Part shown: positions 1 to 64,000 of the stretch, piece after piece
Position numbering within the stretch: position 1 is the first letter of the stretch
Layout of the letters: each line of letters begins with the position of its first letter
From: Siphonodentalium dalli
Taxonomy: Eukaryota; Mollusca; Scaphopoda; Gadilida; Siphonodentaliidae
NCBI GenBank assembly: GCA_032622095.1
Contig: CP136061.1
Location: 256,629,582 to 256,693,581 of the forward strand
DNA length: 64,000 nucleotides
Reading direction: 5' to 3'
Notes under the pieces: generated by a model
What the model was told of the DNA's origin: nothing
Seen by the model: the letters and a program-made list of their open reading frames with translations, nothing else
Databases searched by the model: none
Position numbers and translations under genes: made by a program

Positions 1-319
1 GCCCAGACGAGATCTCGGAAACGGGTGGAGCTATCGACTTGAAATTTGCTATGTGAATGTATCTTGCCCCGGATACGAATTTTATCGGATCGCCGAGCCC
101 GTGCGACACCAGCTTCGCACATGCGCAGACGAGATCTCGGAAACGGGTGGAGCTATCGACTTGAAATTTGCTATGTGAATGTATCTTGCCCCGGATACGA
201 ATTTTATCGGATCGCCGAGCCCGTGTGACGCCAGCTTCGCGCATGCGCAGACGAGATCTCGGAAACGGTGGAGCTATCGACTTGAAATTTGGTTTTTGAA
301 CGTCGGGCTCATCGGCTAG
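1..319 (+). mobile_element. Helitron-like unit H1, 3' part
   Basis: This is about 2.5 copies of a ~120-bp tandem unit (gatctcggaaacgg ... catgcgcagacga) followed by a GC-rich hairpin remnant (cgtcgggctc) and a terminal CTAG at 316-319. Helitrons are known to end in a short hairpin followed by CTRR. The 5' end is outside the window; its mirror copy (32008-32503) is complete and begins with TCTCC. No Rep/helicase coding is visible, so it would be non-autonomous. Confidence 0.6.
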
Positions 320-1064
320 TCTATTATATATATTGGAAGATATGTGTCTGTGAGTGTGTCTGTCTGTTCGCCACGGACTCGAAAACGACCGAACCGATTT
401 CGATGAAACTTGGTATGTGAGGGTACTTTCGGCCGTGGAATGGCATGGGCCTGTTAATTTGCCCGTGCGACGTGACCTTGAAATCGGGTCATTTCAAGGT
501 CAAACGCCCGAATATCACGGGATTTCGATTAAACTTGATATGTGGGGGTACTTTCGGCCGGGGAGTGGTATAGGCAAATTAATTTACCCGTGCGACGTGA
601 CCTTGACCTTGAAATCGGGTCATTCAAGGTCAACCGCCCGAACATCACGGGATTTCGATGAAAATTAGTGTCTAGGGATACTTTCGTATGGGGAGTCTCA
701 TAAGCCTATTCATTTGCCCGTGCGGCGTGACCTTGAAATCGGATCAATTCAAGGTCAAATCGCGAATTTTTATGGGATTTCGACGAAATTTTATACGTAG
801 GGTTACTTTTGTCCACTGGATGTTTTGGACGGGTCGAGTCGTGACCCCGACCTGACCTTACCTTCAAAATGCTCAATTCAAGGTCAAATCAGGTAAAACA
901 GGATGGATTTCGACGGGTACTTTTGTCCGGGCAGTGTTTTGGACGGGTCAAATCGTGACCCCACCTGACCTTGATCTTCAAAATGGACAATTCAAGGTCA
1001 AATCGCGCAATTCGCCGAAAAGCAGAGAGGAAACAGCCCGGACGAAGTCGGGTCCACCTACTAG
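320..1064 (+). mobile_element. Helitron-like unit H2
   Basis: The unit begins TCTATTATATATATTGG directly after the CTAG of the previous unit. It contains a ladder of ~100-bp sub-repeats built on a gaccttgaa..tcaaggtca core, and ends gcccggacgaagtcggg (imperfect hairpin) then tccaccta and CTAG. The mirror copy is 31268-32007. Short reading frames across the sub-repeats are not genes. The Helitron assignment rests on the TC start, 3' hairpin and CTAG end only. Confidence 0.6.
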
Positions 1065-2216
1065 TCTATACTATATATTTTGAGACTTCGTATATATGTG
1101 TGTATATGTGTGTGTGTGTACTTCATAGAATCCAAAACGCGTGTAAAGATTGAGCTCAAACTTCCTATGTAAGTGTCAAATCCCACCGACACGACCGTGG
1201 TCGCGGTTTAGAAAAGCTCAGAGCACCCGTTCTCCACTCCCATTCATCAAAATCAGCCCAAACGGCACGGCCGGGGTTAATAACGTCATTATATATATAT
1301 ATGAAGTCAGAGTCTCCAGAGTTATACTGGAACAAACACGTGTTTACGTCGTCTTGGGGGTCCACGATGGGAGTCTGACTTCAATGCAATGTTATCGCTC
1401 GAAACACGTGTTTACTTCGTGTTGAGGTTCACGATGGGAGTCTGACAATTGTTATCGCTCGAAATAGTACAACGGCTGGACAGATTGAGCTCAAACTTCC
1501 CATCTAGAGGTAAAATCACACGTACGATGTCGTCCACGCGTTTTCCAGAAGCTCCGAGCACCCGTACTCCACTCCCAGTCATTAAAATCAGCTCAAACGG
1601 TACGGCCGGGGTTAATAATGTCATTATATATATATATGAAGTCAGAGTCTCCAGAGTTATACGGGAACAAACACGTGTTTACGTCGTCTTGGGGGTCCAC
1701 GATGGGAGTCTGACTTCAATGCAATGTTATCGCTCGAAACACGTGTTTACTTCGTGTTGAGGTTCACGATGGGAGTCTGACAATTGTTATCGCTCGAAAT
1801 AGTACATTAGGACGGGTACGAAATGCATTTATCTCGATTAAAAAGGCAGATCTCGGAAACGGGTGGAGCTATCGACTTGAAAATTGCAATGTGAATGTAT
1901 CTTGCGCCGGGTACAAATTTTATCGGGTCGCCGAGCCCATGCGACGCCCGTGCAGCGCATGCGCAGACGAGATATCGGAAACGGGTGGAGCTATCGACTT
2001 GAAATTTGCTATGTGAATGTATCTTGGGCCGTGTACAAATTTGATCGGGTCGCCGAGCCCGTGCGAAGCCAGCTTCGCGCATGCGCAGACCAGATCTCGG
2101 AAACGGGTGGAGCTACCGGGTACAATTTTTTCTTATTGAAACGCGTGGAGCTAAAAATTATAAAAAAATATAAACAATGTTTCGGACAAGCCGCCGGTGG
2201 CGGGCTACCCTGCTAG
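1065..2216 (+). mobile_element. Helitron-like unit H3, present in left arm only
   Basis: Starts TCTATACTATATATTTTG and ends with hairpin gccgccggtggcgggc, then taccctg and CTAG at 2213-2216. In the right arm the mirror of 1064 is joined directly to the mirror of 2217 (at 31267/31268), giving an empty site. Inside are a direct repeat of about 230 bp (roughly 1240-1480 and 1575-1806, offset ~335) and two more copies of the ~120-bp unit seen in H1 (about 1850-2110). It has no credible gene. Confidence 0.65.
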
Positions 2217-2973
2217 TCTATTATATATTTTGGGAAATCTGTGTGTGTGTGTCTGTCTGTTCGCGATGGACTCGAGAACGAACGGCCGAACCGATTACGA
2301 TGAAACTTGGTATGTGGGGTACTTTCAGCCGGGGAGTGGCAAGGGCCTATTAATTTGCCCGTACGACTTGACCTTGAAATCGGGTCATTTCAAGGTCAAA
2401 CGCCCGAGTATCACGGGATTTCGATGAAAATTAGTGTTTAGGGATACTTTCGTATGGGGAGTGTCGTAAGCCTATTCGTTTGCCCATGCGACATGACCTT
2501 GACCTTCAAATCGGGTCATTCCAAGGTCAAATGCCCGGCTATCACGGGATTTCGATGAAAATTAGTGTCTAGGGATACTTTCGTATGGAGAGTGTCGCAA
2601 GCCTATTAATTTGCCAGTGCGACGTGACCTTGACCTTGAAATCGGGTCAATTGTAGGTCAAATCGCGAATTTTGATGGGATTTCCACGAAATTTGATACA
2701 TAGGGTTACTTTTGTCCACTGATTCATTTGGACGGGTCAAATCGTGACCCCGACCTGACCTTGACCTTCAAAATGATCAATTCAAGGTCAAATCGGGTAA
2801 AACCGGATGGATTTCGACGGGTACTTTTGTCGGGTAATTTTGTCCAGGCAGTATTTTGGACGGGTCAAATCGTGACCCCACCTGACCTTGAACTTCAAAA
2901 TGGAAAATTCAAGGTCCAATCGCGCAATTCGCAGGGGGGAAACAGCCCGGACGAAGTCGGGTCCACCAGCTAG
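2217..2973 (+). mobile_element. Helitron-like unit H4
   Basis: Starts TCTATTATATATTTTGGG after CTAG and ends cccggacgaagtcggg, tccaccag, CTAG. Internally it has the same gaccttgaa/tcaaggtca sub-repeat ladder as H2. Mirror copies are at 29426-30177 and, through a right-arm tandem duplication, at 30516-31267. Confidence 0.6.
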
Positions 2974-3290
2974 TATATATATATATATATTCTGGGACTT
3001 CTGTTTGTTTGTCTGTTAGCTATGGCCGGGAAAACTGCCGGACGAATTTCGACGAAATTTGATACCTATGGATATTTTGTCCGGGGAGTGTTTTGGACGG
3101 GTCAAATCGTGACCCTGACCTTCAAAGTGGTCAATTCAAGGTCAAATCGGGTAAAACTGACGGATTTCGCTAGGTGTACGTTTGTCCGGGGAGTGTTTTG
3201 GACGGGTCAAATCGTGATTCCGACATGACCTTGACCTTCCAAATGGTCAATTCAAGGTCAAAGCACGGACGAAGTCGGGTCACCTGCTAG
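2974..3290 (+). mobile_element. Helitron-like unit H5, short
   Basis: A 317-bp unit that follows the CTAG at 2970-2973, opens with a TA repeat, and ends gcacggacgaagtcggg, tcacctg, CTAG (3287-3290). The mirror copy is 29113-29425. It carries two of the ladder sub-repeats. It marks the inner edge of the Helitron row. Confidence 0.55.
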
Positions 3291-4045
3291 TATATATATA
3301 CATGGTATATACGTTTAATTGAGTTAGATAATATCGCACATGCTTGTACTATTTGTTCGTCCTTTCTATTCAAATGTTAATTATAACAAAGCACTGGAGC
3401 TGCTGTGGGCCCGATACCCATTCCATTACATGCTGCAAAGTGTACAAGATAACGCGTAGTCGGCAGTGAACAGCAAAAATAATAAAATGAAATATGCAAT
3501 CAAATACGATTAGTGTAATTGATAACATTGACTACGAATGTCAGGATCAACTATCAATTATTATAACTTTGTTCAAATAATTTCATCAAAAGGTCGCCAT
3601 TTTTTTTTAGCAGAGCCTTTGTTTGTTTTGTCAGCATTGGTGATGCAGTAACTATTATAACTCTTATTGATTTGCTCATGTTACTGTTCTGCAGGATGCA
3701 TCATTCGGTATAGTCCAGGTTTCCATGGCCGAATTTTTTTTTTTTCGCTTTCACCACCCGGACCCTTTAGTTTCTTGTTATTGATCAGGACAAATCAGGA
3801 CGCTGGACCAAAATTTGACCCTGCGACGGTGTTTAAATTGGCTGAAATCCAAGATGGCTGCTAATCATATGACCAATTATCATAATCAGATAAGACATAC
3901 TTAAATAAAACAAATGGGACGTGAACTAACACCGGCAAACTAATATAGGACATGCCATGACGTTTCAGGTAACTATGCATTGCTTGCCCGCGTAAAGAAA
4001 TAGTCCCGGATAAATAGAATCCTTTACATATTTAATGGAGTACAT
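3291..4045. other. Non-coding arm sequence, no gene seen
   Basis: AT-rich sequence with no supported gene. It is mirrored at about 27796-29112. The junction near 3370-3371 (cctttctattc / aaatgttaat) is where the right arm carries an extra 565-bp BEL gag fragment. Confidence 0.7.
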
Positions 4046-4049
4046 TTAA

Positions 4050-4556
4050 ATATGGATTATCGCTTTAATTAACATATTTTCATCTGTAAATAATACGTAT
4101 GAATTGGACATCCCTGTCTGGAAACGATTCTATCTATGAATATTGATTTTATTTCGATATTATTGTATGTAATTAATGGGACACTTCTTTGTTCTATATA
4201 TAGAACTGTCAGATAGAGACGCCCACTGTGGCGCTCCGAACTAAAGGGAGCCGCAAGATGCCTCCGATTGATTGTAACTATTGTAATAGTAAGTGCGAAT
4301 CAAGTAGATAAGACCTAGATTGTATCATATGCATATTTTCAATGATTATTATTATTGAAAATACCAAAAAATCTCAGATGAAAAAGGCGGTCGTGAATAT
4401 CAGGGACCATTATTGAACATATTTTATAGAAAACAAATTCCAAATAAAATCAATATTAATTGATAGACGCGTTTCCGGACATGGGTGTTCGATTCATATG
4501 TATTATTTCATACACAGAAACTATATAGCTCATGTTGCAGAAGAGATAATCCACCT
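4050..4556. mobile_element. TTAA-flanked MITE (507 bp)
   Basis: Both ends read TTAA plus a long inverted repeat: atatggattatcgc... on the left and ...agataatccacct on the right. Similar ~120-130-bp terminal inverted repeats occur at 5837-6356 and 60278-60747, with a truncated copy at 46927. The mirror copy is 27285-27791, so this insertion predates the inverted duplication. TTAA flanks point to a piggyBac-like target choice, although the terminus does not begin CCC. Confidence 0.75.
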
Positions 4557-4665
4557 TTAATAAATAATATAGAAAAATGAGAAATTACACTTAGGTCATT
4601 TCATACAGATTCTTGTCAAATTGGTCGAGTCTAGCAGCCATACATTTTGAATAATGCCATCTATA

Positions 4666-4850
4666 CCCAACATAGCCCATATAAATAATTACGTGAAGTC
4701 ATCTCTACACAACGTAGCCCATGTAAATAATTACGTGAAGCCATCTCTGCACAACATAGCCCATGTAAATAATTACGTGAAGCCATCTCTAGACAACATA
4801 GCCCATGTAAATAATTACGTGAAGCAGTTTTACAAGCAGAACTTCAAGCC
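4666..4850. repeat. 51-bp tandem repeat, about 4 copies
   Basis: The unit carries catagcccatgtaaataatt followed by acgtgaagccatctc, repeated about every 51 bp. The resulting periodic open frame (17-residue period) is a by-product of a unit length divisible by three. Mirror at about 27000-27180. A 3-copy degenerate repeat with aggtaattaacatgtgt follows at about 4880-4975. Confidence 0.8.
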
Positions 4851-4975
4851 ACGTCATTCATATTATAGAAAACTAGCAGTGTGAGGTAATTAGCAGTGTG
4901 AGGTAATTAACATGTGTGTCTACAGTGTGAGATAATTAACATGTGTATGTCTGCATTGTGAGGTAATTAACATGT

Positions 4976-5500
4976 CTCTTATGCCTGCCTTGTTTTTGTT
5001 ATGTTTTGATAAGTGTGGACGATTTGCCATGGCGCTTCAAACGAGATACGGCATATCTAAAAATAAAAATCATCTTATATTCCATCCACTCAATTTATCA
5101 AGATCATGGTACTCTTGAGTGCCTAATAAACATACATGTACGATTATTAAAATCGAGGTAAAATTCCCACCTGTATGATCGTTATTTGGCCCTGTACGTT
5201 TATTAAATTAACCAAAAGAAATAATTCACCAATCTTAAAGTGTGTTATTCATAAAGAAATGAACTCTGATTGTTGAAACAGTTATCAGCAGATTCACAGT
5301 CCTGGCTATCCATGGAAACTATTTCTGTCACTTATGGCATCAGTAAACCAGTCAGATGGTGCGTTTTGTGGGGATGAATGGTACTAATATTTCAGTCTGT
5401 ACGTTTATTCCGCCCTGTATTATTATTCAGTTACGCGACATTTTCCAACCTGTACTATTATTCCACCCTGTACTTTTATTAGGCACTCAAAAGTATGTTT
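4976..5500. other. Non-coding arm sequence, no gene seen
   Basis: No coding region, RNA gene or recognisable transposon end was found. It is mirrored in the right arm at about 26770-26890 and neighbouring sequence, with differences. Confidence 0.5.
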
Positions 5501-5735
5501 GTGTATACACATGGTGCATTATGTACACGTCAGTGTCTCATAAGATAATGGTATGTTTGTGTATACATATGATGCCTTATGTACACGTCAGTGTCTCACA
5601 AGATCGTGGTATGTTTGTGTATACATATGATGCCTTATGTACACGTCAGTGTCTCACAAGATCGTGGTAGGTTTGTGTATACACATGATGCCTTATGTAC
5701 ACGCCAGTGTCTCACATGGTGATGCATGTGGTGTT
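5500..5735. repeat. 58-bp tandem repeat with the Helitron empty site
   Basis: About four copies of a 58-bp unit built on tatgtttgtgtatacatatg and acacgtcagtgtctca. The mirror array is 22985-23180 plus 26721-26770. The 3.5-kb right-arm Helitron (23181-26720) lies exactly inside the last unit there, whereas here the unit is uninterrupted. Confidence 0.85.
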
Positions 5736-5836
5736 CTCTACTCAAATATTGGCGTATCATACTCAGAAATGATGCAACAGATAAGCACAGTACACAACTA
5801 AGAGATATACTTTCTATATCACTTTCAACATTTTAA

Positions 5837-6356
5837 AGATGGATTATCTCTTTAAATAACAAATTTTAAATAGTTGCGTGGGTATAAAATAATAGATATG
5901 AACTGAAGTCCTATGTCCGGAAAAGCTTCTATCAATTAGTATTGATTTTATTTCGAATATTAAATCGGGCCCATTTATGTTACTATTTTTAGAACCGACC
6001 ATTCGGATGAGACCGGATTGCGATATAGAGCACTGGGCTGTTCCTACGGCTACGCAACGAATGTCAAATGTCACATATTGGTTGTTTGTACTGTTTTGTT
6101 CCACAGATATAAGCGATAATGAGTATAATTAATGTTTATTTGTGACAAAATTGCACAATATAATTTCTGGTCTCTGTTACCAGTAACCAATATTGTTCGT
6201 TAGCTGAACAAACACACCTTTTTAGACCAGAAAATATTCGAAATAAAATTAATATTAATCGATAGAAGCATTTCCGGACAGGAGTCTTCGATTCAGATAT
6301 AATATTTTATACCCCGGTAACTATATAATACATGTTTACAAAGAGATAATCCACCT
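5837..6356. mobile_element. TTAA-flanked MITE, left arm only (520 bp)
   Basis: The ends read TTAA-AGATGGATTATCTC and GATAATCCACCT-TTAA with ~130-bp inverted termini. The mirror position in the right arm (about 22865-22885) reads as a single uninterrupted TTAA between the same flanks. This gives direct evidence of insertion with TTAA duplication after the arms formed. The open frame across its left half is not a gene; a near-identical frame occurs in the copy at 60278-60747. Confidence 0.88.
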
Positions 6357-6695
6357 TTAATGTTTCCTAATTAAATTTCGATAAATATGTTGATTGGAAA
6401 AAACATTTTGAATCAAACCACCAACCCACCCCATCTCTGTAACTGATTTTTTGGTGAAGACTCCCCCTGGTAAGATCCTACTAATTTGCACACAAAATCC
6501 CTATATGAATCGTATATGAACCCTACAGGAATCCGATAGAAAACTATAGTAATCTTATAAGAAAATCTATAGGAATCCTACAGGAAATTCTAGGCATATT
6601 CATACAGGAACGTTTCGTGTGGGATTGTATAATGGTTATGGCCTTCAAATCGATTTGATACGGTAGGTTTCCAGTGTGAATCATTTGGCTCTTAA

Positions 6696-7108
6696 CCCTT
6701 TACCCAACAGAATGGCCCTGTGCCAATGCATTCTCTTATATATGCGAGTCGACCATAGGTCGCCTCGCATATATAAGAGAATGCATTGGCTTAACACATA
6801 TTAAAAATGATAAAATTGTCAAAGAATGTAGAAAAATATTATTAAAAATGTTAAAAAATGTAAGAAAAAATGGTCAAAAGTGTTTTTTAGGCCAATGCAT
6901 TCTCTTATATATGCGAGGCGACCTATGGTCGACTCGCATATATAAGAGAATGCATTGGCACAGGGAATAACTATAACCACCACAATGTGGTCAATGAACC
7001 TGTTCCAATGATATCCATATATGTATGGTGTTATTGAGACAGACCCAAGATATTTTAGGCTGTTGAAGCTTTATTTGGGCGTTTTTGGCCGGTTTGTTGG
7101 GTAAAGGG
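6696..7108. mobile_element. piggyBac-type MITE with two hairpins
   Basis: Terminal inverted repeats CCCTTTACCCAACA / TGTTGGGTAAAGGG are flanked by TTAA on both sides (6692-6695, 7109-7112). The CCCTTT start and TTAA target are typical of piggyBac. Two ~66-nt palindromes (6723-6789, 6892-6958) lie inside, each the inverse of the other. It interrupts a zinc finger of the ZnF tail; the right-arm mirror (about 22560-22570) has no element and reads TTACGTAA. A second copy in reverse orientation is at 60006-60872. Confidence 0.88.
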
Positions 7109-7112
7109 TTAA

Positions 7113-7988
7113 ATCGACCGACACAATGAAAGATTTTTCACAAATATCACATTCATACCGGCGATCACTAGAGTGAATTATCCTGTGTGAAGTCAAATGT
7201 CCTGACAAGGTGAATGAATTATCCTGTGTGAAGTCAAATGTCCTGACAAGGTGAATGATTTATCCTGTGTGAAGTCAAATGTCCTGACAAGGTGAATGAT
7301 TTATCCTGTGTGACGTCAAATGTCCTGACAAGGTGAATGATTTATCCTGTGTGAAGTCAAATGTCCTGACAAGGTGAATGATTTTTTCACATATATCACA
7401 TTTATACGGGCGATCATCGAAGTGAATTCTCTTGTGTTTCGTCAGATCGCTTGATTTAGTGAATGATTTGGTACATATAACGCACTGATGTGACCGACCT
7501 CCGGTGTGTGTCCTCTTGTGAGAAGTTAAACTTCCCGACTGTAGAAATGATTTCCCACAAATATTGCACTGATACGATCGACCATCAGTGTTAGTTCTCT
7601 CGTGTGCAGTCAAATTTCCCGACAGGGTGAATGATTTTGACAAATATCACATTAATACGGGCGATCACCAGAGTGGGTTATTTTATGTCTCGACAGGTCG
7701 CTTGATGTTGTGAATTATTTCTCGCATATATCGCACTGATACGTTCGATCTCCGGTGTGGATTCTTTTATGGCATGTCAGTGCCCATGATGTAGTGACTG
7801 TTTTCGTGCACATATCACACTGATAAGGTCGATTATCTGTGTGAATCCACTTGTGTGAAGTCAAATCTCCTGACAACGTGAATGATTTTTCACATATATC
7901 GCACCGATAAGGTCGGTTATCTTTGTGAATCCTCTTGTGTGAAGTCAAATCTCCTGACAAGGTGAATGATTTTTGACACATATCGCAT
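7113..7988 (-). pseudogene. Degenerate C2H2 zinc-finger tail (left arm)
   Basis: This continues the ZnF array beyond the 2-bp frameshift that ends the main frame at 7989. Open pieces at 7981-7715 and 7643-7275 contain two SGDL-type fingers, then divergent fingers with internal stops and changed frames. A 41-bp unit (ttatcctgtgtgaagtcaaa...) is repeated about five times at 7179-7385. As 41 is not a multiple of three, the block cannot be kept as coding. The outer end is cut by the piggyBac MITE at 7108. Confidence 0.8.
7179..7385. repeat. 41-bp tandem repeat, about 5 copies
   Basis: tcctgtgtgaagtc starts at 7181, 7222, 7263, 7304 and 7345, an exact 41-bp period. The unit is about half a zinc-finger module (84 bp) less one base. 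The right-arm counterpart near 22460-22500 has a single copy. Confidence 0.9.
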
Positions 7989-9596
7989 TTATAGGCGATT
8001 GTCGAAGTGGATTATCTTATGCGTCGCCATGTTGCTTGATTGAGTGAATGATTTCTCGCATATATCGCATTGATACGGTCGATCTCCAGTGTGAATCCTC
8101 TTGTGTGAAGTCAAATTTCCTGACTGGGTGAATGATTTATCACAAATATCACATTTATACGGTCGGTCGTCGAAGTGGATTGTTTTATGCTTCGTCATGC
8201 TGCTTGATGTAGTGAATGCTTTCTCGCATATATTGCACTGATACGGTCGATCGCCAGTGTGAATCCTTTTGTGTACATTCAAGTTTGTCGAGTGCAGAAA
8301 GGATTTGTCACAAACATCACATTTATACGGTCGATCACCAGTGTGAATGAACCTATGCGTCGCCAGGGCGCCTGCTGCAGTGAATGCTTTCGGGCATATA
8401 TCGCATTGATACGGTCGATCACCAGTGTGAATTCTCTTATGCCTCATTAGGGAGCGCGCCGTAGTGAATGTTTTCGGGCATATATCGCATTGATACGGTC
8501 GATCGCCAGTGTGAATCCTTTTGTGCGTAGTCAAGTTTGTCGATTGCAGAAAGGATTTGTCACAAACATCACATTTATACGGTCGATCACCAGTGTGAAT
8601 GAACCTATGCGTCGCCAGGGCGTCTGCTGCAGTGAATGCTTTCGGGCATATATCGCATTGATACGGACGATCACCAGTGTGAATTCTCTTATGCCTCATC
8701 AGGGAGCGCGCCGTAGTGAATGCTTTCGTGCATATATCGCATTGATACGGTCGATCGCCAGTGTGAATCCTTTTGTGTGCAGTCAAGTTTGTCGATTGCA
8801 GAAAGGATTTGTCACAAACATCACATTTATACGGTCGATCACCAGTGTGGATGATCTTATGTGTCGTCAGGGCGCCTGCTGCAGTGCATGCTTTCGGGCA
8901 TATATCACATTGATACGGACGATCACCACTGTGAATTCTCTTATGCCTCGTCAGGGCGCTCGCTGTTGTGAATGCTTTTTCGCATATATCACACTGATAC
9001 GGTCGATCTCCGGTGTGAATTCTCTTGTGTGTTGTCAGTGGTCCTAACAACTTGAATGATTTGTCACAAATATCACATTTATACGGTCGGTCGTCAAAGT
9101 GGATTGTTTTATGCTTCGTCAGATCGCTTGATTGAGTGAATGATTTCTCGCATATATCACACTGATACGGTCGACCGCCAGTGTGAATCCTCTTGAGTGC
9201 AGTTAAATTTCCTGACAGGGTGAATGATTTTCTACAAATATCACATTTATACGGGCGATTACCTGGGCGGATTCTCTTATGATTCGTCATGTCGCTTGAT
9301 TGACTAAAAGCCTCTTCGCATACATGTATATCGCACTGATACGGTAGGTCTCCAGAGTGAATCATTTGGTGCTTACTCAAATCGCCCGACACAGTGAATG
9401 TTTTATCAGTGTGAATTCTCTTGTGTGCAGTCAACTTTACTGAGGTGAATACTTTTTGACAAATATCACATTGACTCTGCTTCACAGGAAAGTATTTTAA
9501 AACTAAAAAAAATATTAGGTCACAGATAAGTGACCACAAAGAGTTCTGGTCTGCCCGATACGGGAATGTTATTGAACGTTTATCAACATCACACAT
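7989..9596 (-). CDS. Poly-C2H2 zinc-finger exon (left arm)
   Basis: A 535-codon frame with about 17-18 tandem C2H2 fingers of the form C-x2-C-x3-F-x5-L-x2-H-x3-H. Linkers are mostly HTGDRPY, with HFDDRPY in some. Such arrays normally bind DNA in the nucleus; the target is unknown. The first ~40 residues before the first finger are hydrophobic and lack a KRAB, BTB or SCAN domain. A pyrimidine-rich stretch and cag lie just before the first finger (about 9477), so this exon may start by splicing and the ATG at 9596 may be intronic. The frame ends after FDNRL at a 2-bp deletion that both arms share, so the lesion predates the inverted duplication. It is a possible truncated gene or a pseudogene. 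The long opposite-strand frames are shadows. Confidence 0.75.
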   Translation of the reverse strand: MCDVDKRSITFPYRADQNSLWSLICDLIFFLVLKYFPVKQSQCDICQKVFTSVKLTAHKRIHTDKTFTVSGDLSKHQMIHSGDLPYQCDIHVCEEAFSQSSDMTNHKRIRPGNRPYKCDICRKSFTLSGNLTALKRIHTGGRPYQCDICEKSFTQSSDLTKHKTIHFDDRPYKCDICDKSFKLLGPLTTHKRIHTGDRPYQCDICEKAFTTASALTRHKRIHSGDRPYQCDICPKACTAAGALTTHKIIHTGDRPYKCDVCDKSFLQSTNLTAHKRIHTGDRPYQCDICTKAFTTARSLMRHKRIHTGDRPYQCDICPKAFTAADALATHRFIHTGDRPYKCDVCDKSFLQSTNLTTHKRIHTGDRPYQCDICPKTFTTARSLMRHKRIHTGDRPYQCDICPKAFTAAGALATHRFIHTGDRPYKCDVCDKSFLHSTNLNVHKRIHTGDRPYQCNICEKAFTTSSSMTKHKTIHFDDRPYKCDICDKSFTQSGNLTSHKRIHTGDRPYQCDICEKSFTQSSNMATHKIIHFDNRL

Positions 9597-9599
9597 TCT

Positions 9600-10100
9600 A
9601 TGTATGGGTTACAGTGGCGTCCATAGATATTTTCTGTATACTTCAATGCTACGACTGTTGATGTGCACTAAAAGGGCGAATTGGAAATGCTCAAACTGCT
9701 TTAAGATTATATGAGCACAATATGGCAATATCCACGACACTTATTGTTGTAGTCTTAACCATAATATTAAATGAAATAAAATTAAAACACGCATTTTTGA
9801 CATAGGTTGTTCTTAATGTTATCAGAGGAATAATACTTCAGCCATACTCTGTACCTATGATAAAGTAATACTAAGCCCAGTCCATGGTAAACCGTCATGT
9901 GTGCAATAAGTTTGGATACACAATTCCGTTATTTCAAAATACCATTCTATTTCTCGTTGTCGTTTTATGACTTAAATTACAGCTATATATAGGGGCGGCA
10001 GGAAGACGGCCCATTTTGGCCATGCCGCTCCTGTACAATATACCTATGTTCACTTTTGTATATTGTATTGTTACAAATATCTATATATTGTACAAATAAA
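9600..10100. other. Upstream region of the ZnF exon, no gene seen
   Basis: AT-rich, mirrored at 19200-19680. It probably holds the intron or promoter of the ZnF locus, but no upstream exon can be defined. A GC-richer block (ggggcggcaggaagacggcc, about 9993) is conserved in both arms. Confidence 0.4.
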
Positions 10101-10101
10101 T

Positions 10102-10131
10102 ACTACTACTACTACTACTACTACTACTACC
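10102..10131. repeat. (CTA)n microsatellite
   Basis: About nine to ten CTA units. The mirror (TAG)n at 19150-19178 is one unit shorter. The serine run in the overlapping open frame comes from the microsatellite and is not a protein feature. Confidence 0.9.
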
Positions 10132-10590
10132 TTTGCGCGATATCCCAAAACTAATCATCGCCTTTCCGTTTTCTTTGTATGGAATCAAATACGATTGTCG
10201 TATTGGTAACATTGGCGCGATATTCCCCCCCAAAAAAATCATCACGTTTCCGTTGTCGATAAAGTCACGATCTATCCAGAATGTGAACATGACACTGATA
10301 GAATCTGCTGGTGTTTGTGTACAAAGTTCTAGAATCGGTTGTGTGTCTGGACTCAGTGTTGATGTTGAAATTTACAGTGCTATGACTATCAAAACACAGA
10401 TACATTTACTGACACAAGATGATACAGGTGTTGTATTTATGGGTTTTCATAGTTAGGCCAGGTAGAATAAAATTTGTACCAAATACGTATACGTCTCGGT
10501 CAACGGCTCCAACATAGCTTTATTATGTCAGCTCTTGCAATTAGCCAATCAGCGTCGATATATAGTGACGGTAGCCTATATGAACCCATA
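10132..10590. other. Non-coding arm sequence, no supported gene
   Basis: A 107-codon frame (10133-10456 +) is identical in the mirrored arm (18825-19148 -), but that follows from the duplication. No domain, homology or codon evidence supports it as a gene. Confidence 0.4.
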
Positions 10591-10592
10591 TT

Positions 10593-10682
10593 AGGTCGGT
10601 GACCTAACCCATATTAGGTCGGTGACCTAACCCATATTAGGTCGGTGACCTAACCCATATTAGGTCGGTGACCTAATATGAA
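10593..10682. repeat. 23-bp tandem repeat with inner palindrome
   Basis: Four copies of a unit containing ttaggtcggtgacctaa, a 7-bp inverted repeat around GGT, separated by cccata. The right arm has three copies (about 18628-18700) and the partial duplicate at 11295-11325 has one. The core AGGTCGGTGACCT resembles an inverted nuclear-receptor half-site pair spaced by one base, but this is only resemblance. Confidence 0.8.
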
Positions 10683-11092
10683 ATCAATATTAGGTACTTA
10701 TCGGCCATCTTGTTTTTCAGAAACTCAGTCGCCTCGGGAATATTTTTCGTGTATTTTGGCGCCAAGAAAGTTGATATCTGTCGGAAATCATTTTCTGTGA
10801 ATTTAAAGACATAGTAGCATGTACCAAAACCTGCATGCGATATATTTGAGGAATTCTAAAGACTCATAAATTAACTATCAAACTCAACAAGTTGTCCTAC
10901 TTCTGGTAATTAGCCATTAACTGAATGCGTTGACGTTCAACGCTCATGACGCGTCACTGTGACGTTACATAAGTTAATGGCCATAGACGACACATTTATC
11001 TTACCAAATTACAATAAATTACAGCGACGATTAATTATTTAAAGGGATATGCTGGCTTTTGTCCACTGACATAATAAATACGTTACGGGGCG
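10683..11092. other. Non-coding arm sequence, no gene seen
   Basis: No gene is supported. Part of it (about 10520-10925) recurs as a shorter direct copy at 11218-11515 on the other side of the hairpin. It is mirrored at about 18210-18620. Confidence 0.5.
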
Positions 11093-11217
11093 CTTAGTGA
11101 TCGGATATGGTGTCATGTGAGGCTCAGCGAGATCAATATTAGGCTCGGCCTACGGCCTCGCCTAATATTGATCTCACTTCGCCTCACATGACACCATATC
11201 CGACCACTAAGGGTCCT
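11093..11217. repeat. Near-perfect ~60-bp-stem palindrome at the arm boundary
   Basis: The two halves mirror each other (gatatggtgtcatgtgaggc ... gcctcacatgacaccatatc) around a short centre near 11155 (ggcctacggcc). The left half belongs to the left arm. The arm homology with 18176 stops inside this palindrome, at 11128. Such a hairpin could template fold-back synthesis and may be tied to how the large inverted repeat arose. Confidence 0.85.
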
Positions 11218-11514
11218 GTAGCTTATATTATTATGTCAGCTCTTGCAATTAGCCAATCAGCGTCGATATATACATGTAGTGACGGTATATGAACCCATAT
11301 TAGGTCGGTGACCTAATATGAAATCAATATTAGGTGCTTACCGCCATCTTGTTTTTTTCAGAAACTCAGTCGCCTCGGGAATATTTTTGGTGGGGATATC
11401 TGTCGGAAATCATTTTCTGTGAATTTAAAGACATAGTACCATGTATGCGATATATTTGAGGAATTCTAAAGACTCATAAATTAACTACCAAACTGAACAA
11501 GGTGTCCTACTTCT
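11218..11514. repeat. Partial direct copy of 10520-10925
   Basis: It repeats attatgtcagctcttgcaat, the single 23-bp core and the gaaactcagtcgcctcggga block, with internal deletions. It ends at acttctggttag where the ZnF fragment starts. Confidence 0.7.
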
Positions 11515-11764
11515 GGTTAGGACCACTGACAACACACAAGAGAATTCACACCGGATATCGACCGTATCAGTGTGATATATGCGAAAAAGCATTCACTACA
11601 GCGAGCGCCATGACGAGGCATAAGAGAATCCACACTGGTGATCGTCCGTATCAATGTGATATATGCCCGAAAGCATTCACTGCAGCAGACGCCCTGGCGA
11701 CGCATAGGTTCATTCACACTGGTAATCGACCGTATAAATGTGATGTTTGTGACAAATCCTTTCT
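11515..11764 (+). pseudogene. C2H2 zinc-finger fragment, 5' half
   Basis: About three fingers in plus orientation, near-identical to right-arm fingers around 20325-20830 (GPLTTHKRIHTG..., FTTASAMTRHK, FTAADALATHR, then KCDVCDKSFL). It stops at cctttct, where a 6.3-kb insertion begins, and resumes at 18055. No start or end of its own, so a captured or duplicated fragment. Confidence 0.85.
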
Positions 11765-14700
11765 AATATATCACTTATCGCTGTTGGTCGCATCATTTTT
11801 TATCAAAGGCAGAAAAATGAACCCTCCCCCTAAAGATGAGAGACGTCAGGCTGTGGTGTAAGACACACAGAACGCACGATTATGTGCCAAATTGCGAAAT
11901 TAACACAACGGTCGTTGGTGGACTGCTAAGGTATTGTCTAATATATATGTGTGGATCGACACAGTCGAGCATTACAGCAACAATATTACATAATGTACCT
12001 CCTGACTCAATTTTTTAACAAATTTGAGATTTGTTCCCCAAAAAGATAATCTAAAATGCGTTTTGTCTTCTTCCGGGAGGCAAAAATGAAAATAATGTAT
12101 TAAGGGTGGCGATAATTAGTGTGTACGGTCATTTCGTTCCGTCTTGGTTTAAAAACTGGCCTAATAAACAGTGTTCACGCTGTCGGTAGCCAAATTAGCC
12201 AATGGCTAATCTTTTTCGAATTTGGCTAATAAAAATTTCATTTGGCTAAACTTTTGGCTAAACTTTTTTTACCCCAAATGGAGACTGAAAGTATGGAGTC
12301 AGAAAGCTAATTAATAAAAGCGCTCAATAGATCGACATTCAAGACGAAGTTAGGTGACAAAAGTATTTCATTATTTTCGTACTTATGAAATATCGTTCCG
12401 TAACAGCAAAAGGTAAGCTCTAACAATTAGTGTACAGTAAACATATTTTGGCAAGTGGGTTTTCAATTCTGTCATATGAACGATCCAGTCCGAAAATATC
12501 GAAAGTGGGAATATATTGCCGACTGTACAAAGGGAAACCCGATCGCGGACAGTAAAAAGGGAAGCCCGATCGACAACTCTATCAACCAAGCGATCACACA
12601 GTGATATGCAATCATCTTTTGTTTTCACAAGACGGACATTCAAAGATGCATGGACATTAAACCGACCGTGGTTGAATCATGACAATGTGAAGAAAGCAAT
12701 ATTTTGTAAAGTGTGCATTGACGCTGTTATATAAGCAATTTGTTCGTAACATGCTGTTTTAATCTGGAGAAAGATTACGTCACTCTGCACGAAACAGCAA
12801 AAGTTTATTATTTTACATTTAATCCCCTAATCCCCCATTGTCTGTCTGGTCACTCACGGGACACCCGCACAATGCATGTTTATGATGACATTGTATTTAT
12901 GACGGTCGAGGTTTATGAGCAATAACCCAAGATGGCTGCCAATATGGTGGCCGTTATATAGGTGGGAATTGTGAAATTTGTCTTGCCAAAATGACTTAAC
13001 TAACACAACAGCCGTTGATAAACTGCTACAGTTTTATGTAATATATATATATATATATATCCCGATACATCGACTAGAAAATTTAAGTGAAACCGGTACA
13101 CAAAGCACCTCCTGGCCCCACTTTTTAATTAAATAATCAGTTTAGTCCAAAACTAATCGAAAACCTATTGTTGTCATCATCTCGAAATGCATAAAGACAA
13201 TAATGTTGCGTGGTGGATATAATTTGTATGTACGATAATTTCACGCCGTCGGCGGTTACTACGTGGCATACTAACCCCAAGATGGCTTCCAATACGGTGG
13301 CCGGTATATGGATGGAAATTGTAAAATCTGTCATGCCGCAATTAACACCACCATCGCAATGAAATGTCTTATAAAACCAATAGTCCTATTATATTCATAT
13401 TATGTTTATACTAGGACGTAACATTGGTCAGTTCTATTAAAATGACAACCAGATTGGTACCCACGAGTGAGAGGATCGACAAATTTTGCATTCATTCGCG
13501 CTCAAGTAAGATTTGTTCTTCGAAATCCTTCGTGCATATTATTTCACAATAAACATGATGATTTAAAGCAGATGGCTGTCTGACTATCTTTTCGAAAAGA
13601 ATAATGGAATTGTGCATGTTACATTAAATCTAACACGACATTTAAACATACTTGGCACTCTCTATGTCTGTTTGTAACAAAATGCGACCGCGAATAACAG
13701 AATTAACCAATAACCAATTCAGATACATATATCATCAAATAACTCATGTTGATACGATTCGTTGGTTACCCTCTGTCAACGAGGCGTGGTTACAAGAACG
13801 GAGCTACTGATACATTGGGTCTCATGTATACCGTTATAAAAGTAAGTATAAATGGATCTCATTGACCAATAGCATTTGCTGCCCAGTCCGCAAGAGGACA
13901 TATCCAGCAAATTATCAAACCGTCACTTTCACCATCACGCAATAGACTCGTTGAACTTTTTATTCAAACATTTACCGGATTATTTTCCATGACACATATT
14001 TCGCACACAAGGAGATGGAAACCTGGTTGATTTTCCTATTGTAGTTTGTCAGCTGCTTAACGGGTTGGATGTATTTGCTTGTACTGGCAGTATATAAGTT
14101 GCAAAACAAAGTCAAGGCTCTAAGCGACATTTCCAACAACGAAAATACCAGCGATGTGGTAAATTACATAAAACTGTCAAACTATGTCCCTATATATTTC
14201 GATTTTATGTTACTCTGTATGGTACTGGAGTCTCGTGTCACCCCATGTGCACTCGTGATTTCCAGAAGTGACTGAACAATTGCTTGTAAGACGAGGTACC
14301 CCAAATATGGACAGTTATCCCATGCTAGATGAACAGTCATATTACTCATATCTTTCTATGCTGATGAGTAGGTAGGATTACTTCTGGAAGGCTGTACATT
14401 CAGAAAACAGCATATAGATCGGAGTATTGGCATGGAGTTTTATCATGTAGACTGATACATTTTGGACTTATTGGTATCCCAGTGTCGGTCTTAGCTCATT
14501 ATGACACCAAAATGAAAAGGACGACAATTTCAATTATTTCTATGCATGCCATACACAGGTTGATACCAGGAAGTGTATAATAACTTTCTAGATAAGTCCA
14601 AAATTAATGCGGTTAGGGACCTGCTGATGCCAGTAGGTCGGATGTCTGAAAACATACCATATTTTGATTATGGTCGTTCATGATTAAAGAATTATAATTC

Positions 14701-17700
14701 CACACACACGTCATATCTAACGCCAGGTGTGTTACAGTTAAATTCAAATGTCTCTATAGTTAACACATTATGTGCGACGTGGGTAGACCGTGTGTGTGGT
14801 GCGTATCCTGATATTACATTGTGGTAGTGTTTGGTGTACAAATGGGTAAAACAAAATGAGATCACGCGTCTCGGTGTAATTTGTCGCTGCATCTCAGAAA
14901 TGACATATAGCAACAACGTCTGTGCAGACCAGAATATGATCTACGATAACTCATCCATAACAACTTCGATTGTGCTGAGCGAAATCAGTAACTGGACACG
15001 ATAGCCGTAGTTTAGTATTTACTGAACAGCGTGTGGGGAATACATGCATATGTCTTTGTAAAATCGGGACGATATGGGGACGAGGAGTTATTCGCCAAAA
15101 TTGTTTTCCGCCGGAGTTAAATACGAATGTAAATACGAATATTGAATACAGCCCGATTGATACATTAATGACATGGGTTTTACGTTTCAAACACCAATGG
15201 TACTTGCAACAGCAGCAGGTCTCCTGGTCTGAATATGACCAGTTCAGATGTAACATATAGTAGACAAGTTTACTTTTCCACCAAGTTGGAAACAACATTT
15301 GATATTTCTGAAGGTTGTCGCGTTCATATATTGCAAAGAAAGCGGTCCTTCGTGGCGATCTTGTTAAACAGAAACTGCACCATTAACGTCTGGTATCTGC
15401 TTGGTGCTAATCGGCATAGATCTGTTGAGCTCAAAAACATGGCCGCCTACTAAACAAAAATACGTACCCCAACAACAGTCTGTGCCAAATGTGTATGAAC
15501 ATATACAACAACGAGATTATACACGCATTCGAGTGCTCTTCCTTGGTTGATGCCAACACGCGTAACCACATCTGGGATGTGATATTCGACCGCCATGGCG
15601 TGAATACATTCCTCTTCCGTTATTCGCTCCCGATTGCAGATCTCGTGTCTTTCTTTCTTGGAAGTGTCACACACGCTATATACCACAGCTGTGTATATAA
15701 TGTACATTACCTGATAATCGATACTGCTACTTATCTGCTGAATGTGTGCTCCCTTTTCAAAAATGGATCACTCACACTCACCTGAACAATCTCAGCTCTT
15801 TGCTTTGTGTATATATCATATCTCATAACGTATACTTGTATTTAATATTATGTAAATAGATCTGCTCTTCATCATGGGGGAATAAAGTAATATATATAAG
15901 GAGGGATTCTCATTCTGGACATGACTAATCTTATGTTTATCACTGGTCAGATAATTTTTCGGAAGATGCAAAATCTTAACTAATTTTGTACGACGAGCGC
16001 TATCTTTTTCTGAATCTCATCTACTTTGCGTTATTGGACATTAGTCAATGAAAGCGGCGATGGTGATTTAGGGTCTGGACAAATTCACTCTGTGTTAACG
16101 CGGCCGTCTTCTGTGTGTCGAAGCTATTGTACAGCAATTGTGCATTGTATATATAACAGATTAATGGAGGCACTGACTCAGAATCAAAATAATTGCTTCA
16201 AATGTGGTTGCTTCAGTGCGTGTGAACAAATTATCATTTCTTATCGAAGTGGTCATGTATTTATCGGATGGCACAATGAAATGTTCCTTATCTCACATCT
16301 AGCTGTAAAATCGATCCCAAATTTCGCCCAATCAAGTCGGGGTGTGAACCCGCATCAACCTCGTTTAGCCCAGACTTCGATATCCACGACATATCCACCT
16401 CATACGTACCATCATATTTGGTAGCACTTGGAATAATATTCATTGAGAAAGATCGACCTTCTATTGTCGGGTTTAAGTAATTTCATATTGATTATGTCAA
16501 AGGTATAGGTGACTTGCATAAATAACAATCAGGCATTCAATGTATTACTTTTACTCGGTTCTTCGTTTTAAACAATCCTGTTCATCTGTAAATACCTCGC
16601 TCAAATTGCCACCTATTTCAAGGGACTCGGTTTACTTGAGCACGAATGCTCATGAATGCAAGATTCGTCAATAATGGGCACCATTCAGGTAGCAATTTTA
16701 AATAGAATGGTGCATCATGATGTCCCGGAGTAACATGAATATAATACTTTGGGTTGTGTGAGACATTAGATGGCGTCAATGACGGCGATACAAGTGAAAC
16801 ATGACATATTTCACCATTTATTCTGACCACCGTATTGGCAGCAATCTTGGGGTTAGTAAACCATTTTGTAATCCAAAAACGACATTGAATTACCGTACAC
16901 ACCAAACATCTACGCAAAGCTACATTCTGCGCTTTATGGCTTCCGAGAAGATGACAAAAATGGTTTTAGGTTATTTTTGGATAAAAATGCCTAAATGTTA
17001 TCAAGATTTTGTGCCAGGAGGTGCATTGTGTAATAATTTCACTTTATTGTTCGAGTTTATAGATCGGGATTTATACCTTAAACTATAGTTTAGCAGTTCA
17101 TCAACGACCGCTTGGTCAGGTAAACCATTTAAGCAAGTAATTGTGCGTTCTTTCATATTTCACAATTTCCACCTATATTGCGTTAGTATGTAATTTTTTA
17201 ATCCAAGGCGGAATGAAATTGCCGTATACAACAATTATCTCCACCCTTACTAATTCTTTTCTTTTTTTGCCTTCCAGAAAATAAAAAAAACGCGTTATAA
17301 AATCATTTTTAGGAAAAATTCTAAAATATATAAAATATTTGGGTTTGGGGGTACATTATATTTTGTTTCTAAGTTAATGTTCAACTTTGTAGACAGAAAA
17401 TTATATAGTATTACATTCTTTAGCAGACTATCAACGGCCGTTGTGTTAATTAAGCCTATTTACACGTAACCGTGAGTTCTGTGTGCCTTATACCACATCA
17501 TGGCGCATCTTAACTTGAGGGGGGAGGGTTGATTTTTCTGCCTCTGATAAAAAATAATGCGGCCTGCAGCGATAAGTTATATATCAAAATATAGCCAATT
17601 GGCAGTAGTTTCCCATGGTATAAAACAATGTGGGATATCCGTCTTACTTTATGATTTAAAAGAAACGAAAGACAAAGATGTGCGTGAATCGTCATATTTG

Positions 17701-18054
17701 TCTCACCCAAAATATTATTTGACGTCACATGACGTCATGACTGCAATTCCGAGATTCAATGGTTACATGTTTAACCCTACACTGGTTATCGCCCCACCCT
17801 CAAGTATCAAAATTTGACGAATATTTCTTCTCCAAATGTGTGAAAATGCTCTGTCAAAAATGTCGGCTTTATTTAAAAAATGACCGATTTTTTCATCGGA
17901 TGCCTCAAGAAAATCACGCGGTGAGAAAAAAAGTCCGCCTGTCTGACAAATCCAACATACGGATTCCGAAAGTTTAGTATTTACGCTAACCAAAAATGTA
18001 GGTCTCATAAATTCCCTCTCCAGGCGACACCTATGTCCATATTTGCCTGGCCTA
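11765..18054. mobile_element. ~6.3-kb insertion splitting the ZnF fragment
   Basis: The left ZnF half ends tttct (11760-11764) and the right half restarts tttct-gcaatcgac (18055), so the intervening DNA is an insertion with a possible 5-bp target duplication TTTCT. Near-terminal inverted repeats exist: 11765 onward (cacttatcgctg...ggcagaaaaat) matches the reverse of about 17520-17587, extending through acacaacggtcgttg. Sub-copies recur at about 12930-13340 and, inverted, at about 16980-17200. The right side has ~465 extra bp outside the inverted repeat, so the ends are not symmetric and the class is uncertain. No transposase was recognised. Confidence 0.6.
13400..16600. other. Interior of the spacer insertion, nothing assignable
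   Basis: No known domain was recognised on either strand. Minus-strand open stretches at about 16910-16620, 16480-16280, 15707-15530 and 14790-14692 have protein-like composition (for example YDGTYEVDMSWISKSG and ERITEEECIHAMAVEYHIP) and could be exons or captured gene scraps, but no continuous gene can be assembled. Confidence 0.3.
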
Positions 18055-18172
18055 TTTCTGCAATCGACAAACTTGACTGCACACAAAAGGATTCACACTG
18101 GCGATCGACCGTATCAATGCGATATATGCACGAAAGCATTCACTGCAGCAGACGCCCTGGCGACGCATATGG
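18055..18172 (+). pseudogene. C2H2 zinc-finger fragment, 3' half
   Basis: Continues the finger broken at 11764: [18 protein letters not shown] then CDICTKAFTAADALATH. It ends at gacgcat, 4 bp before the right arm starts. Together with 11515-11764 it forms one ~370-bp ZnF fragment at the centre of the inverted repeat. Confidence 0.85.
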
Positions 18173-18627
18173 CATGCTGAGCCTCACATGACACCATATC
18201 CGATCACTAAGCGCCCCGTAACGTATTTATTATGGCAGTGGACAAAAGCCAGCATATCCCTTTAAATAATTAATCGTCGCTGTAATTTATTGTAATTTGG
18301 TAAGATAAATGTGTCGTCTATGGCCATTAACTTATGTAACGTCACAGTGACGCGTCATGAGCGTTGAACGTCAACGCATTCAGTTAATGGCTAATTACCA
18401 GAAGTAGGACAACTTGTTGAGTTTGATAGTTAATTTATGAGTCTTTAGAATTCCTCAAATATATCGCATGCAGGTTTTGGTACATGCTACTATGTCTTTA
18501 AATTCACAGAAAATGATTTCCGACAGATCTCAACTTTCTTGGCGCCAAAATACACGAAAAATATTCCCGAGGCGACTGAGTTTCTGAAAAACAAGATGGC
18601 CGATAAGTAATTAATATTGATTTCATA

Positions 18628-18700
18628 TTAGGTCACCGACCTAATATGGGTTAGGTCACCGACCTAATATGGGTTAGGTCACCGACCTAATATGGGTTCA
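18628..18700. repeat. 23-bp palindromic-core repeat, 3 copies (right arm)
   Basis: Mirror of 10593-10682 with one copy fewer (ttaggtcaccgacctaa cores separated by tatggg). Confidence 0.8.
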
Positions 18701-19149
18701 TATAGGCTACCGTCACTATATATCGACGCTGATTGGCTAATTGCAAGAGCTGACATAATAAAGCTATGTTGGAGCCGTTGACCGAGACGTATACGTATTT
18801 GGTACAAATTTTATTCTACCAGGCCTAACTATGAAAACCCATAAATACAACACCTGTATCATCTTGTGTCAGTAAATGTATCTGTGTTTTGATAGTCATA
18901 GCACTGTAAATTTCAACATCAACACTGAGTCCAGACACACAACCGATTCTAGAACTTTGTACACAAACACCAGCAGATTCTATCAGTGTCATGTTCACAT
19001 TCTGGATAGATCGTGACTTTATCGACAACGGAAACGTGATGATTTTTTTGGGGGGGAATATCGCGCCAATGTTACCAATACGACAATCGTATTTGATTCC
19101 ATACAAAGAAAACGGAAAGGCGATGATTAGTTTTGGGATATCGCGCAAA

Positions 19150-19178
19150 GGTAGTAGTAGTAGTAGTAGTAGTAGTAT
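19150..19178. repeat. (TAG)n microsatellite (right arm)
   Basis: Mirror of the CTA run at 10102-10131, one unit shorter. Confidence 0.9.
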
Positions 19179-19681
19179 TTATTTGTACAATATATAGATA
19201 TTTGTAACAATACAATATACAAAAGTGAACATAGGTATATTGTACAGGAGCGGCATGGCCAAAATGGGCCGTCTTCCTGCCGCCCCTATATATAGCTGTA
19301 ATTTAAGTCATAAAACGACAACGAGAAATGGAATGGTATTTTGAAATAACGGAATTGTGTATCCAAACTTATTGCACACATGACGGTTTACCATGGACTG
19401 GGCTTAGTATTACTTTATCATAGGTACAGAGTCTGGCTGAAGTATTATTCATCTGATAACATTAAGAACAACCTATGTCAAAAATGCGTGTTTTAATTTT
19501 ATTTCATTTAATATTATGGTTAAGACTACAACAATAAGTGTCGTGGATATTGCCATATTGTGCTCATATAATCTGAAAGCAGTTTGAGCATTTCCAATTC
19601 GCCCTTTTAGTGCACATCAACAGTCGTAGCATTGAAGTATACAGAAAATATCTATGGACGCCACTGTAACCCATACATAGA

Positions 19682-21383
19682 ATGTGTGATGTTGATAAAC
19701 GTTCAATAACATTCCCGTATCGGGCAGACCAGAACTCTTTGTGGTCACTTATCTGTGACCTAATATTTTTTTTAGTTTTAAAATACTTTCCTGTGAAGCA
19801 GAGTCAATGTGATATTTGTCAAAAAGTATTCACCTCAGTAAAGTTGACTGCACACAAGAGAATTCACACTGATAAAACATTCAGTGTGTCGGGCGATTTG
19901 AGTAAGCACCAAATGATTCACTCTGGAGACCTACCGTATCAGTGCGATATACATGTATGCGAAGATACAGAGTATAGCACCTAGTGAATACAGCACCAGC
20001 AGTTAATGCACCAGTGACATTAATCAGCTACAGATGATTATGATGCCAACAACAACAACGGCTTTTAGTCAATCAAGCGACTTGACGAATCATAAGAGAA
20101 TCCGCCCAGGTAATCGCCCGTATAAATGTGATATTTGTAGAAAATCATTCACCCTGTCAGGAAATTTAACTGCACACAAGAGGATTTACACTGGCGGTCG
20201 ACCGTATCAGTGTGATATATGCGAGAAATCATTCACTCAATCAAGCGATCTGACGAAGCATAACACAATCCACTTCGACGACCGTCCGTATAAATGTGAT
20301 ATTTGTGACAAATCATTCAAGTTGTTAGGACCACTGACAACACACAAGAGAATTCACACCGGAGATCGACCGTATCAGTGTGATATATGCGAAAAAGCAT
20401 TCACAACAGCGAGCGCCCTGACGAGGCATAAGAGAATTCACAGTGGTGATCGTCCGTATCAATGCGATATATGCCCGAAAGCATACACTGCAGCAGGCGC
20501 CCTGACGACACATAAGATCATCCACACTGGTGATCGACCGTATAAATGTGATGTTTGTGACAAATCCTTTCTGCAATCGACAAACTTGACTGCACACAAA
20601 GGGATTCACACTGGCGATCGACCGTATCAGTGCGATATATGCACGAAAGCATTCACTACGGCGCGCTCCCTGATGAGGCATAAGAGAATTCACACTGGTG
20701 ATCGTCCGTATCAATGCGATATATGCCCGAAAGCATTCACTGCAGCAGACGCCCTGGCGACGCATAGGTTCATTCACACTGGTGATCGACCGTATAAATG
20801 TGATGTTTGTGACAAATCCTTTCTGCACTCGACAAACTTGACTGCACACAAAAGGATTCACACTGGCGATCGACCGTATCAATGCGATATATGCGAGAAA
20901 GCATTCACTACGGCGCGCTCCCTGATGAGGCATAAGAGAATTCACACTGGTGATCGACCGTATCAATGCGATATATGCCTGAAACCATTCACTGCAGCAG
21001 GCGCCCTGGCGACGCATAGGTTCATTCACACTGGTGATAGACCGTATAAATGTGATGTTTGTGACAAATCCTTTCTGCACTCGACAAACTTGAATGTACA
21101 CAAAAGGATTCACACTGGCGATCGACCGTATCAGTGCAATATATGCGAGAAAGCATTCACTACATCAAGCAGCATGACGAAGCATAAAACAATCCACTTC
21201 GACGACCGACCGTATACATGTGATATATGTGATAAATCATTCACCCAGTCAGGAAATTTGACTTCACACAAGAGGATTCACACTGGAGATCGACCGTATC
21301 AATGCGATATATGCGAGAAATCATTCACTCAATCAAGCAACATGGCGACGCATAAGATAATCCACTTCGACAATCGCCTATAA
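19682..21383 (+). pseudogene. Poly-C2H2 zinc-finger exon (right arm), disrupted
   Basis: Counterpart of 9596-7989 with about 17-18 fingers in the same order and a few substitutions. A foreign insertion of roughly 95 bp (about 19969-20059, gatacagagtatagcacc ... ccaacaacaacaac) lies inside the CDIHVCE-AFSQSSD finger and introduces a stop at 19982. The frame re-opens at 20034 and runs to 21383, ending at the same FDNRL 2-bp deletion as the left arm. A probable splice acceptor precedes the first finger near 19802 (gtgaagcag). It is probably not translated as one protein. Confidence 0.8.
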
Positions 21384-21390
21384 ATGCGAT

Positions 21391-22098
21391 ATGTGTCAAA
21401 AATCATTCACCTTGTCAGGAGATTTGACTTCACACAAGAGGATTCACAAAGATAACCGACCTTATCGGTGCGATATATGTGAAAAATCATTCACGTTGTC
21501 AGGAGATTTGACTTCACACAAGAGGACTCACACAGATAATCGACCTTATCCGTGCGATATATGTGAAAAATCATTCACGTTGTCAGGAGATTTGACTTCA
21601 CACAAGAGTATTCACACAGATAATCGACCTTATCGGTGCGATATATGTGAAAAATCATTCACGTTGTCAGGAGATTTGACTTCACACAAGAGGATTCACA
21701 CAGATAATCGACCTTATCGGTGCGATATATGTGAAAAATCATTCACCTTGTCAGGAGATTTGACTTCACACAAGAGGATTCACACAGATAATCGACCTTA
21801 TCGGTGCGATATATGTGAAAAATCATTCACGTTGTCAGGAGATTTGAATTCACACAAGAGGATTCACACAGATAATCGACCTTATCGGTGCGATATATGT
21901 GAAAAATCATTCACGTTGTCAGGAGATTTGACTTCACACAAGAGGATTCACACAGATAATCGACCTTATCGGTGCGATATATGTGAAAAATCATTCACGT
22001 TATCAGGAGATTTGACTTCACACAAGAGGATTCACACAGATAATCGACCTTATCAGTGTGATATGTGCACGAAAAATTCACTACATCAAGGTCACTGA
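21391..22098 (+). CDS. Array of 8 near-identical C2H2 fingers
   Basis: Eight successive 84-bp modules encode [20 protein letters not shown] with HTDNRPY linkers, so the recognition helix (L-S-G-D-L-T-S) is repeated almost unchanged. The left arm has only two such modules, so about six were added here, or lost there, after the arms separated. The array is out of frame with the upstream exon by the shared 2-bp deletion and ends by frameshift at CDMCTKN. It is either part of a pseudogene or a separately spliced piece. Confidence 0.75.
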   Translation: MCQKSFTLSGDLTSHKRIHKDNRPYRCDICEKSFTLSGDLTSHKRTHTDNRPYPCDICEKSFTLSGDLTSHKSIHTDNRPYRCDICEKSFTLSGDLTSHKRIHTDNRPYRCDICEKSFTLSGDLTSHKRIHTDNRPYRCDICEKSFTLSGDLNSHKRIHTDNRPYRCDICEKSFTLSGDLTSHKRIHTDNRPYRCDICEKSFTLSGDLTSHKRIHTDNRPYQCDMCTKNSLHQGH

Positions 22099-22600
22099 CA
22101 TGCCATACAAGAATCCACACCGGAGATCGAACGTATCAGTGCGATATATGCGAGAAATAATTCACAACATCAAGCGACCTGTCGAGACATAAAATAACCC
22201 ACTCTGATGATCGCCAGTATAAATGTGATATTTGTCAAAATCATTCACCCTGTCAGGAAATTTGACTGCACACGAGAGAATTAACACTGGTGGTCGATCG
22301 TATCAGTGCGATATTTGTGGGAAATCATTTCTACAGTCGGTCACATCAGTGCGTTATATGTACCAAATCATTCACTAAATCAAGCGATCTGACGAAACAC
22401 AAGAGAATTCAATTCGATAATCGCCCGTATAAATGTGATATTTGTAAAAAAAATCATTCACCTTGTCAGGACATTTGACGTCACACAGGATAATTCACTC
22501 TAGTTATCGCCGGTATGAATGTGATATTTGTGAAAAATCTTTCATTGTGTCGGTCGATTTACGTAAGAGCCAAATGATTCACACTGGAAACCTACCGTAT
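22099..22600 (+). pseudogene. Degenerate ZnF tail (right arm)
   Basis: Recognisable C2H2 pieces in changing frames ([18 protein letters not shown], then [20 protein letters not shown] at about 22340-22420, then a finger with SVDLRKSQMIH at about 22500-22600). Frameshifts and stops separate them. It corresponds to 7113-7715 in the left arm but lacks the 41-bp amplification and the piggyBac MITE. Confidence 0.75.
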
Positions 22601-22984
22601 CAAATCGATTTGAAGGCCATAACCATTATACAATCCCACACGAAACGTTCCTGTATGAATATGCCTAGAATTTCCTATAGGATTCCTATATTTTTTTTTA
22701 TAAGATTAATATAGTTTTCTATAGGATTCTTGTAGGGTTCATATACGATTCCCACAGGGCTTTTGTGTGCAAATTAGTAGGATATTACCAGGGGGAGTCT
22801 TCACAAAAAAATCAGTCACAGAGAGGGGGTGTTTTTCCAATCAACATATTCATCGAAAATTAATTAGGAAACATTAAAATGTTGAAAGTGATATGGAAAG
22901 TATATCTCTTAGTTGTGTACTGTGCTTATCTGTTGCATCATTTCTGAGTATGATACGCCCATGTTTGAGTAGAGAACACTACAT

Positions 22985-23180
22985 GCATCACCATGTGAGA
23001 CACTGGCGTGTACATAAGGCATCATGTGTATACACAAACATACCACGGTCTTGTGAGACACTGACGTGTACATAAGGCATCATATGTATACACAAACATA
23101 CCACGATCTTGTGAGACACTGACGTGTACATAAGGCATCATATGTATACACAAACATACCAGTATCTTATGAGACACTGA
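22985..23180. repeat. 58-bp tandem repeat (right arm), left of Helitron
   Basis: Three and a half copies mirrored from 5500-5735. The array is interrupted at 23180/23181 and resumes at 26721. Confidence 0.85.
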
Positions 23181-26100
23181 TCTATATATATAAAACCCGT
23201 CGTCTGTGTGTGTGTCTGTCTGTGTGTGTATAACTCGGTCACGCTTTTGGCGCGTTTATAACTTTTCAACCATGCGTCCTATGTGGCCCAAATTTGTACC
23301 CCGACCTATAGTGTGTCATAAAAGGTGACTCACCAAATTTCACGCCGATTGGTTAAAGCAAACCTGAGATCTAACATGGTCCCCAAATGCAGCATTTGCA
23401 CTCAAGTAGACACTATTTCTTATGACGTTTGTCGAAATGACGTCATTGACGTCGAACACAAACCAATACTTGCTTTGCTATTGTAGGCGAAACTTCCATG
23501 CGCTCTACCAAAGCGTTGTTGGAAATTAATGTGTCAGTTCAGGTTCAGTGTGAATTTATGTTGATTTTGTCGCGGAAGTGCATGTATAGTGGGGTGTAGA
23601 GTCAAGACTCGAACGTTCTATACCGTCGTTGGGAATGGGTGGATGTAGTGGTTTGCAGAGCCAAGACTCGAACGTTCGTCGTTGGGAATGGGTGCTAATA
23701 TGGTATTTTAATTTGCCAGTTGGGTTTGAACACAAGTAAAGAATGCTGTCTTTGATACGAAAGTTGTGCATTGAGTGTGGAATCGAAGGAGTACCGGAAA
23801 AACGTGGGTAGGCGGTACCCAGTGGGTACCGTGAACTCAGTAAATTCGCCGGAACTCAGTTGAAAAAAGCACATTCCCGGGACAGGACTAATAATAGGGC
23901 ATACAGTGTAAACAATACTGCCGACGCTAATTAATGCTCTTTTAATCTTTCGGTTGAGTGCAAATCTGATACAAGAATAAATGTTTAAAAGATCACAATG
24001 CGCGAAGCGCACGCGTTTTAAATTCATATAATGTGCGCGAAGCGCATAAAGGGGCTGCAGGCCTCTACCCCGCTAAATAAAGGTTCAGAATTGAGCCTGT
24101 TTCAGTCAGTATAGATTTAGTAAAATATCTCGATTGTTGCGTTCCATATATGTGCATGCATATACGTGGGTTGGGGAGATGATGTTGGGGGCAAAAATAC
24201 AGTTTTATTGAAATAAAGTTTTCATACAAATGGGCCGCGCAATGCATGGCGAATGGACAGTCTGACCTCCCGCCAGTGGGTACCGTAAACTCAGTAAATT
24301 CGCCAAACTCAGTTAGAAAAATCACATTCTCGGGACAGGCCTAATAATAGGGCCTATAGTGTAAGTAATACTGCCGACGCTAATTAATGTTCTTTTAATC
24401 TTTCGGTTGAGTGCAAATCTGATAACAGAATAAATGTTTAAAAGATCACAATGTGCGCGAAGCGCACGCAGTTTAAATTCATATAATGTGCGCGAAGCTC
24501 ACTACGAGGCTGCAGACCCCTCCCCGCTAAATAAAGGTTCCGAATAGAGTCTGTTTCAGTTAGTAGGCCCTATAGATAAAGTAAAATATCTTGATTGTTG
24601 CGTTCCATATGTGCATGCATATATATACGTGGGTTGGGGAGATGATGTTGGGGGCAAAAATACAGTTTTATTGAAATAAAGTTTTCATACAAATGGGCCG
24701 CGCAATGCATGGCGAATGGACAGTCTGACCTCCCGCCAGTGGGTACCGTAAACTCAGTAAATTCGCCAAACTCAGTTAGAAAAATCACATTCTCGGGACA
24801 GGCCTAATAATAGGGCCTATAGTGTAAGTAATACTGCCGACGCTAATTAATGTTCTTTTAATCTTTCGGTTGAGTGCAAATCTGATAAAAGAATAAATGT
24901 TTAAAAGATCACAATGTGCGCGAAGCGCACGCAGTTTAAATTCATATAATGTGCGCGAAGCTCACTACGAGGCTGCAGACCCCTCCCCGCTAAATAAAGT
25001 TTCCGAATAGAGTCTGTTTCAGTTAGTAGGCCCTATATAGATAAAGTAAAATATCTTGATTGTTGCGTTCCATATGTGCATGCATATATATACGTGGGTT
25101 GGGGAGATGATGTTGGGGGCAAAAATACAGTTTTATTGAAATAAAGTTTTCATACAAATGGGCCGCGCAATGCATGGCAACAAGCTCCCAAATGAAGGCT
25201 CCTGAATTGAGTATGTTTCGATTGGTGCATAGTAGTATTTAAATAATATACTGATTTTGTTTCGTGCAATATGTGCATGCGCATATGTAGACTGGGTGTG
25301 TAGAAATACAGTTTTAGTGAAATAAAGTGTTCCAACGCGCATCCAGTAACAAAAAAAGAGAAGCATGACCATGAAAGCGGACACTAGAAAATGACAAAGA
25401 ACATTTATATACCCGTCATGTAGTGGGGTGCAGAGTCAAGACTCGAACATTCGTCGTTGGGCATGGGTGCTAATATGGTATTTTAATTCGCCAGTTGGGT
25501 TTGAACATAAGTAAATAATGCTGTCTTTGATACGAAAGTTGTGCATTGAGTGTGGTATCGAAGGAGTACCGGTATACACGGAAGATGGCGAATGGACAGT
25601 CTGATCTCCCGCCAGTGGGTACCGTGAACCCGCCAAACTCAGTTAGAAAAATCACATTCACGGGACAGGCCTAATAATAGGGCCTGCAGTGTAAACAATA
25701 CTGCCGACGCTAATTAATGTTCTTTAAATCTTTCGGTTGAGTGCAAATCTGATAAAAGAATAATTGTTTAAAAGATCACAATGTGCGCGAAGCGCACGGA
25801 AGCGCATGCAGTTTAAATTCATATAATGTGCGCGAAGCTCACTAAGGGGCTGCAGGCCCCCCCCCCCCGCTAAATAAAGGTTCCGAATAGAGCCTGCTTC
25901 AGTTACTAGGCCCTATAGATAAAGTAAAATATCTTGATTGTTGCGTTCCATATGTACCTGCATATACGTGGGTTTGGGAGATGATGGGGGGGGGGGCAGA
26001 AATATAGTTTTATTGAAATAAAGTCTTCATACAAATGGGCCACGCAGTACAGGGCGTGTGATCATTATAGGCTGCATGCTGAATACAACTTCCAAAGGGA

Positions 26101-26720
26101 GTCCGTTTAAAATGTGCTGCAAGCTCCCTATAAATATATATGCATGAAGCTTACGCAGTTTAAGATCATATAATGTGCGCGATGCGCAGAAAGGGGCTGT
26201 AGACCCCTCCCCGCTAAATAAAGTCTCCCGAATTGAGCCTGTTCCAGTATAGATAAAGTACAATATTTTGATTGTTGCGTTCCATATGTGCATGCATATA
26301 CATGGGTTGGGGAGATGGGGTGGGGGTAAAACATACAATTTTATTGAAAAGTGTTCATACCAATGGACCGCACAGTGCAGGCGTGTGGTAATTAGGCGGC
26401 ATGCGGAATACAGGTTCCAAAGTGGGTCCGTTCAAAATGTGAAACAAGCTCCCGAATGAAGGCTCCTGAATTGAGCATGTTTCAGTCGGTGCATAGTAGT
26501 ATTTAACTAATATACTGATTTTGTTTCGTTCAAAATGTGCATGCGCATATGTAGACTGCATGGGTGCGTAGAAATACAATTTTAGTTAAATAAAGTGTTC
26601 CAACGTGCATCCAGTAACAAAAAAGAGAAGCATGACCATTCCATGTGTCCATGAAAGCAGACACTAGAAAATAACAAGCACATTTGTATACCCGTCATTT
26701 TGTGACGGGCAACCCCCTAG
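23181..26720 (+). mobile_element. Non-autonomous Helitron, 3,540 bp, with empty site
   Basis: Begins TCTATATATATAAAACCCG and ends with hairpin CCCGTCA-ttttg-TGACGGG (26691-26709), spacer caacccc, then CTAG (26717-26720). The insertion lies between A (23180) and T (26721) with no target duplication, as Helitrons do. The left arm shows the uninterrupted sequence (gagacactga joined to gtgtacataa, inverted, near 5530). No Rep or helicase frame is present; the small frames inside come from tandem repeats. It inserted into one arm after the inverted duplication. Confidence 0.9.
23845..25190. repeat. ~460-bp tandem repeats inside the Helitron
   Basis: The marker cgccaaactcagttag recurs at 24301 and 24764 (463-bp period), with a diverged copy near 23845 and another at 25631. 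Copies at about 24080-24700 and 24540-25160 are near identical. Each carries short perfect hairpins of the form gtgcgcgaagcgcac. Confidence 0.8.
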
Positions 26721-26956
26721 TGTGTACATAATGCATCATGTGTATACACAAACATACCATGATCTTGATCAATTGAGTGGATGGAATCTAAGAAGATTTT
26801 TATTTTAAGATATGCCGTATCTCGTTTGAAGCGCCATGGCAAATCGTCCACACTTTATCAAAACATAACAAAAACAAGCACACTGCAGACATACACATGT
26901 TAATTACCTCACACAGTAGACACACACATGTTAATTATCTAACACTGCTAATTACC

Positions 26957-27187
26957 TCACACTGCTAGTTTTCTATAATATAAATGACGTGGCTTGAAGT
27001 TCTGCTTGTAAAACTGCTTCACGTAATTATTTACATGAAATACGTTGTGTAGAGATGGCTTCACGTAATTATTTACATGGGCTACGTTGTGTAGAGATGG
27101 ATTCACGTAGTTATTTACATGGGCTACGTTGTGTTTAGATGTCTTCACGTAATTATTGATATGGGCTATGTTGGGTATAGATGGCAT
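26957..27187. repeat. 51-bp tandem repeat (right arm)
   Basis: Mirror of 4666-4850 with the same ~4 copies and minor substitutions. Not coding. Confidence 0.8.
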
Positions 27188-27284
27188 TATTCAAAATGTA
27201 TGGCTGCTAGACTCGACCAATTTGACAAGAATCTTTATGAAATTACCTAAGTGTAATTTCTCATTTTTCTATATTATTTATTAA

Positions 27285-27791
27285 AGGTGGATTATCTCTT
27301 CTGCAACATGAGCTATATAGTTTCTGTGTATGAAATAATACATATGAATCGAACACCCATGTCCGGAAACGCGTCTATCAATTAATATTGATTTTATTTG
27401 GAATTTGTTTTCTATAAAATATGTTCAATAATGGTCCCTGATATTCACGACCGCCTTTTTCATCTGAGATATTTTGGTATTTTCAATAATACTAATCATT
27501 GAAAATATGCATATGATACAATCTAGGTCTTATCTACTTGATTCGCACTTACTAGTACAATAGTTACAATCAATCGGAGGCATCTTGCGGCTCCCTTTAG
27601 TTCGGAGCACCACAGTGGGCGTCTCTATCTGACAGTTCTATATATAGAACAAAGAAGTGTCCCATTAATTACATACAATAATATCGAAATAAAATCAATA
27701 TTCATAGATAGAATCGTTTCCAGACAGGGATGTCCAACTTATACGTATTATTTACAGATGAAAATATGTTAATTAAAGCGATAATCCATCT
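27285..27791. mobile_element. TTAA-flanked MITE (right arm)
   Basis: Mirror of 4050-4556: 507 bp, flanked by TTAA at 27281-27284 and 27792-27795, with long inverted termini. Confidence 0.75.
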
Positions 27792-28466
27792 TTAAATGTA
27801 CTCCATTAAATATGTAAAGGATTCTATTTATCTGGGACTATTTCTTTACGCGGGCAAGCAATGCATAGTTACCTGAAACGTCATGGCATGTCCTATATTA
27901 GTTTGCCGGTGTTAGCTCACGTCCCATTTGTTTTATTTAAGTATGTCTTATCTGATTATGATAATTGGTCATATGATTAGCAGCCATCTTGGATTTCAGC
28001 CAATTTAAGCACCGTCGCAGGGTCAAATTTTGGTCCAGCGTCCTGATTTGTCCTGATCAATAACAAGAAACTAAAGGGTCCGGGTGGTGAAAGCGAAAAA
28101 AAATGTTCGGCCATGGAAACCTGGACTATACCGAATGATGCATCCTGCAGAACAGTACCATGAGCAAATCAATAAGAGTTATAATAGTTACTGCATCACC
28201 AATGCTGACAAAATAAACAAAGGCTCTGCTAAAAAAATGGCGACCTTTTGATGAAATTATTTCAACAAAGTTATAATAATTGATAGTTGATCCTGACATT
28301 CGTAGTCAATGTTATCAATTACACTAATCGTATTTGATTGCATATTTCATTTTTTTGTTGTTGCTGTTCACTGCCGACTACGCGTTATCTTGTACACTTT
28401 GCAGCATGTAATGGAATGGGTATCGGGCCCACAGCAGCTCCAGTGCTTTGTTATAATTAACATTTG

Positions 28467-29031
28467 TGAGACGGAGTCCTTCAATACACTGACGTGCTTC
28501 ACCAGTGAGGCAATTTTTCAAATAAGTGAATTTATCAATATCTCTCATTTGGTCACAGGAATTAACCGACGAGTCGAAGATCTCACAGAAGGTCTGCCAT
28601 TTTAGAAAATATCACCATAAAATTTTGATAAGTCTGTTTTTGGTAGAACAATGTTCATTTGTCCTTTTATTTTTGGTGTTGAGGTTATGGAAATAGACTT
28701 TAGTGCGGACAATGCACTGTTGGATTCATTGATCCTCTTGTTTAGACCACACAATAATTCGTCTCCTTCGATTATAATGTCTTCGAAGTTGTCAGTCTTT
28801 TCGTCCAGCATGTCGACAAACTTTGAGTCTTCGACTCTATTTCCTCAAGTGTTACCATTTTTTTCTTGAGATTTTCCAGAACGAGGCTGGCTTCGGTACA
28901 GTTCTTGTCTTCAATTGTCTCTTCCATTTGTTTAAGAAGTTTTGAGCTTTGGCCCCGATGGGCCCTCCGTATCCGCGCATCTGCTTGTCCATTGTTGTAA
29001 AATGTTTGACGTTCGAGGTACCAAATATTGG
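28467..29031 (-). pseudogene. BEL/Pao retrotransposon gag fragment
   Basis: Read on the minus strand with frameshifts, the pieces align in order to the N-terminal gag region of BEL/Pao elements: ARIRRAHRGQSSKLLKQMEE, a coiled-coil-like KNCTEASLVLENLKKKM..LEEIE, then LPKTDLSKFYGDIF, then (after a frame change at about 28605) WQTFCEIFDSSVNSCDQM and DIDKFTYLKNCLTGEA. The order and the LPK.DL.KF.GD..KWQ signature are typical of the family. There is no zinc knuckle, protease or RT and no LTR. It is absent from the mirror position in the left arm (near 3370) and shares only one base of homology at the junction. Confidence 0.75.
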
Positions 29032-29112
29032 GAATAGAAAGGACGAACAAATAGTACAAGCATGTGCGATATTATCTAACTCAATTAAACGTTTATACCA
29101 TGTATATATATA

Positions 29113-32100
29113 CTAGCAGGTGACCCGACTTCGTCCGTGCTTTGACCTTGAATTGACCATTTGGAAGGTCAAGGTCAGGTCGGAGTCACGATTTGACCCG
29201 TCCAAAACACTCCCCGGACAAACGTACACCTAGCGAAATCCGTCAGTTTTACCCGATTTGACCTTGAATTGACCATTTTGAAGGTCAGGGTCACGATTTG
29301 ACCCGTCCAAAACACTCCTCGGACAAAATATCCATAGGTATCAAATTTCGTCGAAATTCGTCCGGCAGTTTTCCCGGCCATAGCTAACAGACAAACAAAC
29401 AAGTCCCAGAATATATATATATATACTAGCTGGTGGACCCGACTTCGTCCGGGCTGTTTCCCCTCTGCGAATTGCGCGATTTGACCTTGAATTGTCCATT
29501 TTGAAGTTCAAGGTAAGGTGGGGTCACGATTTGACCCGTCCAAAATACTGCCCGGACAAAATTACCCGACAAAAGTACCCGTCGAAATCCATCCGGTTTT
29601 ACCAGATTTAACCTTGAATTGATCATTTTGAAGGTCAAGGTCAGGGTCACGATTTGACACGTCCAAATTAATCAGTGGACAAAAGTAACCCTATGTATCA
29701 AATTTCGTGGAAATCCCATCAAAATTCGCGATTTGACCTACAATTGACTCGATTTCAAGGTCAAGGTCACGTCGCACTGGCAAATTAATAGGCTTGCGAC
29801 ACTCTCCATACGAAAGTGTCCCTAGACACTAATTTTCATCGAAATCACGTGATAGCCGGGCATTTGACCTTGGAATGACCCGATTTCAAGGTCATGTCGC
29901 ATGGGCAAACGAATAGGCTTACGACACTCCCCATACGAAAGTATCTCTAGACACTAATTTTCATCGAAATCCCTTGATACTCGGGCGTTTGACCTTGAAA
30001 TGACCCGATTTCAAGGTCAAGTCGTACGGGCAAATTAATAGGCCCTTGCCACTCCCCGGCTGAAAGTACCCCACATACCAAGTTTCATCGTAATCGGTTC
30101 GGCCGTTCTCGAGTCCATCGCGAACAGACAGACAGACACACACACACACAGACAGATTTCCCAAAATATATAATAGACTAGTAGGTGGACCCGACTTCGT
30201 CCGGGCTGTTTCCTCTCTGCTTTTCGGCGATTTGACCTTGAATTGTCCATTTGGAAGGTCAAGGTCAGGTCGGAGTCACGATTTGACCCGTCCAAAACAC
30301 TCCCCGGACAAACGTACACCTAGCGAAATCCGTCAGTTTTACCCGATTTGACCTTGAATTGACCATTTTGAAGGTCAGGGTCACGATTTGACCCGTCCAA
30401 AACACTCCTCGGACAAAATATCCATAGGTATCAAATTTCGTCGAAATTCGTCCGGCAGTTTTCCCGGCCATAGCTAACAGACAAACAAACAAGTCCCAGA
30501 ATATATATATATATACTAGCTGGTGGACCCGACTTCGTCCGGGCTGTTTCCCCTCTGCGAATTGCGCGATTTGACCTTGAATTGTCCATTTTGAAGTTCA
30601 AGGTAAGGTGGGGTCACGATTTGACCCGTCCAAAATACTGCCCGGACAAAATTACCCGACAAAAGTACCCGTCGAAATCCATCCGGTTTTACCAGATTTA
30701 ACCTTGAATTGATCATTTTGAAGGTCAAGGTCAGGGTCACGATTTGACACGTCCAAATTAATCAGTGGACAAAAGTAACCCTATGTATCAAATTTCGTGG
30801 AAATCCCATCAAAATTCGCGATTTGACCTACAATTGACTCGATTTCAAGGTCAAGGTCACGTCGCACTGGCAAATTAATAGGCTTGCGACACTCTCCATA
30901 CGAAAGTGTCCCTAGACACTAATTTTCATCGAAATCCCGTGATAGCCGGGCATTTGACCTTGGAATGACCCGATTTCAAGGTCATGTCGCATGGGCAAAC
31001 GAATAGGCTTACGACACTCCCCATACGAAAGTATCTCTAGACACTAATTTTCATCGAAATCCCTTGATACTCGGGCGTTTGACCTTGAAATGACCCGATT
31101 TCAAGGTCAAGTCGTACGGGCAAATTAATAGGCCCTTGCCACACCCCGGCTGAAAGTACCCCACATACCAAGTTTCATCGTAATCGGTTCGGCCGTTCTC
31201 GAGTCCATCGCGAACAGACAGACAGACACACACACACACAGACAGATTTCCCAAAATATATAATAGACTAGTAGGTGGACCCGACTTCGTCCGGGCTGTT
31301 TCCTCTCTGCTTTTCGGCGAATTGCGCGATTTGACCTTGAATTGTCCATTTTGAAGATCAAGGTCAGGTGGGGTCACGATTTGACCCGTCCAAAACACTG
31401 CCCGGACAAAAGTACCCGTCGAAATCCATCCTGTTTTACCTGATTTGACCTTGAATTGAGCATTTTGAAGGTCAAGGTCAGGTCGGGGTCACGACTCGAC
31501 CCGTCCAAAACATCCAGTGGACAAAAGTAACCCTACGTATAAAATTTCGTCGAAATCCCATAAAAATTCGCGATTTGACCTTGAATTGACCCGATTTCAA
31601 GGTCACGCCGCACGGGCAAATGAATAGGCTTATGAGACTCCCCATACGAAAGTATCCCTGGACACTAATTTTCATCGAAATCCCGTGATGTTCCGGCGTT
31701 TGACATTGAATGACCCGAATTCAAGGTCACGTCGCACGGGTAAATTAATTGGCCTATGCCACTCCCCGGCCGAAATTACCCCCACATATCAAGTTTAATC
31801 GAAATCCCGTGATATTCGGGCGTTTGACCTTGAAATGACCCGATTCCAAGGTCACGTCGCACGGCCAAATTAACAGGCCCATGCCATTCCACGGCCTAAA
31901 GTACCCTCACATACCAAGTTTCATCGAAATCGGTTCGGTCGTTTTCCAGTCCATGGCGAACAGACAGACACACTCACAGACACATATCTTCCAAAATATA
32001 TAATAGACTAGCCGATGAGCCCGACGTTGTCCGGGCTATTCAAAAACCAAATTTCAAGTCGATAGCTCCACCGTTTCCGAGATCTCGTCTGCGCATGCGC

Positions 32101-32503
32101 GAAGCTGGCGTCACACGGGCTCGGCGACCCGATAATATTCGTATCCGGGCATGATACATTCACATAGCAAATTTCAAGTCGATAGCTCCACCCGTTTCCG
32201 AGATCTCGTCTGCGCATGTGCGAAGCTGGCGTCGCACGGGCTCGGCGACCCGATAAAATTCGTATCCGGGACAAGATACATTCACATAGCAAATTTCAAG
32301 TCGATAGCTCCATCCGTTTCCGATATCTCGTCTGCGCATGCGCGAAGCGGGCACCGCACGGGCTCGCCAATACGACAACGTCCACCGCCTGGACAAACTA
32401 CACACACGTACCAAGTTTCGTCCCGATCGGTAGAGAATCGTATAGTTGTATAAATGACATACATACAGACAGACAGACAGAGGTCTTCAAAATATATAGG
32501 AGA
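29113..32503 (-). mobile_element. Row of Helitron-like units (right arm)
   Basis: Units on the minus strand, each opening TC and closing CTAG: H5' 29113-29425, H4' 29426-30177, a hybrid H2/H5 unit 30178-30515, a second H4 30516-31267, H2' 31268-32007 and H1' 32008-32503. H1' begins TCTCCTATATATTTTG (reading inward from 32503), preceded by A, the expected insertion context. No coding capacity. Confidence 0.6.
29160..31339. repeat. 1,090-bp tandem duplication within Helitron units
   Basis: Frames and sequence recur at an exact 1,090-bp offset (for example 29175/30265, 29426/30516, 29961/31051) with only a few differences. The junction near 30240 joins H2 sequence to H5 sequence inside a shared stretch (ttgaccttgaattg.ccat), as expected for unequal crossing-over between two sub-repeat ladders. 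The left arm has one copy. Confidence 0.9.
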
Positions 32504-32506
32504 TAT

Positions 32507-32686
32507 ATGTCTGTCTTCGTACTTAGGGGTTCCAAGGAACGGGGGATATATATGAGAAGGTCGTTTTCGTTAGCCAAACGCGATCACTGCGTACCCGTTT
32601 CGAGGTGAAGATCACCTCGGGCGGAAAAAACTTACCCGATGAAAATATCCCCGTTCCTTGGAACCCCTAAGCACGAAGACAGACAT
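32507..32686. repeat. 180-bp fold-back element
   Basis: 38-bp terminal inverted repeats with one mismatch (atgtctgtcttcgt.cttagg ... cctaag.acgaagacagacat) surround a ~100-bp middle. No target duplication could be set. It lies between the end of Helitron H1' and the truncated LINE. Confidence 0.8.
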
Positions 32687-32689
32687 ACG

Positions 32690-34779
32690 AATCACACAAC
32701 ACGCTCATGTCTCTAAAGACATCATATCTCTAGAACAACATGAGCTTGACTCTCCTTGCGAAATTATATGGGCAAAGCTTGTCATACCAGGCTCAAAAAA
32801 CATCCATGTCGCAGCATACTACAAACCAGACGAAAACGATATTGACAGCGTAAATGGCCTAGAAACATCCGTAAAGAAAGCCCCCAAAGATGGCCACCTG
32901 TGGATTCTTGGTGACTTTAACCTACCAAAATACAATTGGACCACAAACGAAACTGCCACCGACTGAAAAAATACAAAACTCTATGATAAACTCACAAATG
33001 CAATGTCCGATGCAAATCTCGAACAGGTTGTTAAAATACCCACAAGGGGAAAAAATACCCTTGACATATTCTACCTAAATCAGCCAACTCTGATCCATAA
33101 TACACGAACACTTCCCAGCCTTGGTACATCTGATCATGACATTGTCTACCACGAAGTCACCATAAACAAAAGACATCTAAAAAAGCCTGCCAGGAAAGTC
33201 TATCTCTACCATAAGGCAAACTGGCCTGCCATAAAAGCAGAACTCCATTCCTTCCAAACTTTCTACAAGACGCAGAGTGCAATTCTAAATCTAAATGTAG
33301 AACAGAAATGGCAGTTGATCAAAGAAAAAAATATCTGAACTAATATCTAAGCACATCCCAACCAAGACACTTAGTAGCAGACAACATGCACCATGGATAA
33401 CAGCTGATCTTAAGAAGCTGATAAAAAACGCACTCGTCTTCACAAATATATCAGAAAACGCAGGTATAAAAACACCGAAAATCTTCAGTCCAAAGAAAGA
33501 GCCCTTAAACATGCCATCCAAAGAAAATCCAGAAAAGCTTACTGGGACCATATAGAATCCATCATAACTGAAGACAACAAAAACTGCCCGGACCTAACAG
33601 AAAACACCACCAAGCCCAGCAAAAAATTCTGGTCCTTCATAAAACATCAGAAATCAGAAAATAACGGTGTCGCTCCTCTTAAAGTAGATGGTGAAGTGAT
33701 CACAGACCCCACCAAGCAGGCCGAAGCTCTAAACGCCCAGTTCCACTCTGCATTTACTAAGCCTCAACCTCTAAACCTATCCCACATCTGCGAACTTAAA
33801 TCCCTGATCTGTCCTAAGGATACTGACATGCCAGATGTAGAAATAACTACAAATGGTGTTTGTGCCGCACTCTCAAGGTTAAAACCCAACAAAGCTTATG
33901 GTATCGACCAAATTTCACCCCGCTTCCTCAAAGAGGTAAGAGACGAAATCTCTGCAATAATTGCAGAACTCTTCCAGAGTTCTTTGAACTCAGGCACTGT
34001 CCCTTCTGACTGGAAAGTAGCAATTGTTTCCCCAATATTCAAAAAAGGCTCCAAATCCAAACCTGAAAACTATCGCCCCATCTCACTCACATGTATTCTT
34101 AGCAAAACCCTTCATATCATAGTATCCAACATCATGTCCCACCTCAACGAAAAGCAACTACTACATCAAAACCAACGTGGATTCCGACCCAAACGAAGCT
34201 GTGAAACACAGCTTATCACATTCATGAATGATATCTTTGAAAACATGACAAAATGGACTCAAACCGATGTAGTTGTCATGGACTTCTCCAAGGCCTTTGA
34301 TAAAGTGGACCATAGCAGACTTATTCTTAAAATGAGACGACTTGGCATAAACACATCTGTTACAAATTGGATTGCCGCCTTCATATCACATCGGACTCAA
34401 AAAGTCCAAGTCAATGGAAAAGAATCAAAATTTCTTCCCGTACTAGCAGGTGTCCCCCAAGGGTCTATCCTTGGCCCTTGTCTCTTCTTAATCTATATAA
34501 ATGACCTCCCCACAAACCTCAGCTGTCAGGCCCGCCTCTTCGCAGACGATACTGTTGTGTATTGTGCTATCTCCTCTAAAATTGACTGTACTATCCTACA
34601 AAATGATCTGCACAAACTTGAAAACTGGGAGAAAGAATGGCTTCTGTCATTCAACCCTAGTAAATGCGAAATCATACGAATCGCTCGTAAAGAAAACCCT
34701 ATTCTCCATGACTACACACTCCATAACCAATTACTTAAATCAACAGAAACTACAAAATATCTCGGCGTAACTGTGACGG
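32690..34779 (+). pseudogene. 5'-truncated CR1/L2-like LINE ORF2 (endonuclease + RT)
   Basis: ORF2 of a non-LTR retrotransposon. The endonuclease part (32690-33300) retains WILGDFNLPKYNW and the C-terminal TSDHDIV motif, but its N-terminal catalytic part is missing and it has a TGA at about 32964. A one-base insertion in an A run near 33330 shifts the frame; the linker then leads into reverse transcriptase (33696 on) with KPNKAYGIDQISPRFL, PIFKKGSKSKPENYRPISLT, the motif A DFSKAFDKVDH, motif B AGVPQGSILGP, catalytic FADD (LFADDTVVY) and KYLGV. It ends abruptly at 34779 where LTR-like sequence starts, so the thumb and 3' UTR are missing. The NYRPISLT/FRPKRSCETQL wording suggests CR1/L2/Crack. 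Inactive. Confidence 0.9.
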
Positions 34780-35790
34780 TGTAATTTAGCCCTAGTTTAT
34801 ATACAACTAATACAAGTTAATACTGACAACTAGCAGCTAACATATTCATCCATATCACCGGTATTTACGACATCCCGTTTACCCTCTCTACTTCGCTGTT
34901 TCGATCCGTCCCTGTAACTATTACTCTGTCACTTTAGTCCAATGCTAAACGCTCTAGTACTGCCACTTCAAATAGTACAGGTAAGCTCGCAGCTGATTGG
35001 ATGACACACAGCCGCGCGTAAATTATCAAAAGGTCAAATATTTCGCGGGGTTTCCAGATTGTTTTACCTGTCTATCAGAAAGTTATTGTCTTCAAGTTTG
35101 AGTTTATTTTGTCGTAAAGATGTCGCCAAGTTTTGATTATGGTTGAACGCAGATTATGCTGACATAGTGGCCTATGTCTCATTGAACTGGTATGTTCACA
35201 GTTTCTATATTTTATCGTTATAATCATGTTTTTATAAATACTTTTGTCTTCAAGTAGTTCAGCATAGAGTTTGTCCATTTTGACATAAAGTATATTTCCT
35301 ATTTTAATTATATTTTAATGTGATGCCAGTTTGTAGATATCTCAATTAAATAGATATAGATTGGATATCTGGCATATCTTGTATTTTCAGGAACTCCTCA
35401 AGTTCCTTTAACATATATTTGTGTATTCACATATTCGTGCTTATCATGCAAATGGTAATATATTTGCATTTGGTTGCAGGGCCAATATCTATATTGGCAT
35501 ATTATAACACTCTGTGTGTTAGATGTATTATCAGACTATGCCAGTCTGTGGATGATGTTCGATTGTATGTGCTGGTGGTGATGATGATAATCAAGATGTG
35601 TTATTCTTATAAATGAATGAATAAATGCTATATGAAGACATCAAAAGGTAATATGAACTTTCCATTGACCCTGCCCACCAAGACTGAGATTCATTGACAG
35701 AGCCCATACTGCCAAAGCTAACTTTATAAATTTAATGTCAAAGGCTCGAGGACATTAATACTTAAATGGACCCATAGTAACCCTCTGACA
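34780..35790 (+). mobile_element. Candidate long terminal repeat (LTR) cutting the LINE
   Basis: It begins TGTAATTTAG directly after the LINE motif KYLGV-TV and ends CCTCTGACA, so TG...CA termini are present. A polyadenylation signal (aataaa) is near 35629. It is followed after two bases by a primer-binding-like sequence. There is no second LTR copy in the window and no target duplication to confirm, so this rests on the termini, the abrupt LINE break and the PBS. Confidence 0.45.
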
Positions 35791-35792
35791 TT

Positions 35793-35810
35793 TGGCGCCT
35801 GACGTGGTAA
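35793..35810 (+). promoter_or_regulatory. Possible tRNA primer-binding site
   Basis: tggcgcctgacgtggtaa starts two bases after the putative LTR end. A TGGCGCC start following TG..CA is typical of LTR-retrotransposon primer sites, complementary to the CCA end of a tRNA. The exact tRNA was not identified. Confidence 0.45.
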
Positions 35811-37260
35811 TGGCAGTGGCTTCCAGAACTCTTGGAATTTCGAAGTTGTGTTAGTTTAAGTGGAACTGGTAAACCAGCCCAAAGATAACTGTCGCTGTAA
35901 ACTGGGAAATCCCAACCTGTCAACTGAGGACACGCACGCAGTAATAACAATGTGTGATCTATTCGTTTTGTGGATTCAGTGATTGGAGCCAGTGCAGTGT
36001 GTAGGCAAACTATTCACTATTGTGCTATTCAATTATCGTTTGGCCGTGTCGCGCATCGATGGAGTGATGACCTAGATTCGTAGACTAAATACTACAGTGT
36101 GTAGAATCATAAACTGTGACGTGCTAAATTGTAAACAATTCACATTCAATTGAGATCTGATGTCAATTATTCTCAAAATGCCCATTGTTTATTTATGCAC
36201 ACTTGTTAATTTTGTTTTATATGCACTGTTTATTCTGATTTGAGCCATGCATCCTCAATAGCTTAATTAGTTTATTTAGGGTTGTGAGCTTGTGTATGCA
36301 ACTTTGGTGACGTGACCCCGGTCATGCTGTCAAATGTGCCTGTATAATCTTATAACTAACGTGTGTCGTGTATAAAGAGCGTTCTATTTCTTATTCAAAG
36401 TATTGTCTGTTTTTCTTCAACGCTCAATAAAGTGCTCTGTTTGGTAAACCCGACACATAAATAGAACTTCCGGTTTTGCGTTGTGAACATTGACACATGG
36501 CTTTTTGTTGACATGTCAACGTGAGCAGATCCGGACGATTTTGTCATTGTTTTTCATCAGTGCCAGTATTTTTGTAAGTGTAAGTTGTTTTCATGCAAAC
36601 TATAGACTAGTTAATATACTGGTAATTTATTTGAGGCTCATAGCATGTTCAAAATGTTGTATTTGATTGAGTATCCAAAATTGACAACAAAATATGTCAG
36701 GCCACTTTGTAAAATTTCTCATGTGCCAGAATCACACTGCTGATTAAGTGATATTTTTCCAAAGCCGGACTTGTTGGAAAATATTTGAATTTTTCCAAAC
36801 ATTCCGTGTTTTCTGATTGGGTAAATTTAATCGCTTTCTGCGGATGCATACTTAACTTAGTGCATCATTTGTGTTGGCATTTCGGATGCAAATATATTTT
36901 GCATCATCCCGGTAGTGTTTAAGCTGGCATTTGTGAAAATGGTAGTTTCAGCTTGTTCTCCATCAGCGTTGTTGTTCGACATTCTTCATTCTGCTTCAGT
37001 GTTTTTGTGTTATGTTCAGTAGTCGCAGATAACATAAGACGGTAAGTTTAGTGTCGTCCAGTCAGTTGGCCAATAATATTGGTCACGGTATCTTGCCCAT
37101 TCCGTCTTGCCCCGACTTCATTCTGACTTGCCCACTTGTCGCTTGACATTTCAATCTTTTTGTCGTACAATACCGTGCGTTCGCATCATTTCATATCATC
37201 GCATGAATTAAATAATTCAAATTAATAATGGTATAATTAATTAACAAAGCTAATCACTGC
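35811..37260. other. No gene seen; possible LTR-element leader
   Basis: There is no long open frame. A TATA-like gtgtataaagag (about 36370) followed by an aataaag (about 36426) resembles an RNA polymerase II transcription unit edge. No gag or pol was found, so if this is the inside of an LTR element it is deleted. Confidence 0.4.
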
Positions 37261-37261
37261 T

Positions 37262-39540
<2,279 letters not shown>

Positions 39541-39639
39541 AATACAACGTAGAAAATGAGAAAGTATAGTCGGAATTCAGTGTGTCGATATTCTCTTCGG
39601 AATTATTGCACACAAATTAAGAAATATGGCCAATTTTAT

Positions 39640-39955
39640 TTTAGACATTCAGACATATTTAACTCCAATGAACAGTTATTAAACATTGAATTAAGTACAG
39701 AAACACGATCAAGGTTCTATACTAATGCATGTAATATAATTCGGATTATATCAGTTTGCACTATGCAAGGGAGTCAATGTGACTGATAACATCATCTCGA
39801 AGAACCTCGATCGTGGTTTTGTACTTAATTCGACGTGTAAACGCCGTAGCATCACTTGGAATCTAACATGCCACCTTGTTAAATTTGCCGTCGGCCATTT
39901 TTCGTAATTTCGAGTGCTTGGTATCTGGGCAGATTCTCCACATAGTAACTATATA
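39640..39955. other. Upstream of ZnF locus B, no gene seen
   Basis: AT-rich, without supported exons; it probably holds promoter or intron sequence of the ZnF locus. Confidence 0.4.
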
Positions 39956-39959
39956 TTTG

Positions 39960-40170
39960 GCTCTCTGAAGTACCAAATTGTTAGGTACTATGCATAGTAC
40001 CTAAATAGTTGGTACTACAGAGTACCCAAGCAGGTACTTCCGAGTAACTGTCTTGATATTTGGTACTTTGGACAGGTACTTTAGAGAACAATATTTGGTA
40101 CTCAGATAAGCATATTTGGTACTTTAGAGTACCAAAACTATTTGGTACTCTAGGTTACCAACAATATGGT
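39960..40170. repeat. Degenerate TTTGGTACT / AGTACC repeat block
   Basis: GGTACT or AGTACC occurs more than a dozen times in ~210 bp in both orientations, separated by AT-rich spacers, with a short palindrome ggtactatgcatagtacc at about 39993. Origin unknown. Confidence 0.7.
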
Positions 40171-40261
40171 ACTCCCCACGGGACAAGCTCAGAACCTACG
40201 TAAGAACTCTGGATTACCTATTGTTTTAGAGTACATTCATTTGTCCTTAGAAGCGAATTAG

Positions 40262-41520
40262 TTTTCACACATATCACATTTACACAGACGATCGTCCGAC
40301 TGAATTAGTGTATGTCTGTTCAAGTCGCTAGCTTTAGTGAATGCTTTCTCGCATATATCGCACTGATATGGACGATCTACGGTGTGAATCATCTATGTAC
40401 AGTCAATTGTTCATTACGAGCGAATATTTTTTCACAAAATCACATCTATACGGGCGCTCACAAGTATATTCGTTTATGTTTTGCCAGGCTGATCGAATGT
40501 CTAAATGCTTTCTCGCATATATCACATCGATACGGGCGTTCGTCGAAATTAATTATCTTGTGACTCGTTAGATGGCCTGATGTAGTGAATGCATTATCAC
40601 ATATATCGCACTGATACGGTCGATCTCCAGTGTGAATCCTCGTGTGTGCCAGCAATGTACCTGAACGGATGAATGATTTGCCACAAATATCACATTGATG
40701 CGGGCGGTCGTTGAAGTGGATTAGTTTATGTTTCGTCATATTGCTTGATTTATTGAATGGTTTCTCACATATATCACATTTATACGGGCGATCGCCGGTG
40801 TGGGTTCTTTTGTGACTCGTTAAATGGCCTGATGTAGAAAATGTTTTTTCGCATATATCGCACTGATATGGACGAACTCCGGTGTGAATCCTCTTATGTA
40901 CAGTCAAATGTTCATTACGAGCGAACGATTTTTCACAAATATCACATTTATACGGGCGCTCACCAGAGTGGATTCTTTTATGTGTAGTCAGGTTGTTCGA
41001 ATGACTAAATTCGTTCTCGCATATATCACATCGATACGGGCGATCGCCGAAATGAATGTTTTTATGCATTGTTAGATGACTTGATTGTTTGAATGCTTTC
41101 TCGCATATATCACACTGATACGGTCTGTCGCTAGCGTGCATCTTCTTGTGCGAAGTCAAACTTCCCAACTTCAGAAAAGATTTTTGACAAATATCACATT
41201 TATACGAGTGGTCACCTGAGTGAATTCATTTATGATTCGTGAGGTCACTTGCGTCACTAAATGATTTCTCGTGCATGTCGCACTGAAATGGTGGATCATC
41301 AATGTGTATTCGCTTAATATGTACAGTCAATTGTCCTTCAAGAAGGAATGATTTTTCACAAATATCACATCGATATGGGCGATCGCTGGGGATTATTTTT
41401 TGTTTCTTCATGTCGATTTATTTAGTAAATGTTTTCCCGCATGTGTCACATTGATGCGGGCGATCATAAGCGTGGATTCTCTTTCTAAGTTCATATGTTT
41501 AGTCCGGTTGCTTGGGTGAA
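40262..41520 (-). pseudogene. Poly-C2H2 zinc-finger locus C
   Basis: The best frame (41168-40458, 236 codons) contains eight complete C2H2 fingers with varied helices (QSSHLTM, HSNNLTT, RNEHLTV, TSGHLTS, KSSNMTK, RSGTLLA and others), unlike the homogenised arrays of the palindrome. Upstream finger coding (41411-41229) is in the same frame but separated by TGA at 41226-41228, where the usual HKRIH becomes HK-stop-IH. Downstream fingers to 40262 are frameshifted. One nonsense mutation divides a ~14-finger array; the eight-finger part could still be translated if started internally. Confidence 0.75.
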
Positions 41521-41693
41521 TCGTTCGTGCATATACCACAATAATGCGTTCGATCGCATACCGGTCCTATGTGCATCATCAAGTGTGAAGTCAATTGTCT
41601 GGTCTATAAGAAAAGTAACCACACGGTATTCTGGTCTGCTCGATATGGGATGCTTATTAAACGTTTGTCAATACCACACACTACATGTAAATG

Positions 41694-42154
41694 TAGGAAT
41701 CAGGGAGCTAAATATGTTCCAGAGTCACTATCGAATACACCGTGGAACCCTAAAGGTGAAGGATAATTGAAGAATGGCCTTCACCTCATACAGGTGATCC
41801 ATTATTTAATGATGAGATCTTGTTTATTTGATTTGTACATCATATCTAAATAATTTAAACTGGTGAATTAATTGGGAAAAGGATTTTTGTGAGTGTGAAA
41901 TTTATTTAACTAGTTGTGGTATTTCTGGGTTTTTCCAGGTAAAATTTTGCTGCGGGATAACCCTGTCTTACACCTGAGGAATTATTTCGAAAAGTAAACA
42001 CTCGACCTATGGTTTTTCTTGCATTTTCAGGATGATCTGGTGTCAGTCTAACTGGGTAAACATCACTGGAATGGCTCGGAGGCTGAAATTCTGTGAATAT
42101 GGCTGAAACGTTAACACTGTCGCCTATGGGAAAACATTTAGTTCAGTGATTCCT
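41694..42154 (+). repeat. 461-bp direct repeat, left copy
   Basis: By eye it is identical to 45839-46299 over its whole length. It begins (T)AGGAATCAGGGAGCTAAAT and ends TAAACTGAA-inverse, i.e. ttcagtgattcct; the first 26 and last 26 bases form an imperfect inverted repeat with a perfect 8-bp tip (AGGAATCA/TGATTCCT). It has possible splice signals (ccttgcattttcag near 42025). It lies just upstream of the endonuclease gene and just past the end of the transposase gene. Confidence 0.92.
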
Positions 42155-42237
42155 ATAGGAAAAACCGCCGAAATTTTAAAATTCACGTGTCTCCATGGTA
42201 AGTTGTTAGTTTCATATTTTATGATTTACAAGTAATA

Positions 42238-42618
42238 ATGGCATCATTTTGGCAAGATTTAAGGAAGAAAATGTTAGATTCATCGCAAAATAGTCCAGAG
42301 AGTGAGTGTCGTGTGTGGACGAAGGGAAAATCTGGGAGATATGGCCGTGTTCGAGTGTCCTGGATGCTTTTGGATCCAGCATTACCAGGATCGGATGCTT
42401 ATTTAGCACACCGAATGGCATTTCTGATTTCCAAAGAGTGGACCATTATTAATCCTGAATTTATAGGCAAAGAAGTGAGCCATCTCTGTCACAATACTTT
42501 ATGCATTAATGTCAACCATTTAACGCTGGAGACGACGAGCGACAACATGAAGCGCAACGCGTGCAAGAGATTCAAAACATGTTTTGGTCACCACGCCGAA
42601 CCACCATGCATGATATAA
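42238..42618 (+). CDS. I-PpoI-like His-Me finger (His-Cys box) endonuclease
   Basis: A 126-residue protein, close to the small size of His-Cys box homing endonucleases. The C-terminal half has SHLCHNTLC (81-89), NHL (93-95), TSDNMKRNAC (100-109) then C115, H118/H119 and C124. These fit the family plan: H82 as general base, N103 as metal ligand, and two structural zinc sites (C84, C89, H94 with C109 region; C24/C109/C115/H118-119/C124). R59 in AHRMAFLI may match the catalytic-site arginine. These assignments follow the known I-PpoI fold and were made by eye. The predicted role is cleavage of double-stranded DNA. ATG at 42238 follows a 461-bp repeat by 83 bp. It converges on the transposase gene. 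No intron. All key residues seem intact. Confidence 0.78.
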   Translation: MASFWQDLRKKMLDSSQNSPESECRVWTKGKSGRYGRVRVSWMLLDPALPGSDAYLAHRMAFLISKEWTIINPEFIGKEVSHLCHNTLCINVNHLTLETTSDNMKRNACKRFKTCFGHHAEPPCMI

Positions 42619-42648
42619 ATATTTTAAAAGTAAGATTATGTTACTCAC

Positions 42649-45142
42649 GTTGTTTTTTTTCCGTAAACTGTATGTGTGGTCCTCATGACGACGTTTAATT
42701 TTTCGTTTATTTTTACCCGCGGGAGCATTTTTAATTTCGGTTGGTGTTTTCAACGGTAATGTTTCTTTCTCATAAGTGTCATCTTTATTATTCTGAATGT
42801 CCTTATAACTTTTGAAGAGTTGGAAGCGACGTTTATTTCTCCTAGCTTTGAAGTCAGGTGTTTCTTGTCTCAATTTATCTTGTGTCGATTTGTTCTGCAA
42901 TTGATTCAGCTGTTTTGCAGAATGAGATCCGGGTGATATAGGACACAAACACTTTTGGCACAGTTTGACTATCGATTCGCCTGGACCGTTATTAACTGAA
43001 TGAACCGCGCTGTGAACTCTCCCTGTATAATTCCTAGAAAATGTTGTAGATCTCGGAACAGACCTCCTGATACTTCTGTTTACAGCTTCAGATTTTTGGG
43101 TTGTCGTCCCAAATTTTGTTTTCAGCATTGCATCGCGTCCAAGTCGCCAGTTCACACACTCACGGAGTCTGTCTTCGGATACTTTGGAGCTATTTATTTT
43201 GAAATCGCTTTGTAGGTATCTGCTTTTTATGCGCCAAGTCCCTTTTGAATTGCAGGCAAACGAATATTGTCCACACAGTTTGTGTCTTCCCTGATAACAG
43301 TCCACTATACTGTCAACAATGTATGTCAGCGCACACAATAACTTTGTAGTGTCCACTCCAAATTGTTTGTGCGCCTTATTGAGTTCGCTATTACATCGTG
43401 CCATTAAGTCATCGGAGAAGCCATTGCATACCTTCTTCCTCTCCGCTTTAGTTTTACCGGGCATGATGTCGATAACAGGAACAGAATTTTTAATTTTTTT
43501 CCTTATACTTGCAGTAAGATGTCGAGTGTCATACAGTTGCTCAGGCTTGATGGATGATTTACCGGAGTCGTAGAACTGCTCTGCACCCATGAATGGTTTT
43601 GAGTCTTGATCCGTTGTGAGGTAATGTACAGACAGACCACTGGAATTCAGCTGTTCTAAACATTCAGTGTTCCAATCTTTCTCATTTCCAATTGTGTCAG
43701 TTGATTTTAGATTAGCACTGCATTTGGAAGAATTTGCCAAACAGTCATTTCCATTTTTGTGTTTACCATGGTTTGCACACAGCTTGCTTTTGTTTGTGAG
43801 TGCTATAACTTGTTTCTTGTGGGTCATGTTTTCAACATGTAGGTATGAACACTGTGTTGCAGGCTGGAATGGTGTTCGTCCAACTCCAGAATATAGTGGA
43901 TTTGAGTAAATTCCATCCGATTCAATGTTTATAACATCACTCTGCGCATTTCGCAATTTATTCACTTCCTTCAGTTCCTCACGTCTGTGCCCCAAATCAT
44001 CTGTGTTGACCTCTACTATTTGTCTGCACACCTTGTTTGATGCAGCTTGCATGCCTCTCCCAGACGGTGGTGGAATGTTACACGTCATCAACAGTTTTCG
44101 AACATTGGTATTTCCGATGGGCATCTGTGTAAGAGCAATCTGCAGGGCTTCATTAATTCTGGCAGATTTCCGCCCTTTGTTGCCAGTTTCAATCTCATCG
44201 TATAATATGAAGTACTTAGAAATGTAGCTACATATATTGCAGCCAACTTTTTCTCTGCAGACTAATCCTCTTCTGTCTTCGGCACCCGGAATATATGATA
44301 AATACCCAAGACAATTTGGATGGATGTGTCGATGCTCTGAAAACACGTCATTCCACATATCGGTCATACGTTTGACGTGCACAAGCCGATATGTATCATT
44401 CTCAGCCCTGAAAAGTAAAAAAACAGCTATTCAAGTCCAAATGGATGGGATAAATCTGTTAAATTGATTTGTGGCTCTTCAGTTGTTTATATCTTGCATA
44501 TCATGCATTACAGAAATATTCGACCATTATTTTGTAGTTGGGGGGGGGGGGGGGAGAGGGTAACTGTGCTAAGTTCTTAATTGTTGAGTGACACTGATAG
44601 CTGATGTGGTATACTATACAAGATGTTTGTATTATACTGTGATATCTATATGAATGTAGGGGGCAAGCCACTTCTGGGGAGATAATTCAATCAAAGGGAG
44701 GTAATCCTATTACTTTTTATGCATTAATTAGCATTTTCAAGCAGATCAATGAGAGTTAATCCTTCTTATGGTGACAGTGGGGATCATTTATTCAATTTTA
44801 ATTATGAGTTTAGACAATTTATTGCAAGTAAATGTTGAATGTGTATATTTACCATGTATCTGTTTCCTTTCCAGCAAGAACTTTGACATCAGATGTTTCC
44901 TTGATCAGAGGTCGTAGAAGTTTTACTGTTGTTTCTTGGTTATCTGCTGGTTGAACTGGAGCGGCGATATCTGAGGTAACCATGTCATATTTGTCTTTTG
45001 GTACCCTTACGTATCTGCAACTGTCATTATCTATTACAATATCATTCACCGGCTGCATTTTTTTGTGATCAGGCTGTCTTAAACTCGAAAAACCTGTTTG
45101 TTTTAATTGCTGTATTCGGCGTAATTTTGGGATTTTAGACAT
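42649..45142 (-). CDS. Mutator-like (MULE) transposase, spliced
   Basis: Exon 1 is 45142-44853 and exon 2 is 44407-42649. The donor (TG|GTAAAT) and acceptor (tttttacttttcag|GGC) keep the frame (W-A-E-N-D-T-Y) and total 2,049 nt, exactly 683 codons. Exon 2 carries the metazoan Mutator-like transposase layout: a Cys-rich start (LVCREKVGCNIC), CNIPPPSGRGMQAASNKV, first catalytic Asp in NIESDGIY, TIGNEKDWN, second Asp in LTTDQDSKPF, YDTRHL, then YQGRHKLCGQYSFAC and TTQKSEAVNRSI, where the final Glu may lie. Family DDE assignment is by eye. A donor GTGAGT follows exon 2 at 42648; splicing to an acceptor at 42155 (cctatag) would add ESLN-stop encoded in the terminal repeat. It catalyses excision and integration of its element. 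No internal stop, so it may be active. Confidence 0.82.
44853..45142 (-). CDS. MULE transposase exon 1
   Basis: Ninety-six codons plus two bases beginning MSKIPKLRRIQQLKQ, basic and likely unstructured, ending ETDT-W. Supported by the consistent splice phase with 44407. The frame otherwise ends two codons later at TAA inside the intron. Confidence 0.7.
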
Positions 45143-45838
45143 AATTGAGCCAATTAATTCTCACAAATTATAACAAGGAGTTTATTGTGTCAGTGTCTCA
45201 GTAAATTCCAGTCATAAAGTGAGATGTTGAATTATTTGCTTTGCTTACAAGAGCTGGGATATGATACTGTTGTGTAATACAGAACAACCTGTTATTTCTC
45301 CTGAGGATACAGTCATATGCAAACTTGGGACTGTTTGTGCTAATTAAACAGAGTGTGCCATGCCATCTGATACAATTTCATGCCTGAGGCTTAGTCTAAT
45401 ACAGTTTCATGCTGTTCACATATTTCCATTGACTGAAGCTTGCTTCATGTTGCTATTAAAGTATTTTAAATTCCCATTTTTCTGTTAAATTAGGTCCATT
45501 TTTATTATAAATTGCCAAATTCTGAAGGAAAAGAGTTAAAATTGGTCAAGATATGCCTCTCAAAATGTAGCTTAATATTTCCTCTTCAATTTAGTAATAT
45601 TAGGGTGTATATGGGAATAACGCATATTTCAGATTGTACAAAATAAAAAACCTAGTTAAATTGAAAAAAAAGAAAGAAAAAAAAGTTTATTTTGATGACT
45701 GACACTAATATTCGGGAGGCATCATATTGAAAAAATAGAACCAATACTGCCCGCTAGAACTCATTTTTAGTTTCAGTAAGGTCTATATCTGGATAAAATA
45801 CTGTATGCAATGCCATTTAATGCATATGTACATATATA

Positions 45839-46299
45839 TAGGAATCAGGGAGCTAAATATGTTCCAGAGTCACTATCGAATACACCGTGGAACCCTAAAG
45901 GTGAAGGATAATTGAAGAATGGCCTTCACCTCATACAGGTGATCCATTATTTAATGATGAGATCTTGTTTATTTGATTTGTACATCATATCTAAATAATT
46001 TAAACTGGTGAATTAATTGGGAAAAGGATTTTTGTGAGTGTGAAATTTATTTAACTAGTTGTGGTATTTCTGGGTTTTTCCAGGTAAAATTTTGCTGCGG
46101 GATAACCCTGTCTTACACCTGAGGAATTATTTCGAAAAGTAAACACTCGACCTATGGTTTTTCTTGCATTTTCAGGATGATCTGGTGTCAGTCTAACTGG
46201 GTAAACATCACTGGAATGGCTCGGAGGCTGAAATTCTGTGAATATGGCTGAAACGTTAACACTGTCGCCTATGGGAAAACATTTAGTTCAGTGATTCCT
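45839..46299 (+). repeat. 461-bp direct repeat, right copy
   Basis: Same sequence and orientation as 41694-42154 (offset 4,145 bp). It lies about 700 bp upstream of transposase exon 1 on the minus strand, so it could carry its promoter. The outer flanks differ from those of the left copy. Confidence 0.92.
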
Positions 46300-46766
46300 G
46301 TATGCCACGACCACGTTCTCTCCCTCTCATCTTCAACAGCAATCCCGGAGTTTTTTGTCGATGCACCTCTTTGAGTAATTTTGTGTATTTCAATTTGGAT
46401 ATATACAATCAAGTACAATGTTTATGTGTACAAATAATTATGTTAAATGTGGAGCATCCCTTCCGCAACATGATATATTAGGTCGTAGGAGAGTTGAAAC
46501 CGGAAGAAATTGGATACAAACTGAAAAAACGGGGAAAAACATATCCAAAATCCAGGAAAAATCCCTCATGGGAAAATTCAAAATCCAAGATGGCGTCTAA
46601 TTTGTATGTTGGTAACGGATAATGCTGAATTTCTGTAGTAGGTGCTACAATTAATGCCAACTTCGTAATAAATTGAAATATACATAAACAACGCTTAGTC
46701 GTAAAGCATATCTGTAGAATGTATATCCCACAATGGCCACCAAAATGGACAAAATCGAATGAAAAT

Positions 46767-46804
<38 letters not shown>

Positions 46805-46920
46805 AGGGAAAGCACGGCCTTGTAGGAGGGTAAATCTGGAATTTTGGGTGCCCAGAAACAGAAAGTTAACGCAGTTTTATATGTAATGTTTATCTTGAAT
46901 CGTGTGACATAATTATTTGT
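46300..46920. other. No gene seen; (GA)n run
   Basis: Contains a (GA)n microsatellite at 46771-46803. A 60-codon frame at 46418 has no recognisable domain. Confidence 0.5.
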
Positions 46921-46926
46921 AATTAA

Positions 46927-47447
46927 AGATAGATTATCTCGCCATATAACAATTTTGAAATAGGATCGTGGGTTTAAAATAACAGAAATGAATTGAAGAC
47001 CCAAGTCCGGAAATGCTTCTATCAATTAATATTGATTTAATTTCGAATGTTTTATTATAAAGTGAGATGATAAAATGGGACACTTTATTGTTCTATTTTT
47101 AGAACAGACAATTCAGGCGATACAATATAGCGATATACATCATTAGGGTATTCCCATAGCTATCTTCCGAACGTCAAATGTTCCAGATTTGTTGTTTGTA
47201 TTGTTTAATTACCGTGCATAGTTATACGTGATAATGAGTTTAATTAACGTTTATGTGTGACAAAATTACACAATAAAATGTCTGGTCTCTGTAACAGTAG
47301 GCACCATTGTTCGTTATCTAAACAACCACAACTCTTTAGACCAGAAAATATTCGAAATATAATCAATTTTAATCGATAGAAGCATTTCCGGACAGCAGTC
47401 GTAGATTCATATCTAATATGTTATACCCCGGTAACTATGTACACTGA
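46927..47447. mobile_element. TTAA MITE, diverged and 3'-truncated
   Basis: Starts TTAA-AGATAGATTATCTC (TTAA at 46923-46926) and shows the left terminal repeat, the core (gtctggtctctgtaacag) and most of the right repeat up to cccggtaactatgta, where other sequence takes over. It belongs to the family at 4050, 5837, 27285 and 60278. Confidence 0.7.
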
Positions 47448-48107
47448 AAAACTTGTCCGTGTCATGTAGTCAATTAGGTGGGTCATACGACACGTATAGC
47501 GAAACGGCAGCTCATTATTTGATTTCAATTAGTGCAGGTGTGTCATCTGTCACGCTATATGTGTCTCTCTGTGTCGCAAGTTTCTAAACAAAATTACCAA
47601 TATAATTGCCGACACACGGAACGCGTCGTTTTTCCGTGTTATGTGTCATACGACACGTTTCTGTGCAAATATAAAATAATTCACAGCCCCTCGGAATCGA
47701 AGTATTAACGTTTCATATCGTGACATATAAGCACATATGTCTTTGAGTAGTTTATTTGTGGTATTTGAAATTTTCAAGCCGAGGTTTATCGCTGTCATTT
47801 GACACAGCAGATGTGTAGCGCTGTGTCACCTATATAATTTGTTGACACACTAAGTGAATCAACTCTGTGTCACTTGATACATTTAAATACAAGACATCAA
47901 ATTGTTGCTTGTGTTGCTCAACCCATATCAGTTCCGAATTCTGAGCCTTTGTTTAAATTGGATGTCTTGTGTTTATGTAAAGTATTTTCCCATTCCTTTT
48001 TTCACAATTATGTTCCCATTCTATTTGAACAACAGTAAGTCATAAAATTCAGGTTTGGTTAAGCAAATATATAACTCATCATTAATCACCCATAATACTC
48101 AAACCAC
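47448..48107. other. TGTGTCA-rich block, no gene
   Basis: The word TGTCA and its complement TGACA recur many times, several as gtcatacgacac-type inverted pairs (about 47484 and 47647). No coding region. It may be a further unrecognised repeat element. Confidence 0.4.
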
Positions 48108-48435
48108 TATGGGAAGCCAAATTGACATTTAATATATAATTGAGCTTAAGGGCAATAAGGAATCCCTTATATCCAATAGCCCAATAAGGCAATAAGGAAT
48201 CTCTTTTTGCATTTAAGCGCAATAAGGAATATTCTTATTGCGCTTAAGCGCAAATAGATCTTCCCTTATTGCACTTAAGTGCAATAAGGAAATCCTTATT
48301 GCACCTAAGCGCAATAAGAATAATCCTTATTGCGCTTAAGCACAATAAGAATTTCCTTATTGTGCTTAAGCGCAATATGGATTCCTTATTGCGCTTAAGT
48401 TCAATTATTTATTAAATGTCAATTTGGCTTCCCAT
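48108..48435. mobile_element. MITE built of alternating inverted 19-bp blocks
   Basis: Terminal inverted repeats of about 27 bp (tatgggaagccaaattgaca ... tgtcaatttggcttcccata) are flanked by AAACCAC(T) and AAACCAC(A), a 7-8-bp target duplication as for hAT elements. The inside is almost wholly gcgcttaagcgcaataagg-type blocks in alternating orientation, so it can fold in many ways. Confidence 0.85.
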
Positions 48436-48517
48436 AAACCACAACATGACACCCCACACTTCATTCAATAATTGGAAACTCATGTGTATCTATACATTGT
48501 AACAATAGTAATTATAC

Positions 48518-49275
48518 TCCCGCAACGAAGTTAGGGGGTATACTGGAGTCAGCTTGTCCGTCCGTCCGTCGTCCGTGGACACAAATTTGTCCGGAGTTTT
48601 TCTCAGTCGTTTTTTGATCAATTTCCGTGAAACTTGGCACAGATATCAACCACCTTGGGAACCTGTGTACCTGCGATTATGACGTCTGTCGGACTTTTTT
48701 TGGTGGAGTTATCCCCCCTTTTTCGACTTAGAAATTTTCGCAACATGTATACTTTTGTCCGAGCTTTTATTCCTACATTTTTTGGTCATTTTGTTTAAAA
48801 CGTGACACAGATATTTAGTACCATGGGAACTTGTGCACCTGCGATTATGACGTCTGTCCGACATTTTTGGTGGAGTTATCCCCCTTTTTCGACTTAGAAA
48901 CTTTTTTTGCAACATGCATAATTTTGTCCGAGCTTTTATTCCTACATTTTTCGGTCAATGTTTTTTAATCTTGGCACTGTTATTAAGTACCATGGGAACC
49001 TGTGCACCTGCGATTATAACGTCTGTCCGACATTTTTTGTGTGGAGTTATTCCCCTTTTTCGACTTAGAAATTTTTTCGCAACATACATAATTTTGTCCA
49101 AGCTTTTATTCCTACATTTTTCGGTCAATAGGTTTAAGATTAGGGTTATGGTTGTACACCAAATGGGAACTGTTAATTTATTATTTTAACTAAATGTTTA
49201 CTGACATGTGAAACATCTTAGTATTTTAAAAACAGGGGGGTATCCGTAGTCCCATTGGGACAGTCACGCCTCTAG
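48518..49275 (+). mobile_element. Helitron-like element with ~168-bp tandem repeats
   Basis: Begins TCCCGCAACGAAG and ends gtcccattgggac (hairpin) - agtcacgcct - CTAG. Three ~168-bp repeats inside share tgggaacctgtgcacctgcg and gttatcccc. The 5' boundary is less certain because the base before TC is C, not A. No coding. Confidence 0.5.
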
Positions 49276-49284
49276 TTTATTCAG

Positions 49285-49790
49285 TGTTTAGACACATTAA
49301 TGAGGAAAGCAAGTCCACGTAACAATAATTCAATCAATATCACACCATATGGGCAATTCTAAGAAGAAAGAATAGAAAGCAACACAGACGAGGCCAATTT
49401 GTGAAGGCAATGTGTTTTTAACATTGGTGAGGTGGCAATTTTTGACTATTTTCAGGGACAAGTACAACATTTGAAGAAATTGGAAACATTCAATACATTA
49501 AACGGTCTTCGAAATCATTTAAATTGTTGGCTGAAATGTCCATCTAATTAAAATGCCAGAGCTACCACTTTCATATATCAAATTTCTGTAATATATTCAG
49601 TTTTATACACACTGAATGGAAATCGCAAGTCCATGCGGCTAATAATTCACTCAATATTACCCCATAAGGGTCATTATAAGAAGAAAGCATGTTTCTGATG
49701 ATAAAATATATCAAATAGCAACACAGATGAGGCCCATTTGTGACGGTAATGGTATGATGAAAAGTACCAGAGTTACCGCTCTAATGCTGA
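49285..49790. repeat. Diverged ~320-bp-offset direct repeat
   Basis: Blocks such as aagcaagtccacgtaacaataattcaa and cgcaagtccatgcggctaataattcac, followed by aagaagaaag and agcaacacaga.gaggcc, occur near 49310 and 49625. No gene. Confidence 0.55.
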
Positions 49791-49829
49791 TATGGTATCG
49801 CATGAATGGTCTGTTCGAAAATGGAACAA

Positions 49830-51240
49830 TTAAATGTCCATTTTAATCATATCACATTTATACGGGCGGTCACCGGTGTGGATTCTCTTATGTCTCATCC
49901 GGTGGCTTGGATCACTAAACGCCTTCTCGCATATATCGCACTGGTATGGTCGTTCACCGGTGTGTATCCTCCTGTGAACAGTCAAGTGACCCGATTGACT
50001 GAATGTTTTTTCACATATATCACATTGATACGGTCGATCGGCGGAGTGCGTTCTCGTATGTTTCGCCAGGTCGCCTAATTTAATAAATGAATTCCCGCAA
50101 ATATCACATTGATACGGGCGGTCCCTTGTGTGAATTATCTTATGTGTCGTCATGTTGCTTGATTTCGTAAATGATTTCCCGCACCTATCGAAAGGATATG
50201 GCTTGTCTATGGTATGAATCGTCATGTGCCGAGTCAAATGTGTCGATACAGTGAACGATTTTTTACAAACATCACATTGATACGGTCGCTCATCAGAGTG
50301 CGTTATATTATGTCCCTTCAGAGTACTTAAATGACTAAATACCTTCCCGCATATATCGCACATGCATGGTCGGTCTCCGGAATGGATCCTTTTATATATC
50401 GCCAGACTACCCGAATAATTAAATGCTTTCCCGCATATCTCACACACGTATGGTCGTTCGCCGGTGTGGATCCTCTTATGTACAGATAAATGGCTCGATT
50501 CAGCAAATGATTTTTCACAAATATCAAATGTGTCGATACATTGAAGGATTGTTGACAAATATCACATTGATATATTCGATCACCAGTGTGGATTTGTTTA
50601 TGTTTGCTCAGATGGCTTGGATCACTAAACGTTTTCTCACATATATCGCACTGATATGGTTGATCACCTGTGTGGATCCTAATGTGAACAGACAAGTGCC
50701 CAATTGACTGAATGATTTTTCACAAATATCACATTGATACAGGCGGTCACCGATGTGGATTCTCTTATCAGTTCGCCTGACTTAGTAAATGATTTCCCGC
50801 AAATATCACAACGATACGGGTGGTCACCGGTATGAATTATGTTATGTCTCCTCATGTGGCTTGGGTAACTAAACGCTTTCTCACATATAACGCACATATA
50901 GGGTAGGTCACCGGTGTGTATCCTCTTGTGAACAATCAAGTGTCCCGATTAACTGAATGCTTTTTCACAGATATCACATTGATACGGTCGATCGGCGGAG
51001 TCGATTCTCTTATGTGTCGTCAGGTGACCTGATTTAGTAAATAAATTCCCGCAAATGTCACATTGATAAGGGCGGTCACCGGTGTGAATTATCTTATGTG
51101 TTGCCATACTGCTTGATTTAGTAAATGATGTACCGCACCTATCGCATTGGTATGGCTTGTCTCCAGATTGAATTGTCTTGAGTTCAGTCAAATGTGTCGA
51201 TACAGTGAAGTTTTTGACAAATGTAATCGCATTGAAATGG
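49830..51240 (-). pseudogene. Poly-C2H2 zinc-finger locus D
   Basis: The main frame (50558-49830, 242 codons) has about eight fingers, one of which has lost its first Cys (PYPFDRCGKSF). Upstream frames (50695-50560, 50939-50700, 51191-50949) add about seven fingers separated by small frame changes and stops (for example a lost finger end at 50770). Degenerate finger sequence continues to about 51520. The locus and its upstream region are paralogous to locus E (59600-62490). Probably inactive. Confidence 0.75.
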
Positions 51241-51920
51241 TCGATCAGCAGTGTGGATTGTTTTATGTCTCATCAGTATACTTGTACGATCTATCACATA
51301 TATCTCAAGAATATGGTAATTTCCCACATATATCGCAATGGCCGGTCATTTGAGTAGGCTCTCGCGCGGTCGGTCATGATGGTAGAGGATATGGTGTATG
51401 TGAGATATCTCCATATTGATATGGTCGGCCACGCTGATTTATTTACTGAATTTTCCCCACAAAGATCACACCATTGTGGCTAACCAATGAGTGACTGATT
51501 GACTGGTCCTTGTAGAAATATCCGCGAAGACTCTCTTGTGTACAGCCAATGATAGATTGAGCCTGCAAAGCAATTATACTTTGATACAACAGTTACAAAT
51601 TTATGACCGGCAATTGGAGCAAAGCATAATTACTGGACGCAAAGTGAATAGCTCCACGCACATGATACGTCGTCGAAACAGAATTTGTATTTGTCCAGTA
51701 ATCATTTCAGCGTTTGATCAGTTGATTATTCCGGTAAATATGTAGCCCAGTAACGTATTAAATACGTATTAAATTGAGGAGGTTAACAATAAACTTATTA
51801 CCACAATAATACGGCAAGTCGGGTAAAGCTTACGCTGGTTAATATAGCTACATTGTATATAGCATCCGACCAGAGAATTTGCAAAGCCCAAGTATGGACG
51901 AGCGTTATTAAATTTAGTAT
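51241..51920. other. Degenerate fingers and upstream region of locus D
   Basis: Finger scraps to about 51520. From about 51550 to 51920 the sequence resembles 61950-62490 (ccggcaattggagc, ccacaataatacgg, gagcgttattaaa), so it is a shared 5' region of paralogous ZnF loci D and E. It ends where the LINE starts. Confidence 0.55.
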
Positions 51921-52280
51921 GTGTTCATTTGGAACAACACGACATATCTGAAACACCAGAAGAAACACCGAAAGAATCCTCGGAAATACGAACTGGTACC
52001 CAGTAAACCATACTTGGACAACCAACAACAACTTACTGACCAGATAAGACAACTAAACATACAAGTGAAAGAACTGAACCATCGATACCACAGAAATTCA
52101 CCAGAATTCAGTTCCGACCTCTTAACAAGTAAATGTCAAAAAAGAGGTAGACACATAACACCAACTCTGTATAAGAAGTACAACTACAACCTGTGCGCTG
52201 ACGGTATCCACCCAGAAGAACAACTCGGAAGAGTCTGGCTGAGAAAGATCAGAGACCAGACCCTTAGAGACTGCTGGTAA
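51921..52280 (+). pseudogene. LINE ORF1-like C-terminal piece (possible SGNH hydrolase end)
   Basis: A 119-codon frame ending LCADGIHPEEQLGRVWLRKIRD. The D-G-x-H-P near the C terminus matches the catalytic Asp/His block of SGNH/GDSL-type esterases, which CR1-type ORF1 proteins are known to carry. The N-terminal part with the catalytic Ser is missing, so the assignment is tentative. Confidence 0.45.
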
Positions 52281-52289
52281 ACATCATGA

Positions 52290-52650
52290 ATAGGAAGGTG
52301 GGGTGGTGTGGGCTGTACCGCGCTAAACCCAATACACATGAGAATTATGGGATGAACCAAGTGAGGACATTCAGATGTCGATTGGATAGACAGGGTGGCA
52401 TGGGCTGTACCACGCTATACCCGTATTGGAGTATTCTCACCAGTAAAGAGGGAGAAGCTAAAAAGCGAGGGGTGGCATGGGCTGAACCATGCTAAACCCG
52501 GAGAGCTAAGAGACACGGGGTGGTATGGGCTGTTCCGTGCTAAACCAAGGAAAAATCCACAGCAAAAGTCAAAACAACGAGAGAGTAGCCATCCACAGTT
52601 CGAAGTGTTTGGATGGTGTGGGCTGTACCAAGCTAGACCCATGGAGATAT
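52290..52650 (+). repeat. Five copies of a ggtgtgggctgtacc..gctaaaccc motif
   Basis: A ~28-nt conserved motif occurs at about 52300, 52395, 52480, 52520 and 52612 with irregular spacing. Translated, four of them read GWxGLxxA(K/R)P. The third-position changes are mostly conservative where it is in frame, but one copy is out of frame, so both a protein repeat and an RNA element are possible. Confidence 0.75.
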
Positions 52651-53168
52651 GTCTTCGTGCCACAAATCACTATCTGGAAATACTACTTCTAAAAGCCGGA
52701 GACATTGAAGAAAATCCTGGACCTAAGAAGAAAGCAAAAACATATGCGATGGTGAAACAATCAATATACCCATGTGCTGTGTGTGAAGATGAGGTGTCAT
52801 GGACAGATACAGGGGTCTGCTGTGACGACTGTCAAAACTGGCATCATAAAACATGCATCGAGATGGACAAGGTGGAATTCAAAACACATGAGGAAAGACC
52901 CAGCCTACCCTGGAAGTGCTTCAAGTGCGACAGTATACACATCAGTAGCTTCACTTTCCACAACTATGAGATACATACATCCAACTACTATCAACCCCTC
53001 AGTATGTTAGACTCTACAATTGACAGCCTATGCTCTGCTTTCAACCCGACAGAAACTAGTAGTCCATTACCACACAGTGACCAAAATAACACCAGAAAAA
53101 GCTCATCTAGACTAAGTTCACAGAGCAATGTATACCACACAACACCAAAAGAAAACTCAGAATATTGA
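52395..53168 (+). CDS. LINE protein with 2A peptide followed by PHD finger
   Basis: A 257-codon frame. Residues 100-110 (AGDIEENPGP) form a canonical 2A motif D-x-E-x-N-P-G-P (52701-52724), which makes ribosomes skip the last Gly-Pro bond and releases two products. Just after it, residues ~125-180 hold a PHD-type Cys4-His-Cys3 finger (CAVC, CDDC, WHHKTC, KCFKC). PHD fingers and 2A motifs are both known in CR1-like LINEs. The upstream part contains three in-frame GWxGLxxAKP-type repeats. The PHD product ends with a Ser/Thr-rich tail, and the endonuclease frame follows in another phase overlapping at 53165. The true start codon is unknown. Confidence 0.85.
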   Translation: MAWAVPRYTRIGVFSPVKREKLKSEGWHGLNHAKPGELRDTGWYGLFRAKPRKNPQQKSKQRESSHPQFEVFGWCGLYQARPMEICLRATNHYLEILLLKAGDIEENPGPKKKAKTYAMVKQSIYPCAVCEDEVSWTDTGVCCDDCQNWHHKTCIEMDKVEFKTHEERPSLPWKCFKCDSIHISSFTFHNYEIHTSNYYQPLSMLDSTIDSLCSAFNPTETSSPLPHSDQNNTRKSSSRLSSQSNVYHTTPKENSEY

Positions 53169-55995
53169 CTGTAAATTGTAGAAGCCCACCAAGCAACAAA
53201 GCCGAACTCGCAGTTGCAGTGCAATATCTAAAATCTGACATCATTCTAGGCACTGAATCTTGGCTAAAAGGCATAACCCCAGGAAACCCACCAACACCAC
53301 AGGCAATAAAATCAGCTGAGGTTTTCCCAGAACAGTACTGTGCCTTTCGGAACGACAGAACTGGATTAGGGGGCGGAGTCTTCGTTGCATATCATGAAGA
53401 CATTATAGCAGTGGAGAAACCAGAATATGTCACCAATTGCGAGATTGAATGGGCAAAAATAACCATCCAAAAGGGGAGAGATCTGTATGTCGCCAGTTTA
53501 TACATGCCAAACAGGAACATGGAAACAGTTAAACAACTAAAAGAATCAATGAAGAAGTACACTGCAGATAAAACCAATACGTACATAATAGGAGGCGACT
53601 TTAATTGCCCGGACATCAATTGGGAGAAACTGACAATACGGGAAGGAGCACCTGATAAAGAAATCCAACAGGCGCTGTTGGATGTTTGCATTGGAAATGG
53701 AATGACACAGATGCATGAGGAACCAACGAGAGAAGATAATTTACTGGACATAATACTAACAAATAATCCATCACTAATAAGAACATCAAACAATGTCCCA
53801 GGTATATCTGACCATGCCATGATTGTTACAGACTGCATACCATCGCCAAAGTACCAATGAAAAGGAGCGAAGGAAGTTTACCTTTTCAATAAAGCAAACT
53901 GGACAGAAGTCGCAGCAGACATGAACAAACTGGGCGAAGAGATTACGACATTACCATCAGATACAGACATAAACACCATGTGGGAGAAATTTAAAGGAGG
54001 AGTCTCAGAAATAGTGAAAAACAGGGTCCCAACACTGGCAATAAGAAAGAGAGGAAAGCTACCATGGATGAATAAAAAACTGTTACATCAAATTAGGAAA
54101 AAGGAGAAACTTTACAAGACAGCTAAGAAAACAGAGACATGGGATAAATACAGACACCAACAAAGATTATGTATAAGAGAACTCAGACGAACGGAAAGTG
54201 ACTATATCAACAAAATCATTGAAGAAGGAAAAAAAAGAAGACCACAAAACCCTTCTGGCGCTTCATGAAAGCAAAAAAACAAGACAACATCGGCGTACCT
54301 CCACTCAAGAAAGGAACAACACTAACCACCAACAGAATAGAGACGTCTGAATTACTCATCAACTAGTTCCGGTCAGTCTTCACCAAAGACCTAGGTCACG
54401 AACTACCAGACCTACCAAAAAAGGCACTGGATATAGAGAATGTGGACATCGACAAACCAGGGGTAGTAAAACTACTATCAGACATAAAAACATCCAAAGC
54501 ACCTGGCCCAGATGACATCCCAAACAAGATCCCGAAGATCTGTGCCGAGCAAGCAGCAACATCACTCACAGCGATATTCCAACGATCGCTTGACACAGGT
54601 AAATTACCAACTGACTGGCTCGAGGCTAACATCACACCAATATTCAAAAAGGGCTACGTCCACCTGCCAGAAAACTACAGGCCCGTATCACTAACATCGA
54701 TGGCCTGCAAAATCCTTGTGCACATACTATGCCGTCAAATCAGAAACCACCTTGAGAAACACTACATGCTTACCGACAGAAACCATAGATTCCGCTCTGT
54801 ACACTCCTGCGTGACACAGCTGATCATTGTAACACATGAACTGATGGAGAATTACGATAACGATATCCAGACAGACATAGCAGTATTGGATTTTTCAAAG
54901 GCATTCGACACAGTACATGTACCTCACCGAAGCCTACTACACAAACTGAACGGCTATGGTGTTACAAATCAAACTCTCAAGTGGATAGACACCTTCCTAA
55001 CAAGACGACAGATGAGAGTAGCAGTGGGAGGGGAATTCTCGAAACATGTAGCAGTGGAGTCCGGCTTACCTCAGGGTAATATACTGTACTCGACCCTCTC
55101 CTCTTCCTGTGTCACATAAACGACTTACCACAAGCAGTCACATCTCAAGTCAAACTCTTCGCCGATGATTGTCTCCTTTATCGCCAAATAAAGAATCAAC
55201 AAGACCATATTGCTCTTCAAGAAGACCTGAAGTCATTAGAAAAATGGGCAGATGTTTGGGGCATGCGGTTCAATGCGAAGAAATGTAACATCCTGTCAAT
55301 AAAACCCACGTCGACGCACATGTACCAACTGGATAACCAAATACTGGTACTCCAAACAGTTGAAGAAACACAATATCTAGGGCTAACCAACACCCTCACT
55401 TGGTCATCCCACATATCCAAGATAGTAAGAAAAGCAGGCAGCACCCTTGGATTCCTCCGTCGAAACCTCAGGAGAGCGGACAAAAAACACACAAACAATG
55501 GCCTATGAATCCACAGTAAGATCCTCCCTTGAATATGCAGCTGAAGTTTGGGATCCACACCAGCAAAAAGACATCAACACAATAGAAAGAATCAACAAAA
55601 GAGGGGTGCGTTTCATCGAAAACAACTACCACACAAGAACAAAAGGGGCTGTAACCGAAATGCTAAATGAACAACTCATGGAGCCACTTCATCAAAGAAG
55701 AAACACGATGAGAATGAAGCTGTTCGGCAGAGTAGTGGATGGGCTGGTGCCGGCTATTCTATCAAACGACATACTTATACCAAAAAAGAAAGGAAGGAAA
55801 ATAAAGGCGAAAAAGTACACAGGCTTTGTAACATCAAACCTTGTCGAAAAGGAGGAGTGTATCAACTCAAACTCCATCGAAAGGATACGAGCAAAAACGG
55901 CACAATTCAGAAACTCGTTCTTTGTTCGCGCTATCGAGGAGTGGAACAGCCTGGACGAGAGCACATGCGAAGTAACAACGGACACAACATCATAG
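53165..55995 (+). pseudogene. LINE ORF2: AP endonuclease, reverse transcriptase, C-terminal domain
   Basis: Endonuclease motifs: TVNCRS, GTESWL, GGDFNCPDINW, LDIILTNNP and GISDHAMIV. A stop/frameshift at 53860 is followed by the linker (NKANWTEVAADMNK..., 53880-54268). RT: SKAPGPDDIPNKI, PIFKKG, NYRPVSLTSMACK, LDFSKAFDTVH, SGLPQGNIL, a frameshift at about 55095, then LFADDCLLY (about 55153), YLGLT and RNLRRADK. Another frameshift near 55500 leads to the C-terminal SSLEYAAEVWDPH... and RNSFFVRAIEEWN. The aspartates of the RT active site are intact. At least four frameshifts, so inactive. Confidence 0.9.
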
Positions 55996-56117
55996 TCCTC
56001 CCACAGCGCAAACACAGTCGATAGGCTTCAGCGCTGAAACATATACAGATACAGATGTTTCCGGCGTCAGTACATATTTGGTACTGATCACTGGGTATAG
56101 AATAGAATAGAATAGAA

Positions 56118-56606
56118 TTTATTACCATAAAGGACCCCGAGGGGTAACATGAAGTGCATAATGAAACTACACACAGATGAAAGCAAATTCAAAAATAACA
56201 TGCATAATATTATTATATGATATTATAAGAAATGATAATAATAATAAGGCAGTTTTAGGACGGATAACAGAATTGATACAAAGCAGTTGTCTTGAGAAGG
56301 AAAATGTCTACTTACATGTACTTATGAATACTTGCTTGTGATGGGAAGAGGAAAGCTTTAATAGAGCTGACATAATTATGGTCGGAGATATTTAAATGAA
56401 GCTGAAATTGGTGAATTATAATATTTGTTTGGAATTACAGTGAATTAATACGTCAGATGCATTCAGATAACACATATACCCAATCAGACAAGTGCTAATC
56501 CAGCAGTATTAACCAACTGCAAGGGCAGGGGATAAATTTAAATATCACATGAATGAAATCAATAATATAGCTATTTACATATATACCTCCCAGTGTGCTT
56601 TGGAAG
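56118..56606. other. No gene seen
   Basis: AT-rich sequence between two LINE remnants; it may include the 3' UTR of the minus-strand LINE fragment. Confidence 0.4.
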
Positions 56607-57560
56607 CTAGGGCTTAAATGCCTGGTGCATTTCAAAGCCTTCTTTGACAAACCGGCCCATTTCAATCAGCAGATCTAGATTCTCAATTGTCATTAGCCAA
56701 TAAAATTTTGAATCATCACCAAGTTTTAGATTTTTTTTGCAATATTTGGTAATTTTACTGAAAAGAAATTGTCTCGGTTTATCATAAAGAGGGCATTCTA
56801 TATTAAAATGATGCTCATTCTCTATTTTGCCTAGGTTGCACCTAGTGCATGTCTTCAAAGGCCTCGCTGGTGTTTTACTTTTAATAATATGCCGTGCGGT
56901 TTCTATCTTGAGATTATGAGAACTTATTCTCAGTTGGCAGATGGCTTTTCTCATATCATTATTAGGTAGTGATAGATATGATTCCCTTTTGAATGTCTTT
57001 TTAAATGAGAAATACGTATCCAGTTTGCCTTCATTACTCGTGATATATGAATGTCTTATTGACTTCCATTCATTCAAAAAAATATGTCGCAGCTTGTTAC
57101 GAACAATAGGTTTAACCACTGTCAGAGAGTTAACTGCAACTATATTTTCTGAGAGTCCAAGTTTGTCAAGTATAGATATAATGGTTGAATACCAGGTTAT
57201 GTTATTTTTGTGATCAAGCTTGGTACACTTAAAAGCTTCAGATAATAGATTTGAGGGACAATGGTGCAACCTGTGTAAGTAACTAATTAATGTCTCAATT
57301 ATTGTAAAATACATTGGAAACCGTCCCAGTTCTGAAATCACTCCAATATTAGAGCTTTTTTTGTTAACACCAAGAAGATATTTACAAAACCGGAGATGTG
57401 ACTTGACAGCTATATTATCCCTATATAAGTTGGTAAAAGGATTAAATCCTTTCACTAAGTTATTAGGTCTCCCAATTCTGAAATGTATGTTCCCCAAATC
57501 TCAGAACCATATAACAAAATCGGCTTTATTGTGTGATCGTAGATATGAAGCATTGTATTA
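56607..57560 (-). pseudogene. LINE ORF2 C-terminal fragment
   Basis: A 296-codon frame (57497-56607) preceded, after a frame change, by TIKPILLYGSEIWG (about 57500-57550), then SHLRFCKYLLGVNKKSSN and ELGRFPMYF, a conserved thumb/C-terminal region of non-LTR ORF2 proteins. Near the end is a Cys/His cluster CTRCNLGKIENEHHFNIECPLY, the zinc-knuckle-like motif usual there. The RT and endonuclease are missing, so it is 5'-truncated. Its class differs from the two CR1-like copies in the window. It is on the opposite strand to the neighbouring LINE. Confidence 0.85.
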
Positions 57561-57569
57561 ATATTTGGA

Positions 57570-58905
57570 GTAGTACCCGATATATTTATTCAGCGTTCAG
57601 TTAATTTTTCGTTAGGCCGCTCTCTATTTACTGGTCTGTGTTTTTTGTTTGTTTGGTGGTTTATCATCATTTTATTAACTAGGCCATATCTCGAGGTGTC
57701 AGTTCTATCGGGAGCGGAAAGACCACGCAAATGGTTAATGTCTCTGGAAAATCACCGGCCCCACATCACGCAGTAAAATTGAGTCAATAATCAATTATAA
57801 AAGTGTCATTGGAACATTATACGACTTATCGGATGCTTATGGTATTGTAGCGCCAGTGGACTGTATGTTCATGACTTGTGTTCGTTTCTAATGGTGATCT
57901 AAGAAAGTGTTTGTATGGTTTCTGAGAGAGCATCACTAAAATGAAAAATTCAGTAATAACTTCTGTATGTTCATCTTATATATACAACTCAAAACTATTC
58001 AGATTTTAGAAGAATTACTGTATATTTAACATCCGAATGTAAATTGTATGTCGTATAATTATATATGGACAATTTTGTCTGAAATAAATAAATCATGAAT
58101 ATATACAAACGGTTATAATACCTCTGGGAAGCACCCAAAAACACGCAGTCAATACACACTTGGTAAGGGTTCATTTGGAAAATTATAACGAGAAAAATTG
58201 TTCTTTGTCGCGTCTATTTGACACTGGAAGAGGTTTTGAGGATATAGTTTAAGAATCAATAATTGAACGAAAACGTTATTCTGACCATCAAGGCATTTAG
58301 ACACTGGCTGGTGACAATGTCATTTCGGGAATTTAAATACAGAAGCCCAAATTGTCTAGAAATTCTAATGGAAATATATATATTTCAAACATCTCATCAG
58401 GTGACATTTTGAATTAATCAATTGTGACGTAACTTCCGGAGTTACCAAGTCACATCACGATCCACGTAACGTCATATCCCGTTTTAATTGGGCTTGAATT
58501 TGGCTTTGAATCTGTCTTCCATTGCCAGACCTCCCTCATTTTATAGAGTGGGAAGAATTTAAATCGTCCTTTCCCACATATATCGAGGTGTCCACTGAGA
58601 GGGATTTGTCTATATTGGGCATGTGTGATTTGTCATCCCGGTTTGACCCACATATAATTCTTTGCATCCTGGACATATAATGACAGGTTTCTATTACGTA
58701 GCCGTTGCTCAGCTAGGCGTTCAGTAAATACTGCTTCCCAACTTGTTAACAAGATCTTACGTTATGTAGCATAGACGCAGCGCAGCCGGGCGTTGAGTCA
58801 AGAGACAATATTAGTGTTTTAACGACACACATATGCGGTGCATGATACATTTTCTATGCAGACATCAGTCATTGAAATATGTATATTATGGGTAAACGTA
58901 CCATG
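57570..58905. other. No gene seen
   Basis: AT-rich, no long frame, no recognisable transposon ends. Confidence 0.5.
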
Positions 58906-58909
58906 ACAC

Positions 58910-59170
58910 TCAATCCCCGGAGTGGATTCTATTAATGGTTGTCGGACAGCTCGAATGGTTGAATCCTTTAATTCCATCAAGAGTGTACCCTCTCGTGTAC
59001 AGACAGAGTCGATGAATCATTTCCCACAATCATCACGTGTTACGGGCGTTTGTCCGAGTGGATTAGTTTATGCACATGTTTCCTTCCTATAGTGAATTCT
59101 TTACTAACTTGACGCGTCCGATCTCACAAATATGATACGGAGGATCGCCCCATCTTATGTTTCATTAGGA
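58910..59170 (-). pseudogene. Heavily decayed C2H2 fingers
   Basis: Finger-linker phrases on the minus strand survive (ccggagtggattct, cgaatggttgaatcc, acgggcgtttgtccgagtgg, ggaggatcgccc), but no frame is open over more than about one finger. This appears to be an upstream relic of ZnF locus E or another old array. Confidence 0.6.
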
Positions 59171-59389
59171 GTATGCCCTCCTATCTTTCTGTGGGAAATT
59201 ACAAGGCAGTGTGTGTCAAGTTGCACACACATATGAAAATAACAAACTCAAGTAGTGCTCTTCTGATATTTGATTCGTACCCGTGGAATATTGAAGTTGT
59301 TAACATGTCAATTATCATTGAGCAATTTGCAATTTTGGGTTGGATATATGTATGCATGCACCGAGGGTGGTCGCTGTTCCGTGACGGAT

Positions 59390-60872
<1,483 letters not shown>

Positions 60873-61900
60873 TTAAACGCTTTCTCGCATATATCACACT
60901 GATAGGGATGATCACCGGTGTGTATCCTCTTGTGAACAGACAGGTGTCCCGAATGACTGAACGACTGTTCACAAATATCACATTGATACGGGCGGTGACC
61001 AGAGTGGATTGTTTTATCTCTATCCTGATGACTTGGTCGAGTGAATGATTTTTCACATATATCACATTGAAACGGGCGATCTCCGGTGAGGATTATTATA
61101 TGTCTCGTCAGGTCGCTTGATCCAGTGAATGTTTTCCCGCAAATATCACCTTACAATGGCCGCGCACTGTGTGCAATATTTTATGTTTTTTCAATAGACT
61201 TGATCTAGTAAATGATTTCGCACATATATCGCATTGGTACGGCTTGTCTCCTGTGTGAATTATCTTATGCGTCACCAGGTTGCTCGTTGAAGTGAATGCT
61301 TTCGCGCATATGTCACATTGGTACGGCTTGTCCCCGGTGTGAATCCTCTTGTGACCAGTCAAATGTGTCGATACAGTGAATGATTTTTCACATATATCAC
61401 ATTGATACGGGCGGTCACCAGAGTGGGTCCTTTTATGTCTCGTCAGGCTACTCGAATGATTAAATGCTTTCCGGCATATGTCGCACATGTATGGTCGTTC
61501 GCCGGTGTGGATCCTCTTATGCGCAGATAATTGGCCCGATTCAGTGAACGATTTTTCACAAACATCACATCGATATGGCTTGTCTCCAGTATGGACCCTC
61601 TTGTGTTTAGTCAAATGTGTTGGTGCATTGAACGATTTTTCACAAATGTCACATTGATACGGTCGATCGTCAGAGTGTATCCTCTTATGATTCGCCAGTC
61701 CGCTTGATGAAGTGAATGCTTTCGCGCATATATCGCATTGATATGGCTTGTTTCCTGTATGAACCACCTTGTGTTCAGTCAATTGTCCCGGGCGATCACC
61801 TGAGTGAGTAATTTTATCGGAAGGATGCGGTTGATCGCCGATGTGTGTCATCTTGTGAAAAGTCAAAGACACTGACGCAGAAATAATTTCGATCAATTAT

Positions 61901-63100
61901 CGCAATGAATTATTCTATTTCCCCCAAAGATGTACTACATGTTCGATGGAGCCTGCAATTCAATTATAATTCAATAGAAAGTTGCATATTAATATACCAA
62001 TAACATGATTTTTGAAGGCGTTATGGTTTATTAAAGGCCCGACATGAATGATTAACAGCCCGATGGCCTACTGGAGGCCAGAGAAACAAAGCTTCATTAA
62101 CGCCGGCTTCCAGTCAACTTCGCCTCAAAATTATGGAATCTTGTGCGGGTAAAATACTGTTAATCTACTAGAGAACGCACTCTAATGTGGTAATAATGGT
62201 CGGCAATTGGAGCCAAGTGAAAGTTCCACACTCAATTATCAGAATATGGCAATAAGAATATCCGTCATTGAACACGAATATGTATATGTACGGTAAACGG
62301 ATAATCGTGTTGCCGGATGATTGATTCTTCCGGTATTAAATAGGCTTGAATCTCTGTCTCATTACAGCAGTTTCAAAGATGACTCAATAACTTGCCACAA
62401 TAATACGGTCAGTCATGTGTATGCTGATTAATATAACCATACAACCTCTCCAAAGAGAGCATACAATGAGCAAGCGTTATAAACCTGATTCTCTGTTTTT
62501 TTTTCGTTTCTGGCGTCAGAATATATTTTGGTACCGATTAGTGGGTAGCTGTATTGGGCGTTTAATTCAGTTTGCGTTCAGTTCTTGTCGACTAACTACA
62601 ATGTTTGTTTTGTTGGAATTTATTGTCGATTCAGTAAAATAGAACAAATCATGAGATGATTCTTTTTATTTGTATAGTGGAGCAACTGTCTTTTCGAGTT
62701 CAACCACGTGAAAGAGTAACACACTGAATTATATATCAAAATGTCCGGATAAGTTATTAACATGCCGTTGAACAACATTGCCTTTTCGTGTAGTGCTGTA
62801 CGTTTTCTTATTTTGAGGTAGAATATGATTTTTCGTGAAATAAACAGGTGAAAATGGAATCCAGGTGCCTAAATAACATTTACATCTATTTTTGAATGAG
62901 AACACAACTAAACAATAGAGGTTGGACATGTTCACATTGTAAGATACTTTTAAACTATGTCAATGTTCTAGGGTGCGTTTTTGGGGTAAAACATCGTTAT
63001 TGTGAACAATGAGATAATTCTGGAGTCCACCACAAAATGGTATGCATCATTAAGTATGCAGAGTTAGATAATATTACGTGCGTATCCTATTACCGTTGTA
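61901..63100. other. Upstream region of locus E, no gene defined
   Basis: About 61950-62490 resembles the upstream region of locus D (51550-51920). At about 62505-62550, ggcgtcagaatatattttgg taccgattagtgggta resembles the LINE 3' UTR at 56055-56095, so a LINE tail fragment may lie here. Nothing else recognised. Confidence 0.45.
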
Positions 63101-63104
63101 CGGA

Positions 63105-63480
63105 AGTCGGTAGCCGAGAGGTAGCGTACTGGTCTCTCGTGCTATCGGACTGGGGATCGCAACCTGGTCAGGGTATTCTGACAAATATCAGAACCCGGTC
63201 AGATACCAAGTTTGTCAGGCTGAAAAGTCTCATTCGAGTTCACTGAAAAAAGATCCGAATGCAAAATGCCGACTTCCCCCCATTACAACACTTGTACAGG
63301 TATGTTGTCGTGGGTGCAGTACGCTGTCCGATCGGGCGCGGACATTAATGGCTGACTCGTGTACACACATAGGTGTGTGCACGTTAAAGAACGCTACTGG
63401 AGTCACACAGGGTTATAAAGTTACTTGACCGTGGTAGCACCTGGACCTCCACATAATCCTCAGCACATTGAGGGCGATGG
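63105..63480 (+). mobile_element. tRNA-derived SINE
   Basis: The head has a polymerase III A-box-like tagccgagaggtagc (63111) and a B-box-like ggatcgcaacc (63154), spaced as in a tRNA gene but without a cloverleaf. The body ends with gtgcacgttaaagaac, a word common in invertebrate SINE bodies in my recollection, and a tail near 63480. No protein coding. Confidence 0.6.
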
Positions 63481-64000
63481 AGTATCAAGTAGATGTACGT
63501 GTAGATGTACTCCCCCTCAATTTAAAACATAAGTTCAAGTTAAAATTGATTATTGAATGCGTGATGTGGTGTGTTTTCCAGATGAACGAACCCTCTGGAC
63601 AGTCTTTCCTCTTCCAATAAAATTTACCACCTCGTGATATGGTACATGTATGGCAGTTAGTCGACAGCAGACTGCAATCGAAAGCAAACTGAATTTAACG
63701 CTCAATACATATAACCCGTGATCAATACCAAATATATTCTGATGCCGGAAACAAAAGTCCAAAGAATAAATTTACAACGCTTGCATATACTTGGCCATCT
63801 GTATGTGTATAATACAGATTCCTGTTCGATACGGATATTCTTAGTGCGATATATATCTGTGGAACTTTTTAGCTTGCTCCAATTGTGGACCATACATATG
63901 CAAGTTTTGTATTGAATTGCTGGCTCAATCAATCTATGCATACTGTACATGTAGGTGGTGCAGTGCACTGAGTGCAGGTTTTATGCGCACTGGGTGAAGG
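63481..64000. other. No gene seen
   Basis: AT-rich tail of the window, with several short frames and no recognisable domain. Confidence 0.5.

Follow-up and report, generated by a model that had tools for sequence, protein, structure and literature searches.

A young KolobokP element with long terminal direct repeats and an I-PpoI-like nuclease in the scaphopod Siphonodentalium dalli

KolobokP transposons have been described as 228 families from 7 animal phyla (Kojima & Bao 2022, Mob DNA 13:24, PMC9587614). According to the main text of that paper, their long terminal direct repeats (LTDRs) measure ~450 or ~660 bp, and each has its own perfect or imperfect inverted tips of 11–18 bp with 5′-RR..YY-3′ ends; in the authors' view, these repeats set KolobokP apart from every other DNA transposon. 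A DDD/E transposase is encoded on one strand and a His-Me nuclease, I-PpoI-like in its residues and eight zinc ligands, downstream on the other. In Kolobok transposases, the second D and the C/DxxH signature common to MuDR and Kolobok are followed by a zinc finger and then by the last E; those of KolobokP also have a second, CCHC finger after the first D. Autonomous families of oyster are 4,022–4,748 bp long, and the INT segment of KolobokP-1_MeMe starts and finishes with TATA. Duplications of 3–5 bp surround monomers, multimers and solo LTDRs, the last also reported without genes, and show no strong target preference, a departure from TTAA.

Three further systems bear on the locus studied here. 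Its nuclease shares a core motif and zinc ligands with I-PpoI and other group I intron homing nucleases of the His-Cys box kind; those are borne by introns, whereas this one is borne by a DNA transposon. Target duplications of MuDR are 8–11 bp. IS30-type elements are bacterial, lack such a nuclease gene and have a transposase from another lineage. IS30 is described as able to insert beside its own inverted repeats and to form end-to-end junctions (PMC9333248).

The window, a stretch of 64,000 nucleotides of S. dalli contig CP136061.1, contains a unit of 4,603 bp (41696–46298) in the order LTDR-INT-LTDR, bounded by TGTA duplications (Table 1). The first-pass annotation had reported identical long direct repeats, each with its own tips, and both points held. 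The exact repeat (41694–42154 and 45839–46299; 461 of 461 bases identical) was trimmed to an LTDR of 458 bp (GGAATCA...TGATTCC) after its ends had been fixed from the inverted tips together with the duplicated target site. The LTDR ends are GG..CC, and the tips match at 15 of 18 positions. The LTDRs are flanked by TGTA/TGTA on the outside and TATA/TATA on the inside. All 10 compared INTs started with TATAGGAA and 9 of the 10 finished with TATA, the exception (L035) having TATG. An empty paralogous site was sought in the window and not found; homology to two zinc-finger paralogues ends 6 bp short of the insertion point.

Table 1. Features of the element, in window coordinates.
Feature	Position	Strand	Remarks
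Left target site duplication TGTA	41692..41695	.	4 bp
Left LTDR, 458 bp, GG...CC	41696..42153	+	Tips 15/18; further copies in genome
28-bp block AAACGTTAACACTGTCGCCTATGGGAAA	42106..42133	+	20 bp inside tip; common to distant families
12-bp palindrome TTCCTATAGGAA	42150..42161	.	Spans LTDR/INT junction; sole copy in window
INT, 3,687 bp	42154..45840	.	Starts TATA, finishes TATA
I-PpoI-like His-Me (His-Cys box) nuclease, 126 aa	42238..42618	+	Pfam match and residues
Transposase exon 2 (PF20700)	42520..44407	-	Homology of relatives stops near 42650; 3′ end uncertain
Donor-like GTGAGTAA	42648	-	Near end of transposase exon 2 homology
Transposase intron, GT...AG	44408..44852	-	Exon joining preserves frame
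Transposase exon 1	44853..45142	-	ATG at 45142
Right LTDR	45841..46298	+	Identical to left LTDR
Second 28-bp block copy	46251..46278	+	26-bp core located at 46253
Right target site duplication TGTA	46299..46302	.	4 bp

The minus-strand transposase ORF matched PF20700 'Mutator' (E = 1.8e-46), its sole Pfam match at E ≤ 1. The gene consists of two exons separated by an intron. The alignment comprised 21 sequences (the query and 20 hand-chosen among 96 relatives); D156, D258, the DxxH at 285–288, the finger C362-H367-C370-C377 and E432 were each present in 20 or more of them, so that a finger is found between the second D and the last E, after DxxH. A possible CCHC after the first D (C202, H205 or H208, C214, C221) was not clear-cut, with C202 and C221 present in 21 of the 21 rows, H205 in 13, H208 in 15 and C214 in 12. 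In the predicted model (pLDDT 81), D156 lies in a strand and E432 in a helix. Foldseek returned no match to this model at E ≤ 0.001, the best being the P element transposase (3.2e-3), and transposase searches of viral contigs and of prokaryote genome contigs gave no match.

The nuclease ORF matched zf-His_Me_endon (Pfam, E = 3.2e-11) and the I-PpoI structure 1evw_A (E = 1.5e-4), with the core SHLCHNTxC..N..HL..E...DN...N.C. No match was obtained with the nuclease as query against a protein database, and its single-sequence model was poor (pLDDT 54). The catalytic and zinc residues had been called complete, and indeed the catalytic H82 and N103, together with S81, H94 and E98, are accompanied by two sets of zinc ligands (C24, C84, C89, H94; C109, C115, H118 or H119, C124), of which C24 and those beyond C109 were assigned through I-PpoI numbering. 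The convergent arrangement of a DDE transposase and a His-Cys box nuclease was likewise confirmed, the raw ORFs overlapping at 42520–42618. The nuclease ORF was stop-free in 10 of 11 genomic units. Its N/S per site among young copies was 0.89, based on 18 changes, too few to judge, and gave no clear sign of constraint. Older, broken copies (L062, L063, L064, L067, L068) had a broken nuclease as well.

Survey of the 2.23 Gb host genome revealed the LTDR-INT-LTDR order again in eight complete monomers and one dimer. The search for further copies recommended at the outset thus did not refute the first-pass reading: nuclease and repeats alike are retained in the remaining complete monomers as well as in the dimer; solo LTDRs, free of genes, also occur. 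Copies of the unit lay on several contigs with differing flanks and duplications, which disposes of an assembly error as the source of the repeats. Target duplications were present in 15 of 17 bounded copies (dimer, 1/1; solo LTDRs, 7/7; monomers, 7/8) and measured 4 bp, one extending to 6 bp inside a TA stretch; L038 and the deleted monomer L039 had none. The ends of L047 and L050, each with one altered tip base, were fixed by length (458 bp). None of the 15 duplications was TTAA, the duplication of the original Kolobok definition. They lean to T..A, with T first in 13 and A last in 13. This lean does not indicate the protein responsible; the suggestion that the nuclease biases insertion is doubted in the published main text (PMC9587614).

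Some distant families (36–38% transposase identity) form tandem arrays with ~4.5-kb spacing, such as 8 units at 4,495 bp and 9 units at 4,478–4,485 bp. Two of these families have one repeat per array unit, of 451 and 452 bp respectively, as found by a tip search restricted to 430–499 and 640–689 bp. Genome-wide, an opposite-strand nuclease row lay downstream of at least 63 of 76 transposase rows; the list scored 150 of 425 candidates, and the other 13 transposase rows had no nuclease row in it.

The comparison with KolobokP is close. Six of the seven tested features were found, and the seventh, the CCHC finger after the first D, was not clear. The ~450-bp LTDR, GG..CC ends, 4-bp duplication, convergent I-PpoI-like nuclease and TATA..TATA INT are all shared with the families as published, the total of 4,603 bp falls within the span of the autonomous oyster families, monomers, solo LTDRs and multimers occur in both, and S97, H98, H110, E114 and N119 of the published nuclease stand as S81, H82, H94, E98 and N103 here (PMC9587614). 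Judged from anatomy, residues and protein relatives, assignment to KolobokP is practically certain. The wider reading, that an autonomous KolobokP element inserted here recently, is very probably correct; the window element is a young copy, and young copies are near-identical. The layout, flagged as unusual by the first-pass annotation, does differ from ordinary MULEs, yet it is the one already published for KolobokP.

The LTDR contains a 28-bp block, 19–20 bp inside the nuclease-side tip, that recurred in 4 of 5 families examined while the remaining repeat was unalignable; tip sequences vary between families, and the inner block is nearly invariant in those four. A looser 26-bp form occurred 5,069 times in the genome, against 0 for the reversed control. 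The stretch upstream of another nuclease (L081) lacked the block (15/28 against a shuffle maximum of 18) and was counted as a miss, although the nuclease match there starts at residue 22 and the fetched stretch may be the wrong one. In three families the block lies ~104–115 bp ahead of the nuclease ATG. It is also found in arrays of ~1.35-kb period, which were picked by the block itself and are not independent evidence. A role as nuclease promoter is made less likely by these arrays, which have the block and lack room for both genes. Three genomic sites have an LTDR abutting an LTDR with a 4-bp gap (TGATTCC-NNNN-GGAATCA), resembling the end-to-end junctions of IS30 (PMC9333248). Neither the block nor such junctions are described in the main text of PMC9587614. 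The palindrome TTCCTATAGGAA was also considered as a nuclease site and kept as a weak idea: it has no second copy in the window, but chance alone predicts 0.8 occurrences of the looser TTCCNNNNGGAA, and distant-family junctions differ.

We propose that the DDE transposase would recognise each LTDR by its inverted tips and move either LTDR-INT-LTDR or a lone LTDR, yielding the 4-bp duplications. The nuclease may cut inside the LTDR or at its ends, and repair templated by the second LTDR or by a sister copy would add LTDR-INT units, both steps as proposed in the main text by Kojima & Bao (PMC9587614). Units added in this way could build tandem arrays and compensate for repeat loss. The role in element copying first suggested for the nuclease is plausible; for the predicted LTDR cutter that multiplies LTDR-INT units, we put the chances at even. 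In a more tentative and rather unlikely reading, the 28-bp block might serve in cis as the site at which the homing nuclease acts, alone or in a joint complex with the transposase, with cuts driving unequal exchange and array growth.

Instead of cutting within the LTDR, the nuclease might act on a circle, cutting where LTDR ends abut and thereby aiding integration, an option also raised in PMC9587614. The three abutted junctions speak for it, but IS30 transposes via abutted ends itself, making an extra nuclease needless in principle (PMC9333248), and the tips differ between families whereas the inner block is shared; we regard this option as rather unlikely. Less probable still is that the layout was left behind by replicative transposition of the cointegrate type, starting from a one-LTDR circle, the inner TATA/TATA being an old duplication. 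The outer TGTA/TGTA and inner TATA/TATA are the trace expected of it; however, TATA is self-complementary, and direct duplications on the inside are not general, because the inner flanks are inverted rather than direct in the distant family L071 (TTTA and TAAA) and inverted in L070 (GCTATA and TATAGC).

The Mutator-like (MULE) name given at first is incorrect, and a MULE that gained a homing nuclease as well as long direct ends is very improbable. Its appeal comes from names: the only Pfam match is called 'Mutator', and several relatives are labelled 'Mutator-like transposase' in databases. The C/DxxH signature is common to MuDR and Kolobok. The element differs from MuDR in its end structure, with no long inverted ends, and in its 4-bp duplications, against the longer ones of MuDR. 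Its DxxH and finger ahead of the last E follow the Kolobok pattern, and published relatives of the same layout are classified as Kolobok (PMC9587614). The length of the duplications, the ends and the pattern of the finger together led us to reject the MULE identity. Chance bracketing of both genes by two unrelated solo 458-bp insertions, conceivable in a genome with solo LTDRs bearing their own duplications, has a negligible probability and was rejected, given the recurrent order in the eight monomers and the dimer and the single duplication bounding 7 of the 8 monomers and the dimer.

The layout of the element is thus real and unusual, and already known; its genomic context adds clues to the mode of multiplication. 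In this genome, near-identical and mostly open copies are available, along with monomers, a dimer, solo repeats and long arrays of distant families, and the 28-bp block provides a concrete candidate for a site of cutting or binding. Together with the abutted junctions, the block opens a role of the nuclease, including the proposed 'induced unequal crossover', to tests that need purified protein and short DNA. If the tentative reading of the block were true, a homing nuclease would have become an array-making device, with thousands of its sites in the genome.

Fixing the ends of the element from its inverted tips and the flanking duplication gave a terminal repeat of 458 bp (GGAATCA...TGATTCC). 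The claimed identical long direct repeats with their own tips were borne out: the two 461-base stretches are identical, and the tips of the repeat agree at 15 of 18 positions. The internal region spans 3,687 bp and the whole unit 4,603 bp. TGTA flanks the element on either side, and the internal region has TATA at its start and at its end. The window holds one complete element, and a search of it for further repeat pieces of at least 14 bases found none beyond the two repeats.

The nuclease gene lies on the plus strand and starts 84 bp past the left repeat. Its 126-aa product contains a homing-endonuclease zinc-binding loop (Pfam, E 3.2e-11) and resembles I-PpoI (E 1.5e-4), whose S97, H98, H110, E114 and N119 align with S81, H82, H94, E98 and N103. 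Eight zinc ligands were assigned (C24, C84, C89, H94, C109, C115, H118 or H119, and C124), C24 and those beyond C109 being presumed placements by I-PpoI numbering. With that proviso, the alignment supports the catalytic and zinc residues being complete, as the first-pass annotation had proposed.

Exons of the transposase gene in the window
Feature	Position	Strand
Transposase exon 1	44853-45142	minus
Transposase exon 2	from 44407 downward	minus

Spliced over a GT...AG intron, the two exons yield an open frame of 725 codons. Homology to relatives stops near 42650; given the donor-like GTGAGTAA at 42648, the 3' end of the open frame may not be the true one. At E ≤ 0.001, 96 relatives were found; those naming an organism came from bivalves (Mytilus, Pinctada, Mercenaria, Saccostrea) or a bacterial symbiont of Lucinoma. 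When the query was aligned with 20 of these relatives, D156, D258, H288 and C362 were kept in all 21 rows, and D285, H367, C370, C377 and E432 in 20. In the predicted structure (pLDDT 81, pTM 0.75), D156 falls on a strand, D258 directly follows a strand and E432 belongs to a helix; the best match among solved structures was the P element transposase (E 3.2e-3).

These features point to KolobokP, described by Kojima and Bao in 2022 (PMC9587614). According to that paper, KolobokP has long terminal direct repeats of ~450 or ~660 bp with their own short inverted tips and RR..YY ends, target duplications of 3–5 bp, and a DDE transposase with a convergent I-PpoI-like nuclease; it ranges over seven animal phyla, bivalves being richest. 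The window element fits six of the seven features that could be tested here and is almost certainly a KolobokP; for the seventh, a second zinc finger, C202 and C221 are kept in all 21 aligned rows, H205 in 13, H208 in 15 and C214 in 12. The Mutator-like (MULE) label, which the Pfam name 'Mutator' would explain, was not borne out. The layout regarded as unusual, transposase and nuclease between direct repeats, is present and was already published in PMC9587614, the only paper found in a literature search for the name KolobokP. We infer that the nuclease would have a role in the element.

The host genome (2.23 Gb, 9 contigs) was searched with the window repeat, giving at least 43 matches (best 40 of 2,093 candidates scored); all listed matches outside the window, 27 loci, were read. 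Seventeen copies have both ends: eight complete monomers including that in the window, one dimer, one internally deleted monomer and seven solo repeats. The other listed loci are truncated, interrupted or partial copies. The check proposed by the annotation thus recovered further repeats and full units, with target duplications in 15 of the 17. Twelve distinct 4-base duplications and flanks that all differ indicate independent insertions. The duplications begin with T in 13 of 15 and end with A in 13 of 15, whereas PMC9587614 states that there is no strong preference.

Left and right repeats differ at 0–2 positions in eight of ten units (L040, its right repeat truncated, was omitted), and at 11 and 14 positions in L037 and L038, respectively. 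Exactly the same repeat is common to the window element, loci L032 and L033, and the dimer, so the identity of the window repeats shows a young family and is no evidence that this copy was homogenised. The two internal regions of the dimer are one substitution and two indels apart, as expected of a recent in-place duplication. Of 11 units, 10 have a stop-free nuclease frame and 8 a stop-free transposase exon 2; in L036, exon 1 aligns as two pieces. In the older broken copies L062, L063, L064, L067 and L068 the nuclease is broken too, and in older copy L061 (82%) it has no stop.

The left flank of the window element (41196-41695) is homologous (77.8%) to zinc-finger loci at 9524-9604 and 19674-19754, and the homology to both stops 6 bp short of the insertion point. 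The element lies just upstream of a C2H2 zinc-finger array. Frames 7989-9596 (minus) and 20034-21383 (plus), very similar and oppositely oriented, belong to several window arrays of 84-bp finger repeats. By reading, open frames 33696-34784 and 52395-55995 look like non-LTR retrotransposon parts (reverse transcriptase, endonuclease), and a 463-bp unit is tandemly repeated at 23819-25178 (3.0 copies, 94% matches).

The transposase query gave at least 76 matches (76 of 641 candidates scored, two being pieces of one unit). Those outside the window family show 38% and 36% identity and are partly tandem: eight units on contig C2 spaced exactly 4,495 bp, nine on C7 spaced 4,478–4,485 bp, and further groups spaced 4.5 to 8 kb. 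The nuclease query gave at least 150 matches (150 of 425 candidates scored, some being pieces of one gene), 138 of the 150 listed stop-free by hand count and most at 28–42% identity. For 63 of the 76 listed transposase matches, there is a listed nuclease match on the other strand no more than 1.3 kb downstream. Array unit L070 is among the other 13; read directly, it has a nuclease without the C-terminal zinc residues. In the rest the nuclease may lie outside the 150 of 425 scored, or be absent. A tip search restricted to 430–499 and 640–689 bp found one repeat each in the distant array units L070 and L071 (451 and 452 bp, tips matching 16/16), 90–96 bp from the nuclease. The L071 transposase has an in-frame TGA at query residue 567; lying near the C-terminus, this TGA, of a type reported in many 36% matches, is probably a natural stop. 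A nuclease-gene array at G000:C8:164865764-164914633 (~4,041 bp spacing) had no transposase among the scored matches (76 of 641).

Although the tips of the window, L070 and L071 families differ from one another, their repeats share a 28-bp block (25, 25 and 24 of 28 pairwise) at the same position, 19–21 bp from the nuclease-side tip. Randomised repeats reached at most 21/28 over 200 trials per pair, and the best match beyond the last 60 bp was 18–19. Upstream stretches of L081, L082 and L083 were picked by nuclease, independently of the block. L082, of another family, has it at 24/28, 19 bp from the tip; in L083 it is 28/28, block and tip being those of L071; L081 did not show it. The block thus occurs in four of five families examined. 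Across the genome there are 5,069 occurrences of a looser 26-bp form (21 fixed bases), against none for the reversed control. Nine places were read from the first 100 listed, many of which are spaced ~1.33–1.39 kb. In eight, the sequence aligns as a repeat of one of two tip types, either with the window's at 83% or more or with that of L071 at 59–99%; clean tips were found automatically in L073–L075 alone. The ninth, L080 (G000:C1:1915000-1918150), has two opposite-facing blocks 555 bp apart, an arrangement seen again at C1:3466400/3466955, which suggests a fold-back derivative with inverted repeats. A plain transposase end site would be expected at both ends, unlike this one-sided block, which outlives the tips; nuclease target, assembly site and nuclease promoter are candidate readings.

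The pattern right tip, 4 bp (a preset spacing), left tip occurs three times in the host genome and never in the reversed control. L058 covers the same place as L033, and its young monomer (duplication TAAA) lies exactly against an old repeat (83% identity); L059 and L060 each hold two abutted old repeats, 93.7% alike with spacer ACAT and 94.1% alike with spacer TATA. L060 could be an element whose internal region was lost between its two inner TATAs, but this does not fit the spacers TAAA and ACAT. By rough reckoning, such exact placement is unexpected under random insertion into 2.2 Gb. By analogy, the abutted repeats recall IS30, which, according to PMC9333248, can insert beside its own inverted repeats.

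As a member of a published lineage the window element is ordinary; its value is as a clean, young and well-populated example of KolobokP.
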